64,000 bases of DNA from Diabrotica undecimpunctata. Taxonomy: Eukaryota; Arthropoda; Insecta; Coleoptera; Chrysomelidae. The position numbers and the translations under genes were made by a program. The stretch lies in the NCBI RefSeq assembly GCF_040954645.1, contig NC_092808.1, positions 81,843,389-81,907,388 of the forward strand, in the 5' to 3' direction. This document shows positions 1 to 64,000 of the stretch, piece after piece; the first letter of the stretch is position 1, and the number at the start of each line of letters is the position of its first letter. The notes under the pieces were generated by a model. It saw only the letters and a list, made by a program, of their open reading frames with translations. It searched no databases and was not told the DNA's origin.

Positions 1-199
1 ACCAAAAGAGTTTAGAGACATGATCAAGACGTCCCGCCTGTGATATTTTTTTTTATTTCTTTATTTAACATCGGCGTCGATCTACTTCTGCGATTAAGAC
101 TAATCACCGTCGCCCGGAGCACGCTTCCACCAACGGGAAAATTTTGACGAATGCCCTGGTGTTCCAACCAGAGGTAGGGATCTTTAACGAGCCATGTTA

Positions 200-376
200 C
201 AGTAAAACCTGTGCTAATGGCCACCTGTCAAAACCGGTCACTTGTACTAGCCGGCCAGTTTCAAAGTTTCCCAAACCAAAATTTGTGGACTACAAAACCT
301 GGTATCAGCGACCACCTTTTTTATATCGGCCAATAGTTCTGTCATTTTTAGTGACCGTTATTGACAGGTTTTACTG
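200..376. mobile_element. pogo/Tigger-like MITE (177 bp)
   Basis: Perfect 13-bp terminal inverted repeats (cagtaaaacctgt at 200-212, its reverse complement at 364-376) are flanked on both sides by TA (198-199, 377-378). Beyond the 13 bp the two ends stay partly similar (a cac-containing block follows on each side). The CAGTnnAACC terminus and TA target are what pogo/Tigger elements of the Tc1/mariner superfamily use. There is no room for a transposase, so this would be a non-autonomous element mobilised in trans. The open frames crossing it are chance. Confidence 0.72.
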
Positions 377-748
377 TATTTATTATTACTTATCATTCAC
401 AATAGAAATACTAATCAAAATAAAACCTTGAAAGCATTGACAATTTTCTGTTTCAGATGACTAAGCTGGTTCTTTCAATGGACAAATTGCAGTTAACAAG
501 AATTTTCTAGATTTTTAAAGAGTGTAACACATTTTTCTAAATAAAAATAGTACAATGCCGTTCATTTATTTTTATAAAGAAATTTTGACTCCCGAATTTT
601 TTTATACGTTTCAACGTAAGACACATTATTGTTTTGAAGTTCAATATGCGTTTTTCTCGGTTTAAGGAAATTTTGGCATATCTGGTTTTTTCATTCATTA
701 CATTACATTCCCTGTAGTCTTCAGTTTTGATGTCATTTTTCCATAGCT
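377..748. other. no gene recognised
   Basis: AT-rich sequence between the MITE and the non-LTR insertion. I see no coding similarity or repeat structure here. Confidence 0.5.
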
Positions 749-760
749 ACCTCTGGATTT

Positions 761-1089
761 TTTTGAACTGCAGAATATCTACAAGCATACGTTTGGTGGT
801 AAAGATATTACCACTATAATTAAGCGAAACCGCCTGCAGTGGGCAGGACATGTAGCCCGGGCCCCTGAGTCAAATATGATAAAAAAGATTCTAACAGCGC
901 AACCCGTAGGAATGAGAAGACGGGGTAGACCAAAGCTAAGGTGGATGTACGGGGTAACACAAGATGCCGAGAAGATCGGAGTCGGCAACTGGAAAATGCA
1001 AGCGAGGGACAGAATAGAATGGCGTAGAAAGCTTGAGAAGGTCGAGGCCCTCTAAGGGCTGTAGCACCAAGATGATGATGATGATGATG
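761..1089 (+). mobile_element. 5'-truncated non-LTR retrotransposon, 3' end with (GAT)n tail
   Basis: A 12-bp target-site duplication acctctggattt lies at 749-760 and 1090-1101. Between the copies is the last ~100 codons of an endonuclease/reverse-transcriptase type element followed by a (gat)n tail at 1071-1090. 5' truncation, a microsatellite tail and a long TSD are the signature of target-primed reverse transcription. The same kind of tail ends the unrelated copy at 44.26 kb. Confidence 0.85.
762..1055 (+). pseudogene. C-terminal tail of non-LTR endonuclease/RT ORF
   Basis: Open from the insertion boundary to a TAA at 1053-1055, about 97 codons. It contains the conserved C-terminal block of insect endonuclease-RT elements: a LQWAGHVAR motif, then a GRPKLRW motif and a final EWRRKLEKVEAL. 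The endonuclease and the catalytic RT motifs are absent because the copy is 5' truncated, so no product is expected. The C-terminal block resembles that of the element ending at 44255, so both probably belong to one clade (RTE/CR1-like; I cannot fix the clade from the tail alone). Confidence 0.8.
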
Positions 1090-1101
1090 ACCTCTGGATT
1101 T

Positions 1102-1357
1102 AACGTAATTATGAAAAAATCAACGTATGTTGACATAAGTGAATGCATAGACCGGTTTTAGTGATTTTTTTTTTATTGTTAAAAATAAACAAAAAAACCA
1201 AGGGTAAAGGTTTTAATAAATATTAATAAAAATGTGATATTAATTAACATGGGAACTTATAAAAACATGCAGAGTCTAATTTGTTTATGGTAATCGACTT
1301 AAACTGCAAATTTCATAGGTGGACCAATCCCACAGGTGATATGGGAAGGGGCTCGTA
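1102..1357. other. no gene recognised
   Basis: AT-rich spacer between two non-LTR fragments. Confidence 0.5.
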
Positions 1358-1722
1358 AGATTAGTAAAAGCAACAATGGACTCATCAACAGGAACTATCA
1401 GAGTACAAAATGAGCTCACTGAGAACTTTTCAATAGTCGAAGGATTAAAACAAGGAGACAGGCTGGCATCGACACGTTTTGACATGACTCTTCAATTTGT
1501 AATAAGACAGCTAAATATATTAAGAGGTAATCTCCTAACCAATAAATCAATAAAGATTTCCACCTATGCCGATGACATTAGCACCATGTCTGCAGAACAG
1601 AAGAAGCGGCAGAAATATATTCACAATTAAAAACAGCGACAGAAGAGATCGGAGTAGAAATAAATATTTAAAACACAAAACATCTAACAGAGGCAACAGT
1701 TGAGGGAAACAGACGCACAGTT
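1358..1722 (+). pseudogene. non-LTR reverse transcriptase fragment (catalytic ADD motif)
   Basis: The frame around 1361-1630 reads an RT core: a KQGDRLAS block (the RT motif that is usually QGDPLS), a short spacer, then STYADDI with the catalytic aspartate pair. After the ADD motif the frame breaks; similarity continues in another frame to about 1720 (an EEIGVEIN-like stretch, the usual helix after the active site). Sequence before and after is not recognisable, so this is a short relic. No TSD found. Confidence 0.72.
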
Positions 1723-2386
1723 TAATTAAAAAATAATTATCCAAAAATGGAGATTATACATCAATATATATTTAAAATTGGAAGATATCAAGAAGTATTT
1801 CGAATTCTTAAAATTCAGCATTATATAAGAACAAAAATGTTAAAGATTTTTACTTTAAACTTTTTTTGTTAAGACAAATATAAGGAATATTCGGGCTTCA
1901 GTAGTTATTGACATGGATAGGAAAGAATAAAACACACGTTCAGAAAAGCAGGAACAAAGTACAAAAGACCGTAAAAGATATGAATGCACCGAATGCAACA
2001 AAAACAATATCGATGGCCTAGAAGTAATACCTCGCAAGTCCCTTTGGCAAAATTTGTGGTTATTTAAAAAAAAAACTTTATATATTATTAAATACAAATA
2101 TTTTTTAAACGAAAGTGTGTCAAGAAACTATTTATAATTATTTCTTTTTAATTTCAATTGTTTTTGGTCCCAAATTTTATTTTCACTTTTTTAATGGTAC
2201 ATACGTGTTATTGCTCTTTTCATTTTTCCCGTTTTTGAATTTGTAAGAGGTATTTCAAGTATATTTTATAACTTTACTGTTTTGTTTGTGAGTTATAAAG
2301 TGTTAAAATTTTACTGTTTTGAGTATGTACAAAAGTCGGTTAACCCCAATATTTGTAAAAAATAGTATATTATATTCAATATTAGG

Positions 2387-2387
<1 letters not shown>
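1723..2387. other. no gene recognised
   Basis: AT-rich DNA; the open frames here are short and show no motif. Confidence 0.45.

Positions 2388-2458
<71 letters not shown>
2388..2458. repeat. (AT)n microsatellite
   Basis: About 70 bp of uninterrupted AT dinucleotide. The overlapping frame that reads Ile-Tyr repeats is an artefact. Confidence 0.97.
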
Positions 2459-2462
<4 letters not shown>

Positions 2463-2624
2463 TTACATAAAATACTAAAAAAAATAAACGTTTATTTTGA
2501 TTTTCTTATAATATTATGTTTTGTCTTTGCTAACACTAAAATACTTTGCTAACAAAAATACAGAAATTATCAAAAGTTAGTTTAAAGAACTTAAATATAT
2601 AATTCGACAACATAAGTGCAACCT

Positions 2625-4650
2625 ACAACAAATAAAAATATTATACAGACAAGATACAAGGTGTTTCAGTTCCACTAAATATTTATCTATAGTTTTTTTG
2701 GAAACTTCATGTGGTATATTTTTGTAGAAGTCGTGGTAATCTCAATCCATAACTCTTGTGATAGCAAGAAGTTGTTCAAATTTTTCGAGAGAAATTTTTG
2801 GTTTAGAGGAGTAAAGTTTTTAAAATCGACATTAGATAACTTGAAGGGTTTCGTTTTTCTCAAAGGCATATATTCAGAGTCAAAATCTATTTTGTAATAC
2901 CATACAATACCTTATAGAAGAATACCACTGGTAAAGTGGTTTTGAAGTTTTTAAAAAAATTGTGTTGTAAATATTCTGCGTCTATGATAAAGGGGTTTTT
3001 GTGCGCGTTGCATACATTCTGGGCCATAGTTGAACAGATTGAAGGTCCATAGTTAAAAGGTGACAATTTTCATTGACAGCTTCTACCGTTTGCTTTTTAA
3101 GCTCGCTCGTTCTTTAAATACAATGTGCGATTCATACTCTTCTTGATTTGTATTATCAGTTTTAAATTGGCAGCATAAATTGCACTGATCCATTCGAGGC
3201 TGGAAGATCCCTAAATTTTTTCTCTCAAATGTCCCATCAAAAAAAAAGTGTTAAGAGGTTTTCCTTCATAACATTCAACGTACTTTTTGTACAACAGCGA
3301 TTTGTTTTTAACTATATTATCTTAGATGTAGTGTTTTTTGGTATCTGACCTTGCATAATGTGGAGGTAGTTTTGGCATAGGAAAAATATTTGGAAAACAG
3401 GGTGCAGGAAGAAGAAGAACATCTTGGTTAAAGAACCTCAGAATTTGGTTGAATACAACATCTGAGCAGCTTTTCTGCGCTGCTGCAGATAAGATAAAGA
3501 ATGCCATGATGATCGCCAACATTCGTAACGGATAGGCACATCAAGAAGAAGTTTTGGCAGCTTATCAAACCAGTTTTTAAGAAACTTTCTTTTCTCACAT
3601 AACTTAGGTTCTCTTATTCTTCTGTCATTAATTTCCACCGAAGATGGTATCATTCCATTCTCTTCGGCATTACACCGGCTGCTTACAAACCACTCTCCAA
3701 CACAAATGGTATTTAGGAATATCTTTTGACAGACTCTGAGAGGTTGACCGTCAATTCTAAAAAAATAGTTAAAGCTATTCGATTTTTGCGTCATATTTTC
3801 AGTTTTTCTTCTTTTCGGTTCAGCCATGTCAACATTATTCACAACAAAAATTTTTTTCTGATCCCATGTTAAATTTTTCCAAAAATTTTAAAATATTTGG
3901 TTTCTTTTTTCGTCCCTAATCTTATTGCAAAAATAAACTTTTGTTTTTTGCCCATATTTACCATTGCACCTTTCTTTAATTTTCCTTTCTTTCCTGATTT
4001 TGTTGTTTTTTCATTTTTTTATTTCGTCTAGTGAATCCAATGTATTCTTTTCCTTTCATTCGCTTAATTTTATTTGCGTTTTTTCTACATTTATTTTTGT
4101 CCGAATATATTTTCTTTGTTCTGTTTTTTGATAGTCGTCTAGGTATAACTTCTGAATCTAAGTCCTCATTACAACTGATATCACTATTGCCTAAAACATA
4201 ATCCAGATAGTTGTTTTGAGGGTTTTTTTCTTCATTATTGCATTTATAACTCAAACTTATAACTGCATCATGCCTTGTACTGATTGTTTTGTCGAGTTAA
4301 TTGACTAACACTTCATTTTCTTTATTATTTTCCATCTGATCTGAAAAGTTGAGATCAATAATGCCGCTCTGATTAGAGTTGATGTTAACAGGGGAGTTAT
4401 TTGGCATTGTATCCATTGAATGGTTTCATAGTATAAATCCATCTTCAAATTCCAGGGGCAAGTCATCTAATATATAACCAGGAGGACAAATATGTAATTC
4501 TTACTCTGGTAGATCTCTGACTTCTGGTTCTGGTACATCTCTAACTTCTGGTTTTGGGATGTTCTGACTAGACGTGGATTGCTCAATTTGTTGAAGAAGA
4601 GCCAATATTTTCTTGCCTCGTTTTATTCTAAAAAATATTCTATTCTGTAA
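2625..4650 (-). pseudogene. relic of an insect multicopy protein family (function unknown)
   Basis: Read on the minus strand, pieces in different frames line up in order with a protein family I recall as very abundant among uncharacterised insect proteins. From N to C: a RGKKILALLQQ start (~4630), a GKEYIGFTR block (~4050), a VCQKIFLNTICVGEW block (~3700), a FDKLPK/LPPHYARSDTKKHYI block interrupted at 3378-3550, QPRMDQCNLC (~3220), TMDLQSVQLWPRMYA (~3040) and a C-terminal DYHDFYKNI (~2730). Several stops and frame changes break it. The order and the PKxDQCNLC and MDLQ blocks support one ancestral ORF of about 600 residues. Whether the family is a transposase derivative or a host family is unknown to me. 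Confidence 0.62.
3378..3550 (+). mobile_element. 5'-truncated non-LTR tail inserted in the 2625-4650 pseudogene
   Basis: The 173-bp insert is flanked by agttttggca (3368-3377 and 3550-3559). It reads GKQGAGRRRTSWLKNL, AAADKIKNAMMIANIR and a stop, then a short gaagaa tail. The frame of the surrounding minus-strand pseudogene breaks exactly at this insert and resumes after it. The same tail family occurs at 8.0 kb and 34.4 kb, both on the minus strand. Confidence 0.8.
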
Positions 4651-4925
4651 TTCCAAAGTTTATGGGCCCCAAAATATGTTTTTATCACATATCAATATTA
4701 GTTACTGTTGGAGTTACCAGCTGAAGTCCGTTTGAAGAGGTTTACTCTCCGGACACTGGAACTCACTTAAAGCATGGGTTTATGTTACCTGAAGTAAAAT
4801 TTAATTACAATATTTAACATCAAATAATATTTATAACATCATGTACAATCTTTGGTAACTTTATATATTTTAAAGGGTTTTTACTCTAATATTTTGGTGG
4901 CTCAGGCATGGTAACCTGTAATTTT
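4651..4925. other. no gene recognised
   Basis: Unassigned; it could include the outer part of the mobile unit that carried the neighbouring pseudogene, but I found no inverted repeat. Confidence 0.4.
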
Positions 4926-4929
4926 AAGC

Positions 4930-4965
4930 TGATGATGGAACTGTTGTTCCGAAAACGTTTTTTTT
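4930..4965 (+). other. hammerhead-ribozyme-like motif (ctgatga...gaaa)
   Basis: The segment reads ctgatga, t, ggaa, a short loop, ttcc, then gaaaacg. CUGAUGA plus a small hairpin plus GAAA is the layout of the hammerhead catalytic core, with ggaa/ttcc as a 4-bp stem II. A nearly identical arrangement occurs at 60246-60276. I could not find convincing stems I and III, so this may be a degenerate ribozyme from a Penelope-like element or simply a conserved repeat motif. Confidence 0.3.
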
Positions 4966-6069
4966 TATATCAATATTAGATTTATTATCAAAACGTTGTA
5001 AAATAAGGATTTTGAAATAAAAAAAAAATTAAAAAGTGTTGAGTAGTTATTAAAACTATTCCTCTTAGTTTAGGTTACATAATTGTTTTAACAGATTACT
5101 AAATAGTTAAAAATAATCATTATTTAATCCAATATTGAAAAAGGCAATACCACGTACTTGCACATATAATTGACATTACTATATTCTGAGTACTGTGCAA
5201 TACCACGTATATACACAAAAATATAAATAAGAGAATATTGCATAAAATAATTAATTAAAATCTAATATAATCAACAGCATATAAACTTGAAGCCTCCTGC
5301 ATTAAAGTACCGAAGAGAATTTAGCCAAAAAATCTAACGTACCTTAGAAATATAACAAACACTTGCAACACAAACTTTTACGTTATAACGGCCATTAACT
5401 TCCATAGCAGACTAAACACTCACGAGGTATTGCTATCAAAATATTAAGGCGAGGTATTGGCACGTGGTCAGAAATACGGTATTCATTGATTTGCACGTCT
5501 GTAATTTTGGTGATTGGTAGAAAAGGTTTAAGTATATACTTAAGCATTGCGGCGCCAAAACCTGATTTTTGAATTTTTGGTACTTACAAAGTATTGCCTC
5601 TAGGCCATCGATATGAAGTATTACAAACGGTAAGCTTCTTATTACTATAAATAAGAGCAAAGAAACCATACAAATGACAAAGAAAAACAAATTGAAAAAG
5701 GGGAGATTGGTTACCATAATAATGGAAAACGTACATGAAGCCTTGACCTGAGAGAATTTTCAATAAGCTTTTTATAATTACTAGGAAAATGAGAAGTTTA
5801 CTTTTCCTTTGGGGCAATTGGAACATACGCAACAACTAAATTTTAGGTTAAGGTAACAACAAATATGTTTGGCAAGTTACAGAGCATACGGCTAGGAAAT
5901 GGAGTGGTTTTTGTTGGTATGCAGCAGTTTGGGGGCCCATCCTGGCTATCTACCAGTATCTTGGCAATTTTTTTAGATCGGCTTCTAACTTTTTCACTTT
6001 ATCGGAAAAAAAATTAATTTATAATATTTAAATTAAATAATTTTAACAGTGTTGATATATTAAAAAAAA
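4966..6069. other. no gene recognised
   Basis: AT-rich. The short word caataccacgta recurs near 5147 and 5201, and ggtattg occurs near 5424 and 5454, hinting at an unrecognised repeat. No coding similarity. Confidence 0.4.
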
Positions 6070-6830
6070 TTTACCAAGCTTTCTGGAACATACGTGTTTT
6101 TGTATATATTTCAGGTATGGTAAAGTACTAAATCTTAAAAGAGGTAAGTTAATTGTTACAACAGAGAAAATTTTCAACGCTATCGATTTTTTAAAATCGT
6201 TTATCTAAGCTTTCTGGAACACATAGTCAAGTCGTCGGAGATTTGACCACTAAAAATCATACGAACAGCTAAATTTTACTGAGAATGTCAATTTTGAGAC
6301 CTCAAAAAGATGCAAAAAAGTTTCTCACTACCTCACTTGGGTTTCTGGACATCCAAAAATTCGATTGTTTCAAGCGTTGTTTCTGAGAGATCGGTTCATT
6401 CTACAGAAAAAGTGCTAATAAACAATTTTGTGCAAAATTAACCCACTGGTTTTTTTTTAAATATTTTTTCTACGGCGTATTGATTTCCTCAGCAAAACTT
6501 TCAGTTTGTTGGTTTGAGTTTTACAGGTTCAGTGGCATTTTAGTCCCTGACGACTAAAATAATACCTGATTTTACAATGTAATTACCAAATACAAGATGT
6601 ATCCCAGGAATGGTAAAGCAATAAATTGCAAAACATGTAACTTAAGCGTTAAAACAGAGAAAATTTCAACGCTGTCGATTTTTTTTTTAAATTTGTTATT
6701 AAATATGTCGGAAAAATATTTCATTTTATAATGTAATTACAAAATAAAATATGTATCTAATGTATGGAAAAACAATAGTTATTATGTCTTATTTAATTAA
6801 CTTATCGAATTTAAGTGTGTATGTTTTTAA
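6070..6830. repeat. diverged ~155-bp tandem repeat, interrupted by a TIR element
   Basis: Blocks around 6113-6202 and 6606-6690 share ggtatggtaaag/ggaatggtaaag, then acagagaaaat...tcaacgct...tcgatttttt. A third, weaker unit begins near 6733 (aatgtaattac, then atgtat). Once the TIR element at 6226-6559 is subtracted, the unit spacing is about 150-157 bp. Confidence 0.6.
6226..6559. mobile_element. non-autonomous TIR element, same family as 46999-47490
   Basis: The left end (gtcaagtcgtcggaga) and the reverse complement of the right end are imperfect inverted repeats (about 12 of 16), each bordered by TA (6224-6225, 6560-6561). The interior matches the element at 46999-47490: the left third shares atttgaccactaaaaatcat-like sequence and the gacctca..aagatgcaaaaa block, the middle shares a cggttcatt block, and the right end shares ggttcagtggca. 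It is a decayed MITE without coding capacity. Confidence 0.7.
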
Positions 6831-7289
6831 GTCTTCTTTTATAAAATTAAACTGAAATACAAACTGTATCTTTGTAGATTTATACAGAAATACGCTTCAC
6901 CGAAGAGGTGAAAGTTTTTTTTTTATTTGTGAAAATTTTTCGACGCTTCCAGCGATAAACAACCACATGTATAAGATTTATTTAGTAACCAAATCTTTTA
7001 TGTCAAGAGTAAACAAAGCGTGCTCGGTGTTTCTGCTTTTTTAAAATACGGATAATAATGCGGTCGTTTGCAAGCAGCGTCTAAACCAGGAAAATTTGCG
7101 AAGAATAATTGGTATATATGTCAGCTCAAAATGTTTTTTTACTGAATAACAAAACGTAATATCATACATGAAGGTATTTCTGTCACAAATTGTATACAGG
7201 AAGAATTTTAATATACTAGAATCACTAGGCATAGTTAGAACGTATACTGTGAGATAGAAATTCTATGGTAGTGCGTTGTTAAGATGTGT
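6831..7289. other. no gene recognised
   Basis: AT-rich spacer. Confidence 0.45.
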
Positions 7290-7296
7290 ATTATGT

Positions 7297-7910
7297 CTTC
7301 TTCTTCTTCTACTTCTCGGAGATCTTTCGATCTGTTTAATTCTGAAGCTGCCTTTGGTTAATTTCCTGGGAGGTAGATTGCCAACTATCCCTCCATCTTT
7401 TAGGTGGTCTTCCGGGAGGTCTTGAACCGGGCGGGTTGTTTTCTAGGGCAATTTTTGGGAGTATATTCTTGTCCATTCATCTTACATGACTGTACCACAT
7501 TTTTTTACGCTGCCTTCCCCATCTTACAATATCTTCAATTTTGCACTGATCTCTAACGTTTGTATTTCTCACCCTGTCTCTTCTTGTTCTGCCCACTATT
7601 GTTCTTAGGGTTTTCATCTCGGCAACCCTTAGCATCTGTTTCGTTTTGTTGGTATTTTCGCTCACTTCTATGCCATATGTCATGATCGGTCGTATGCAAG
7701 TCTTGCATATTCTAATTTTACTATCTGTCCGCATACGCGGATTTGACCAGACTATCTCCCGCAAATATCCCAATAATGCGAATGCTTTGTTGATCTGACT
7801 CCTTAGGTCCTTTACTGGGTCGTGTCTACTTGATATATCTATGCCCAGATATCTGAATTGCATCACCTGTTCTATCAGGCTGTTCTCAACCACTAACTTA
7901 TATCTGAGCG
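7297..7910 (-). pseudogene. non-LTR endonuclease/RT, C-terminal part
   Basis: On the minus strand a 138-codon open stretch (7893-7477) reads the thumb and C-terminal part of an insect endonuclease-RT: FRYLGIDISS, ICKTCIRPIMTYGIE, KTKQMLRVAEMKTLRTIVG and DIVRWGRQR. It continues, after a stop, with GRPPKRWRDSW near 7400. The 3' end is a gaagaa tail (plus-strand tcttcttcttcttc from 7297). The 7-bp word attatgt at 7290-7296 and 7911-7917 is a plausible target duplication. The catalytic RT motifs lie upstream and are missing, so the copy is 5' truncated. Confidence 0.85.
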
Positions 7911-8013
7911 ATTATGTGATTTTAATAAATTATACAGAATATTTTGTCTACCTTTTGTATCATTTTAGTTATATCTTTAATTTCATACTATAAGATGTAC
8001 GTTAAATTAAAAA

Positions 8014-8265
8014 ATCTTCTTTTTTAAGCTCTATCTTTTATCGAAGGTTGGAAATCATTATGGCTATGTTGACTGCCGCTCTAAAAAGTTCTGCACTACT
8101 GCATTCAAACCATTCCCATAAGTTCTTAAGCCAGGATATTCTTTGTCTTCCCACATTTCGCTTTCCTCGGATTTTGCCTTGCATAATAAGTTGTAGTAAT
8201 GCGTATTTTTGCCCTCTCATCATATGTCCTAAGTACTCAAGTTTTCGTCTTTTGATAGTTATTAA
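8014..8265 (-). pseudogene. non-LTR tail of the GAA-tailed family
   Basis: Minus-strand frame reading KRRKLEYLGHMMRGQKYALLQ, GRQRISWLKNLWEW, ELFRAAVNIAIMISNLR and a stop, followed by an A-rich gaaga tail near 8014. It shares this block with 3378-3550 and 34421-34680, so three copies of one element family are truncated within the last ~250 bp. A target duplication is not clear here. Confidence 0.75.
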
Positions 8266-9460
8266 ATAGTTGATAGAAAACAAGCTAGAAGAAAAACTTC
8301 CAGCACATAACCAGCTTTGATGTTCAATCACTGTATCCAAATAGTCTCATTAACTAAGCCAGAAAAGTGATATCGACAAATTGAAAATCTACCAACCAAT
8401 ACAGTGCATTTAGCTATATAACAGCTCATTAAAAACAAACCAACTTTGTTTTCTAGACATCATGATCTTGAAACGCAACCATGAAAATTTAAGATGCTGC
8501 CGATAAGCCCCTAAAAAATTCCCCTTGATCGTGACCACAAAAAAAAATTTGAAACTATTTTAAAACAATAATTTGCTTGTAATAACAATAAAATAACATT
8601 TTATTTACTTAAGTGGCTTCTAAATACAACACACAAATTGTCACTTAAAACGTAAAATAAAGCTTTTGCTCCTCATTACAGCATTTTTTTAGTTCAAATT
8701 GTAACGCTACTTCTGAATGTGTTCTGTTTGTTGTGGAATAATTATTTTGTTTTGTTTTGACGGATTCAGTTAATGAGAGCATAAAACAACAAAAAGATGC
8801 ATTTGTATCCCTAAGCAACCCACACTTTATAGAAGAAGACTCTTATAAACCTCTGTTATAATGCCAGATGAAATAACATTAAAAATACACAGCAAAATAT
8901 TAAGTAAAATGACAATTCCAATTTTATTAATTTTTTTTATGTAGAATTTAGTTATTATAAAATATAGTATCACACTATATTTATTACCCAAATTTTGTTT
9001 ATTATTTTTATTATTTAATTTAATTACGTCTGTCACATTTTAAGTAGTAACCGTTAAATAAGAGTCTGTCTGAATCTTTTAGGCAGAGTTGTACAAAATA
9101 TTTGATCAGGAACGAAATGAAGTTGTGGATGTAAGTAAAACCACCAAACACAAAATGACCGTTTTATTAACCTAACCCAATTTTTAGTGACTTGAAGAGT
9201 TAGGAACTCTGGCTTGATTTTTACAAACTCCCTTTCTCTGATCTGTTACGTGCTTTTTTAAATGAATTACGAGGTCAAGCTCCACGCTTCAAGCCTTATT
9301 ACAAATTGTTTAATAGATGGCATGAATTAACATTGTTGAATAGATTATATTTAATAATTTTTGTAGAATAAATATTCGACAATCAGTCTAGTTATTTAAT
9401 ATGTCACTTCAGAAAAAGTTCTTAACCAACAAATATCCAGTCCATTCCAATCGAAGTGTT
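8266..9460. other. no gene recognised
   Basis: AT-rich DNA with no coding similarity that I can defend. Confidence 0.45.
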
Positions 9461-9463
9461 TTT

Positions 9464-9527
9464 TTCAAGTTTTCTGGTCTTTCGTCTGAACGTATTTCAA
9501 GCTTTCTGGTCCTTTGTCCGGACATAT
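9464..9527. repeat. 32-bp tandem duplication
   Basis: ttcaagttttctggtctttc and ttcaagctttctggtccttt begin two adjacent ~32-bp units (from 9464 and 9496) with about 80% identity. It lies just before the decayed Bel/Pao copy and may be part of its leader or LTR. Confidence 0.6.
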
Positions 9528-9779
9528 TTCAATATTTGCTGTAAATTTTACGCAATTTTTATAAATAATTCTCTGAAGATAAATTCAAATTCGAAAATTT
9601 AACGTAGCGGTTTGCTCTGGTTAAGCAGTTTTTAAGCAAGATTACAGGTCTGAACTTGACATATCAGCAACTATTCAGTTGTCTCCTGTGCGTTCGTCAA
9701 GTCTCTGTTATAAAATTGAATTCTGTTTAATTCTGCAAACAACCTGAAAATTCCCCCAGTTCACTTAGCAAGTTAGTTA

Positions 9780-12016
9780 AAATGCTAATATCGGTATTGT
9801 CAAGTTACCGATAATAAAATTACCCAAATTTAGTGGTGATTTTAAAAACTGAATGTATTTCCATGATTTATTTGACAATTTAATATTTAAAATACAGATT
9901 TAAGGGATATACAAAAATTTCAGTATCTCAAATCTGCAATTTTAGCCAAGACAGCTACAGTGATCAGTTCATTATAACTTTCATATCTAAATATTTAATT
10001 ATCATGTTAACTATTTTGTAAGAGGTATACAAATAAAATTCTTATATTTAGTCATACAAAGTCAATTTTTTGTTCAATAGGGGTCAATAAAGGGGAAAAT
10101 TCTTATCAACTTCATCAATTAATAGATACTATTTTAAGTAATTTGGGTTAATTACACTCTCTCACTGAGCACACAGATTATTGGGATACACTTCTTTCTC
10201 ATTATGTGTTAAGTGAAATAGATTAAGTAAGTTAACATGTGTAGAATTTAGCTAGACCCTTTGATGAAAACTTTGATGATCTATTAGAGTTCTAGAAAAG
10301 GCCAAATATTTCAGAAAATCGTGCTATAAAAGAAAAAAAAATTACATTTTTTTTTAATATAATTAAACTATATTTTTTCTAAAAAAAATTTGTAAAAAAA
10401 ATTTTACTTATGTTTTAACTCAATTCACTGTAAATTTTGTCAAAGGGCTTACAAAAAATTGTATCCAATTTCTGTGAGGATTCTGTGTGGACTGAAACAT
10501 CTTACACTACGTCATGTAGAAACTAATAAAAACTCAGTTGATCCACAAACTTTTTCTCATACTGTAAGTTCATCAGGTGATCAAAACTCCTCAATTCATC
10601 TTTCATCTTATGTTCTTAAAAGTCAAGATTGGCTATCAACAGTTTTAATTCTTATAAATAATGCTCAAGGCTCGTGTTAACTAGCTAAGGCAATTGTAGA
10701 CTCAGATTCTCAAGCCTGTTTTGTTTCTGAGGAGTTGTGTAGCAAATTAGGGCTCAAAGAAGAATCTATAAAAATGTTGGTTTCTGGTATAAGTTAAGTA
10801 CCTTCGCTTATAAGTTTAAAGTGCTCTATTGAATTGTAGGCAGCTCATTTAAATTTCTCTTTGACACTGTCTTGTTTGGAATAAAAAAAATATGCAACTT
10901 GCTTTCTACTATTCCTGTTGATATGAACAGTCTTTACTTTCCTCAAAATATACATTTGATTGATCAATAATTTCACAAATCATCTAAGATTTATATTCTT
11001 ATTGGATCAGGTGTATATTGGGTTCCTCTTTTAGTGGAAAAAAACACAAAGGGTATTAAGTAGTGGGATGCCAAATAAAAGAATATCAATTCTTCAAGAG
11101 ACAAGGTTTGGTTGGATTATTTCTGGTCCACTTTCTGCGTAGTCTAGCTATACTGTTTAGTGAAATCTTCTAATCATTCCAAAATATTGGAAAATTAAAG
11201 AGTCTTCCAATTCTAAGAGATTTCTTTCTGAGGAAGAACAAAAATGTAAGGAGAATTTTATCTTAACATTCAAACAGAACAATGAAAGTAGATTTGTTAT
11301 TTTTATTTCCTTTAATAAGTCACTTGAGGATCTGGGAGACTTAAGGCATACTGCTGCAAAGCAATTTTGTAATCTTGAATAAAGATTTTCACCTTATCCT
11401 TTTCTTAAAAAAGGATATTTTCTATTTATGCAAAAAAATATCGAGATGGGACATACATCTAAGTCACCTTCTAATCAAATTAAAAAGTCAGTTATTTTTA
11501 ACCTCATCTCCCAGTTTTAAAGGAAGGAAATTCTACTACCAAACTTCGAGTAGTATTCAATGATTCTTGTTCTTTTACATCAGGTAAATCAGTCAATGAT
11601 TTCGAATGGTGGATTCTATTATTCAGAGTGATTTTCTTTATATTTTTTTATGATATATTATTAATATACAGTAAGTATACATACGTTGTTACTGCTGACA
11701 TAGACAAGATGTATCTATGTACATGTTGATTACAACCAGCAAAGCCTTAAGAAAATTATTTGGCGAGTTTGTCCAGAAGAGAAAATAAACTAAACTCTAT
11801 AACCTATAGTAATGCATTTTTACCCTTTCTTGCTACAAAAGGTTTTCCTCAACTTTCTGCAAAATATAGTTCCACAGTTGAAGCTTCCAAAATAGCATCA
11901 TCTGTGTTTTATGCTAATGATCTACTGACAAGTTCTGAGTTACCTTTAGAGCTTTCTGTGTTAATTATTAAAATTATTGCAATATTATATGCTAAAAAAA
12001 ATATCTATGTAATTTA
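9780..12016 (+). pseudogene. decayed Bel/Pao gag-pol relic
   Basis: Pieces in several frames follow Bel/Pao order. Gag: VKLPIIKLPKFSGDFKN near 9800, matching the PxIxLPxFxG Gag start. Protease: AIVDSDSQACFVSEELCSKLGL near 10690, with the D-S-G-S site read as DSDS. Then LQETRFGWIISGPL near 11090 (the motif that closes the Pao protease region). RT lead-in near 11220-11370 and, near 11880-11960, PFLATKGFPQLS and FYANDLLTS, where the catalytic YxDD is degenerate. Many stops separate them and no LTRs are recognised. RNase H and integrase are missing. An old copy, unlike the young Bel/Pao at 27978-34312. Confidence 0.75.
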
Positions 12017-12487
12017 ACTCAAAACACACAAGAGAATAGGAACGTCGAATGTGCGAAAGTCTATACCAACAAATAAAAGCTCATAATATGGCTTACAAAA
12101 GCGAATCTATGTACATAAAAAAAGTTACAAAATTTCTCACATATAAATCAGACGTACACTCGGAAAGAAAAGTACTATATGGTGACAGTCTGGGAATGGC
12201 TCGCGGCTAGACAAAACAGTGGAGATGGTCGTGCGGTCCACAAAACAAAAAAAAATCCGAAGTTATATCAGGGGCGCCAGGTAAATTGGGCCACAGCCTT
12301 CCCTACGTTACTATTCAATAAACCACCAACTCACCCATAAGGTTTACTAGTAAAATATAACAGTATAGTATACAACCTGAATAAATAAAAAAAAATAAAT
12401 GGAATTGTCTGAGATCAGGATTTAGTCAATTTTAATAAATAGATTCCCAAGATATTTGAAAACAAAGACATATTAGAATATTACTTA
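12017..12487. other. no gene recognised
   Basis: Spacer before the R1-clade element; a GC-richer stretch near 12185-12310 has no identified role. Confidence 0.4.
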
Positions 12488-12499
12488 ACTTTACCATAG

Positions 12500-12527
12500 T
12501 AAGTAACTTACCATGGTAAGTTACTTA
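12500..12527. repeat. 28-bp perfect palindrome at the 5' junction
   Basis: The sequence around ttaccatggtaa is its own reverse complement over 28 bp. It sits directly after the upstream TSD copy and repeats fragments of that TSD (ttacc, taagta), which suggests junction filler made during integration. Confidence 0.85.
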
Positions 12528-12529
12528 TC

Positions 12530-13408
12530 ACCCTAGATAAGGACCCAGATGCCGTCAAGGCAATAAAGACTGCCATTGCGTCCAAAGATAGCGGCTTCAA
12601 GGCAAGACAACTGGGACAAGATAGGTCCACGGTTATACATGTCAGAGGTATGACCGCGAATACAAACACAGAGACATTGCAAAATGCACTGTCTGTAGTG
12701 ATAGGCAAGTGGGAAAAGGACTTCCTGATTAAAAGTCTAAGAAAGATGCGAGGGGACACGCTGGCAGCCACGGTTGTTCTGTCTACCGAGGCAGCCAAAA
12801 GAGTGTTGGAGATAGGACACATTAAAGTGGGCCTTGCTAGATGCGAGGTCGAAAAAAGATACGTAGTTAGGAGATGTCAACGGTGCTGGTCGTACACACA
12901 TGACATCTCAAAGTGCGACGGTCCTGACCGTATTGGCCTCTGTCTTAAGTGCGGAAAGAAGGACTGTAAGGAGAAGGACACATGCAGAAATGAGGAGTGA
13001 TGTGTTCTCTGCAAAGAGGGGCACCACATTGGAACCGCGCGGTGCCGAGAATTTAGTGGCGCTCTCCAAAGGGCGCGACTAGCCGACAAGACGTGCGCAA
13101 AAGAACTAACAGAAAGCGTGCCCGCTAAACCGCCATCGACACCCTTTCCCCAACCGATAGTTGAAGACATCGCACGGGCGAAAAATGACATACCTTCGAC
13201 ATCTGCGCCAAATCCTGATGACGATACTATAGATGACGACGTTTTTCGTAAGGCTAAGTTCCCCTCATTAATGGAGGAATTCGAGAGTATGTGTGCCGAG
13301 GTAGTGGAAATGGCTAGCAACATAGCGGAAAACAAAAACAACAATCCCGTCCCCGACACTGAAGGACCGCAGATGTCTGGACTAATATACTCAGTTGGTC
13401 CCCGATAA
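12530..13408 (+). pseudogene. R1-clade ORF1 (Gag-like, three zinc knuckles), one stop
   Basis: A single frame runs from the 5' truncation to a stop at 13406-13408, about 292 codons, broken only by a TGA at 12998-13000. The first part is the RNA-binding-like core (DKDPDAVKAIK to GLARCEVEKRY). It is followed by CCHC knuckles starting at CQRCWSYTHDISKC and CLKCGKKDCKEKDTC; the third (CVLCKEGHHIGTARC) lies just after the stop. The C-terminal tail is Pro/Ser-rich and acidic. ORF1 coats element RNA to form the ribonucleoprotein. The true start codon is lost with the 5' end; the first ATG in frame (12650) is internal. Confidence 0.83.
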
Positions 13409-13452
13409 CTCTCATCCTAGTGACCTAGAAGAGCTAGTTGTAACGACTTGAA

Positions 13453-16343
13453 ATGGCTTTGATCCAGACAAAAGGACTTAGAATACTGCAGGTGAACATC
13501 GGAAGGGCAAAGGTGGCACACGACCTGATTTACTCAAAAGCCCTGCAAATTGACGCAGATATCATCATAGTCCCAGAACCTAATAAAAATATCTCAAAAA
13601 AAATTGGTTGGATCTCCGATAACAGAGCAGACGTTGCTGTATTTTTGGTAAACAACAAAGTGTGCATAAACAAAATTACCAAAAAAGAGGGATTTCTAAA
13701 GATAAAAATAAACGAACTAGCAATCATAGCCTGTTATATCTCACCTAATATAACCATGACACAATATGCTGAGCGGGTTGAAAAAATCATTGAGGCGTCA
13801 CAGGGAGAAACAACATACATAATTGCTGGTGATATAAACGCCAAATCTATTCTTTGGGGGTCCCCAAAAAATGACAAAAGAGGAGAAATTTGGAACGAAT
13901 GGATCTCCTCCGCAAACCTGACTGTGCTAAACAATGGTAAACCCACATTCGAAAGAGGTGAGTCGCGAAGTCACATAGACATTACACTAGCAACCAACAA
14001 CTGCGCCAAGAAGATCTCGGGATGGGATGTGCTTGATGCTAACATCTTTACGTTTCACAAGTACATCTCATACGAAGTCGGCATTAAGGTCACAACCAGG
14101 CACGGCAGGAAATTACTTGAGTTCGATAAGAACAAATTTAGGAATCAGATACGGAACTTACAAGAAGAAACTACCAACTTTAATAACTTTAGAGACAACA
14201 TAATAAAAGCACACAAAGCGAGCAGCAAAAGCAAACATGTCACATACACAATACCATACTGGTGGAATGAAAACATTCACAAAAGCGGACAGAATGTCTT
14301 AGAATCAGGCGTACGGCACAGAGAAATAGGACGCAGCAAGTTAAAGAAGAGTATAAGAACGCCAAAAAGGAACTCAATAAATTGATCAAATGGGCTAAAC
14401 GTACATGCTGGCAGAACTTGTGCGAGGCATTGGAGAACGATATATGGGGCGAAGCATACAGGATCGCCACTAAGACGCTGAGGTCAGAGACCCCATATAA
14501 CCTATGCGATGACAAAAGAAGGGAAATAGCGAATACCCTGTTTCCTAACAAGTCTATAAACGACTTCCTGATTAGAGACGATGAGAACTGTCCCAAAGAA
14601 TTAACGGCGGCTGAACTCACCAGAGCCGCCAATTCCATCAAAATAGGTAAATCCCCTGGACCGGACCGTGTGCCACCAGAGGCGATAAAAATACTAGTGA
14701 ATGAATGCCCAGAAGCTACTAGAATAGCACTCAATGAGCTGCTAACAAGACAAGAATTTCCAGACCAGCTGAAACTAGCTAAACTTACACTAATACATAA
14801 ACCCGGTAAAAACCCGGACGAAGCCAATTCGTACAGGCCTATATGTTTATTAGATTGTCTGGGAAAACTATACGAAAATATTGTCAAAAATCGCCTAGAA
14901 GATGAATTAAGTGAAAGAGAGACTATCTCCAACAGACAATACGGATTTAGAAAAGCTAAATCAGCCATAGACGCGGTAAAAAGTTTAACCGATACTGTAA
15001 AAAACACAAAGAAAAGATGGGCTATACTGGTTATGTTTGATGTAAAGAATGCCTTTAACTCTGCCAACTGGGCACATATCATAACAAAACTGGAATCAGC
15101 ACGAGTGTCAGGATATCTCATCAATATCATTAAAAGGTATCTTACTAATAGATACGTTACAGTGGCAAAAAATACAGAACAGAAGTTAACAGCCGGCGTA
15201 CCGCAAGGTTCTGTATTAGGTCCGACACTCTGGAATATATTATATAACGGGGTACTAGAAATAGACTATGGTAGAGATACTCTAGCTATTGCATACGCAG
15301 ATGACCTGGCGATACTAGTCATGACTGACATGAACTGGAAAATCGAAGACAAAGTCAACACATGCTGCAGAAAAGTCAACAGCTGGATGGCTAGAAACGA
15401 TCTCGAACTAGCAGGAAGCAAAACGGAAGTGGTCATACTAAAAGGACCACGACGAAGACCCGAGATGACTTTTCAAATTGGTAGTACTATTATAACCCCT
15501 ACAAATTGTGCAAAATACCTAGGCATATACATCGACACAGGCCTAAGGTTCACAAAACACCTGACAAATGTAGTCCAGAGGGCGGAAGAAAGAACGACAG
15601 CCCTACAAAGAATCATGCCGAATATAGGAGGCCCAAGCAGCCAAAAACGAAGAATGTACCTGCAAGTGGTACAGTCAACTATATTATATGGAACCCCCAT
15701 TTGGGCAGACGTACTAAATTACAAAAAGTACAGAGACATGATAACCATAGCCCAGCGAAAGCCTCTATTAAAAGTTACAAGTGCGTACAGGACCACTTCA
15801 ACGATGGCCCTACAGGTAATAGCGGGCACGCTCCCTATTCACCTCCTAGCTAAAGAACGGCAGATGCTTTATAACTCTCGAGACGGCCACCTACCTCAGG
15901 TCAGAGCCGCCATTAGAGAACAATTACTAACAGAATGGCAAGCAGAATGGGAGGCACAGATAGACAAGGCACAATGGACCAAAAAACTAATACCCAATGT
16001 GATAGAGTGGTACAAATGTAAGTTCAAACGAGTAAATTTTTATTTTATGCAGTTCCTGACCGGACATGGATCTTTCAGGTCTTACACGTATCGTATACGA
16101 AAAACCAGCGATGATAATTGTGTCATATGTAAAGTAGAAGACGATGCGGAGCATTGTATCTTTAGGTGCAAGGTGTTTGCGTCGGAACAACACATAATGC
16201 GAACAAAGCTAGGAGAGATATCCTCTGACAACTTGATACGTGTCGCTATGGAAAGCAGAGAGAACTTTGAATTTCTTGTAGACCAAGTAACAAAAATTAT
16301 GAAGAGAAAGTCCATGATAGAGAAAGAAACTGAGACAGGATGA
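13453..16343 (+). pseudogene. R1-clade ORF2: APE endonuclease, RT, CCHC finger
   Basis: ORF2 starts at ATG 13453, 45 nt after ORF1. The first frame (to 14385) is the APE-type endonuclease: LQVNIGRAKVAHDL, VPEPNK, GDINAKSILWGS and HIDITLA. A frameshift near 14280 moves the rest into the frame ending at 16343. RT motifs follow: SPGPDRVPPEAI, SYRPICLLDCLGKLYE, RQYGFRKAKSAIDAV, MFDVKNAFNSANW, GVPQGSVLGPTLWN and the catalytic AYADDLAIL. The C-terminal finger is CVICKVEDDAEHCIFRC (C-x2-C-x7-H-x4-C). This layout, the LGRAK-like start and the AEH finger are R1-clade features. The enzyme nicks target DNA and primes reverse transcription there. Total length (~960 aa) is near normal for the clade. Confidence 0.88.
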
Positions 16344-16973
16344 GAGTGATCTGGGACAATCCACCTCCATTTAAAACTAGTTATCATTGTATGAATATGT
16401 ATGTAAATATGTGTATATGTGTATTTGTGTGTTCGTAGGTGTGTATGTGTATGTACGTATGTATGTGTGTATATGTGTGTAATACACTTGTTTATTGCAT
16501 ACGTATGTATACTTACTTATTGTTACCTAGTATTACCTAATACCAAATATTCTTACACCTTATTGTTACCTTGTATACCTATACATTCCATATACTCTCC
16601 CCCTGGTTCCTTACCGCTCTTAGGTAATACCATCGGCAAGGACATTTACATATGGGCCTATTTTACATACATTTTTCTTCTGGTTCCTTACCGCTTCTAG
16701 CTAAGAACCAGCAACAAAACTTTATTACTAATTCAGGCAGCGCAAGGCATCTCTAAGTTTCGTTCGCTAACTGAACACGTACGGGGGTGTCTTGACGAAG
16801 AATGGGTGGTTTTAGTTGGTAGGCAGGGCAACAGAAAGGCATCCGTTTGCAGGACCTCCTCTACATAGGGGGAAATGGGCTCAGATGTTTTCCTCTGCCC
16901 TGAATCCAACACACGCCGAGCAATGGTATGGTGTTTAGAACATTTCCACCCTCATCAAAAAAAAAAAAAAAAA
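16344..16973 (+). other. 3' UTR of the R1-clade element
   Basis: Non-coding tail including an alternating purine-pyrimidine stretch rich in tatgtgtg/gtatgt at about 16390-16482, two ctggttccttaccgct repeats (near 16600 and 16680) and the poly-A run at the end. Confidence 0.7.
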
Positions 16974-16985
16974 ACTTTACCATAG

Positions 16986-18325
16986 GCTTAATAAAAAGAT
17001 TATAAAAATTCGGCTTCTACTAAGGCTAAGTTATTTCTATTTAATTGCACAAAAAAGGGTAAGACGTATCAAAAGTACGCCACACAGACGCTAAGGTGTG
17101 TGTGGTTCAATACCAACAAAAAAAAATAATTAACCCAAATAGGACACCACGAGAGCTCAAGTGCGTGCGCAGAAAATAATATAAAAAAAATAAATATATC
17201 TCAAAAATTTAAACCCCACCCCCCTCCCCCTTAGAGGAATTTCATAAAATTATAATAGGTATGTGTAAATATTTCATTAATAAAATAAACCGCACATAAT
17301 CTTTAAAAAAAACTGTTATACCCCGTAAACAAATTAGACGGCGCTTAAATCTTCCGTCGAAAATTAACTATCGATCCATATCTCGAATTTTTAATCACAT
17401 TCATATACTTCGTCGCATGGGATCCTAGTTAAAGTTCAGTGTGTCTTCAATCCAAAAATACCATTTGCAAAATCCACTGCGACTTCGGAGGAACTCCAAA
17501 AATACGATTGCCGATGTACATAGACTTGTATGACAATGTTGAAAAATTGAAAATTACATCTTTTTAATCAATTAAAAACGAAATGTTCTAACACTCACCC
17601 TTCTTAGCCAGATTAGGGGTTTGAAATATCCCAAATTGTACCGAAACGTAGTCGGCTATTTGGATTCGTGATTAAGGCTAATTTCTTGATCTAAATGCGA
17701 CACCGGTAGACACGTGCACTGTAGATCCGCTTTTTTTTTAGCGAAATTGTGGATATTCCACGAAGGCAGCAAATCTCCTTGAATATCCACACGGTTCGCA
17801 CTAGTCCAGAACCCACATGGAACAGCAGCAAAAAAAATGCTGTTTTTAAACTAGCCCGAATTTATCGGTACCCCTGTCAAATCTAGAATTACTTCCTTTC
17901 CGTCGTCTTCCCGAACACTTGACAACTTGACACACGGAGGTCACCGAATAATACCGAGATTTAAACATTTAAATTTTGTGATTCCAATTCTTCCAAGATA
18001 ACTCCAGAAAGAACGATCTAAATTAGTTTTTTCACATTTTCCCTTAACTTTAACACAATTTGCCAGACATTACCCCTATTTGAAAACTACTAATTTTATT
18101 TTCGCCACCTTGCTTATAATATATTATAGGCAACCGATCTTATACGTCTAGAATTGTTTAAATTTTTGAAAATATAGGTGGGACTTTCTGCTTTAAATTT
18201 GGAACGTAACAATAGCCTGATACAATAAATTCAACGCTTAAAAATAGACATCCTTGGATGTAGTAAATTTCGATAGCCTAATAGCGAATAGAAGCTATAT
18301 GCTATTACCCGTATATCGATAGAAG
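16986..18325. other. no gene recognised
   Basis: Mixed AT-rich DNA with a short C-rich patch near 17214-17231. I could not assign a gene or repeat. Confidence 0.45.
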
Positions 18326-18329
18326 TATA

Positions 18330-20515
18330 ATAGACAGCTACATGTTTTATAGCACCCAACCAAATCGCAATGAAGTAAATATTGTCATCAACAAAGAAAC
18401 CAAAAGATCAGTCAAAGAGTTTATACTGATACCGAAAAAAAAAATGCACTTATGAAACTAAACGCCATGCCGTGCAATATAAACATCATTACAGCCTATG
18501 AACCAATATCTGATAGCACAGAGGAAGAAATAGACAGCTTTTACAATGAATCAAACAAAACACTGAGTGAAACTAACGAATATGAAGTTAATACTATTTA
18601 ACGCGGCTTCAATGCGAAGGTAGGGAAAGAAAGAGAAGTAGTAGGCAAATATGGACTAAAAACACATAATTAGGAGGAGAGAAGCTAGTTTAGTTTTGTA
18701 AAGACAACAAACACTCATTATCAAGATTACATGGTACACTACCAGTCAGAAGAATATACACGTGGAAATCCCCGGGAGATGACGGTAAAAACGTAGTAAG
18801 AAACCAGATTGACTAAATCATTATAACCCAAAGAATGTGTAACGCCATAGTATCGACTAAAGGTTATCTAGGGGCAAATATAACAACTGACCAAAACCTC
18901 GTTTCATGAAATTCAAACTAAACAAAATAAGAAAAATCCCAAAAACACCTAGAATTAATTTAAGAAGACTAAAAGAAAATGATTTCTGGCAGTAGATCAA
19001 AGAACAAATACGCAACAAAGTCCAGAAAGTAAAAAAAAGAACAATTTAACGCTACAGAAAAATAAAAAAAAATGTTAGAAAAAATTCTAAGGAACATCAC
19101 ACAATAACAACTGGAGCCAACTGGAGTACATCCCCTAAAACTAAAGAATGGATAACTCAAGAAATAAAGTCATTGATATCGGAAAAGAGGAAATACAAGA
19201 ATAAAAATGTACAACAATACAAAAACGTAAATAAAACAATCAAACAAAAAATCAGAGAAGCCAAGAAATTGTGGCAGCTTTTTTAACATATAAAGGAAAG
19301 TTAAAGAAGTAGCTGTCATATACAAAACAAAGCTATTGGAAACATAATGGACAAAAACAACAAAATAATAATTGAAAGTACAAAGCAAAATAATACATAA
19401 GAAAAATATATCTTCTTCTTCTTCTTCTTTTTATGTAGACATGACTCTGTCTGTTTTTCAATGTGCCTCTAGTAAGTTGTCGTTCCAACGTTTTCGTGGA
19501 CTTTCTACGTCTTTCTAATGGGGAACGTCTCTTGCCATCTTTACTACTCTATTTGCATCCATGTCGTATATCTGTCCTTGTAGCTCTGTCCCGTGTTTTT
19601 TAATTTTCTTAACGCTTCCTTTAACTCTTCCTCCTCAATATTTATTTTGTCGTTTGCCGTCACTTCTTGTGTTGATGGTTCATTAAGTCGTAGAAGTCAT
19701 GTTACATGACTGTTTTGAGAAGCTCTGTCTCTGTGTTTATTATTTATTTGATAAACTAAAATATTTGTTTAATTTTTGACTTGCTTATATGGGTTGTTTG
19801 CCTGTTGTGTTTGTTGTGTTCTGTATTGTAAAAAAGCTTTATTTTTTCTTTACGTTTTGTCTTCACTTAATCTCTAAACCATGAGGTTTTCTTTCTTAAT
19901 ATGTTATTATTTGTTACTTTCCTCTGTCCAAGTCAAGTGATTCTGTTGCTACGTTAATTATTTTTAAGTTTATCCCAGCTTTCCTCGACGTTATCGTTTT
20001 CTAATATTTCATTACCAGCAATCTTCTCTGATGTTATTTTTCTGTATAAGTATTCCGTGGATTCCGTATTTAGTCCTTCGACTCTGATTTTTGTTTGTGT
20101 TGGTGCCGCTCTCTTAGGTGTAAAGTATTTTATGATGATTCGTATTTTACATAATACTAAGCTATGGTCGCTACCTACATCTTCTGAGTTAAGGCATCTT
20201 ACATCTTATTTTTTGAGGATGTACATCTCTGTTGGAAAGAATTTATAAAACAGCTGTTTTTTATACACAACGGAAAAATAAAGACAAGAACACTAAGAGG
20301 TAGAAATGAACCCATAATTACCAAAGGGAAAACTGAAAAAGCACTATAACATATAAAAAAAAATGATAAAGCCAAGGGGCCAAATAAAATACCTACAGAA
20401 ATCTTAAAAGAATTAACAGATGAACACATTAATATACAAGTAGAATTATTCAATAAAAAGGTACCACACTCCGTTATGACAGGCAAAATGCCGGTCTGAT
20501 TAAAAAATAAGATCC
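18330..20515 (+). pseudogene. decayed endonuclease/RT non-LTR element, interrupted
   Basis: Frames from 18350 to 19400 carry a decayed APE endonuclease of the craniofacial-protein-2-like type: NEVNIVINKETKRSVKEF, CNINIITAYEP, GKYGLKTH, TWYTLPVRRIYTWKSPGDD. These are followed by the linker helix region. At about 19411 it is cut by a minus-strand non-LTR copy and resumes at about 20250 with an EQLF-like block, then KGPNKIPTEILKEL, the pre-RT motif. It ends near 20515 before the catalytic RT motifs. Many stops; inactive. Confidence 0.7.
19411..20248 (-). mobile_element. internally deleted non-LTR copy, minus strand
   Basis: On the minus strand the 5' part reads EDVGSDHSLVLCKIRII (end of an APE endonuclease) and the 3' part a KRWNDNLLEAH block and a stop, followed by an (aag)n tail seen on the plus strand as cttcttcttcttctt from 19411. 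The RT core between them is missing. It interrupts the plus-strand endonuclease/RT relic. A precise TSD is not clear. Confidence 0.6.
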
Positions 20516-20572
20516 ATTACCTTATTCACAAAAACTTAATTTTTTCTATTTCCTTTTTTTTTCGCTGGGTTA

Positions 20573-20816
20573 TGTTATGTATGGTTCTCATGTACGCATA
20601 TACTTTGCAACGTTGCACTTGGTAAACGGAACCACAAGTGACAGCCGTGACATAATAACCAGACATTGACTGATTGACAACACACTTAGGTTATGGACTC
20701 CATGTGAACAAGAATAATAATGTTAATTTATATATCCTTATAAAGCTTATTAAAACCTATCGTAAGTAGCTTTATGTTATATTATGTCCCACAGTCCTAA
20801 AGAGGCATACGTTACA
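20573..20816 (+). repeat. 5' LTR of gypsy A
   Basis: 244-bp direct repeat of 25069-25310, with tg...ca ends. A tggtggcagcgg directly after the LTR (from 20817) is in the position of the tRNA primer-binding site. Confidence 0.88.
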
Positions 20817-20928
20817 TGGTGGCAGCGGAAAAGTGACGATAGGTTAAGTTACCTTAAAAGCCGGTGCATGTGAAAAACCCTATAAAAAATATACGTAAGT
20901 AAAGAAGCTATACTGTGCTCAAATCAAG

Positions 20929-22222
20929 ATGACAGATACTAGTAAAGACTTAGAACCAATTAGTTTCCAAGGAAATAATATTTCACACGAGTGGAAATTT
21001 TGGAAGCAAAAGTTCCAATTATTTTTAACAGCCTCCGGCAAAAGTGAAAAACCAGACCACATAAAAATCGCTATTATCCTAAATCAGCTGAGAGATGAAG
21101 GGCTAAAGATATTCAATACCTTCGAGTATGAAAATGATGGAGATGATCAGAAGTACAACGTTGTTTTGTGTAAGTTTGATACATACTGCAGCCCTCTTAA
21201 GAATTTAATTTATGAACATTTTAAATTCTTGAAAAGAGAAAGGAATTGCCTTGAAACAATTAGTATCAACATGTGAGTTTAAAGAAAAGGATACTTTAAT
21301 TTTGGACAGGATTGTTTTTGGTACACATGATCTACGAATTTAAAAAAAATTATTACAATGTGCTGATTTAAAACTGGCACAAGCTATAGACATCTATAGG
21401 ACTATGGAAAATAGTGCTGTTACTCAACGTAAAATATCCAAAGAAAGTGAAAGTGTTAGTGTTGTGAAGAAAAGAAATGAAGAATGCAGACCTGGATCTA
21501 CAGGACAGTCAAGGTATGGTTCACAGTATAAGAAGGAGCAGTCTACAAGCCACAAAGTTACTGACAAAAATACAGGTAACCATTATACTCAGTGTTATAA
21601 ATGTGGACTTCAGCATATTAGGGGTAAGTGTCCTGCATTTTTCAGATATTGTTCGTTGTGTAACAAAAAAGGACACTACCGTAAATTTTGTCCTGATAAT
21701 AACAAAAAAGTCCATGAAATCAATGATAGCGATGGTAGTCGTAGTAATTCTGACACTGATTTAACTGATGAACAGGTGCTAGTGTGGACCGTTAACGAAA
21801 TTAAGCCGAACTCTTCAGAATGGTTCAAAAAAATTATTATTAATGGTGAAGAGAGTATTTTAAAAGTTGATACTGGAAGTGAAGTCAATATATTGAACAG
21901 TAGTGATTTTAAATATTTAAATATTGATTATAATATGCTTGAAAATACTAATAGTTCATTGTCTAGCTATACTGGGCATGTTATTAATGTTTTTGGTAAA
22001 ATTTATATACCTTGCTCTTTTAAGAACATATCTAAAGATTGTCTGTTCTATATTTTAGATAATAATAAACAAAAATCTCTATTAGACCTAAAGGCAGCAA
22101 GAGACTTTAAAATTGTTTGTGATCAGCCTAGTGTTAGTATGATAGACAATGAAACAAATCATATTATAAATAGTTATAAGAGCATTTTTTTAGCTGTAGA
22201 AAAGGTCAACAGGTATTTTTAA
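20929..22222 (+). pseudogene. gypsy A gag and protease
   Basis: The first frame (20929-21276) is a short Gag N-terminal part with the FxGNNISHEWKFWKQKFQ block common to K02A2.6-like gypsy Gag. A local deletion and frame change near 21240 follow. The second frame (21404-22222) has two zinc knuckles (CYKCGLQHIRGKCPA and CSLCNKKGHYRKFC) and an aspartic protease site VDTGSEVNIL near 21870. Gag packages the RNA; the protease would process the polyprotein. The breaks make it non-functional. Confidence 0.83.
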
Positions 22223-22244
22223 TATAACTTTATCTAGTAATGCA

Positions 22245-23580
22245 ATGCCATTCATAAATGGGACACCAAAAATTTCACCGGCTATAAGGAGCCAAGTTAA
22301 AGATAAACTTGATGATATGGTATGTAAAAACCTAATCGTACCAGTTAGTGAACCCACAGAATGGCAAAATCCTATTGTAGTTGTTCCGAAAAATAAGGGA
22401 TCTGATATTAGATTATGTATGGATCCTGTTTATCTAAATAAATATGTTAAAAGAGAAAGGTTTCCAATTCCTACTCAAGATACTTTATTTGCTAAGCTTT
22501 CAGGGGTTAACTATTTCACATTATTAGACGCATCATCTGTTTTTCTTCAGTTGCCTTTGAATTGTGAAAGTTCACTTTTATGTACTTTTACTACACCTTT
22601 TGGTCGTTATAAATATCTGATATTACCGTATAGCCTTACCTGTGCACCTGAAATTTTTTAAAAATATATGTCTGAACTTTTATATGGTGTATCAGGAACA
22701 ATAACGTATTTTGATATTTTGGTTTTTGGATGTTCTAAAAGTGAACATAATAAAAATTTGAAATGTGTTTTAGAAAAGAGTGGCTTAACTTCGAATTTAG
22801 GGAAATCTAAATTTTGTCAAACAAAAGTAAAATTTTTTGGTCATAAAATTAATAATATTGGCATTTCACCTGATCATGATAAAACAGAAGCTATACAGAA
22901 ATGACACCACCAAGTAATCAAAAAGAATTACAACGTTTTTTGGGAGCCATAGTATATCTTGCAAAATTTATACCAAACCTGTCAGAACACACTAGTCCTC
23001 TAAGATGTTTACTTTCTAGTAAAAATGAGTGGCATTGGGGACCTAATGAACAGGCATGTTTTAATAAATTAAAGAATTTTGTGGAGTTAGCCACTACTTT
23101 GCGTTATTTTAACCATGACAAAAAGATCATACTCTCTGTTGATGCCAGCCCATATGGTTTGGGGGCCATGGTCACGCAAGATGGGTTTCCAAATGAATTT
23201 GCATCAGTGTCATTAACTCCAACCCAAAGGAGATATAACCACATTGAAAAGGAGCTTCTTGGTATAATGTATGGATGTGAAAGATTTTCATTCTATCTTT
23301 ATGGCATAGATTTTAAAATAGAGACAGATCACAGACCTCTTTTAGGTTTGTTAAAAAAACGTTTAGATGAAATGTCACCTAGTATCCAAAGACTGGCAAT
23401 GTAATTAATGAGATAGAAATTTTCACTTAAATAAGTTCCTGGTAAATATCTCAAAGTTCCTGACAATTTAAGTAGAGATCCTTTGAATAAAATCATAAAT
23501 ACTAATTTTATAGATGATGAAAATAATTTGAAAGTCAATTCTATTGCAGAAACATCAAAAGAAAATGAAAAAAAATACAA
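22245..23580 (+). pseudogene. gypsy A reverse transcriptase and RNase H
   Basis: RT blocks: NPIVVVPKNKG, RLCMDPVYLNKYV, FPIPTQDTLFAKLSG, LLDASSVFLQLPL, then a TAA at 22659 and, in the same frame, the region of the catalytic YxDD, which here reads YFDILVFG with only one aspartate. A frameshift near 22900 leads to the RNase H part: VDASPYGLGA (D), KELLGIMYGCERF (E) and ETDHRPLLGL (D), all three acidic residues kept. The linker PGKYLKVPDNLSRDP follows in broken frame. RT is inactivated both by the stop and by the altered active site. Confidence 0.85.
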
Positions 23581-23756
23581 AATGGAATTGATACTGACCC
23601 GTCTTTACAAAAAGTTTAATATTATGTTTTAAATGGGTGGCCTGAGCATAAAAGCTCTGTACCTTCTGAGGTGAAAAAATTCTGGTCTGATAGACATGAT
23701 ATATATTTATTAAAGAATCTATTATTTATAAAAAAAGGTTAATTATTCCTGAAGAA

Positions 23757-24979
23757 TTGAAGGGTGAATTTCTTAATGTTATAGATCAGTCTCATCAGGG
23801 TGTAGTATCATGTAAGAAGAAGGCTCAAGAAGCAATTTATTATCCGGGATTGATAAAGGATATAGATGACATTGTTCTGAACTGTCCGACTTGTCAAACG
23901 AGCTATAAGAGCAACAGTAGGAAGCCATTAAAATCACATGATGTACCTGAAATACCTTGGCAAAAAATTGGTATTGATTTTATGATAGTAGCCTCACAAG
24001 ACGTTTTAGTTGTGGTTGATTATTTTTCAAAGTTTGCAATAATTGTTAACAAACTAATGAGAAAAAAACGGCTAGCAGTGTTGTAACACAATTAAAAAAA
24101 AAAATGTTTGCTATTAATGGACTGCTTTGTGAAATATTTTCTGATAATGGTCCTCCATTCAGTTCTCATGAATTTTTAAATTTTGTCCGTATGTATAATA
24201 TTTAAGTAACAACATCAAGTCCACAATATCTTCGTAGCAATTGCATGATAGAAAAAACAATACAAACAATAAAAAACTTTTTTTTAAAATCTGTACAAAC
24301 TAAGAAAGATCCATTTCTAGCTGAATTAGATTAGAATACAACTTAAAAACCAAATTTACCTGCTCCTTGTGTGTTGCTAACTGGAAGAAATTTCAGAACC
24401 AACTTACCAGTCAGTATCGAATTTCTAAAGCCCAGACATTCGAATAAAAGATATTTTACACAATTAAGAGAAAATCAAAGAAAAGAAAAACACTATTAGG
24501 ACAAAGGAACCAGAGTTAAAATCTGGACAAAAAATTTTACTTCGAGAAAGAAAAGGAAATGGAATCCTGGAGTGGTTGTGGCACAGAAAGGATCAAGGGA
24601 TTATGTCGTTAAAGTAAATGATACTGATTATAGATGTAATAGAAACTATCTTAGACCTGTACGGTCAGAAGCACAGCAACATGCTTATGCAAATTGTGAG
24701 CAAGCATATGTGAAAGCTAGTCATGAAAATGATATTGTGACTACTGGAAGGACAAGTATGGGAAATACGAGAACAGTTCTTTGTCCAGATCTACCCAATG
24801 ATACAATAGACTGTAAAACAAATAAGACTATCAAAGATATTGATGTACTTTCAACATCTAATAGAACATCACCCATCAATGCCATTAATGTACCTTCTAC
24901 ATCATACAGTACTTCACCTGGTTTGAAAATCTACAGAAGTGGTAGAGTCATTCGTCCTCCTGATAGATTTACCTATTGA
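23757..24979 (+). pseudogene. gypsy A integrase
   Basis: The zinc-binding region (HQGVVSCKKKAQEAIYYPG to CPTCQ) is followed by the catalytic core start IGIDFM (first Asp). A frame break comes near 24086. In another frame, IFSDNGPPFSS (second Asp) and MIEKTIQTIKNFF (Glu) follow near 24140-24270. The C-terminal stretch from 24572 carries the YVVKVNDTDYRCNRNYLRPV block typical of the end of this Pol type and a Ser/Thr-rich tail ending GRVIRPPDRF. The DDE triad is recognisable but the ORF is broken in at least three places. Confidence 0.8.
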
Positions 24980-25055
24980 TATATTTGTGAATTATTGTTA
25001 TTTATGTACCTATGATATATTAGGTATGTGAATTATTTTTAGTTTATTTGTTTTT

Positions 25056-25068
25056 ATTAAAGGGGACG
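25056..25068 (+). promoter_or_regulatory. polypurine tract of gypsy A
   Basis: attaaaggggac lies directly before the 3' LTR, where the plus-strand primer forms. Confidence 0.65.
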
Positions 25069-25310
25069 TGTTATTAATGGTTCTCATGTACGCACATACT
25101 TGGCAACGTTGCACTCGATAAACGTAACCACAAGTGACAGCCGTGACATGATAACCAGACATTGACTGATTGACAACACACTTAGGTTATGGACTCCATG
25201 TGAACAAGAAAAATAATCTTAATTTATATCCTTAAAAATCTCAATAAAACCTATCGTAAGTAGCTTTATGTTATATTATGTCCCATAGTCCTAAAGAGGC
25301 ATACATTACA
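25069..25310 (+). repeat. 3' LTR of gypsy A
   Basis: 242-bp copy of the 5' LTR with the same tgttat...ttaca ends. Confidence 0.88.
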
Positions 25311-27839
25311 GGTAAAAAGCATTCTTTTTCCAAAATAGCGTATAACCTTTTTTGGAGATGGCTACAGATCTATTTTTGTTTTAATTTTGTATATTTAATC
25401 AAAATATATCTCTGATATTTTTAATGATGATTTTTTCATAGGATGAGCAACCTTCTAAAATCGGAAGAACTGTTTTTTAGGGGTTTTCGGAGATTTTCCC
25501 CATTTTATAGACTTTAAAATAGATCAAATTAAGTGTTTTTTTATAGATTATGAATAGCTAGAAGTACATAAGTTCTTTAAGATATTCAAAAATTGACCAA
25601 AACAGCTTTAAACCAAGTTTTTTTAAAGGTTTTTGCCAGTTTTGTTGAGTTAATAATATTTTTTTAGATCGATACCATCTGAATAATTTTCATTTTTTTA
25701 CGTTTTATGTGAATAAAAAATAAGACCCAGCACAATTTTAACCCGCCCTGTCAAAACGGTCTTTTTTTTTTGTTTTTATTTTTTTTGTAGGTTGTAATCA
25801 ATTTAAAAATTTCAAAAAATCCACACGCATAGTTGAGCCTTCTACAAAACTTGTCCATTTTTTATAGACTCGTAGGTTTAGTGTCCTTTTCTTCATTTCT
25901 TGAGCCCTTCAAAGCGTCAAAGCGTGGTGAGACCCATAAGTATTATAAGCTTGCTGTCTCCATTGGCTGCGATCCTGCGTCATATGGACAACTTCATGTA
26001 GCGATTTAGGTTAGTGTACATAACTTAAAATGCTTTTGTAAAACCTATTTCTAGAGATAACTGCAGGTTTTTTTTTTAATTTTGTGTATTTATTTAACAT
26101 ATTAACATTTCTAATTTTTTCAAGATTTTTCTTTAAGACTACCTTTAAAAATCCGAAAAGCTGTTTTTTTATTATTTTTCGGGATTTTGCCCATTTTATA
26201 TGCTTTAAATAGATTAAAATAAGATTTTTTAAAAGTAATATATAATTTAAAATATAACTAAGTCCTTTATGACATTTAAAAATTAAGCGGAACACAACCC
26301 CAAAAACTATAGTTTTCAAGGGTATTAAAGGTTTTTGCGAAGGTAATTATATTTTTTTAAATCGATACCACCTAAATATTCTTTTATTATATTACGGTTT
26401 ACGTAAATAAAAAAAATAAGAACAATTTTAACCCGTCACAACCCTGCCGCTACCTGAAAACGTAGGTAATTTTTTATTTTTATTGTTTTTTTTTTCGGTA
26501 GATTGCAATTAATATAAAAATTTCAAATATTTCACACACATAGTTAAGGTAAGATATTTTGAAAGTAAGTCATATTTTTTGAGATTATACGACCTGAGTC
26601 AATGCAAAATCAGATTAAATTATTTGTTTAAATAGAATAATAGTTAATAAATTATAATTTTTTATATTTCATTATGTAAATAAGGTTTTTTATTTAGGTC
26701 AAGCAGCCCAAACAAATTTGAGTCTTTTACTCAAAATTAGAAGGTAATTGAGCTTTATATTTATCTTTAATTTAAAGTTAATTAAACTTATTCGTTGTAA
26801 AAATGATGTGTTAGTAACTATTATAATTGTATTATTTTTAGTACGGTATTGATTTTAAATGCTGCCTCAGTCGATTTTTTTAGCCGATACCGAGATCAAA
26901 CCTAACCTCCTTAGAATATGAAAGAAAGTTCAAATACTTCATGACCTGTGAAATTGGAGCAATGGAACATTTTTCTTATTATTTCATTTGCATATCATAT
27001 TTCTATGTCTATTCCTGAATTATTATATACACAAATATATGTAAGAACTTAGTTTTTGCAATAGATAAGTTTTCATATGTTTATCTAAGGCCAGAAATAA
27101 TATTATCTTGCATTATTTTAGAAAGTTCTTTAAAATGTGCGGGTTTTAATAAATAAATAGTGTTTAAAGTTGCTAAAAGATGGAACAACAAAAAAACATT
27201 TGAAAACCCGGATTTTACGTAAGATTAAGTTGTATTTATTTCTGTCCAACTGGAAAATACATTATCTCATGTTTATCAAAAACATGCTTTAAAGCGTGCT
27301 ATTTAATGGCGATAACGGCAAAAAATTATAAAAATCCAATAGCACTTAAAAAACTGTTTTTGCATGTTTCAAGAAATCCCTAGCTTCTTTAATTATGGTA
27401 AATAGATTGCCATATGGTATTTTATTATTTTTTAAAAAATATACTGTTTAATAATGTAAAAAGGTAAAAAAGTTGGGTAAATCTAGTAAAAACCCCCCGA
27501 ATAACGCTAGAAAACCTAGTTTTTTGCATAAGCGATGCTTGCATTTGCTTCTTTGAGGTCTGAAATTATTATTTTTATATATTTCTTGAATATGTGATAA
27601 AGGACATATTGATTTAGATTGTTTTGATCTCAAAAATATGATTAAGTCCACAAAAACTCACAAAAACCTATAAAACCATAAACAACATGATTTTTTCGGT
27701 TTAAAAGTGTTTATGAAAATTTTTGAATTTCTTAAAGGACACTGAATAGAATTCAGTCACAATTTTTAATCACATAAAACGTAAAAAAATGAAAAAAATC
27801 TTATTCTAGGAGACAGGATATTTTGCCTACCTTAATGAA
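25311..27839. repeat. AT-rich region with diverged ~480-bp repeat modules
   Basis: No gene. A module at about 25375-25850 recurs at about 26065-26550: both contain tttaattttgt, then cccattttat, then atcgatacca, then tttaacccg and finally atttcaaa..cacacacatag-like sequence, in the same order. A related block in the opposite orientation appears near 27700-27830 (cacataaaacgtaaaaaaatg matches the reverse complement of a segment near 25690). The family is not known to me. Confidence 0.5.
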
Positions 27840-27844
27840 GGGTA

Positions 27845-27977
27845 TCCTTTACTATACTGGAAAAATTCCGAAATAATGGCTTATATCTAAGTTCATCCCA
27901 ATACCCGAAAAATCAAAAGCAATGAAATGTTAAGAATATGGAACAGTTAGCTTGATGAACCATCTTTTAAAAGTCCT
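27845..27977 (+). pseudogene. non-LTR RT fragment, left of the Bel/Pao insertion
   Basis: Reads a FIPIPEKSKAMKC-like block and a GTVSLMNHLLKVL block, the RT motif before the palm (P-K-x-A...YRTISLMSH). It stops at the Bel/Pao LTR and resumes at 34313 (YERVYKKLDDRITGNQLGC). Same ancestral ORF as 34313-35030. Confidence 0.72.
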
Positions 27978-28750
27978 TGTTGCGTAACAACAATACTTAA
28001 TATTTTTAGTCTATTTTTGTATCATATTATTTAGTTTATTTTTGTATCATACTGTATATTAGTTTAGATATATAAAATTTCTTTGTACTAACTAATAATC
28101 TGTAAAGCGCCGTTATCTTGCATTTAAATAACTTTCTACACAAGTTTCTAAAACCTTCATAGAATCGTAACAATGAAAGGATTAGTATTTTCCAAATTAC
28201 CCTCTGACGCATTCCAAAATTCCGCAAGTTGAGACAAATACCCTTATTCAGGTAGTTTTTATCAATGATTTGAAAGTTAAAGGTATTTGAAAAATAAACA
28301 TATCTTTTAATACGTCGAGGGGTCAGGGGGGAGATTTCGGAATGTTTGTGATTGAGGGGCGAGAGTGGACATTAGTATCAGTTCAAATTCCAGCACTGAA
28401 GGAGCGTCAGGCTGCACTCGCCCTAGCGGCATATTAGTGTTTTAAACCAGTCGGTATATTAATAAGTTCGTGTCAATATTGTATCACAGACAAGTGTGTA
28501 TCATATGCAAGTTATCGGCGTTTAAAATACATTGTATTTGTTTAAATATATTTGTTCAAACGTTCTTTTCGAATCTTCATTTTTCCCAGTTTTCTGGGTG
28601 GTCCTTCAAAGAAATATATATATAAAGTGAACCTATTTCCCTAAGGAAAAACCTTGTTCCCCAAGGGAAAAAACCAGCGACCTATTACTGGTGCGTGAAA
28701 CAAAGCCATCAGAACAAAGGTGTAAGGACAAACACCTACATCTTCGCTCA
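27978..28750 (+). repeat. 5' LTR of Bel/Pao element
   Basis: 773 bp, tgttgcgtaac... to ...cttcgctca. It contains a TATA-like tatatatataaag at 28615-28627 and a perfect cccag-tttt-ctggg hairpin at 28585-28598 just upstream. A short minus-strand frame inside it (28036-28227) recurs in the other LTR and is not a gene. Confidence 0.93.
28614..28628 (+). promoter_or_regulatory. putative LTR TATA box
   Basis: An A/T run ending tataaag about 120 bp before the LTR end, the position expected for a U3 promoter. The same sequence is in the 3' LTR near 34177. Confidence 0.45.
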
Positions 28751-29183
28751 TGTTCCTTCGAACCGGACTTCTTCACATTTCAACTTCGAATCAGAGATCT
28801 TCGCATGTCTCATCTTCAAGTTAGACATCAACGCAGCATCTGCAGCATCTTCCAGTAGGACGCCTCCAGACTCCTTCATCCTGGTAGCTGATTTAACGCC
28901 TAGCATCACACTCAACAAACTGTAAGTTTTTTAATTTTAGTATCATTTGTGAAGTGCATACTATAAACTCTTTTTGAACATTTATTGAACATTTTCGTTA
29001 ATTCGCTATTATTTTTATAATTATTATATCCTTTTACTTATATTTTCGATTTTTAGTGTAAATTCTCATATTTTCGCTATATCTCTGTGTTTATTACTAT
29101 TCTTCTGTTTTTTCAATTTAAAGATCAAATTCTTCCACATATTTCTCGCTTACTAAATCTTAATCTAATTCAATCAGCTAATC

Positions 29184-31172
29184 ATGGATAAAACGGTTGA
29201 TGATATTGTTAAAGTAAAAGATGATCTTGTTAAGGCAAGAGGTTGAAGTAAAGCTTCGATAACTAGATTGGAGAATTGGTTTAAAGAAAATGAAAAAAGT
29301 AATATTTCAAAAAATGAACTAATTTTTAGAAAAGACTATCTATCAAAAGTTTTTGACAAATATCTCGAGGTTCAAAATGAATTAGAGACAATAGATGATG
29401 AATTTTCTGTTGACATGGCAGACGTAGAAGACAGATTTTTAACGTTAGGATCAGCTCTAAAGAATAAAATTGATACAATTTCAGTAAATTCTGTTGTGAG
29501 CACCTCAGCTCAACAAAATCATTCAAATAACCATCATATCCGCCTACCGGAAATAAAAATTCCACATTTCGATGGAAATATAGCAAATTGGCCTAGTTTT
29601 ATCGAGATTTTTACCAAACTTGTCGTAGATGATTTAAATCTTTCAGATATTGAAAAACTAATTTATTTAAAATCAATTCTCAAGAACGAGCCTCTACAAC
29701 TAATTGAAAATTTGGAAGTTGTAGGCTCAAATTTTTCCGTTGCGCTCAATACACTTAAGAATAGATTTGAAAACAAATGTTTAATAATTAACACTTATTT
29801 AAAACAACTTTTGAACGTTCCTTCATTAACAAAAAATACTGCTCAAAACTTGCGAGAATTCTTAACTCACATAAAAAAGAATTTAAGTGCGCTAAATAAT
29901 TTAAATATCTCCGACAATCTTGCAGATTTAATTTTAATTCATATATTTACACAAAAATTAGATTTTAATATGAAACGATCCTTTGAATCCGAAAGAGATT
30001 TCAACGAACTTCCTACAATAGATGAGTTTTTGAATTTTATTGAAAAGAAATGTAAGATATTGGAAAATTTGATCTTTGAAGAAAAAACAGTTTATAAATC
30101 AAAACCGTCTCTTCATATTTCTATAACTAATGGAGATACATCTTTTAAATGTTTCGTATGCAATTCTATCTCACATAAAGTATACTCTTGCCAACAATTT
30201 TTAAATTTGTCCGCTCAAGAGCGTATGCAAAAAGTAAAAAACAAATGTTTTTGTCTCAATTGCCTTGCTAGTGGTCATATGTCTAATTCTTGTTCCTCAT
30301 CTTCGAATTGCAAAACCTGCAATAAGAGACATCACTCTTTGCTTCACATTTCACACCCGTCGGAAAATATTTCACGGCAAAGTTCGTATAGATCGAATTC
30401 TGAAAGTCAACCCGCCCAAAATCAATTTGTTCGGAATTCACGTCATCAACGTCCAAATCAGCATTCGTCTCAATTCACTTCGGAGAATATTCATGCAAAT
30501 TCGCAGAACAACTCTGTTCCAAATGCAATTCCGCAAGGTTCACCAGATACGCAAAATCTTCCAGGGCCGAGCAATATTTCGTCCCACTCTGTATATTCGA
30601 ACAATCTGCAAATTTTACTCGCAACTGCTTTGGTAACTGTTTACGATGTTGAAAACAATCCCATCTCTGTTCTTTGTTTAACAGACTCCGGTAGCCAAGT
30701 TTCGTTCATAACAGACAGGTTAGCCAAAAGAATTTGTTATTCACCCTATACCAGAAATCTTCAAATATCAGGTATAGCTCAAACTTCTTCTGTTTCAAAC
30801 AAGATGGTAGACCTTAAAATCTATTCAAACACATATCCTGGTAAAAACTTTAATCTGTCCTGTGCTGTCCTCGAAAGCATTACGTGCCAGCATCCACAAG
30901 TCGCGCTGGATTTAAATTTATTAAAAATACCAAAAAATATAAAACTTGCAGACCCACATTTCTGTACCCCGTCGGACGTAGACATGCTTTTAGGAGCTGA
31001 TATTTATTTTGACCTAGTTACTTACGGCTTAATAAAATTAGGCCCCAACCTTCCTATTCTTCAAAACACTCATTTGGGTTATATTGTAGGTGGAAATATC
31101 CCATACTCTCGTTATACAATGTTAGGATCAAACGCGACTCCTTCAAAGAACAATGCTCACTCACATTATTGA
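29184..31172 (+). pseudogene. Bel/Pao Gag and aspartic protease, one internal stop
   Basis: An ATG at 29184 opens the frame; a TGA at 29244-29246 interrupts it after 20 codons, and it then stays open to a TGA at 31170. Domains: Gag core with LPEIKIPHFDGNIANWPSF (from ~29550), two cysteine-rich knuckle clusters (CFVCNSISHKVYSC near 30160 and CFCLNCLASGHMSNSC near 30250), a Gln/Ser-rich linker, and a protease with LTDSGSQVSFI near 30680 and LLGADIYFDLV. Gag assembles particles and the protease processes them. The terminal TGA is in the same frame as the downstream RT, so it is a mutation rather than a natural gag-pol boundary. Confidence 0.88.
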
Positions 31173-32247
31173 AATATTTCGTTACACGTACAAACTGCTG
31201 ATCTTGATTCTCTTTTAAAGAATTTTTGGGAAATAGAAGAGACTAAACCACTCACTTCTATTCATGTAAAAACATTAACTCCCTCAGAACAGCGAGCTGA
31301 GGACATATTCAAATCTTCACTAACAATTCTTCTAACAGATTTCACAGATTCTAACAGATTTCAAGTAGACCTACCTCTGAAGACTCCTAATGAATATCAA
31401 AAATTAGGTGAATCATTTCATTTGGCAAAAAGACGTTTTTTCAAGCTTGAAAAAAGGCTTACCAAATCAGACGAGTTACGGCATCTGTACACAGAATTCA
31501 TATCAGAATATGTTTCTTTAGGGCATTGTAAATACGTTCCCCTTTCTAAGCTTAATGAATCGTCCGAACATAAGTTTTTTCTCCCACATCATTGTGTTTT
31601 CAAGCATGATAGCTTAACTACTCGACTCAGGGTTGTATTTGATGGATCAATGAAATCAACCTCAAATGTGTCTCTCAAACGATATTATGCTCAAACGTTA
31701 CACTGTACAACCTGATTTGTTTGAAATTCTAATTCGCTTTAGACTTTACAAATATACTCTTATCGCCGACATCGAAAAGATGTTTAGGCAAATAAGAATT
31801 AACCCAAAACAGACATTTCTACTAAACATTCTGTGGCGCAATTCCCCGCAAGAAAAATTAAAATGTTTAGAACTTCAGACTGTGACCTACGGCACAAACT
31901 CAGCTAGTTTTTTAAGTACTAGGTGTCTTAAAGAGTTGGCAGTTCGAAATAAAGAAAAATACCCATTAGCTGCTGATGCTCTAGAAAATTCTTGTTATGT
32001 AGATGATATTTTACATGGTGCAAATGATATCGAGACTTTGTACAAGACTTATAAGCAACTTTCTACGAGTCTAAATTCCGCTGGGATACCACTCCATAAA
32101 TGGAGTTCTAATTCTTCCGAGTTTCTCGACTCTATTTCCTCTAAATCTCAAAAATCTAATTATGTAATAAAACCCGACAATTCGTCAAATAAAGTTCTTG
32201 GAATATGTTGGAATTCTCAGCATGACATGTTCTATCTCTCTTCCTGA
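31173..32247 (+). pseudogene. Bel/Pao reverse transcriptase
   Basis: Continues the Gag frame after the TGA at 31170. The lead-in includes QVDLPLKTP and LRVVFDGSMKSTS (the LRVVFDAS motif of Pao RT). A frameshift near 31665 moves to the frame containing YTLIADIEKMFRQIRINP (first catalytic Asp), TVTYGTNSASFLSTRCL and CYVDDILHG, the YVDD active site. The catalytic residues are intact. After SSNKVLGICWNSQHDMF the frame ends at 32247 and the sequence jumps directly to the pre-integrase region. Confidence 0.87.
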
Positions 32248-33562
32248 CATTTCTAGTGAACCAAAATACACAATTATAGACGCATCTGATTTAATAAGAG
32301 TTGGTGGACGACTTCGCAATGCAAATGTTTCGTATAATCAAAAATTTCCACTTCTTCTTCCTACAAAATGCCAGGTAGTTAGATCGTTACTTGAAAGAGA
32401 ACACATTCGCCTATTGCACACAGGCCCTCAAAATACATTGTCAAATATTAGACTCACTTATTGGCCTCTTGATGGACTGAGAGAAATCAAGAGGATCATC
32501 TACAAATGTAAGAACTGTTACAGATTTAACGCAAGACCAGCTCATCAAATAATGGCCGATCTACCCAAAGAACGGTTTCAGGTCTCTCGACCATTCACAA
32601 ATGTTGGCATCGACTACGGGGGCCCATTTCAAATAAAATCTTCAAAACTGCGACGTGCTCCCATTTGTAAGGCTTATATAGCAGTATTCGTATGCCTCGT
32701 CACTAAGGCAGTCCATATAGAGCTAGTGTCCAGTCTTAGCACCGAAGCATTCCTACTAACGTTAAAAAGATTCATTTCACGCAGAGGTATTCCTAAAACC
32801 ATTTATTCGGACAATGCGTCCAACTTTCTTGGAGCTCGTAATCAGTTAAAAGAGCTTTATGACTTTTTTATGGGAACGGATATTCTACCTACCATAAAAG
32901 AATTCGCAGCCTCAACATTAATTGAGTGGAAGTTCATTGCACCTCGATCTCCACATCAGGGTGGATTTTGGGAAGCAGCTATAAAGAGCTGCAAGTATCA
33001 TTTAGTAAGGATGATGGGCAATAATATTTTTACATTTGAGGAATTAACCACTGTTTTGGCTCAAATAGAAGCTGTTTTAAATTCACGACCCCTCTGTCCA
33101 TTGTCAGACAGTCCAAATGATTTTTCTTTTCTAACCCCCGCTCATTTTCTCATTGGAAGCAGCATGACTTCCTATCCAGAAAAAGATATCTCGACAAAAT
33201 CCGAAAATAGTTTATCACTGTGGCAGAAATGCAGCAAAATTCAGCAGCATTTCTGGAAATGTTGGTCTAGAGATTATTTAAATCGCCTCCAAAATAAGCC
33301 CAAATGGTTTCTGCCCCAAGAAAACATTAAAGTCGATGATCTTGTACTCCTAATCGATGATAACGCTCCTCCTCTAAAATGGCCACTGGCAAGAGTAATC
33401 GAAACACTGCCAAGTAAAGACGGCAGGGTTAGAACTGTAAAACTAAGAACTAAAGACGGAACATTTATAAGATCTGTTGTTAAAGTATGTCCTTTACCCC
33501 ATACTCATTTAGATGTAGGTCACATCAACGGGGGGACTATGTTGCGTAACAACAATACTTAA
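32240..33562 (+). pseudogene. Bel/Pao integrase, joined to RT by a deletion
   Basis: The frame opens near 32240 right at the RT end. DLIRVGGRLRNANV is the block preceding integrase. The zinc-binding part is HIRLLHTG and CKNCYRF. The catalytic core shows VGIDYGGPF (D), TIYSDNASNFLGA (D) and GGFWEAAIKSCK (E), so the DDE triad is complete. C-terminal motifs (LWQKCSKIQQHFWKCWSRDYL, VLLIDDNAPPLKWPLARV) are normal for Pao. The stop at 33562 lies 23 bp inside the 3' LTR. What is missing is the RNase H and connection region, normally several hundred residues between RT and this point. Confidence 0.88.
33528..33539 (+). promoter_or_regulatory. polypurine tract of Bel/Pao element
   Basis: A G-rich acggggggacta run ends at the 3' LTR start and overlaps the end of the pol frame. 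Confidence 0.55.
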
Positions 33563-34312
33563 TATTTTTAGTCTATTTTTGTATCATATTATTTAGTTTA
33601 TTTTTGTATCATACTGTATATTAGTTTAGATATATAAAATTTCTTTGTACTAACTAATAATCTGTAAAGCGCCGTTATCTTGCATTTAAATAACTTTCTA
33701 CACAAGTTTCTAAAACCTTCATAGAATCGTAACAATGAAAGGATTAGTATTTTCCAAATTACCCTCTGACGCATTCCAAAATTCCGCAAGTTGAGACAAA
33801 TACCCTTATTCAGGTAGTTTTTATCAATGATTTGAAAGTTAAAGGTATTTGAAAAATAAACATATCTTTTAATACGTCGAGGGGTCAGGGGGGAGATTTC
33901 GGAATGTTTGTGATTGAGGGGCGAGAGTGGACATTAGTATCAGTTCAAATTCCAGCACTGAAGGAGCGTCAGGCTGCACTCGCCCTAGCGGCATATTAGT
34001 GTTTTAAACCAGTCGGTATATTAATAAGTTCGTGTCAATATTGTATCACAGACAAGTGTGTATCATATGCAAGTTATCGGCGTTTAAAATACATTGTATT
34101 TGTTTAAATATATTTGTTCAAACGTTCTTTTCGAATCTTCATTTTTCCCAGTTTTCTGGGTGGTCCTTCAAAGAAATATATATATAAAGTGAACCTATTT
34201 CCCTAAGGAAAAACCTTGTTCCCCAAGGGAAAAAACCAGCGACCTATTACTGGTGCGTGAAACAAAGCCATCAGAACAAAGGTGTAAGGACAAACACCTA
34301 CATCTTCGTTCA
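33540..34312 (+). repeat. 3' LTR of Bel/Pao element
   Basis: 773 bp, identical to the 5' LTR except for a t at 34310; followed by the gtcct target duplication. Confidence 0.93.
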
Positions 34313-35030
34313 GTCCTCTTCTTCTAAAAAGTTAAACAAGTGATATATGAACGTGTCTACAAAAAACTAGACGATAGAATAACGGGAAACCAACTGGGAT
34401 GTAGAAAAAGATTTGGCACTTTTTCTTCTTCCTATGCCATCGCCATTAACGGAGGTTGGCGACCACATTTCTAAAAGTTTCTCTTTCTTTTGCAACGTGG
34501 AATAATTCATCTACAGTCATGTTTGTCCAGTCTCGAATATTTCGCAGCCATGACTTTCTCTTTCTACCTAGTCCCTTTTTGATATCGACTCCACCCTGCA
34601 TGATGACCTGCAGAAGACTATATTTATCATTCCTCAGTATGTGTCCAAGGTATGCAGTCTTGCGTACTTTTATTATATAGTTTGGCACTAGCGAGGCATT
34701 AATTACTATACAAACACTCATAGAATGGTGTCGAGATATTAACTGTGACATATTCATATAGTTGACTTTGAGAAAGCCTAAGATAAAATGCAACACAGAA
34801 GGCTTGCAATCTTATTACGAAACTCAAAAATTGATGATCAGGATGTGAGATTTATTAAAAATTTATACCGATATCAAAAAGCCATAATACGCGTAGACCA
34901 ACAAAAATCTAAAAAAATACTTATAAGAAGAGGAGTACGACAAGGATGTAGGTATACTATCCCCACATTTTTTTTAATATGTGCAGGACTAAAAAATTTT
35001 GTTAATCGCACAACAAAGTAGAACTTTAAA
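34313..35030 (+). pseudogene. non-LTR RT fragment, right of the Bel/Pao insertion
   Basis: Continuation of 27845-27977. It reads YERVYKKLDDRITGNQLGC, then RKRFGT up to 34420, is interrupted by the minus-strand tail at 34421-34680, and continues from 34690 with SEALITIQTLIEWCRDINCD, a frame change, KMQHRRLAILLRNSKIDDQD and RRGVRQGC. These are RT palm motifs of an insect CR1/RTE-like element. The catalytic YADD is not reached. Two separate insertions split one RT gene. Confidence 0.72.
34421..34680 (-). mobile_element. 260-bp non-LTR tail of the GAA-tailed family
   Basis: Flanked by tttggcact (34412-34420 and 34681-34689). The minus strand reads VRKTAYLGHILRNDKYSLLQ, GRKRKSWLRNIRDW and NVVANLR with a stop, then a gaagaagaaaaa tail. 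Removing it rejoins the RT frame of the surrounding fragment. Related to 3378-3550 and 8014-8265. Confidence 0.87.
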
Positions 35031-35100
35031 AATTCTAAAAACAAAAATTTAGACAAGCAGACCTTGTAACTCGACTTCTATTTAACATTGTTCTTGAATG
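35031..35100 (+). pseudogene. short RT fragment of another element
   Basis: A frame near 35045-35100 reads FRQADLVTRLLFNIVLE and a stop, resembling the LRQGDPLSTxLFNIVLE motif of RT. Too short to assign. Confidence 0.4.
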
Positions 35101-35408
35101 ATAAGTAAGTATCTGTTATTTTTGTTCTTTGGCGCATTTTTTTATTTGTGATTTTACTTTTAAAATACTTTTTAGAAAATATTGTCTCACCAATCTTTAG
35201 ATTACACATATTTTGTCTGTACCACCTTCCTTATCAGCAACGAGTTACTGCTTCATATGTAAATACCGGTAATACACATTGAGTAAAAAACCTTTTTTTG
35301 CAGATAAATCCGGGTTCAGAACGTACTAAAATTTTTCAAACGCACCTTGAGTCACTCCCACATGACAAAAAAGCTCACAAGTTTATTCAGTTTCGATTTT
35401 AATTTTAG
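35101..35408. other. no gene recognised
   Basis: AT-rich spacer before the microsatellite. Confidence 0.45.
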
Positions 35409-35554
<146 letters not shown>

Positions 35555-35557
35555 AGT

Positions 35558-37516
35558 TAGACGAATTAGAGTCCGCATATCAGTTATGCCCAAAAAATGA
35601 TATAAAAATAGTCTATGGAGACCTAAACGCCAAAGTTGGAAAGAACAGCAATTCCAAGCCACAATAGGTAGGCACAGTCTCCATGGGCAATCAAATGACA
35701 ATGGCAATAGGTTAATAAACCTAGCAAACTTAACATAGTGATTACCAGCACTTACTTCGCTCGCAAAGATATACACAAAGGTACCTAGAAATCCCCGGAT
35801 GGACTTACAGTAAATATGATAGACCATGTCATTGTAGACTCGAGACACCAATCGAATATAATAAACGTCCGCACCAGAAGAGGGGCAAATGCGGATTCTG
35901 ATCACTACCTGGTCGAAAGTAGGATAAGGGATAGAATTTCAAACATCAAAAAGGAAAGAGGCTCTAAACATGAACGATACAAGGTAGAAGGACTCAAAGA
36001 AACAAACAAAAATAAGGAGTATTAAGAAAAGATAAACAATAAACTAAAAAACAGAATAACACATGAAAACCTAAATAAGGAGTGGGAAGAATGCAGAGAC
36101 CTCATAAAAGGGGCAGCTAAAGAAGTACTAGGCATAGAATGTAGAGAAAGAAGAACAAGAACGAATGACTGGTTTGACGAAGAATGTCAGATCATAACAG
36201 ACAAAAAAAAACAGCGCATTTTTACTGATGCAACAGGGGCACAGAACCCGACAAGTAGAGGAAGAATATAAACGACTACGCAAAGAAGAAAAGAAAACTC
36301 GCCAAAGAAAAAAGAGAGAATATATGAACAATGAACTTCAAGAACTACAAGAACTAAGTAAATCAACAGAGACAAGAAAATTTTATCAGAGGCTGAACAA
36401 AAGCAGAAAAGACTTCATCCGAGAACAACGATGTGTAGAGATAAGGAAGGTAATATATTGACAGAACAGCAAGAGATACTAAGTAGATGGACAGAACATT
36501 TTACGGAAAAGTTTGAAGGAGATCGGAGAGAGACGAATCCTGACATACCATTAGACCAAGCAGGCAACAGAGAAAAGACTCCACCAACAATATCCGAGAT
36601 TAGAGCAGCAGTAGACAAATTAAAGAACAATAAAGCACCGGGATCGGATCAAATAGCATCGAAATTACTGAAGGAAGGAGAAGACGCACTACAAAAAACA
36701 ATACATGAATTGATAACAAAGATATGGTCGAATAAACAGCTACTAGCGGATTGGAATAGCGGTATTATTGTACTATTACATAAAAAAGGCAATCAGTTAG
36801 AATGTGGAAACTACCGTGGAATCACTCTGCTGAATGCAGCATACAAAATAATGTCCAACGTCATTGATGAAAGACTTAGACCACACGCTGAAAAAATAGT
36901 TGGCAAATACCAAAGTGGCTTCTGTAGACAGAAGTCAACAATAGACCAAATATTTGTTCTGCGACAGATCCTCGAAAAAACAAGTGAATATAACATCGAT
37001 ACACATCATCTCTTCATAGACTTTGAAAGCGCAAATGACAATATAAACCGAGAATTCTTAATAAAAGCAATGAAAGAATTTAATATACCAACACAACTAA
37101 TAGAACTGATAAAAGAATCTCTAAAACTAGAAAGTAGAATCCGAATACAAAATGAATTAAAGGAAACAATAGATGTGAAAAAGCATCTTGTTCAACATCG
37201 TACTCGAGAAAATACTGACGGACACAACAGTCAATACACGAGGAACAATCATTAATAAAAGCGTGCAAATACTAGCATTTGCAGATGATGTTGACATAAT
37301 CGCAAGATCAAGAGGAGAAATGATAGAGGCATACAACCAAATAGAACGAGCTGCACAAAATAGTGGTCTTAAAATCAAGCAGACCAAAATAAAATATATG
37401 CAGGTAAGTAGAAACGCAGAAATAAGGCAGCCACAAAATATAACAATAGGAGAATACAACATAGAGGGGGTAAAAAACTTTATATACTTGGGATCCCTAG
37501 TCACGTCTGATAATAA
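35558..37516 (+). pseudogene. non-LTR endonuclease (3' part) and RT, upstream of gypsy B
   Basis: Endonuclease remnants come first: [14 protein letters not shown] near 35605, then [18 protein letters not shown] and [11 protein letters not shown] (the final SDH motif) at 35816-35910. The RT frame 36431-37255 has NKAPGSDQIASKLL, LECGNYRGITLLNAAYKI, YQSGFCRQKSTIDQIF and HLFIDFESANDNI (the AYD position is altered). A frame change near 37180 leads to 37188-37529, with LAFADDVDII (catalytic Asp pair) and KNFIYLGSLV. The frame runs straight into the gypsy LTR at 37517 and resumes at 43691. Several frame breaks make it inactive. Confidence 0.83.
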
Positions 37517-37787
37517 TGTAACGAAATAGCCCATCTCCGATACGTCATAATTCTTAGAAGGACGAATCTAGAAAACGTAAGAATCGGCATGTAAATAGCG
37601 CCCGTCCTTCGGACGGGAGACAATTAGAGGTGGTACAACGCCAGAATGTTCTCGAAAAGTAACTTTATTATATATATGTAACGTTGTTAGGAGTGAGTTT
37701 AGTTGATAAGAGAGTACCGAACTGTAAACTTATAAATAAATATATGTATATAAATTCGAACCGCTCGTTTTATTTAATCACGCTACA
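37517..37787 (+). repeat. 5' LTR of gypsy B
   Basis: 271 bp, tgtaacgaaatagccc... to ...cacgctaca. It holds a strong hairpin (37601-37617), a ttattatatatatg TATA-like run near 37667 and an aataaa near 37735. It differs from the 3' LTR at gtaaat/gtcaat and ggtggt/ggtggg. Confidence 0.95.
37601..37617 (+). other. LTR stem-loop
   Basis: cccgtccttcggacggg forms a perfect 7-bp GC-rich stem with a 3-nt loop. It is present unchanged in the other LTR at 43500-43516. Confidence 0.8.
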
Positions 37788-37933
37788 GTTGGTGTTACGG
37801 TGTGAGTAAAAAGAAATAAATTCAGCAGTGACTTTTGAAAAAGACTTTTGAACTTTTGAAAAGTACTGTTCGTCGGGAACATCCGCGTAGTTCGGTAGTG
37901 TCCTTTGTACGAAAGAACATTTAAAAAGTACGT

Positions 37934-39279
37934 GTGTGCCTGACCAAAGATGCTGCTAGTAAACTTTCAGTAAAACAGTTGCGTGAGCAACTGGAAGAAC
38001 GCGATGAAGATTGCAGCGGGTCCAAGAAGATACTCCAAGAACGACTGAAGACTGTTCTCAACAAGAATGGAGAAGACCCAGAGACATTCCAGTTCCAGTC
38101 AGCAGAACAAGCAGTTTTAATGAAGATCGAAGAGAGTTCCAGAAAAAAGATAAGAAATTTGAAAACGTCTCTCAAATGATAGAAGAATCTTCTCGAAAGA
38201 ATGATGAAAGATTCAATGAAACGTCTCAAATGATAGAAGAATCTTCTCGAAAGAATGACGAAAGATTCAATGAAACGTCTCAAATGATAGAAGAATCTTC
38301 TAAAAAAAATGATGATAAATTAGAGAACGTTTCCAAAAGATTCGATGAGAAATTCGAAAATGTATCTCGAAGATTCGACGAGAAATTTGAAAATGTTTCT
38401 CAAATAATGGAAGAAACTTCTAAAAAGAACAATGAAAAATTTGAAGAAGTTTCTAAAACATTTGATAAAGTAGAAGAGAAGATCAAACAGTTAGAGAGCA
38501 TGATAACTAATACAAAAGTGCTACCACCGGTTAATACAATAGCCTTAGATCCGGTAGTGAAAGAAGAATCACCTAGAGACGAAACGACACATAATATGAG
38601 ATTCAAATTGCCACCATTTGATGGAAAGTCCTCTTGGTCAATATACCTTAGACAATTTGAAGCTATTTCGATAGCCAATCATTGGACAGAACAAGAAAAA
38701 GCTGTTTCCTTGACTGCTGCTTTACGAGGTGATGCTGCAGATATCCTAAGATCGATTCCTTAGGGTCAAGAAAAATGTTACCAGACCTTGTTCACTCGAC
38801 TAGACAAACGTTATGGAGATGCCCATCTACAACAAGTCTACAAGGCGCAACTAAGAAGTAGAATTCAACGAGCAAGTGAAAATTTGCAAGAGTTTGAAGC
38901 AGATGTTGCTCGTATAGTGCGGTTGGCTTATCCGGAGGTACCAGATATTATTTTAGAAGAAATTGCTGTAGATACCTTCGTCAATGGGTTAAAAGAAAGT
39001 GAATTACAGAAAGCTTTACGACTAGCAAGACCGAAAGTTCTAGATGAAGCGCTCGCTATTGCCTTGGAACATGAAACAGCTAGTCAAACTTCACGGAGTC
39101 ATCGAGTAAGAACCATTGTAGAAGGCGACGAACCAAACGATGAACGTCTGGAAGAAATGGTACGAAAAGTAGTTCGCAACACGATGCCGAAGAGACGCGA
39201 GCCCAGATGTTGGAATTGCGGTGACGTAGGTCATATTCGCCGTAATTGCAAGAAAATGATACAACAGTCGGAAAACTAG
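37934..39279 (+). pseudogene. gypsy B Gag (SAP-like, coiled coil, CCHC)
   Basis: The N-terminal frame carries KLSVKQLREQLEERDEDCSG and KKILQERL, which fits a SAP nucleic-acid-binding motif. A frame change near 38140 leads to a charged coiled coil built from tandem copies of an 18-residue unit (QMIEESSRKNDERFNETS). Then comes the Gag core from KLPPFDGKSSWSIYLRQFEA, a TAG at 38761-38763, TRLDKRYGD onward, and a single CCHC knuckle CWNCGDVGHIRRNC near 39210. No ATG lies in the first frame; upstream it is closed by a stop at 37922, so the start is unclear. The end overlaps the protease frame by 34 nt in the -1 frame, as expected for ribosomal frameshifting. Confidence 0.83.
38173..38401 (+). repeat. 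54-bp and 33-bp tandem repeats in gag
   Basis: Three 54-bp units begin at 38173, 38227 and 38281 (caaatgatagaagaatcttc). They are followed by two shorter 33-bp units (agattcgatgagaaattcga type) from about 38338. Both encode coiled-coil heptads, so copy number can vary without frame change. Confidence 0.85.
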
Positions 39280-39839
39280 AACGGGTCGACAACAAGGGGC
39301 AACTGCCGACCTCGAGAAACACAGCCCCCATAGTAACTGTGAACATTACGTCCTCAGGTGGAATTCATAGCTTGTACATAGAGGGTCGTATCAATAATAA
39401 ATGTAGATCGTTTTTGGTAGATACAGGTGCAACGAGAACTATTGCACGGCCAGAAGTAGTACGAGGCCATCTTAAATTATTGCCTGCAACAGTAAAGCTT
39501 AGAACAGCAACTGGTGAGATAATTAATACATATGGCGAGGCTAATATGTCAGTATCCATTGGCCAGACCACAGTGAAACATACAGTATTAATTGCAGAGA
39601 TCTCCGATGAGTTCATATTGGGGATGGATTTACTAAGGAAAGTTGGGGCTGTATTGAATGTCAAAGATGGAGTTCTCGAGATCAGTGGTGAAGAGTTGCC
39701 GTTTCATGAAGACAAAGAAGATGTTATCAGCTTAATAACTACTTGTGACGTAACAATAGTTCCTAACGGCAAAAGCTTTGGTGAGAATTCGAGATGTCGT
39801 CCCTGTAAGAGTTATGAATTTAAAGGGAAATGCTATTAA
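39246..39839 (+). pseudogene. gypsy B aspartic protease
   Basis: The frame overlaps the 3' end of gag (-1). The retropepsin site FLVDTGATRTI is near 39415, and the second conserved block EFILGMDLLRKVGAVL is near 39615. The frame then breaks near 39777 and similarity continues in the next frame. The protease domain itself (~110 residues) is complete and has its catalytic Asp. It would cleave the Gag-Pol precursor inside particles. Confidence 0.87.
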
Positions 39840-41169
39840 GTTAAGTAAAAGAACTTTGATCGGACAGTGTGTTCCCGTGGCTTCGATTTGTTCCATGAAT
39901 ACTAATGAGAAACCGTCGAAATCTAAGTATCCAAAGGAGCTTGTTGAGAAGATGATTTAAACGTGCCAAGACCTTGATGATGAACGAACAAAAAAAGTGA
40001 AGTCTATGCTGATAGAATTTCAAGATGTTTTTGCCATGGATAAGAAAGATAATGGCAAAACAAGCATAGTAAAGCATAAAATTAATAACGGAGACGCTCA
40101 GCCAATCAGACATCAACCTAGACGACTTCCATTTGCGAAAAGAGATGAAGCCGAAGACATCATCAAAGATATGAACAAACAAGGGGTAATTGAACCATCA
40201 AATAGTCCATGGACATCACCAGTAGTGCTAGTAAAGAAGAAAGATGGTTCAACACGTTTTTGTATTGACTACCGACAGCTCAATGCAGTAACTAAAAAAG
40301 ATAGTTATCCTTTGCCCAGAATAGACGATACTTTGGATACACTTTCTGGTTCTCGTTGGTTCTCTACAGTCGATCTGAAAAGTGGATATTGGCAAGTAGA
40401 CATGGAGCCAGCTGATCGTGAAAAAACCGCATTCTCGATAGGATCAGGGCTTTGGCAGTTTACAGTTATGCCCTTTGGTTTATGTAATGCCCCGGCCACA
40501 TTTGAAAGATTAATGGAGGCAGTTTTAAGAGGTCTAACATGGAAAACATGCCTGGTTTATTTGGATGATGTAATTGTGGTTGGAAGATCCTTCGATGAAC
40601 ATGCCAATAATCTGACAGAAGTTTTTCAACGATTGAGGGCAGCGAATTTAAAGTTAAGTCCAAAGAAATGTCACTTGTTTCGACGAGAAGTGAAGTACTT
40701 GGGACATATTGTAGCAAGTAATGGTGTAACAGCTGATCCTGAAAAACTTTCAGCAATTAAGGATTGGCCTGTACCAAGAAATAAACACGAAATTAGAAGT
40801 TTTCTTGGCCTATGTACATATTACCGACGTTTTGTCAAAGGATTTGCCAACATCTCCAAGCCATTAACAAAGTTGACAGAAGAAGGCAAAGAATATACAT
40901 GGAGCGAAGAGTGTCAAAGAGCTTTCGAAAACTTACAAATGGCTCTAACCAGCGCACCGATTTTAAGCTACCCTAGACAGGCAGGAAAATTTGTGTTGGA
41001 CACCGATGCAAGCAACAGTGCAATAGGAGCTGTTCTCTCACAAATCCAAGATGGACAGGAGAAAGTCATCGCTTACTTTAGCAAAGTCTTGTCAAAACCA
41101 GAAAGAAACTATTGCGTTACTAGGAGAGAATTGCTAGGCGTAGTAAAGGCCTTGCGCGCATTTCCATAA
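39778..41169 (+). pseudogene. gypsy B reverse transcriptase and start of RNase H
   Basis: One frame from 39778 is interrupted by a TAA at 39958-39960, then open from 39961 to 41169. RT blocks are textbook gypsy: SPVVLVKKKDGSTRFCIDYR, YPLPRIDDTLDTLSG, FSTVDLKSGYWQVDM (Asp), FGLCNAPATFERLM and LVYLDDVIVV (YLDD active site). Then come VKYLGHIVASNGV, RSFLGLCTYYRRFV, and the RNase H start FVLDTDASNSAIGAVLSQ with RRELLGVVKAL. A frameshift near 41163 splits RNase H. The catalytic residues of RT are all present. Confidence 0.92.
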
Positions 41170-41173
41170 ATAC

Positions 41174-42931
41174 TTGTATGGCAGAAAGTTTCTTCTTCGC
41201 ACGGATCACGCTGCTCTAAAATGGCTTCTACAATTCCGTAATCCAGAGGGCCAGATGGCAAGATGGTTAGAACGATTGCAAGAATATGATTACGAGATCG
41301 AACACAGGGCTGGCAGAGTTCATTCAAATGCTGATGCCCTTTCGAGACGGCCGTGCAGTGCAAACTGTAATTACTGTCTTAAATTAGAAGAACGACTTTG
41401 CCCCGTGAGACGAACCACCGTCATTAATGATCAATGGCAGCCTCAACAGCTACAAGACGCTCAAGCAGATGATCCATGTATAAAAAGAGTATTGGATTGG
41501 ATGCGTCGAAGTGAAAGACCTTCTTGGCAAGACATTAGTGCATGTAGTCCAGAAGTCAAGTGTTACTGGAGCCAATGGAATTGTCTAGTGCTGAAAGATG
41601 ATCTTCTGTATAGAACCTTTGAGAACGATGATGGTACAGAAACTAAGCTTCAGTTGATTGTACCTAAAAGTAAAGTGTCAGAAGTTTTGCGTCAGTTGCA
41701 TGACGGTACATCAGGTGGACACTTTGGTATTACGAAGACTCTGCAAAAGGTTCGAGAACGGTTCTATTGGGTGAACTGTAAAGATGATGCAAGAAGATGG
41801 TGCCGGAAATGTGAACTGTGTGCAACCAGTAATGGTCCAGTTGGTAAAAAGAGGGCACCCATGAAACAGTACAATGTTGGTAGTCCTATGGAAAGAGTAG
41901 CAATCGACATTGCAGGTCCACTTCCAGAGACGAATGATGGAAATAAATATATCCTGGTAGCCATGGATTATTTTACGAAATGGACTGAGGCCTATGCGAT
42001 ACCAAATCAAGAAGCTGCTACCGTTGCAGAGGTACTGGTTAAAGAATTCTTTAGCCGATTCGGTGTTCCGTTGGAGATCCACTCAGACCAAGGGCGAAAC
42101 TTCGAGTCAAACCTTTTCCAAAACGTTTGTAAATTGATTGGTGTCAATAAGACCAGAACGACACCCCTGCATCCTCAATCAGATGGAATGGTCGAGAGAA
42201 TGAACCGAACAATGGGTAAACACCTGTCCAAGGTTGTATCAGAACATCAAAGAGATTGGGACCAGCATATTCATTTATTCCTAATGGCCTACCGCTCGGC
42301 CGTGAATGAAACTACAGGCCAGACTCCAACCTGCCTGATGTTAGGTCGTGAAGTTCGTTTGCCCTGCGACCTAGAGTTTGGCTGCAGACCTTCCGAAGAA
42401 CATGTTGCAAGCGAAGATTATGTCGACCGCCTGAAGTTAAGAATGAACAACATTCATGAACTTGCCCGACAACACATCCAGATAGCCAGTGACAGAATGA
42501 AAGATCAATATGATTCTCGATGTAAGAGTGAAAGCTATGAAGTAGGTGATCTTGTTTGGCTTTATAATCCACAACGTCGTCGAGGCTTGTCTCCCAAACT
42601 GCAAAGACAATGGGAAGGTCCATATGAAATTAAAAAGAAAATAAATGACGTAATATTCCGAATTAAGAAGTTGCCGAAAGGTAAACCAAAAGTAGTTCAC
42701 ATAAATCGTCTTGCACCATATGCTGGCTCAAATGAAACAGAAGAAGCACGAACCCTTCAACATGAGATCAAAGATGACCGGCGACCAAGCTTTAATGAAT
42801 TTATGTCAAATTACGCAGAGAGAAAGAGTGCTAGATTCGGCGTGACCACAGAAGTTCAGCAGGATCTTTTTAGTGTTCCGCATAACGTCTCTCTAGCCCA
42901 CTGTCATGTGTTGCCCAAGATCTTGAGATGA
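41174..42931 (+). CDS. gypsy B RNase H end, integrase and start of macro domain
   Basis: 585 codons. The RNase H end comes first (LLRTDHAALKWLL, SNADALSRR). The integrase zinc-binding domain is near residues 175-215 (HDGTSGGHFG...CRKCELC). The DDE core has VAIDIAGPL, IHSDQGRNFES and SDGMVERMNRTM, so the triad is complete. A GPY/F-like end (WEGPYEIKKKINDVIFRIK) follows near residue 490. After a ~45-residue linker the last ~20 residues (DLFSVPHNVSLAHC) match the first strand and loop of a Poa1p/OARD1-type macro domain. The stop at 42929-42931 overlaps the ATG of the next frame (ATGA). The frame changes within the preceding ~25 nt, next to a tgt-ca-tgt repeat. Confidence 0.88.
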   Translation: MYGRKFLLRTDHAALKWLLQFRNPEGQMARWLERLQEYDYEIEHRAGRVHSNADALSRRPCSANCNYCLKLEERLCPVRRTTVINDQWQPQQLQDAQADDPCIKRVLDWMRRSERPSWQDISACSPEVKCYWSQWNCLVLKDDLLYRTFENDDGTETKLQLIVPKSKVSEVLRQLHDGTSGGHFGITKTLQKVRERFYWVNCKDDARRWCRKCELCATSNGPVGKKRAPMKQYNVGSPMERVAIDIAGPLPETNDGNKYILVAMDYFTKWTEAYAIPNQEAATVAEVLVKEFFSRFGVPLEIHSDQGRNFESNLFQNVCKLIGVNKTRTTPLHPQSDGMVERMNRTMGKHLSKVVSEHQRDWDQHIHLFLMAYRSAVNETTGQTPTCLMLGREVRLPCDLEFGCRPSEEHVASEDYVDRLKLRMNNIHELARQHIQIASDRMKDQYDSRCKSESYEVGDLVWLYNPQRRRGLSPKLQRQWEGPYEIKKKINDVIFRIKKLPKGKPKVVHINRLAPYAGSNETEEARTLQHEIKDDRRPSFNEFMSNYAERKSARFGVTTEVQQDLFSVPHNVSLAHCHVLPKILR

Positions 42932-43404
42932 CTAACGGAATCTCATCCGTATTTTATAAGAAATTCGGTCGTTTGGACGAGTTAAAAAACCAGCAACCTA
43001 AAGTTGGAAGAGTACTGAGATCAGAAGATGGTTCTCGATCTTTGCTGTATATGGTGACCAGGAAGTCGTATAAAGACAGGGCAAGCTACGAGGATATATG
43101 GCGTGCTCTAACTAATTTGAAGAGAATTGTGTGCAATTACGACATCAAGAATTTGGCCTTACCCAAGATAGGCCATGCACTAGATAATCTGGACTGGAAG
43201 ATTGTCAGAAGCATGCTTGAAGTGATCTTCCGAGAAACCGGCGTACGAATTACTGTGTGTTGCATTAACCCGATGAGATCGTATCCTTTAAAGTCAGTAG
43301 ACTGTTATTTCTTTCTAAAGGGTTCATGCAGAGCTGGAGAGTCCTGTAGATTCCGCCATCTTGTGCCTACATATAGAGTTGCTGATCGGGACGATCAGAT
43401 TTAA
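42928..43404 (+). CDS. gypsy B macro domain (OARD1/TARG1-like) and CCCH zinc finger
   Basis: 158 residues. Residues 3-112 follow the Poa1p/OARD1 macro fold: NGISSVFYKKFGRLDELK, the PKVG turn, LLYMVTRKSYKDRASYEDIW, LALPKIGHALDNLDW and a final ITV strand. From memory of human OARD1, the nucleophilic lysine position (TK-K) is Arg45 here, while the catalytic aspartate (GxGLD) is kept as Asp86. Residues 126-144 form C-x7-C-x5-C-x3-H, a CCCH RNA-binding finger. Macro domains bind or remove ADP-ribose; CCCH fingers bind RNA. It occupies the env position, ends 11 nt before the LTR and overlaps pol by ATGA. Known: the domain families. Inferred: a role against host ADP-ribosylation or in RNA binding. 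Translation could be by reinitiation; more likely it is the C-terminus of an ancestral Pol fusion. Confidence 0.85.
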   Translation: MTNGISSVFYKKFGRLDELKNQQPKVGRVLRSEDGSRSLLYMVTRKSYKDRASYEDIWRALTNLKRIVCNYDIKNLALPKIGHALDNLDWKIVRSMLEVIFRETGVRITVCCINPMRSYPLKSVDCYFFLKGSCRAGESCRFRHLVPTYRVADRDDQI

Positions 43405-43415
43405 GAGGGGAGCAG
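43403..43415 (+). promoter_or_regulatory. polypurine tract of gypsy B
   Basis: aagaggggagcag directly before the 3' LTR; the plus-strand primer site. Confidence 0.7.
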
Positions 43416-43686
43416 TGTAACGAAATAGCCCATCTCCGATACGTCATAATTCTTAGAAGGACGAATCTAGAAAACGTAAGAATCGGCATGTCAATAGCGC
43501 CCGTCCTTCGGACGGGAGACAATTAGAGGTGGGACAACGCCAGAATGTTCTCGAAAAGTAACTTTATTATATATATGTAACGTTGTTAGGAGTGAGTTTA
43601 GTTGATAAGAGAGTACCGAACTGTAAACTTATAAATAAATATATGTATATAAATTCGAACCGCTCGTTTTATTTAATCACGCTACA
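43416..43686 (+). repeat. 3' LTR of gypsy B
   Basis: 271 bp, two differences from the 5' LTR, same hairpin and ends; followed by ataa. Confidence 0.95.
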
Positions 43687-43690
43687 ATAA

Positions 43691-44255
43691 CGTTACGACG
43701 GAAGTGAAAAGGCGAATATTGATTGCAAATAAATGTTACCATGGCTTAATTAGGCAATTAGTATCAGATAACGTCGCAAGAAAAACAAAATGCCAAATAT
43801 ATAAAACCCTAATAAGACCGGTACTCACATACGGCTCAGAAACCTGGACCCTCACTAAAAGAGAGGAAACGTTGTTAGCCACCTTCAAAAGAAAAATCTT
43901 GCGACACATATATAAGGGCACAAAAGAAAACGGAATATGGCGAAGAAGAAACAACTCTGAACTATACAAAATATACCAGGATCCGGATATTATAACATTC
44001 ATTAAAATAGGACGGCTGCGTTGGATAGGACATGTAGAAAGAATGGAAGAAGGCGAAAGACCAAACAAAATCTTCAAACAGATGCCAGTAGGAAAAAGAA
44101 CAAGAGGAAGACCGAAACTGAGATACTTAGAACAAATAGAAAATGATATAACAACCTTAAAAATAAAAAACTGGAGAAAAAAAGCACGAAACAGATCAGA
44201 ATGGAGAAGAATCCTGGAACAGGCCAAGACCCAAAAAGGGTTGTCGAGCCAGTGA
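43691..44255 (+). pseudogene. non-LTR RT C-terminal part, downstream of gypsy B
   Basis: Continues the RT frame interrupted at 37516. It reads EVKRRILIANKCYHGL, KTLIRPVLTYGSETW, LLATFKRKILRHIYK, RLRWIGHVERM and GRPKLRYLEQIENDI, ending in a stop at 44253-44255 followed by the (gat)n tail. This is the thumb and C-terminal tail of an endonuclease-RT type element. 183 codons are intact from 43704. Confidence 0.88.
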
Positions 44256-44284
44256 TGATGATGATGATGATATTCTAATTTAGT

Positions 44285-45569
44285 AGAAGAATAGTCATCA
44301 TTTGCAATATTTGATACGTTATCTTTAGTTCAGCCTCAAAAAAAGGAAGGTATATTTTTTGTCTAATAAAGTTCTAACGCTATCTGTACAATCATCTATG
44401 AAGATAATACCATCAGCGAATCAGTTAATTTTCTTTGTTTTTTTGTATTTTTAGTATTTTATTATGTTCTCCAAGGGTCCGCCAAAAATTCTTAAGATAT
44501 TTTGTTTTTTTTTGTGTTACTTGTCGTTGTATATCAATTATATTATATTTGGTTTCTCTGTCCATTCGTTTGGAAAAATACAGCGTTTTGGTACATGTAT
44601 TTTATCATCTTTGTATATCGGTTATGTAGGCGATATTTATTTAGCCCTGTTAGTTAAAAAAACTGTTGTCAAAAATCATTTCGTGATCTTCAAATATTTT
44701 ACAACTTTTTCCCTGGATGGGTGAAGTCTATCTTAGTTTTTAATTTCTTGGTTAATTTTTGTTATAATAAGTATGTAGATAGCTACTAGTATGTAGTATG
44801 TAGATTACTGGTTTATGGTTTCAATATGTCTGCTGGCTGTATTAACGATTTTTATTATATTATTGTTTATTTCTCTACATAATTTTCAAAATACATAAAA
44901 AAACACTATGCTTAAACATATTTTATATCAATGTACGAGATATGATGACAACCTTATTGAAGTTCGAGCTGCAATCAATATTACTGAACACTTAATTACA
45001 CCAAGTACATGATGGGCTTTATCGCATTACCAACAGCAATCTGAGTGAGAATAATTATGGCGAAATGTTTTGTCCTTTACGTTAGAGATTTTGTTATTGC
45101 CTGTACAATACGTATTCAACTTCCTCTTAATCAGGCAATGATCAGCAACTAAATACTCTTTAGATAGAAATTAATAATTTAAATTGGCAATATTTAGCTC
45201 AAAGTGCACCAAGTATTGTTAATTCGCCTTTACGAATTTTTTTGAATATCAAGTTAATTTCTTAACAGAATATTCTTATTTTAATTTATTTTTGTGTATT
45301 GATATGTTATTACATTTATTATTATTATTATATAAATCATTCTGTCAGATAATTTTATTGGATAACCCATTTGTTAATGTATTGTTAAATATATTACAAA
45401 TGTTAATATAAAATTTGTAATAATATAATATACAACAAATTATTATTACGATTAGATTAGATTAGTTAGATTCTAAAAATTAAAGGCCCATTAACTGACT
45501 GAACCACTTATAAAAATTCTTTACTTTGATACTGGCAAACAGATTGTGAGTATAACTTGATTTCTACCA
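44285..45569. other. no clear gene; possible non-LTR tail trace
   Basis: AT-rich. Near 44910-45010 a frame reading HILYQCTRYDDNLIEVR weakly resembles the cysteine-histidine tail of a Jockey-like ORF2. A gatta-type repeat occurs near 45453-45470. Nothing firm. Confidence 0.35.
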
Positions 45570-45574
45570 GTCAA

Positions 45575-45735
45575 AAGAACAAGCCGAATTTTGGTCAGAA
45601 CACGATGAACAATTATTGATCATCCGCAGTGCTTTAAAACACGAAAAGTCGATCATAATCGACCTCTAGTACTTATTTTTGTTGACTTTCATAAAGCATT
45701 TAATACAGTGGAAATAGTTGCTCATTTAAAAGCAA
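45575..45735 (+). pseudogene. non-LTR RT fragment left of mariner
   Basis: SEHDEQLLIIRSALKHEKS in one frame and RPLVLIFVDFHKAFNTVE in another are RT palm motifs, the second holding the first catalytic Asp. It ends at the mariner. A further RT piece at 47520-47615 may be its continuation. Confidence 0.7.
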
Positions 45736-46954
45736 CTACGGTCGGCGTTCCGCGCATGAGCGCTGGTTACCTACATTTCTTGTCTGCCATTGCCATTGCA
45801 GTCTGATTCTTCATTGTATACTTGTTTACTCCAGTGTTTAAGATGCCTCCAACAATCGTGAGTCACGCTGATTGTGAAGTACGGGATGTTATACGATTTC
45901 TTAGTGTTAAAGGCGTAAAACCGATCGATATTCATTGTGAGATCGTTGAAGTTTACGGACAAAACATTATGAGTGATGGAATGGTAAGGAAATGGATGAG
46001 AGCATTTATTAAAGATGGCCGCACAAATGTGCATGATGAAGAACGGAGTAGGCGTCCTTCGGTCGTTAATGAAAATTTGGTGCAGAAAGTGGACGAAAAA
46101 GTGGACGCGTTTGTATCGCATTGTTACCGAGAACTTGAATTACCGGAAATTGTGTTCACGTTGGGTTCCAAACGGATGGGACGGATTTGCACAAATCCCA
46201 ACGTTTAGGCAGTGCATTGACTTTCCTTGAGCGGTACCACAGTGAAGGTGAAGATTTTTTAGACCAAATTGTTACTGGTGACGAAACGTGGGTGGCCTAC
46301 GTCACACCAGAATCGAAACAACAATCCATGGAATGGCGACATTCATCATCACCCAAAAGAGTGAAGTTTAAGCAAACAATTTCTGCCCGGAAAATCATGT
46401 GCACAGTTTTTTGGGGCAGAAAAAGAGTATTTAGTGGAGTTCCTGCCTCGTAATGAGACAATCAATGCAGCGTCTTATTGTGAGACATTGAAAAATCTGC
46501 GTCGTGCAATCCAGAACAAAAGACGTGGCAAGTTGAGTAAGGGTATCGTTTTGCTGCATGACAATGCCCGTCCACATGTGGCTAATCAGACTAAAGATCT
46601 CATCAAATCATTTAAATGGGAAACTCTAGGTCATCCTCCATACAGCCCTGATCTGGCGCCCAGCGACTACCATTTGTTCCAGCACTTGAAGAAACACCTG
46701 GGCGGTCAGCGTCTTTAAGACGATAACGAAGTCAAAACATTTGTGATGCAGTGGTTAACAAGTCAGGCGGCAGAATTTTATCAGGAGGGTATTCAAAAAC
46801 TGGTGCCACGTTATGACAAGTGCCTCAATATTCACGGAAATTATGTAAAAAAGTAGATTAAGGTACAGGCTTTCATGTAAAAATAAAATTATTGCTATAT
46901 CTTTGCACGTCTTTTTTTAATCTTAAAACGGTACTTTCCAAAACACGCCTCGTA
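45736..46954 (+). mobile_element. mariner-family DNA transposon, damaged
   Basis: The right terminal repeat (about 46929-46954, reverse complement tacgaggcgtgttttgg) is typical of mariner and is followed by TA. The left terminal repeat is not found: the recognisable element starts with a tcggcgttccgcgc leader at about 45742, so the left end appears truncated. It carries a broken transposase. Confidence 0.82.
45843..46856 (+). pseudogene. mariner transposase
   Basis: ATG at 45843, stop at 46854. The N-terminal DNA-binding part is VRDVIRFLSVKGVKPIDIH to SRRPS. After a scrambled stretch with frame changes (46100-46210), the frame LGSALTFLERYHSEGEDFL leads to VTGDETWV (first catalytic Asp). HDNARPHVANQ (second Asp) and YSPDLAPSDYHLF follow, with 34 residues between the second and third Asp, the D34D signature of mariner. 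The last part (EFYQEGIQKLVPRYDKCL) follows a TAA near 46717. Length is near the usual ~345 residues minus a small N-terminal loss. Inactive. Confidence 0.88.
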
Positions 46955-46998
46955 TATAGGAAATGGGAGAACTAGAAATTGTCATTATATAACTAATA

Positions 46999-47490
46999 GT
47001 CCAGTCGTCAGAGAGTTGACTAAAAATCATACACACAAGCTGAATTTTGCAGAAAATATTAATTTTGGGACCTCAAGAAAGATGCAAAAAATTATATAGA
47101 TATCGAATTTTTACTGTCGAGCTGATACAAATTTTATTGAACGTTGATTTCGCGCGCATAAGTGACATGCAACATCGATGGTCGCTTGCATTGTTTCTAA
47201 GAGAACGGTTCATTTTACACAAAAAATGCTTTTAAACATTTTTGTTTAAAATTATCTCAGCTAATTTTTTCATTAAAAATATTTTTTTCTGCGGTGTACA
47301 GATTCTTAGTAAATCGATTTTTTGCGTTTTTACCCCCCTGCAAGGGGGTTTTAGGGGAAAGCCCGATGGTAAAAGAGGTAAACTTTTTTGAACCTTTTTT
47401 GGGGTGGCAAAATTAATATTCTCGGCAAAATTCAGCTTGTTCGTACGATTTTTGAAGGTTCAGTGGCAATTTCGTCTCTGACGACTGGAG
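46999..47490. mobile_element. TIR element (492 bp), family shared with 6226-6559
   Basis: Ends gtccagtcgtcagaga and the reverse complement of tctctgacgactggag: 16-bp inverted repeats with one mismatch, bordered by TA (46997-46998, 47491-47492). No transposase frame. It has an extra cccccctgcaaggggg hairpin near 47334 that the 6.2-kb copy lacks. TA target and size fit a Tc1/mariner-type MITE. Confidence 0.8.
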
Positions 47491-47519
47491 TATAAGGATA
47501 TAAAAGTCATCCACAAAAA

Positions 47520-47618
47520 TGCAACAGGGAAATACTATGTCACCAAAACTATTTATAACAGTGATGTTATACATAAATATTGCTAAAAGATATGTGTATT
47601 TGGGTGAAAGAAATTAAT
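47520..47618 (+). pseudogene. non-LTR RT fragment right of the MITE
   Basis: Reads QQGNTMSPKLFITV (RT motif QGDTxSPKLF) and, after an internal deletion, KRYVYLGE. Likely the same RT as 45575-45735, split by the mariner and the MITE. Confidence 0.55.
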
Positions 47619-48491
47619 GCGGGAAAACCGGACCTGTGAGCAACTGAGAAGAGTAAAATCAGGATGACCAGTATTTAAAAAAATTAAATATCTTTAAATA
47701 ATTATTAGAGTCCATTTAAAAAGAAAACTTTTAACCACAGTATTCTATCAATCCTCACATACAGAGCAAAACCCTTAACTCTTACAAATATATCAATGAA
47801 AAGATAAAAAGACGAAAAGAGCATAAAATGGATCATTGCTTGGAATAAGCTTTGGAAATAGAGAAAGAAGCAAGGATATTCATAATTAAGTAAAGTAAAA
47901 TAAAAAAAAAACATAAATAATCAGCGAAAAACGATTTTAGTCGAAAAATTATAAATAATAAGAAAAACCGAAATATAAATGTGATTTCACCAAAAAATGT
48001 ATTCCTGATACCATCTTTACCAAAACAGGACCAAAACCTACAACCTACGCCAATTATGGTAACCGTCATTAAAAATTAAGAAGAGTTAACAACAATACTT
48101 AAACAAACAGTGGGCAGTAACACTCAATCAAAATGAATTGGTAATGGTATTAATAAAATTAATACTTCTAGTAAATAAGCGTACACAATATTTCATGACT
48201 TAAAAAGCTTACAAGACTAGCACTTAATGCCACTCTTAGACTTAAATGAAGAACAGAGGAACCTTTGGACATAAATAAAATGTATAACGGTTCTGAAATG
48301 ACTTAGGCTACAATTGATCCATTTTCGGATTGGAAACCGAAACGTAAAATAAAAATTTTAAAATGTGAATTTCATTACAGTCATTTGTGGCTTAATCCGA
48401 CATAAATATAATATTTAAAGTATTAAAACATAAAAAAATGCACTGCAGTTGTTACTATAGAAGCAATTTAAAAAATAGTATGTTGCATATT
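47619..48491. other. no gene recognised
   Basis: AT-rich spacer. Confidence 0.45.
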
Positions 48492-50027
48492 TACACTTCA
48501 CAAAGAAATTACCGCACCACTTTAAAACTTGAAAATATTAACTGAAATGAAGCGCATTTTATTTCGTATTACTTTAATTTTGTAAAACAAACAGATTTGG
48601 TAATGTCCCTAACCAACTTCACTATTCAAAAACTTAACACAATCTTAAAGTAATGAACAACAAAACCGCCAATTCTAAAAATTGAAACAGTTCAAATTTT
48701 TTTGCTTTAATAACACGTATTTTACTCCCTGCTGTAAAAAACAGCTTGGCATCGACGATTCATACTCGAAATAAGCGATCTTAAAGTATTATTAATCAGT
48801 CTATTCCAAATTTGGACAAGATGTTGTTCCAGTTCCTGCAGGGTGTTTGGTTGATTAGGAGAATTCCGCAGACATCTACTAAACAAGTCCCAAACATTCT
48901 CTAAATGACTAAGATAGGCAATATTCACTAGCCATCCTATACTGTCGATTTCAACTTCCTCTAGATAATTTTTGCACTATATTTGCAACGTGCGGTTGTG
49001 TATTATCCTGCGTTAGAACAAAATGTCTGTCAATATAAGGGGCAAATGGCACAATAGGTCTTGAAGAATGTTAACGATATATTAGTGAGCATTAATGGTA
49101 CCGTTAGTCAACTCCCGCATGTCTATACGACCCGTAAAAGAAACGCTACCGCAGAACATAACCGACCCTCCACCAAGTAACGTCATTCCTCGCATGTTAC
49201 ACAGTGCATACCGTTCGTTCTGACGTCGATATACATGAATATATCTATCACAGTTGTAAATACAAAATATACTTTAATCTGTAAACAACACTCTATTCCA
49301 ATCAGCCTTTAACCAATGGACATGATTTCGTAAAAATTCTAAACGCGTTCTGCGTTGAGCTACGTTCAAGGTTGGTTCTCTGATAGACATACGATTTACC
49401 AAAATACCTTCCTTGAGGCATTGGCGAACAGTTTTATAGCTGATTTGAACATTATGAATATGTTCAAGTTGGGATTATAAGCTTCTGGTAGTTACAAATC
49501 GTTTTAAGGCGCGAAGTTGTAAAATACGGTCTTAAATACGAGTTGATACATGATGTTCTTGTCCAGGACGCCTAGAATGACTACTGGTCTCCGTATACCA
49601 ATCCATCATTCGGGAGATCAACGTATGGTGTAAGCCAAACCATTCCCCTAAACTTGAGTAACTCCAATTTTCTTCGTGCAAAACAACTATTTGGACTTAC
49701 TCTTCATTAGCCAAATTTCTCGATTCGCGATGCATTTTGAACTAATCAATAACAAAATGTTAGCAATAAACAGCAAAAGTTCACACAACGATTTAAAAAT
49801 GACACTTACCTCTTATCGACATTAACAGATTTACAGCACCTTTGTTTTTTGTTCTTTAGAAACCGGTTGAAACAAAAACAAAACTAGAATTTGATAAAAA
49901 CATTCCAAATACATGATACATTCAATACAAAAATAAATACATGATATATTCAATACATAAATGTAAAACACCAATGACTCGCTTTTTTTTTTAAGTAGAT
50001 GGTGCGTTAATTTCTTGCAGTAGTGTA
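48492..50027 (-). mobile_element. Tc1-like DNA transposon, inactive
   Basis: Imperfect inverted repeats of about 30 bp: left tacacttcacaaagaaatta (from 48492); the right end, as reverse complement, shares tacac, aagaaatta and cgcacca. The TA at each end fits the target. They enclose a minus-strand Tc1 transposase pseudogene at the expected distance. Confidence 0.75.
48722..49735 (-). pseudogene. Tc1-like transposase
   Basis: The minus-strand ATG is at 49735-49733; the last stop is 48724-48722. It reads MHRESRNLANEE, then EWFGLHHTLISRMM (helix-turn-helix), TRLEFLRNHVHW, ADWNRVLFTD with a stop in the next codon (first catalytic Asp, normally DES), GGGSVMFCGSV, then a broken stretch around the second Asp (DNxxPH) and a clean C-terminal end HLENVWDLFSRCLRN to RRCQAVFYSRE. 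About 335 codons, the normal Tc1 length, with several stops and frame changes. Confidence 0.85.
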
Positions 50028-50322
50028 GTAGTAAAAACACACATTTCCGAATGACGATGCAAATTGTTTAAATTTAAGAATAGAAGTTCGGAGATTTGTT
50101 TTGATTACGGGGTACATAAACTAGTTACCGGAGGTACATACTGTTTCTGAAATTGCATTTAGTAATAAGTACTTGAAAATGTATTAATAAAAATTACATA
50201 AAGAAAACACTTGACATCTACTATTATATTATAATTAAAGAGACATCAAATACATTTCTTTATTCAGTCAGTCATACGTATTTTTCCAAACAGTCCTAGA
50301 ATAATATTCTGGATCTAGGCTG
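50028..50322. other. no gene recognised
   Basis: Spacer between the Tc1-like and I-like elements. Confidence 0.5.
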
Positions 50323-50639
50323 AAAATAATATTTCCGAGACCGGCCCTGGCAAGGTACGGTTAAGTTGTACTGATAGCGTACTCCTAGTTTTTAATAAAA
50401 ACAAGTGGTTTTATTAAATAGTTTTTTAAAATTAAAGTGTTTATCTACTAGATACTACTACGTAAGTCATCCATACGTAATTATTAATTTATTATTGTGA
50501 AAAGAAAACGTCAAATAATAAATATACACTACCGTACAATAATTTTGTGAGGTTACCTGCTTTAAGTAGCTTATAGTAGCATGCGATTGGTTTTTCATTT
50601 ACCAGAGTCGGAGTAAGGCCTTCGCCACCACAGCTTAAA

Positions 50640-52192
50640 ATGACTTCACACAATGTAAACACACCTTCCGATCTAACCAGTCCAGTAAATCAACGTTCGA
50701 ATATCACAAACAGTTATGCTTCAGCCGCTTCACATTCTTTTCAGAGTAAGAACCAAGCAATTGTATTTAGTTGTATCGATAATGCTAAACTGCAGGATTA
50801 TCTCATTCCTTTGAGTACAATCATCAACCAAAAAATATTATTTTTTCATCTAGATTATCTCATAATAGAATCTGCATGTACTTGGCAAACAAAACCGTAG
50901 TAGATAATTTCATGACACAATATGACTCTATAGAAGTACTCGGCGAAGTTGTAACAGCACGAAGACTTGTCTCTCCAGCAGAAAGACTAGTCTTGTCTGG
51001 AGTCTGCCCGTCAATTCCTCATCAAGTATTAGTTGAAGAATTACAGAATATCGGTTTAAAGCTTATTTCCCCAATAACATTTCTGAAAATTAGCTCGACT
51101 CTTCCCGAATATAGTCACATATTGAGCTTTCGGAGGCAAGTTTATATAAGCCCTATAACATCACCAATTCCAGATTCTATTCTAATAAATTTCGACCAAA
51201 CACCTTACCGCATATTTTTGTCACAAGGTACACTCACCTGCTTTATTTGCAAAAATACAGGACACATATCATCCCACTGCAAAACCAGTTCAGTAACGGA
51301 ATCAACACATATTGAGTCAAACAATGAAGTATCAAATCAAACAGCTTTAACAAGTATACTACACAAGGTACCAAACACCCAGCAGTCATCAAGTTATCCA
51401 TTATCAAATCCGAGCATATCACCTATACCTACAAATCTCCACGACAAAGAAACTACTAATACTCCTACTCATAGCAACACTTTTAATCAACCTCATTCAG
51501 CGGCAATACCGTTTTCACAAACTTCGGAAGCAACATTTTCCAATCTATCAGCTCCTTTTCCATTAGATACAACTGCAGAAAATTCTAATAAAACTGATAC
51601 ATCACCACAATTTTTTGAAACAACCAATTCAGTACCTCCAGTACTTCCAAATGTAATAAAGCCACACCATCTAAGTGAAAACTCTAATAGCAATTGCGAA
51701 AACATAAGTTCTTCCATAAAACGCAGTATTGGTGAGATCGACACGCCTCCTTCAGATTCAGCAATTTCATCAGAAAATCTGTTTGCAAAACCCAAACTCT
51801 CTAAACCAAAAAAACCGCGCTCATCTAAAGTTCAATCTACACGGGAAACTCTTGAAAATTTCATTGATAATCATACCCCACCATTCGTTTTAAATTTCCA
51901 CCAATTGTCTTTACTGATTGATAATGTCCAAGGCTCCCCCGACACTATTAGCGTCGTTAAAGAATTTACAACTGATATGGTTGGTTTACTCCGTCTTTTA
52001 CAAAGCAGCTATCAATATGCAAATGATAGATCTACAAAAAGCAAGTTTACAAAACTTCAAAAGAAACTATACACCCACTTAGGGAAAGAGATTTCTGACT
52101 TAGATAGTGACTCTTCTGTAGACAATCGTTCAGTATCATCTAACTCCGAATCTGTTAACAACATTCAACTCGATACTTCAATGGAACATTGA
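50640..52192 (+). pseudogene. I-like ORF1 (Gag-like, CCHC), one frameshift
   Basis: ATG at 50640 after a 300-nt leader. A frame change near 50860 separates the first ~75 codons from the second frame, open to 52192. The second frame has an RRM-like core (RLVLSGVCPSIPHQVLVEEL) and a single CCHC knuckle CFICKNTGHISSHC near 51240. A long Ser/Thr/Pro/Asn-rich linker and a C-terminal helical domain (VVKEFTTDMVGLLRLLQSSY) follow. This layout is that of RNA-binding ORF1 proteins of Jockey/I elements. Confidence 0.82.
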
Positions 52193-52540
52193 TGGATTCT
52201 TCCATCGTCTCCCTATGCTACAGCTTCTTTTATCTGAATATTCTCTAGATATTATTTGTCTACAGGAGACAAACTTAAAGACCAATCAGTTGTACAATTC
52301 AAAAAATTTTACTTGTTTCCGCAAAGACCGTACAGATGCAAGTCGTGCAAGCGGTGGTGTAGCAGTACTAGTAAACAAATCCATCGATGCGATACAAATT
52401 CCAATAGTTAGTGATTTGGAGGCCGTTGCTATCAGAATCATATCTACCAGTTTAGTATCTATTTGCAATGTTTACCTTCCTTGTGACAAACAAGTAAGTT
52501 CTGATAGCCTTTGCAGGTTATTAGAGCAACTGCCACGTCT
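52179..52540 (+). pseudogene. I-like ORF2, endonuclease N-terminal part
   Basis: Overlaps the end of ORF1. Reads QWNIDGFFHRLPMLQLLLSE, IICLQETNLK (catalytic Glu), RASGGVAVLV and SICNVYLPCD, the first ~110 residues of an APE endonuclease. The similarity stops at about 52540, where the sequence jumps to the RNase H end. Confidence 0.83.
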
Positions 52541-53133
52541 CTCTACATTCATTGAAACACATTTTTCCGAAACATCCTTTTGAAAAGTTGCTAAAATACC
52601 AGCTTTCCCAAGGTCATGAATATGGAAGAAGCGTCCAGTTTTTATGGGTTCCCTCACACGTCGGAATAACAGAAAATGAAGAAGCTAACAGGATTGCACG
52701 AGAGGCAATTTTAAGTGATTTGTCGGAGCCGATAGACAAGTGTGTTTCCAGTGACTTAAAAGCTTATTTTAAAAATAAAGTGTTGTGTTTGTGGCGAAAT
52801 GAGTGGTCTCAAACTAATTCCAATTTAAATAAAATCAAAAATAATGTGTCTCAGTGGTTTCCATCGTCGCGCAATAGACGAGAACAAATTGCGGTTGCGC
52901 GTTTACGTCTAGGACATATCAGATTAACGCACTCCTACCTCTTCACAAAGAAAAATCCACCTATATGTGATCAGTGTAATGTCCGATTAATAGTCGAACA
53001 CTTTTTAACAATTTGTAGTAAATATGACCAAGAAAGACAGCGCTACAAGATCCCAAACGCTCTAGATCAAAACTGTACCTGTGACAATATAGTGAATTAT
53101 CTCAGATCCATAAACATTTTGTATAATCTGTAG
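52541..53133 (+). pseudogene. I-like ORF2, RNase H end and C-terminal finger
   Basis: Frame ending at 53133. It reads SLHSLKHIFPKHP, QFLWVPSHVGITENEEANRI (the last RNase H motif, with His and the final acidic position as Asn), and LRLGHIRLTHSYLF. The C-terminal finger is CDQCNVRLIVEHFLTIC (C-x2-C-x8-H-x4-C). In a complete element ~600 residues of endonuclease, RT and RNase H would separate it from 52540. Confidence 0.83.
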
Positions 53134-53226
53134 GTGTTTAACTTTGTTATTTATATTTTGTTCCGTCGCTAATAACCTTTTGGTGGATGCGACATCTTTT
53201 TCTAATAAAAAAAAAATAATATTTCC

Positions 53227-53564
53227 ATACTGTTTTCTGAAAGTTGCTTAGCGACGGACTAATATGGAATTGCGTATTTATTAGTCATAAATTGTGCAGA
53301 GAATTACATAATTCTTGACATATTGTATAAAACAAATAAATGGCTAACTCAGTGTTAAACTTGTCATGTGTGTATGTCATTTTGACATCCTCCACCATAC
53401 CATAACGCTGCCTGCTAGAAGTCAATATACCTTCGGCTAACATGTTCTGTGCACAGAAAATAGTAAACTGATCTGTGTGCAAAAAATATAGAAATGTGCC
53501 TTATAACAGTAACTAAACTCACTAGAGAGTTTTATGTTAAATTTAAAAACTACTCATTATTATT
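53227..53564. other. no gene recognised
   Basis: Short spacer. Confidence 0.45.
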
Positions 53565-53565
53565 A

Positions 53566-53566
53566 T

Positions 53567-53629
<63 letters not shown>
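53566..53629. repeat. (AT)n microsatellite
   Basis: Continuous AT repeat preceded by attattattatata. Confidence 0.95.
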
Positions 53630-53633
<4 letters not shown>

Positions 53634-54183
53634 TACCACGCATTACATTCCGTTAAGTCGGCTTGCGATGGTAGTGTATATGAAATAGTCTGAAGAAGAA
53701 AAGTATGTGACCTTTGACATTCTAGCTAGAATTGTAACGATTGAGATAGCAAAACAAAAACTCAAGGTAAAAATCTCATAAATAATCTTATATAATTTTC
53801 TTTATTAAATTAAGCAACCGCTTTATTATGGGTGAAAACTTTAACCCTTAATAGTAATGAGTCTGCTCCCTACTCATAATCCCTAAGAAATTTGAGTTCT
53901 ACAAAGCTTCTACTGGATATGGATGTTAACTAAAACAATTTATTTTAACGCATTTTATGACAAAACACTGTAGCGTTATAACTGCTACATTGCCTGCTTT
54001 CTTTCTTATATTAATATATTTCGTTAATTCTATTCTCCAATTTCCATATCTTCTGCATTATTCATATTCTTCTATATTATATTCTCCACTGTATTTCTTA
54101 TTTTTTTATATATTTTCTCAGATATAGATTGTATCAGAATTATGTCGTTACTTAATTGACCAGTTGGCGTCCAAATCTATCTT

Positions 54184-54321
<138 letters not shown>

Positions 54322-56385
54322 TAGTATCTACCTTTCCTATTTTCTTAATAATCATCATTTTTATCTTTTACTCAAGTTTCTAAAGAATGAATTTTATTTT
54401 CATCTCTATTTCTGTTACTTTAGAACGAGAGGTGCCATCTTTATTTTCTGTTTAGTTTAATGCTAGTGACAAAGACTCCTTTTTGTTGACATTTCCCCCT
54501 TCCCGTCGATACAAAAGTCGATATAATTGCTTCTATTTCTAAAAATGTCTATTTTCTTCATAACTTCTGTAAAAGTACAATAACCAATTGTTGTGTCGTC
54601 TCCTGATTTAGAGGTAAGAGTATAATATATTTTACCGGTTTCCTGATTCTACCTGTTGTATAAAAATCTTTTTATAATTTTAACTTTGAAAATTCGAAGA
54701 TCATTATTTATGATTATGGTATGTAAGTAGGTACATATTTTTGTGAATATTTCTTATGTTTTTTATTTTATATAAAAAAACTAGTGATATGAAATATATA
54801 GTTTCTTTAATATAGTATGTAAAAGTTTTACGAATATTTTTATAGTTTTAAATATTAATTTTAAATCCTTAATAATATCTTTTGATTTTAATAATAATTA
54901 ACTTTTGACAAACTACCATTTCTATATAGAAATGTTTCTAAATTCTAAATTATCTAGCTTTGCAATAAATATATCTTGTCATTTTTACCGAATCCGCTTT
55001 TTAATTAATATTAGAATATTTCAGTTGTAAAAAGTAATTACCATTTGCTTTAAAATATTATATATCCTTACTTTTACTTATTTGCTTTTGATAAATACAA
55101 AAATAAGAATTGTTTCTCGACTTACTTGGGTGAATAATGATAAAATTTTGTTAAATTTGATTGGTCACCTATTCATCCCCCAAGCAAGGTCTCTCATTTT
55201 GGTTTCACCATTTTCTGAAGCAAGGTGTGTTTTTCTTCATTTTAGTCAACCTCCGGGATACATTTCTCGTTATTTGGTGGATAATACTTTAGTCTTAACT
55301 GTCGTTGTTATATTAGCATGGAACAAAGTTAATCGTTAGTTATTTAAACAGTTTAAATAACAAAATTCACATAAAAAATACAAAATCAGGCCACTCATGA
55401 GGTGGTTTTAAAGTTTTACATTTATATAACAATATCTAGGATACCATAAAAAAAGGAGAATTTCGTAGGGAATGTAAGAAGAATTGTTATATCAAGCGAG
55501 CGAAATGTCAACTTCACCTACATGAGTCGTAAATTAGAAAGTAAAATTATACAAAACTTACTTATCAGTAACCTATCTAGAATCGAGAACATAATGAAAT
55601 GAACTTTTTTGACTCAAACTTAGACGTGAAAAGAATTTGTTCGAGAGTCATTCCCGTTCCGTACTACTATATTAATGGCTAAAATAATACTATCTCTTAA
55701 GTTAATATACATAGTTGATAAGACTGAATGATAGAAATAGGTGTTTAGTATCATAATTATTATCAGTTGTAGTACTTTTTTTATAGCAGCGTTGGCAAGT
55801 TATATTATTTAGTTCAGAAAAAAAAAGACTATTCTCAATCATCCATTTCTTTACTAGTAAGGCACTCCTCTAATATTTTCGGAGGAATAGCCAATTGTCG
55901 CACGTAAAGAAAAATTCCAATAACAAAAGGATGCAAAATATCATTGATATCATCAAAAAAATCAATAAACTATCGATCAAAGATTTACATAATTCATCAC
56001 ATTATGTCAACTATATTATCCTAAAACTTAACGCTTACTTTTATAAGTAGAGAACACTGGGCGGCTCTTGTTAGTTCCTCCAAAAAATACGAATTTAGCT
56101 TGTCAAGTATCAAACTTGGTTTCATTAAAACACCCGATAAATTTCTAACAGTATTGGAAAACGTATAGCTACCCACTGTCTAGACAGGTTGGATATTCAA
56201 ATTGTAATCAAAGGAATATTATGATGGGTCGATGATAATAATTTGAATTGAAACAAGCTAAAATATGAAAATCTTCCTGATGGACCTGATGGAATTCTTA
56301 TCTAATCACTTAAAATTGTGGAAATTAAGTACATTAATTCAATGAATTATAGTAATAGGCTGCAGTCGACATTTATACTTTAACA
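54322..56385. other. no gene recognised
   Basis: Very AT-rich; the longest open stretch (55082-55339) shows no recognisable motif. Confidence 0.45.
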
Positions 56386-56389
56386 TCGT

Positions 56390-57445
56390 GTAAGACTCTC
56401 CTCCTTTCGGATTTGGATCCCCCAATGTTGGGCATTACCCTCCCCAACGCAGCCGCCGCACTATTTGCAGCCTTTCAGGCCACCTTCCGCATGTGCTCCC
56501 CTCATTTTCCATTCTGGTGCAATGTCACTCCTAGGTACTTTACGTGTTTCTTTGGTGTTAGACATGCTCCCGCACACTGTAACTCAACACTTTGCCTGTT
56601 TCTTCTCCCTTTTAGAAGGATAGCTTCGGTTTTCTCTGTCGCAAGTTTCAGTCCGTGCTACGTCATCCATTTCTTTACGAACCCGGTATTTGAGATCTGG
56701 CTCATCCCAGACCACGACCAGTACAACGAGCTTATCCATGAATGCGAAGGGGGTTGTACCCTCTCCATATTCAGAGTTCATAACCATATCTGGCATCATA
56801 TGCCAGATTTCATAGCGTCGGTCCCAAGACCGATTCCTTGGGAACCCCGGCCGTCACGTCCAAGATCGTGCCCTTTTCCACCATAATAATTCTCTTGGAC
56901 AGATACTTCGCCACCACATTCATCAGGTAACCAGGACATTCTCTCTCGTCCATTGCCCTTATTACCTCGTTCTACTGCAGCCTATTGAATGTATTCCTAA
57001 CATCAAACAACAGCAGGGCTGCCCAGCGATGTTCATCCCCTCTGTTACGCAATGCTTCGAGTACACTCACCATTGCATCAATTGCTTTTCCCTTTAAAAA
57101 AACCAAATTGTCTCCGAGATGAACAACCTCACCTCTCAATCATGTCGTCTATGCGTACTCGTAGTATCCTTTCATACAGCTTACCGATGCATGGAAGAAA
57201 ACAAATAGGGCGAAACTTTTCCTTCCTTGGAGAGCAGTACCAACCTCGATGTCCTCCAAGGCTCAGGAAAGGTTTGTCCTTACAACAGTAAATTCATGTG
57301 TTCCAGAAGCTACGCAGGCTCCGCCTGTCCTAGACCCTTCACCGCCTCAGGTGGTATCTGATTCAGTCCGGGGCGAGAACCTGCGTGAGTTATAGTCGTT
57401 GACCCCATAAGCCAATACCCTAAATCTGATGCGCCAGCACCTGAA
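56390..57445 (-). pseudogene. R1-like non-LTR reverse transcriptase, decayed
   Basis: The GC-richer minus strand reads IPPEAVKGLGQ near 57350, LEHMNLLL and FPEPWRTSRLVLLSKEG near 57270, a degraded palm, then a DKLVVLVVVWDEPDL stretch near 56740 at the position of the catalytic FADDL motif. Further on are traces of KYLGVTLHQN and a final MPNIGGSKSERRR near 56410 in shifting frames. These are R1-clade RT motifs (compare MPNIGGPSSQKRR in the element at 12.5-17 kb). Its base composition stands out from its AT-rich flanks. The plus-strand 157-codon frame here (56413-56886) is only the antisense shadow. Confidence 0.75.
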
Positions 57446-57639
57446 CTATGATCGACCTGAATATAAAAGTGCAACTTGTGAATTATTGTTTTATTTTCCA
57501 ATGTGTAATGTATTTCATTTTAATTAATTATTATTGAGTCTGATTTGAACCTTTGTACAGTAAAGTCTGATTTTAACATTGTAACTGTTAAAAGAATAAT
57601 AAAGTTCATTCTCCCGCATTTGTAAATTAAATAATTATT

Positions 57640-60200
57640 TTTTTTAAATCGTCCCTGAAAGGCAGAAACTATTATTATAGTCCCGTCTTAAGTGAATTGA
57701 CGCGTCTTATGTGACGTTTTTGATACTGAAAATTCAAAACCAGTATTGGCTAACCATTCTTCTAACTGGTATAGCATTAATTGCAATTTATCTCTCATTA
57801 ATTTAATGTTTTTACCTTTCAGGTAAACAATTGTATGAATAATCGAGCTTTTATAGGTTTAGTTAGATTATGAATCATAATATTTATTGTTACTAAAAAC
57901 AACGTAAAACTAAGTACTGAGCCTTGTGGACTTTCGTTTTCTTCAGCATGTCCTCGGAGTGTCAATTATATAGCCTCATTTGAAATGATCCATTATATAA
58001 AAAATGTTTAATAAAATTAAGGCAGTTGTCGCATATATTCCACGGATATAATTTGCTGACGATATGAAATTTCGAACATGTTAGTTGCTCTTGTTAAATA
58101 AAAAAATATTGCAATACAGGATTGTTTTGTAGCTAGCACGTGGATGTCACTTTCCGAGTCCAAGTTATTATCAATTCCAGAGCGATTAGAACGAAATCCA
58201 TTGTATTCCGATATTAAGTGATGTGTTTATCATCAACATCAGTTTATGGTTTACCAGTTTCTGCCATTAACTGGCTTGTAGAATATGTTAGGCTGATTGG
58301 CCTATAAGAGTCAGCTTTTAAAAATGGTAAGATGATGGCTTCTGACCAAGATTTCAGAAATTTGCTACTTAAACAAATTAAAACGATTATCTAGAGTAGG
58401 TATAGTTAAGTGGAAAGGGCAGATATTTTAAAAATATTACTGGAATGCCATCAGGCCCTGTGCTAATGTTCTTTAATTCCATTAGAGCATTATTCAGTTC
58501 TTCAATAGTAAAAGCAGGTTAAGTGAATTGTCTTCTATCTCACCTTTTGTCAAATTTCTACTTTCTGCTTGTATCTTATTAATAAGGAAAGTGACATGTA
58601 GTTTTTGTTGGACGACATATTATTAAATGTTTTAGCTAATTCATTGATTTTTTTAAGAGGACAGTCAGAGGACAGAGATTTCATTATTAATTTTAAGTTT
58701 TGAGATTATTTGTATATATTTTAAGCTAGATATTTTCTTTAACTTTTCTACAATTGATTTCTAGGAGTTAAAGAATTTATTTTAGAAATATATTTAAATC
58801 ATAAGAATTTTTTGGCTTGTTTAGTTATAAGTTCAGCTGTGGCTTTTGTCATAAAATCGTATTTATTTTTAATAGTTTTGTGCCTCTTATATTTGTTTAG
58901 CGCTACTTTACTTGGCCTAATTGCAGTATCACATTCTGAAGTCAACTATGGTACGGGGTAATGGTTCTTACTGGTCTTTTTAGTTTTTCTGACAAATAAA
59001 TCAGCACAAGTTTTAATTATATTAAGATAAAAAACAATTTGACATTTGACCATAAACATAGTTTTCAAATTTTGACCAATCAGCTGTCTCGATTTTCCAC
59101 TTTGATAGAAAAAAATCTTGTCTTGTTGCCGTGGGTTTCTTTATTATTATATAATGATGATCACTACCATATGGATATGGTAGAACTTCCTACGTAAATC
59201 GTGGCATAAGTGAAGGGTCGCAAATCCTTTGGTCGATTGCTGAAGAGTATATGGTGCTTGTATTGAATCTTGTAGGACAGCCATTATTAAAGAAATTTAA
59301 TTAAAGGTCTGAAATTATGTTTTTCACTAAATTATTGGCGCTTCTATTAAATCTGGTAGGACAGCCATTATTAAAGAAATTTAATTGAAGGTCTGAAATA
59401 TGTTTTCCACTAAATTTCCTCTGCTATCTGGGTAGGACGTTCCCCAGATTAAATTATGACTACTGGAATCCCCCACTATTAAACGGTGTAAGGGTATCTA
59501 ATCTATTAGTTCTTTTAATTCAACGTAAGTAACTGATACACTGGATGGTAGGCAGAGATTGCAAATAAAAAAATTTAAAATAGGTGAAATTATATACTTA
59601 ATGTGGGTTAAAGTTAGTTTCTCTTAAGCATATTATATCAAGTGATTGCTTAGAAATAAGCAGTTTCAGAAAAGTGAGGCGATGGAAAGATTCTATAATA
59701 TTTCATTGAATTAATGAACTGAATTTTATTATTGTCTTAGTTAAAAGTATCACTGTAATAGTCAGATATATCTTAGTCAAGGTGGGTATAAGTTATCTTC
59801 TTAGGTAAGCTTGCGCTTTATTGTTCTTTCTTTATGATAGGAATATATTCTGTATTCTTAAATGATACTTAAGGGATCAAAAAAGCCATTAATATTAGTT
59901 AGAAGCATATCTAGGTAATTGTTGTCGAGAACAAAAGATTGAAAGTGATTTTCAATAAACGTTTTTGCGGCTTCTAGTAGTCGTGATACAGGGCTATTTA
60001 AAAAAAAAGTTTTCGTTTTCTTGATTTTTGGACGAATTTTAGGCTAAAGGAATGCGGTACGTTGTGCTAAAAAAGAATTAATTCCGGATGAAATTATATC
60101 ATCAACGGTACGGTTTTGAGAGTTCGATTCTTGAGCAATATTTGATATTTTAGTTGTAGTGTTTAAATCTTGGGATGCTAACATTGGTTCTGTACATGTT
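57640..60200 (-). pseudogene. Jockey-like non-LTR element, decayed
   Basis: Minus strand, in order. ORF1 end: VDDIISSGINSFLAQRTAFL near 60090, then a helical tail to about 59880. Endonuclease: SSHNLIWGTSYPDSRGN near 59430, followed by a duplicated LVxNIISDL stretch, and SSAIDQRICDPSL near 59230. RT lead-in: FTIEELNNALMELKN and STGPDGIPVIFLKYL near 58440-58520, EYNGFRSNRSGIDN near 58180, ESPQGSVLSFTLFL near 57930. The catalytic YADD region is no longer readable. Stops are frequent; an old copy. Confidence 0.72.
59256..59417. repeat. 84-bp tandem duplication inside the Jockey-like endonuclease
   Basis: Two adjacent units (59256-59339, 59340-59417) share ggacagccattattaaagaa and aatttaatt; about 85-90% identical. 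They duplicate part of the endonuclease reading frame. Confidence 0.85.
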
Positions 60201-60236
60201 TTGAGCCACTAAATATATGGGCTCAAAACATGTACA
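60191..60236. repeat. 17-bp perfect inverted repeat (hairpin)
   Basis: tgtacatgttttgagcc (60191-60207) and its exact reverse complement (60220-60236) are separated by 12 nt. It marks the junction between the Jockey-like relic and the hammerhead-like motif. Confidence 0.92.
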
Positions 60237-60245
60237 CCTAGACAC

Positions 60246-60280
60246 TGATGATGGAATATGGATTCCGAAAACGTTTTGTC
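60246..60280 (+). other. hammerhead-ribozyme-like motif, second copy
   Basis: ctgatga, t, ggaat, loop, attcc, gaaaacgttttg. Same core as at 4930-4965, with a 5-bp stem in place of the 4-bp one. Complete flanking stems are not evident. Confidence 0.32.
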
Positions 60281-60299
60281 TTCATGACATAGCCCGTTT

Positions 60300-62765
60300 G
60301 GGTTTTTTAATTTTATATACCTTTTATAAAGGATCTTAACAAAAATTTTTTGTGATACATGGTATACAGCCAGCTACAGGAACTTAGTTTCCTTGTAAAT
60401 ATAACTAACTGTCTGGTTCGTAGTATTCTCGAAAGAATTTTCCATTTTAAGTAGGTAGACTCATATTACATTGAATTTTATAAGTCCTTTGACATGACTT
60501 AAATTTAAAAATTAGATATTAATGGTTTCCTTTTGAGGGTGTTTTAAAAATATTTTAAAATCAATGTCCAGCTTGTCAAAGTATATTAGATAATAACAGG
60601 TTATTTATGCATAATTGCATAATTATATATTTTAGATAATAAGTGTTACGATAGAAAAACAGACAAATATATTCAGATCTGCTTTAAATTAACCAAATTT
60701 CAATTACTATATTTAGTTAGAAGAATTTAAAATTTTGGTTAGAAATATTTACTTTACAATTAAAAATAAGTACTTGAAATTGAAAGGTACTACATATTTT
60801 TTCTAAATTCATCAACTTATCCTTAAACTTAACTTATTATATATGTCATCAGGGCCAGTTATTTTGATATTTTTAACCTATTTGGTGCCATATTCCATTT
60901 TCAATTAGAATATGGGTGGCCAACGAGAATTGTATTTATGCTGCATATGTGTCACTACCATTATCACTACTATGATAAGAAAAAATTAGTAGATGCAAAT
61001 ATCCATGACCCATCCTATCATAATGCAACTTGCCACCTGTTTCAAAAAATCAGCATCCACCACAAAATTAATAACAGAAGTAATTGATACAATTATCATT
61101 GACAGAATTGTAAATATTTCGTAAGGAATAGGCACTAAAAGGAAAAAAAAAAGAATAAAACATTAAGGTCGCTTTAAATTTATAATCCTTGTAGGATCTT
61201 TTTGTTGGAAAAAGTAATATAAGATCTTCGTTGGATACTGTTTAGATGAACTACCAATTAGATTTGCATATATTTTAGTAGCTGACAATAATTAATTTTC
61301 ATATATGTACATACAATATGTCCTATAATCTTTCAGACACATAACAGAGCCCTTCAATCACAGTGTGAAAACACAAATAAGCACAAAGTTAGGAAAGCAA
61401 AAATTACAAATGTTGTGGTTTTCACATAAATTGATAGCAATGAATTAGTGTTTGTCTATAAAAAACGTCTCGATCAAAAAAAATTTCACTACAAATATCC
61501 TGTATATAAGAAATCTTTTAGGCGAAACCTTTTAAAAAATCCTTTAGAATAACGAAAATATGTTTAAAATATTAAAGCTGAAAATTTTATAGGATGCAAT
61601 ATATAATAAGTAATAAGAAAAATTCGAAAGTCATAAAAATTGCTTAAATAAAGCCCATAAAAAGGAACTTTATTGTTTGACAATATAAAGCGGCCTTAGG
61701 ATGATGTATCAGAGAAGCATAATGTAAAAATTTAGAGAATATTGGGAAAAGTAGTGAACGAAAATTAGTTATAGCTACTTTTCTTATTTCTGAGAGTATA
61801 TAAGTGTTTCTTTTTATACTTTTATAATTATTGTAAAGTAAAGATCATCTCTTAAAACCTATTACGGAAATTTAATAAGAATATTCGATTCACTTTCACT
61901 TTTAAAAAAAGAAAATATGAATGTGACGAAAATAGACGCTACAAAGTTAGCTTTTATATAGCTTCATAACCGCCTGTAAAATGTCTGTATAAAAACTACA
62001 CCTAACGTGCTACGTTAATAAATAATAATTTCATTCATAGTTACCTTGCCATTCATCGTTCTGTTGGACAAACATGACCTGTTCAAGCTCATTATGTTCT
62101 TTTTTCTTTCTTCCACGACCGTTTCACTCGTATTTAAAGTACGCGTTTACAACGTCTTTTTCAAGATAACACTTATCATTTAAGAGTTCTTTAATTTTTT
62201 AAAAGCATGGATATGTCTCGAAAACATTATTTATCTATATCTAGATCTACTTATTATCTCTCCATTTGTATTAAAAAGTGCGAAGGAACTCCTTAAATAT
62301 TTCATCTATGATAACTAGTACTAAACAAGCTCTAAGTATCTGATATGTCTACGGTTACTAAGGGATCTTCTGAAGGGGTAAAAAATTATTTCTATTGAAT
62401 AAAATATAGTATCACAACGATAAGGTACGTATTCTTATTATTGTTACCTTTTTTATATTTAAGCTCACTCTATTTGAAAACGATTAGATTAAAAAGTCAG
62501 TCACATGCACTCGTTGATTATCTACTTGGTGTTTTTTCTTATTAACAGATAAAAAGTAAATTTAAAAAAGTAAGCAAAAAAGTGCGTTAACAGTAGTTCT
62601 AACAGGTGTATAGCTGATAGAAAACACGCTTTTTTAAGTTGCTGAAATTTGTTTGCAGAAGTAGCGCGAATTTTTCAAAAGTGTCTTTCTCTGTTCGATA
62701 GATTAGATGTTTTGATTTTTAAGCTTTCTAGTAAAATATTAAATAAATTATTGGAAGAAAAACGA
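60300..62765. other. no gene recognised
   Basis: AT-rich sequence without recognisable coding or repeat structure. Confidence 0.45.
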
Positions 62766-62960
62766 GGACTCAACCGTCGCGTACGGCTGCTCCGGGAAGA
62801 CTAGTCGCTCCGCGGTGGTGGTTTTGTTATTTATGTGCCGTTATACTGGAGCGTTACACTGGATAACGGAGCTAAAGGCGGGAAAGCATTTGTAGGCGTA
62901 ACTATAGCCAAGTGTAGAGTGTAACGTAACTATCGTAGTGCTGCAAGTTCCTTGAAGTAT
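62766..62960. other. CpG-richer patch of unknown role
   Basis: A GC-rich island in very AT-rich DNA with several CpG-dense words (caaccgtcgcgtacggctgc, tcgctccgcgg). It lies 0.2-0.8 kb before the broken frames at the right edge and could be the leader of that element. Confidence 0.3.
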
Positions 62961-63189
62961 TGTTTTATGGCAGCTAATATTGTTATAGTTTGATAGTTAT
63001 TATATTCAATATATTAACTTCTTACTTATTGGCCAAATAATACATGTAATTTAAAACATACAATGTATCTTGTATTGTTGTATTCAAATTTTGACATATT
63101 GTAATCTAGGTTCAATTAATTAGTTCAATTAATAAGACCATAAATCATAAAAGTTAAGACACCCCTATCTGGTTGTACCAACACCCCTG

Positions 63190-63411
63190 GTGAAAATTAT
63201 ACTAGAATGCCATCTTAGTTTTACAGCGACACCCCCAGTGTACGGGTCCACCCATATCACCAAGGCACAGTCATTAAGAAACGATAATATATATTATATG
63301 TATATATCCGACACTCTGAGTACAACCAAAAAAAGTTATCCATCCATCACTCTTCTTTCCACTATACCTACATCCACAGAAGCCAACCTGCATCTTACTA
63401 AAGTTTACTAG
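63190..63411 (+). other. open frame, possibly 5' part of the DUF4780-type element
   Basis: 73 codons with no domain I recognise (LSFTATPPVYGSTHITKAQ). It lies in the same orientation as, and 130 nt before, the DUF4780-like frame. It may be leader sequence rather than a gene. Confidence 0.25.
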
Positions 63412-63539
63412 AGGAGAACATATCCTAGAATGCCCACAACATTAAGTCAAGGCCGGAAGGAAGAGACTAAGTGAAGCGTCTCGGAAGTAATTACATCGGC
63501 GTCTAAAAGCAGGAATACCCAATCAAAAATCTCGAGAAG

Positions 63540-64000
63540 ATGTACTACGAACATGAAAACATCCCAAAAAATAAAGAAAAAGAATGGTGTAAACCCTCTT
63601 TTACAAAAACTCCTGGAAAAAGAGTCAGGTCAGGTGCAAGCATCTCTGAGTGTGTGCAAATGAAACGATCCCGAATTAAGAACATTAATTACAAAACTAC
63701 ATTTACCGAAATCAAGGTGGAAATAATCTACTTTGAATACCCAGTACGGCTAATAGATAATGATAATCTTAGGAGGCTACAGAAAGCCATCCTACAAGCA
63801 GTCGAAGATCTACCCGAAGACGGATTAGAAGTTAAATTTTACGGCTGCTCACATCAGTGAAGAGGGTTTCAGGTAACACGTAATAACACGAGCTATAAAT
63901 TTCTATTTGAGGCGCCTGAAAGATTCAACCCATGGAGAGAAGCAAAACTTAAAGCAATCGAAGGATCTGATAAAAGAAAGATATCTCAATGATTGCCAGA
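63540..64000 (+). pseudogene. DUF4780-like ORF, broken, runs off the window
   Basis: ATG at 63540. The N-terminal part is basic. From about residue 75 it reads RLIDNDNLRRLQKAILQAV and LPEDGLEVKFYGCSHQ, then a TGA at 63858-63860. The same frame continues with GFQVTRNNTSYKFLF, FNPWREAKLKAIEGSDK and another TGA near 63988. The order (helix, FxG, hydrophobic strand, PWxxAxLKxxxxSDK) fits DUF4780, a domain common in ORFs of insect retroelements. Two stops in one frame and no continuation inside the window. Confidence 0.6.

What the first reader, a model, noticed from the sequence alone, without database searches (positions are those of the whole stretch)
42860..43404. Gypsy retrotransposon with a C-terminal macro domain plus CCCH zinc finger
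Seen: downstream of a complete integrase, and inside the LTRs, the coding sequence continues into a Poa1p/OARD1(TARG1)-like macro fold and then a C-x7-C-x5-C-x3-H finger, ending 11 nt before the 3' LTR. Known: macro domains bind or remove ADP-ribose; several RNA viruses use them against host antiviral PARPs, and CCCH fingers occur in antiviral PARPs (PARP7/12/13). Inference: the element captured a host ADP-ribosyl hydrolase or reader and an RNA-binding finger, perhaps to blunt ADP-ribosylation-based silencing or damage signalling at integration, or to tether element RNA. I do not know of a described LTR element with this layout, but I cannot search.
Basis: partly seen in the sequence, partly recalled or inferred. 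Interest (0 to 1): 0.9.

Follow-up and report, generated by a model that had tools for sequence, protein, structure and literature searches.

The report
Insect jumping gene carrying ADP-ribose module
A very abundant beetle retrotransposon ends its integrase polyprotein with a captured ADP-ribose-handling (TARG1-like) domain and a small zinc finger, a layout shared by relatives in other insects and, for the main domain, kept by selection here, suggesting that the element uses or defeats ADP-ribose signalling when it copies itself.

Summary
Confirmed, and not private to this copy. The window (by inference Diabrotica undecimpunctata) holds a Ty3/Gypsy-type element (LTRs 37517-37787 and 43416-43686, 2 differences in 271 nt, TSD ATAA). 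After integrase come a TARG1/OARD1-type macro domain and a CCCH finger, ending 11 nt before the 3' LTR. In this copy the frame shifts inside the macro domain (about 42905); other copies read through. A 24-base macro signature occurs 903 times in the genome. Integrase, macro and CCCH also lie together on proteins from D. virgifera, Harmonia, a record filed under Erysiphe pulchra and an unnamed metagenome. The element macros form one group (99/97). The TARG1 Lys84/Asp125 pair is present in 59 of 59 non-Diabrotica rows compared (18 element-labelled, 41 others) but altered in both Diabrotica families: family A (this one) has Lys84->Arg, family B keeps Lys and lacks Asp125. In family A the macro domain is under purifying selection; for the finger this was not shown. 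Best reading: an integrase-linked module in the chromodomain's place, ancestrally a hydrolase, in Diabrotica a non-hydrolysing binder. Mechanism is inferred. No description was seen in my literature searches.

The parts
37513..37516 (.). target site duplication ATAA (5' side)
   Evidence: matches 43687-43690
37517..37787 (+). 5' LTR, TG...CA, 271 nt
37790..37806 (+). candidate primer binding site TGG... just inside the 5' LTR (tRNA not identified)
   Evidence: sequence reading; inferred
38011..38763 (+). gag N-terminal part with coiled coil and repeated units
   Evidence: no Pfam hit above cut-off
38788..39279 (+). gag capsid/nucleocapsid part (zf-CCHC above cut-off, Ty3_capsid below cut-off)
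39246..39839 (+). aspartic protease
   Evidence: gag-asp_proteas E 2.2e-11, RVP
39997..41169 (+). reverse transcriptase and start of RNase H
   Evidence: RVT_1 5.3e-40, RT_RNaseH_2 1.2e-30
41174..42829 (+). end of RNase H, integrase (H2C2, rve, p58 C-terminal; motif WEGPYE read as GPY/F) and linker
   Evidence: GPY/F reading by eye, module described in PMC2774666 passages
42830..42904 (+). N-terminal part of the macro domain, in the integrase frame (the frame shifts after this in the window copy)
42907..43260 (+). rest of the macro domain (TARG1/OARD1 type), in the frame of 42928-43404
43291..43359 (+). CCCH zinc finger C-x7-C-x5-C-x3-H
   Evidence: PF00642 above cut-off
43402..43404 (+). stop codon of the macro-CCCH frame
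43403..43412 (+). polypurine tract AAGAGGGGAG, overlapping the stop codon
   Evidence: sequence reading; inferred
43416..43686 (+). 3' LTR
43687..43690 (.). target site duplication ATAA (3' side)

Best explanation
What it is (shown): a Ty3/Gypsy-type LTR retrotransposon lineage of insects whose Pol protein carries, after the integrase C-terminal (GPY/F) region and a linker of about 37 residues, a TARG1/OARD1-type macro domain (best explained by one capture, probably from an insect gene), then a CCCH finger, ending in Diabrotica right at the polypurine tract and 3' LTR. How it works (inferred): the module acts while fused to integrase, in the place where chromoviruses have a chromodomain. The macro domain binds ADP-ribose, or an ADP-ribosylated protein or nucleic-acid end, at the integration site or on the pre-integration complex; the finger grips nucleic acid. 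In the other lineages seen the Lys84/Asp125 pair is kept, so the module could also remove ADP-ribose. In Diabrotica it has become a non-hydrolysing binder (family A: Lys84->Arg; family B: Asp125 lost) that is still kept by selection in family A.
For: Order integrase-macro-CCCH on one protein: P0006, P0007, P0008, P0009; integrase C-terminus plus macro: P0012 (by motif) and P0021 (PF22938). One group of 24 element-labelled rows, 99/97. Fold equals TARG1, 0.8 A. Lys84 and Asp125 in 59 of 59 non-Diabrotica rows of A3, 18 of them element-labelled; Arg84 in 4 of 4 Diabrotica rows. Exact patterns in the genome: 903 Arg against 8 Lys. Family B: Lys84 in 37 of 37, shortened Asp125 loop in 37 of 37 (gap against TARG1). 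Selection on the macro in 60 family A copies: singletons N190:S66 (omega 0.94), variants in 3 or more copies N33:S33 (0.33), in 6 or more N6:S17 (0.12); Fisher p 2.8e-4 and 6e-6. Position parallel with the chromodomain: PMC2774666 passages.
Against: No binding, localisation or integration data. It is unknown whether the element protease cuts the module off integrase. In family B the AHC motif and the second pocket loop are changed too, so ADP-ribose binding may be lost there. Selection on tail+CCCH alone is not significant (N54:S15 singletons vs N25:S11 shared, p 0.35). Three stop-making variants in the macro are shared by 3 or more copies. Lack of the Lys/Asp pair does not prove inactivity: SCO6735 hydrolyses without it (PMC9411070 passages). 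Only proteins with both integrase and finger prove the layout outside this genome: 4.
Confidence: 0.5

Rival explanations
1. Counter-defence eraser: the module removes ADP-ribose that host PARPs put on element proteins, RNA/cDNA ends or chromatin, as viral macro domains do; the finger brings it to element RNA.
For: Lys84/Asp125 kept in 18 of 18 element-labelled non-Diabrotica rows. TARG1 acts on protein mono-ADP-ribose and on nucleic-acid ends (PMC7050489 passages). TARG1-like folds in insect-associated viruses; best BFVD match is Kadipiro virus VP8, 38% identity.
Against: The pair is altered in both abundant Diabrotica families, so hydrolysis by the TARG1 mechanism is not needed for spread there. 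But SCO6735, an ALC1-like hydrolase, works without it (PMC9411070 passages), so activity is not excluded.
Confidence: 0.25
2. RNA-side function: macro-CCCH is a C-terminal nucleic-acid binding piece (packaging, 3'-end processing or cDNA handling), with the macro fold as scaffold or nucleotide binder.
For: CCCH residues kept in family B (each Cys 37 of 37, His 35 of 37, a biased sample); best solved match of the finger is CPSF30/CPSF4, which I recall as a poly(A)-signal reader. The two Diabrotica families change the ADP-ribose site in different ways but keep the domain and the finger.
Against: A single finger of 23 residues gives little specificity; the element already has a CCHC knuckle in gag. 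Selection on the finger itself not shown.
Confidence: 0.2
3. Hitch-hiking host fragment without function for the element.
For: Loss of catalytic residues; long stem branches of both Diabrotica families (0.64 and 0.70); selection on the finger not shown.
Against: Layout shared by Diabrotica, Harmonia and two other records, one group in the tree, purifying selection on the macro in family A, 903 pattern copies, open frames through to the stop near the LTR.
Confidence: 0.04

Closest known systems
TARG1/OARD1 (C6orf130), ALC1-like macro domain class
   Same: Sequence (E 1.6e-18) and fold (0.8 A); Lys84/Asp125 kept in the 18 element-labelled non-Diabrotica rows
   Different: Fused to retrotransposon integrase and a CCCH finger; catalytic pair altered in Diabrotica families A and B
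Chromoviruses (Ty3/Gypsy with a chromodomain after integrase)
   Same: Host-type module directly after the integrase GPY/F region at the end of Pol (PMC2774666 passages; PMC3605345, start of abstract in listing)
   Different: No chromodomain among Pfam hits; macro plus CCCH instead; targeting not shown
Teleost epsilon-like endogenous retroviruses with extra macro-domain ORFs (Basta et al. 2009)
   Same: LTR element with a macro domain (seen only as a sentence in PMC4977317; the original was not read)
   Different: Fish retrovirus, described there as an additional open reading frame; here a C-terminal part of Pol in insect Gypsy elements, with a finger
Macro domains of insect-associated RNA viruses (for example Kadipiro virus VP8)
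   Same: TARG1-like fold and 38% identity
   Different: Not LTR elements; other context
CPSF30/CPSF4 CCCH fingers
   Same: Best solved-structure match of the finger (E 1.3e-6)
   Different: One finger only, in another protein

Membership tests
Ty3/Gypsy LTR retrotransposon | LTRs with TG...CA and short target site duplication | tested here: met
Ty3/Gypsy LTR retrotransposon | Order PR-RT-RNaseH-IN | tested here: met
Ty3/Gypsy LTR retrotransposon | RT placed within Ty3/Gypsy by a tree | not tested
   no RT tree was made; the clade is unassigned, and BEL/Pao (same gene order) was set aside by domain types only
Chromovirus | Chromodomain after integrase | tested here: not met
   no chromodomain among Pfam hits
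Errantivirus / endogenous retrovirus | env gene between integrase and 3' LTR | tested here: not met
   macro-CCCH ends 11 nt before the 3' LTR; no env-like Pfam hit in the frames scanned
TARG1/OARD1 macro domain | ALC1-like macro fold and sequence | tested here: met
   (the general Pfam Macro model stays below its cut-off)
TARG1/OARD1 macro domain | Lys84/Asp125 catalytic pair | tested here: not met
   Diabrotica family A Lys84->Arg; family B lacks Asp125. Met in 59 of 59 non-Diabrotica rows of A3
TARG1/OARD1 macro domain | ADP-ribose binding or hydrolysis | not testable with these tools
   needs purified protein
CCCH zinc finger | C-x(7-8)-C-x5-C-x3-H and PF00642 above its cut-off of 20.5 bits | tested here: met
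   window 25.9; family B 28.9; P0006 21.3, P0007 22.3, P0008 20.5; P0009 16.1 is below

The most novel reading that the evidence does not exclude
A whole insect lineage of Ty3/Gypsy elements uses ADP-ribosylation as a landmark: an integrase-linked macro domain, first a hydrolase and in Diabrotica a pure reader, guides or protects integration at PARP-marked chromatin or DNA ends, as a chromodomain does with histone methylation.
Probability: 0.3. Interest if true: 0.88.

Novelty: new variant of a known kind. Interest (0 to 1): 0.74.

Why it matters
It links LTR retrotransposon integration to ADP-ribose signalling. In the listings and passages of my ten searches the nearest precedent that I saw is one sentence on fish retroviruses. 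Two abundant families in one genome with the catalytic pair altered in different ways, beside relatives that keep it, make an eraser-or-reader question directly testable with small purified domains. It also shows that several insect proteins named 'ADP-ribose glycohydrolase OARD1-like' in public records group with transposon macro domains (P0002, P0003, P0021; P0021 also carries an integrase C-terminal domain).

Tried and rejected
Host-gene chimera private to this copy: rejected. Chance frame: rejected (E-values, fold, selection). Env or chromodomain at this place: no hit. IMG/VR scan for the layout: 112 stretches matched a pattern, none a relative by tblastn. Rfam on 37000-44500: no match. 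The first structure job with 4 rows was poor (pLDDT 52.3); the second with 63 rows was used (87.7). Host OARD1 of Diabrotica: a search with a Drosophila OARD1 gave one better-scoring place that is not this element, L021 (no Pfam hit); exons of a further OARD1 would be hidden under the element copies, so this is open. Whether families A and B lost the pair once or twice: the tree sets them apart, but one clade is not rejected (p-AU 0.297).

Not answered: count of Lys84 in family B; the Arg84 count, 3, was unanswered and answered. The integrase-anchored count did not complete. Searches were unanswered; the request of 33 was answered, that of 32 was not repeated.

Full report
OBSERVATION. The window copy has LTRs at 37517-37787 and 43416-43686 (271 nt, 2 mismatches, TG...CA) and the duplication ATAA on both sides; joining the flanks restores the reading frame of the LINE it landed in. 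Inside lie gag pieces, protease, RT, RNase H and integrase. The 158-residue frame 42928-43404 matches human TARG1 over residues 3-111 (E 1.6e-18) and has a CCCH finger at 122-144 (PF00642 25.9 bits, cut-off 20.5). The Pfam Macro model is below its cut-off here (15.0 vs 22) and for the whole domain of another copy (16.6). The N-terminal part of the macro domain is in the preceding integrase frame; the frame shifts at about 42905 in this copy. Gag, protease and Pol are also split over several frames in this copy. Stop to 3' LTR: 11 nt.

THE GENOME. G000 has 1.74 Gb; its contig C8 (145,884,717 bases) has the length of the contig that carries P0002, named Diabrotica undecimpunctata. The identification is an inference from that length.

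COPIES. A search with the 158 residues gave 5717 first-look candidates; 150 were scored and all 150 matched. Many of those rows lie in open frames of 1414 residues or more. An exact 24-base pattern around residue 84 gave 903 Arg matches (433+470) and 8 Lys matches, controls 0. I fetched 60 of the 100 places listed (58 on C1, 2 on C2): integrase C-terminus found in 52 of 60, N-terminal macro piece in 57, C-terminal macro piece in 60, CCCH in 55, all four in 47; one open frame from integrase into macro in at least 20 of 60. Among the best-scoring loci L002-L020, the 11 on the plus strand read in one frame from the integrase C-terminus to the stop after the finger; the minus-strand ones were not read in that call. 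The LTR start lies 56 nt after the finger in 21 of the 73 loci where the finger motif was found; the other 52 include the copies that I had cut about 3 nt past that point and were not sorted further. The sample is anchored on the macro, so it cannot say what share of integrase copies carry it; the integrase-anchored count did not complete.

A SECOND FAMILY. Of 83 loci (L021 left out) 46 aligned by blastn to family A; the other 37 are a second family, B, about 43% identical over integrase C-terminus, macro and CCCH. Family B keeps Lys84 (37 of 37) but has KLECRQLDW (33), KLECGQLDW (3) or KLDCRQLDW (1) where TARG1 has IGCGLDRLQW, so Asp125 is missing. Family A has Arg at 84 in 46 of 46, but 20 of these were chosen by the Arg pattern; of the 26 others, the window copy among them, all 26 have Arg84 and Asp125. 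Over the 46, position 125 is Asp 35, Glu 7, Ser 1, Tyr 1, unread 2. Among other Diabrotica proteins it is Glu in P0001, P0002, P0003, P0005, P0006 and Val in P0004. The family B loci came from a list of best matches to a Drosophila OARD1, so they are a biased sample.

OTHER SPECIES. Integrase, macro and CCCH on one protein: Diabrotica virgifera P0006, a record filed under the fungus Erysiphe pulchra P0007 (groups with Harmonia, 98/85, so probably insect DNA: inference), Harmonia axyridis P0008, an unnamed ENA record P0009. A profile search of the macro domain gave 355 proteins, 120 listed. Of the 126 proteins held, 9 show the CCCH pattern and 10 show a peptide such as LRRGQCN near the end; 8 are in both sets. 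For D. virgifera this peptide fits the polypurine tract plus LTR start TGTAAC as read in the window; for the rest that is inferred. Rows of the same group come from Brassicogethes (finger with one Cys lacking), Acanthoscelides (one of three with a finger), Pyrocoelia and Leptinotarsa (integrase C-terminus plus macro), Aromia, Callosobruchus and Aquatica, and two Hemiptera, Macrosteles and Nilaparvata; apart from Brassicogethes and Acanthoscelides their models show no complete finger. Several are named OARD1-like.

ORIGIN. Tree of 64 rows: 20 beetle-type element rows and 3 hemipteran rows lie in one group (100/93), with insect OARD1 on the same side of a branch (87/98, not starred). Tree of 67 rows with family B and L021 (P0003 left out): 24 element-labelled rows one group, 99/97; L021 and a metagenome protein P0027 are nearest, weakly (80/24); the join with insect OARD1 does not appear there. 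Labels: 15 of these 24 rows bear an integrase part, a finger or the LTR peptide, or belong to families A and B by other copies (L008, P0006 to P0012, P0014, P0017, P0021, P0023, P0032 and the two family B rows); P0002, P0013, P0015, P0016, P0018, P0019, P0020, P0038 and P0041 were labelled by likeness alone, so the grouping is partly built in for them. The root is not inferred. L021 is a gene of the same genome with a 683-residue ATG frame, Lys84 and Asp125 kept, no Pfam hit. One capture of an OARD1-type gene, probably insect, is best supported; the donor is open.

FOLD AND CATALYSIS. The model of 196 residues (63 rows, pLDDT 87.7) matches TARG1 4j5s at 0.8 A; viral best match Kadipiro virus VP8. 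In A3 (62 proteins picked out of the 126 held, plus L008) Lys84 and Asp125 are present in 59 of 59 non-Diabrotica rows, 18 element-labelled and 41 others; the 4 Diabrotica rows have Arg84, and Glu125 in 3. The pair and its role were read in passages of PMC7050489 (which prints Glu125) and PMC9411070 (Asp125); the primary paper PMC3642678 is not held. Residue numbers were laid on the element by the alignments; TARG1 numbering itself is from these passages and recall. Lack of the pair is not proof of inactivity: SCO6735 hydrolyses without it.

SELECTION. In 60 family A copies (the codons of the residue-84 pattern left out) singleton variants in the macro domain look neutral (N190:S66, omega 0.94, 14 stops), so do those in two copies (N57:S19, 0.98); variants in 3 or more copies do not (N33:S33, 0.33, with 3 shared stops; 6 or more: N6:S17, 0.12); Fisher p 2.8e-4 and 6e-6 against singletons. 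Tail+CCCH: 54:15 vs 25:11, p 0.35, not shown. Integrase C-terminal piece: 3 shared variants, too few. Family B: shared macro variants N7:S8 (0.35), but singletons are also low (0.56), as expected from how it was picked; CCCH shared N5:S2 (0.88). Copies are related, so variants are not fully independent.

MECHANISM. The module sits after the integrase GPY region, where chromoviruses have a chromodomain (PMC2774666 passages). I therefore favour an integrase-linked binder of ADP-ribose or ADP-ribosylated targets (0.5 for the whole statement; about 0.95 for the anatomy, 0.3 for targeting as such). Shown: layout, spread, state of the catalytic pair, selection on the macro of family A. Supported: single capture. 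Inferred: ligand, place of action, role of the finger.

LITERATURE. Ten searches in the held library. Only two papers hold both 'macro domain' and 'LTR retrotransposon'; one is the fish review with its sentence on macro-domain ORFs in fish retroviruses, the other, on LINE-1 and cocaine, was seen only in the listing. Passages were seen in PMC4977317, PMC4695847, PMC7050489, PMC9411070 and PMC2774666; all other papers only as listings. Repbase, Dfam and most subscription journals were not searchable.

Noticed in passing
window 13453-16343: Non-LTR retrotransposon frames (endonuclease-like and RT-like), judged by eye from the translation
   Followed up: no
window 29268-33562: BEL/Pao-like gag and integrase frames, judged by eye
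   Followed up: no
window 36431-37516 and 43691-44255: LINE (RVT_1 hit in 36431-37252) split by the Gypsy element; its frame is restored when the flanks are joined
   Followed up: yes
window 38153-38458: Gag coiled coil built of repeated units (78-nt reference copies spaced 54, 54, 87, 33 nt)
   Followed up: no
window 45822-46208: Mariner-like helix-turn-helix frame, judged by eye
   Followed up: no
window 50876-52192: LINE ORF1-like frame with a CCHC motif, judged by eye
   Followed up: no
L021 1036-3087: Beetle gene with a TARG1-like macro domain that keeps Lys84 and Asp125, behind a long low-complexity N-terminus and, by eye, before a degenerate macro-like stretch; no Pfam hit
   Followed up: partly
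P0007: Protein filed under the powdery mildew Erysiphe pulchra belongs to this insect element group; probably insect DNA in the fungal assembly
   Followed up: partly
P0047: Metagenome protein with an integrase H2C2 zinc domain in front of a TARG1-like macro domain; it falls outside the element group, so perhaps another capture
   Followed up: partly
P0002, P0003, P0021: Public proteins named ADP-ribose glycohydrolase OARD1-like that group with the retrotransposon macro domains (P0021 also carries an integrase C-terminal domain)
   Followed up: yes
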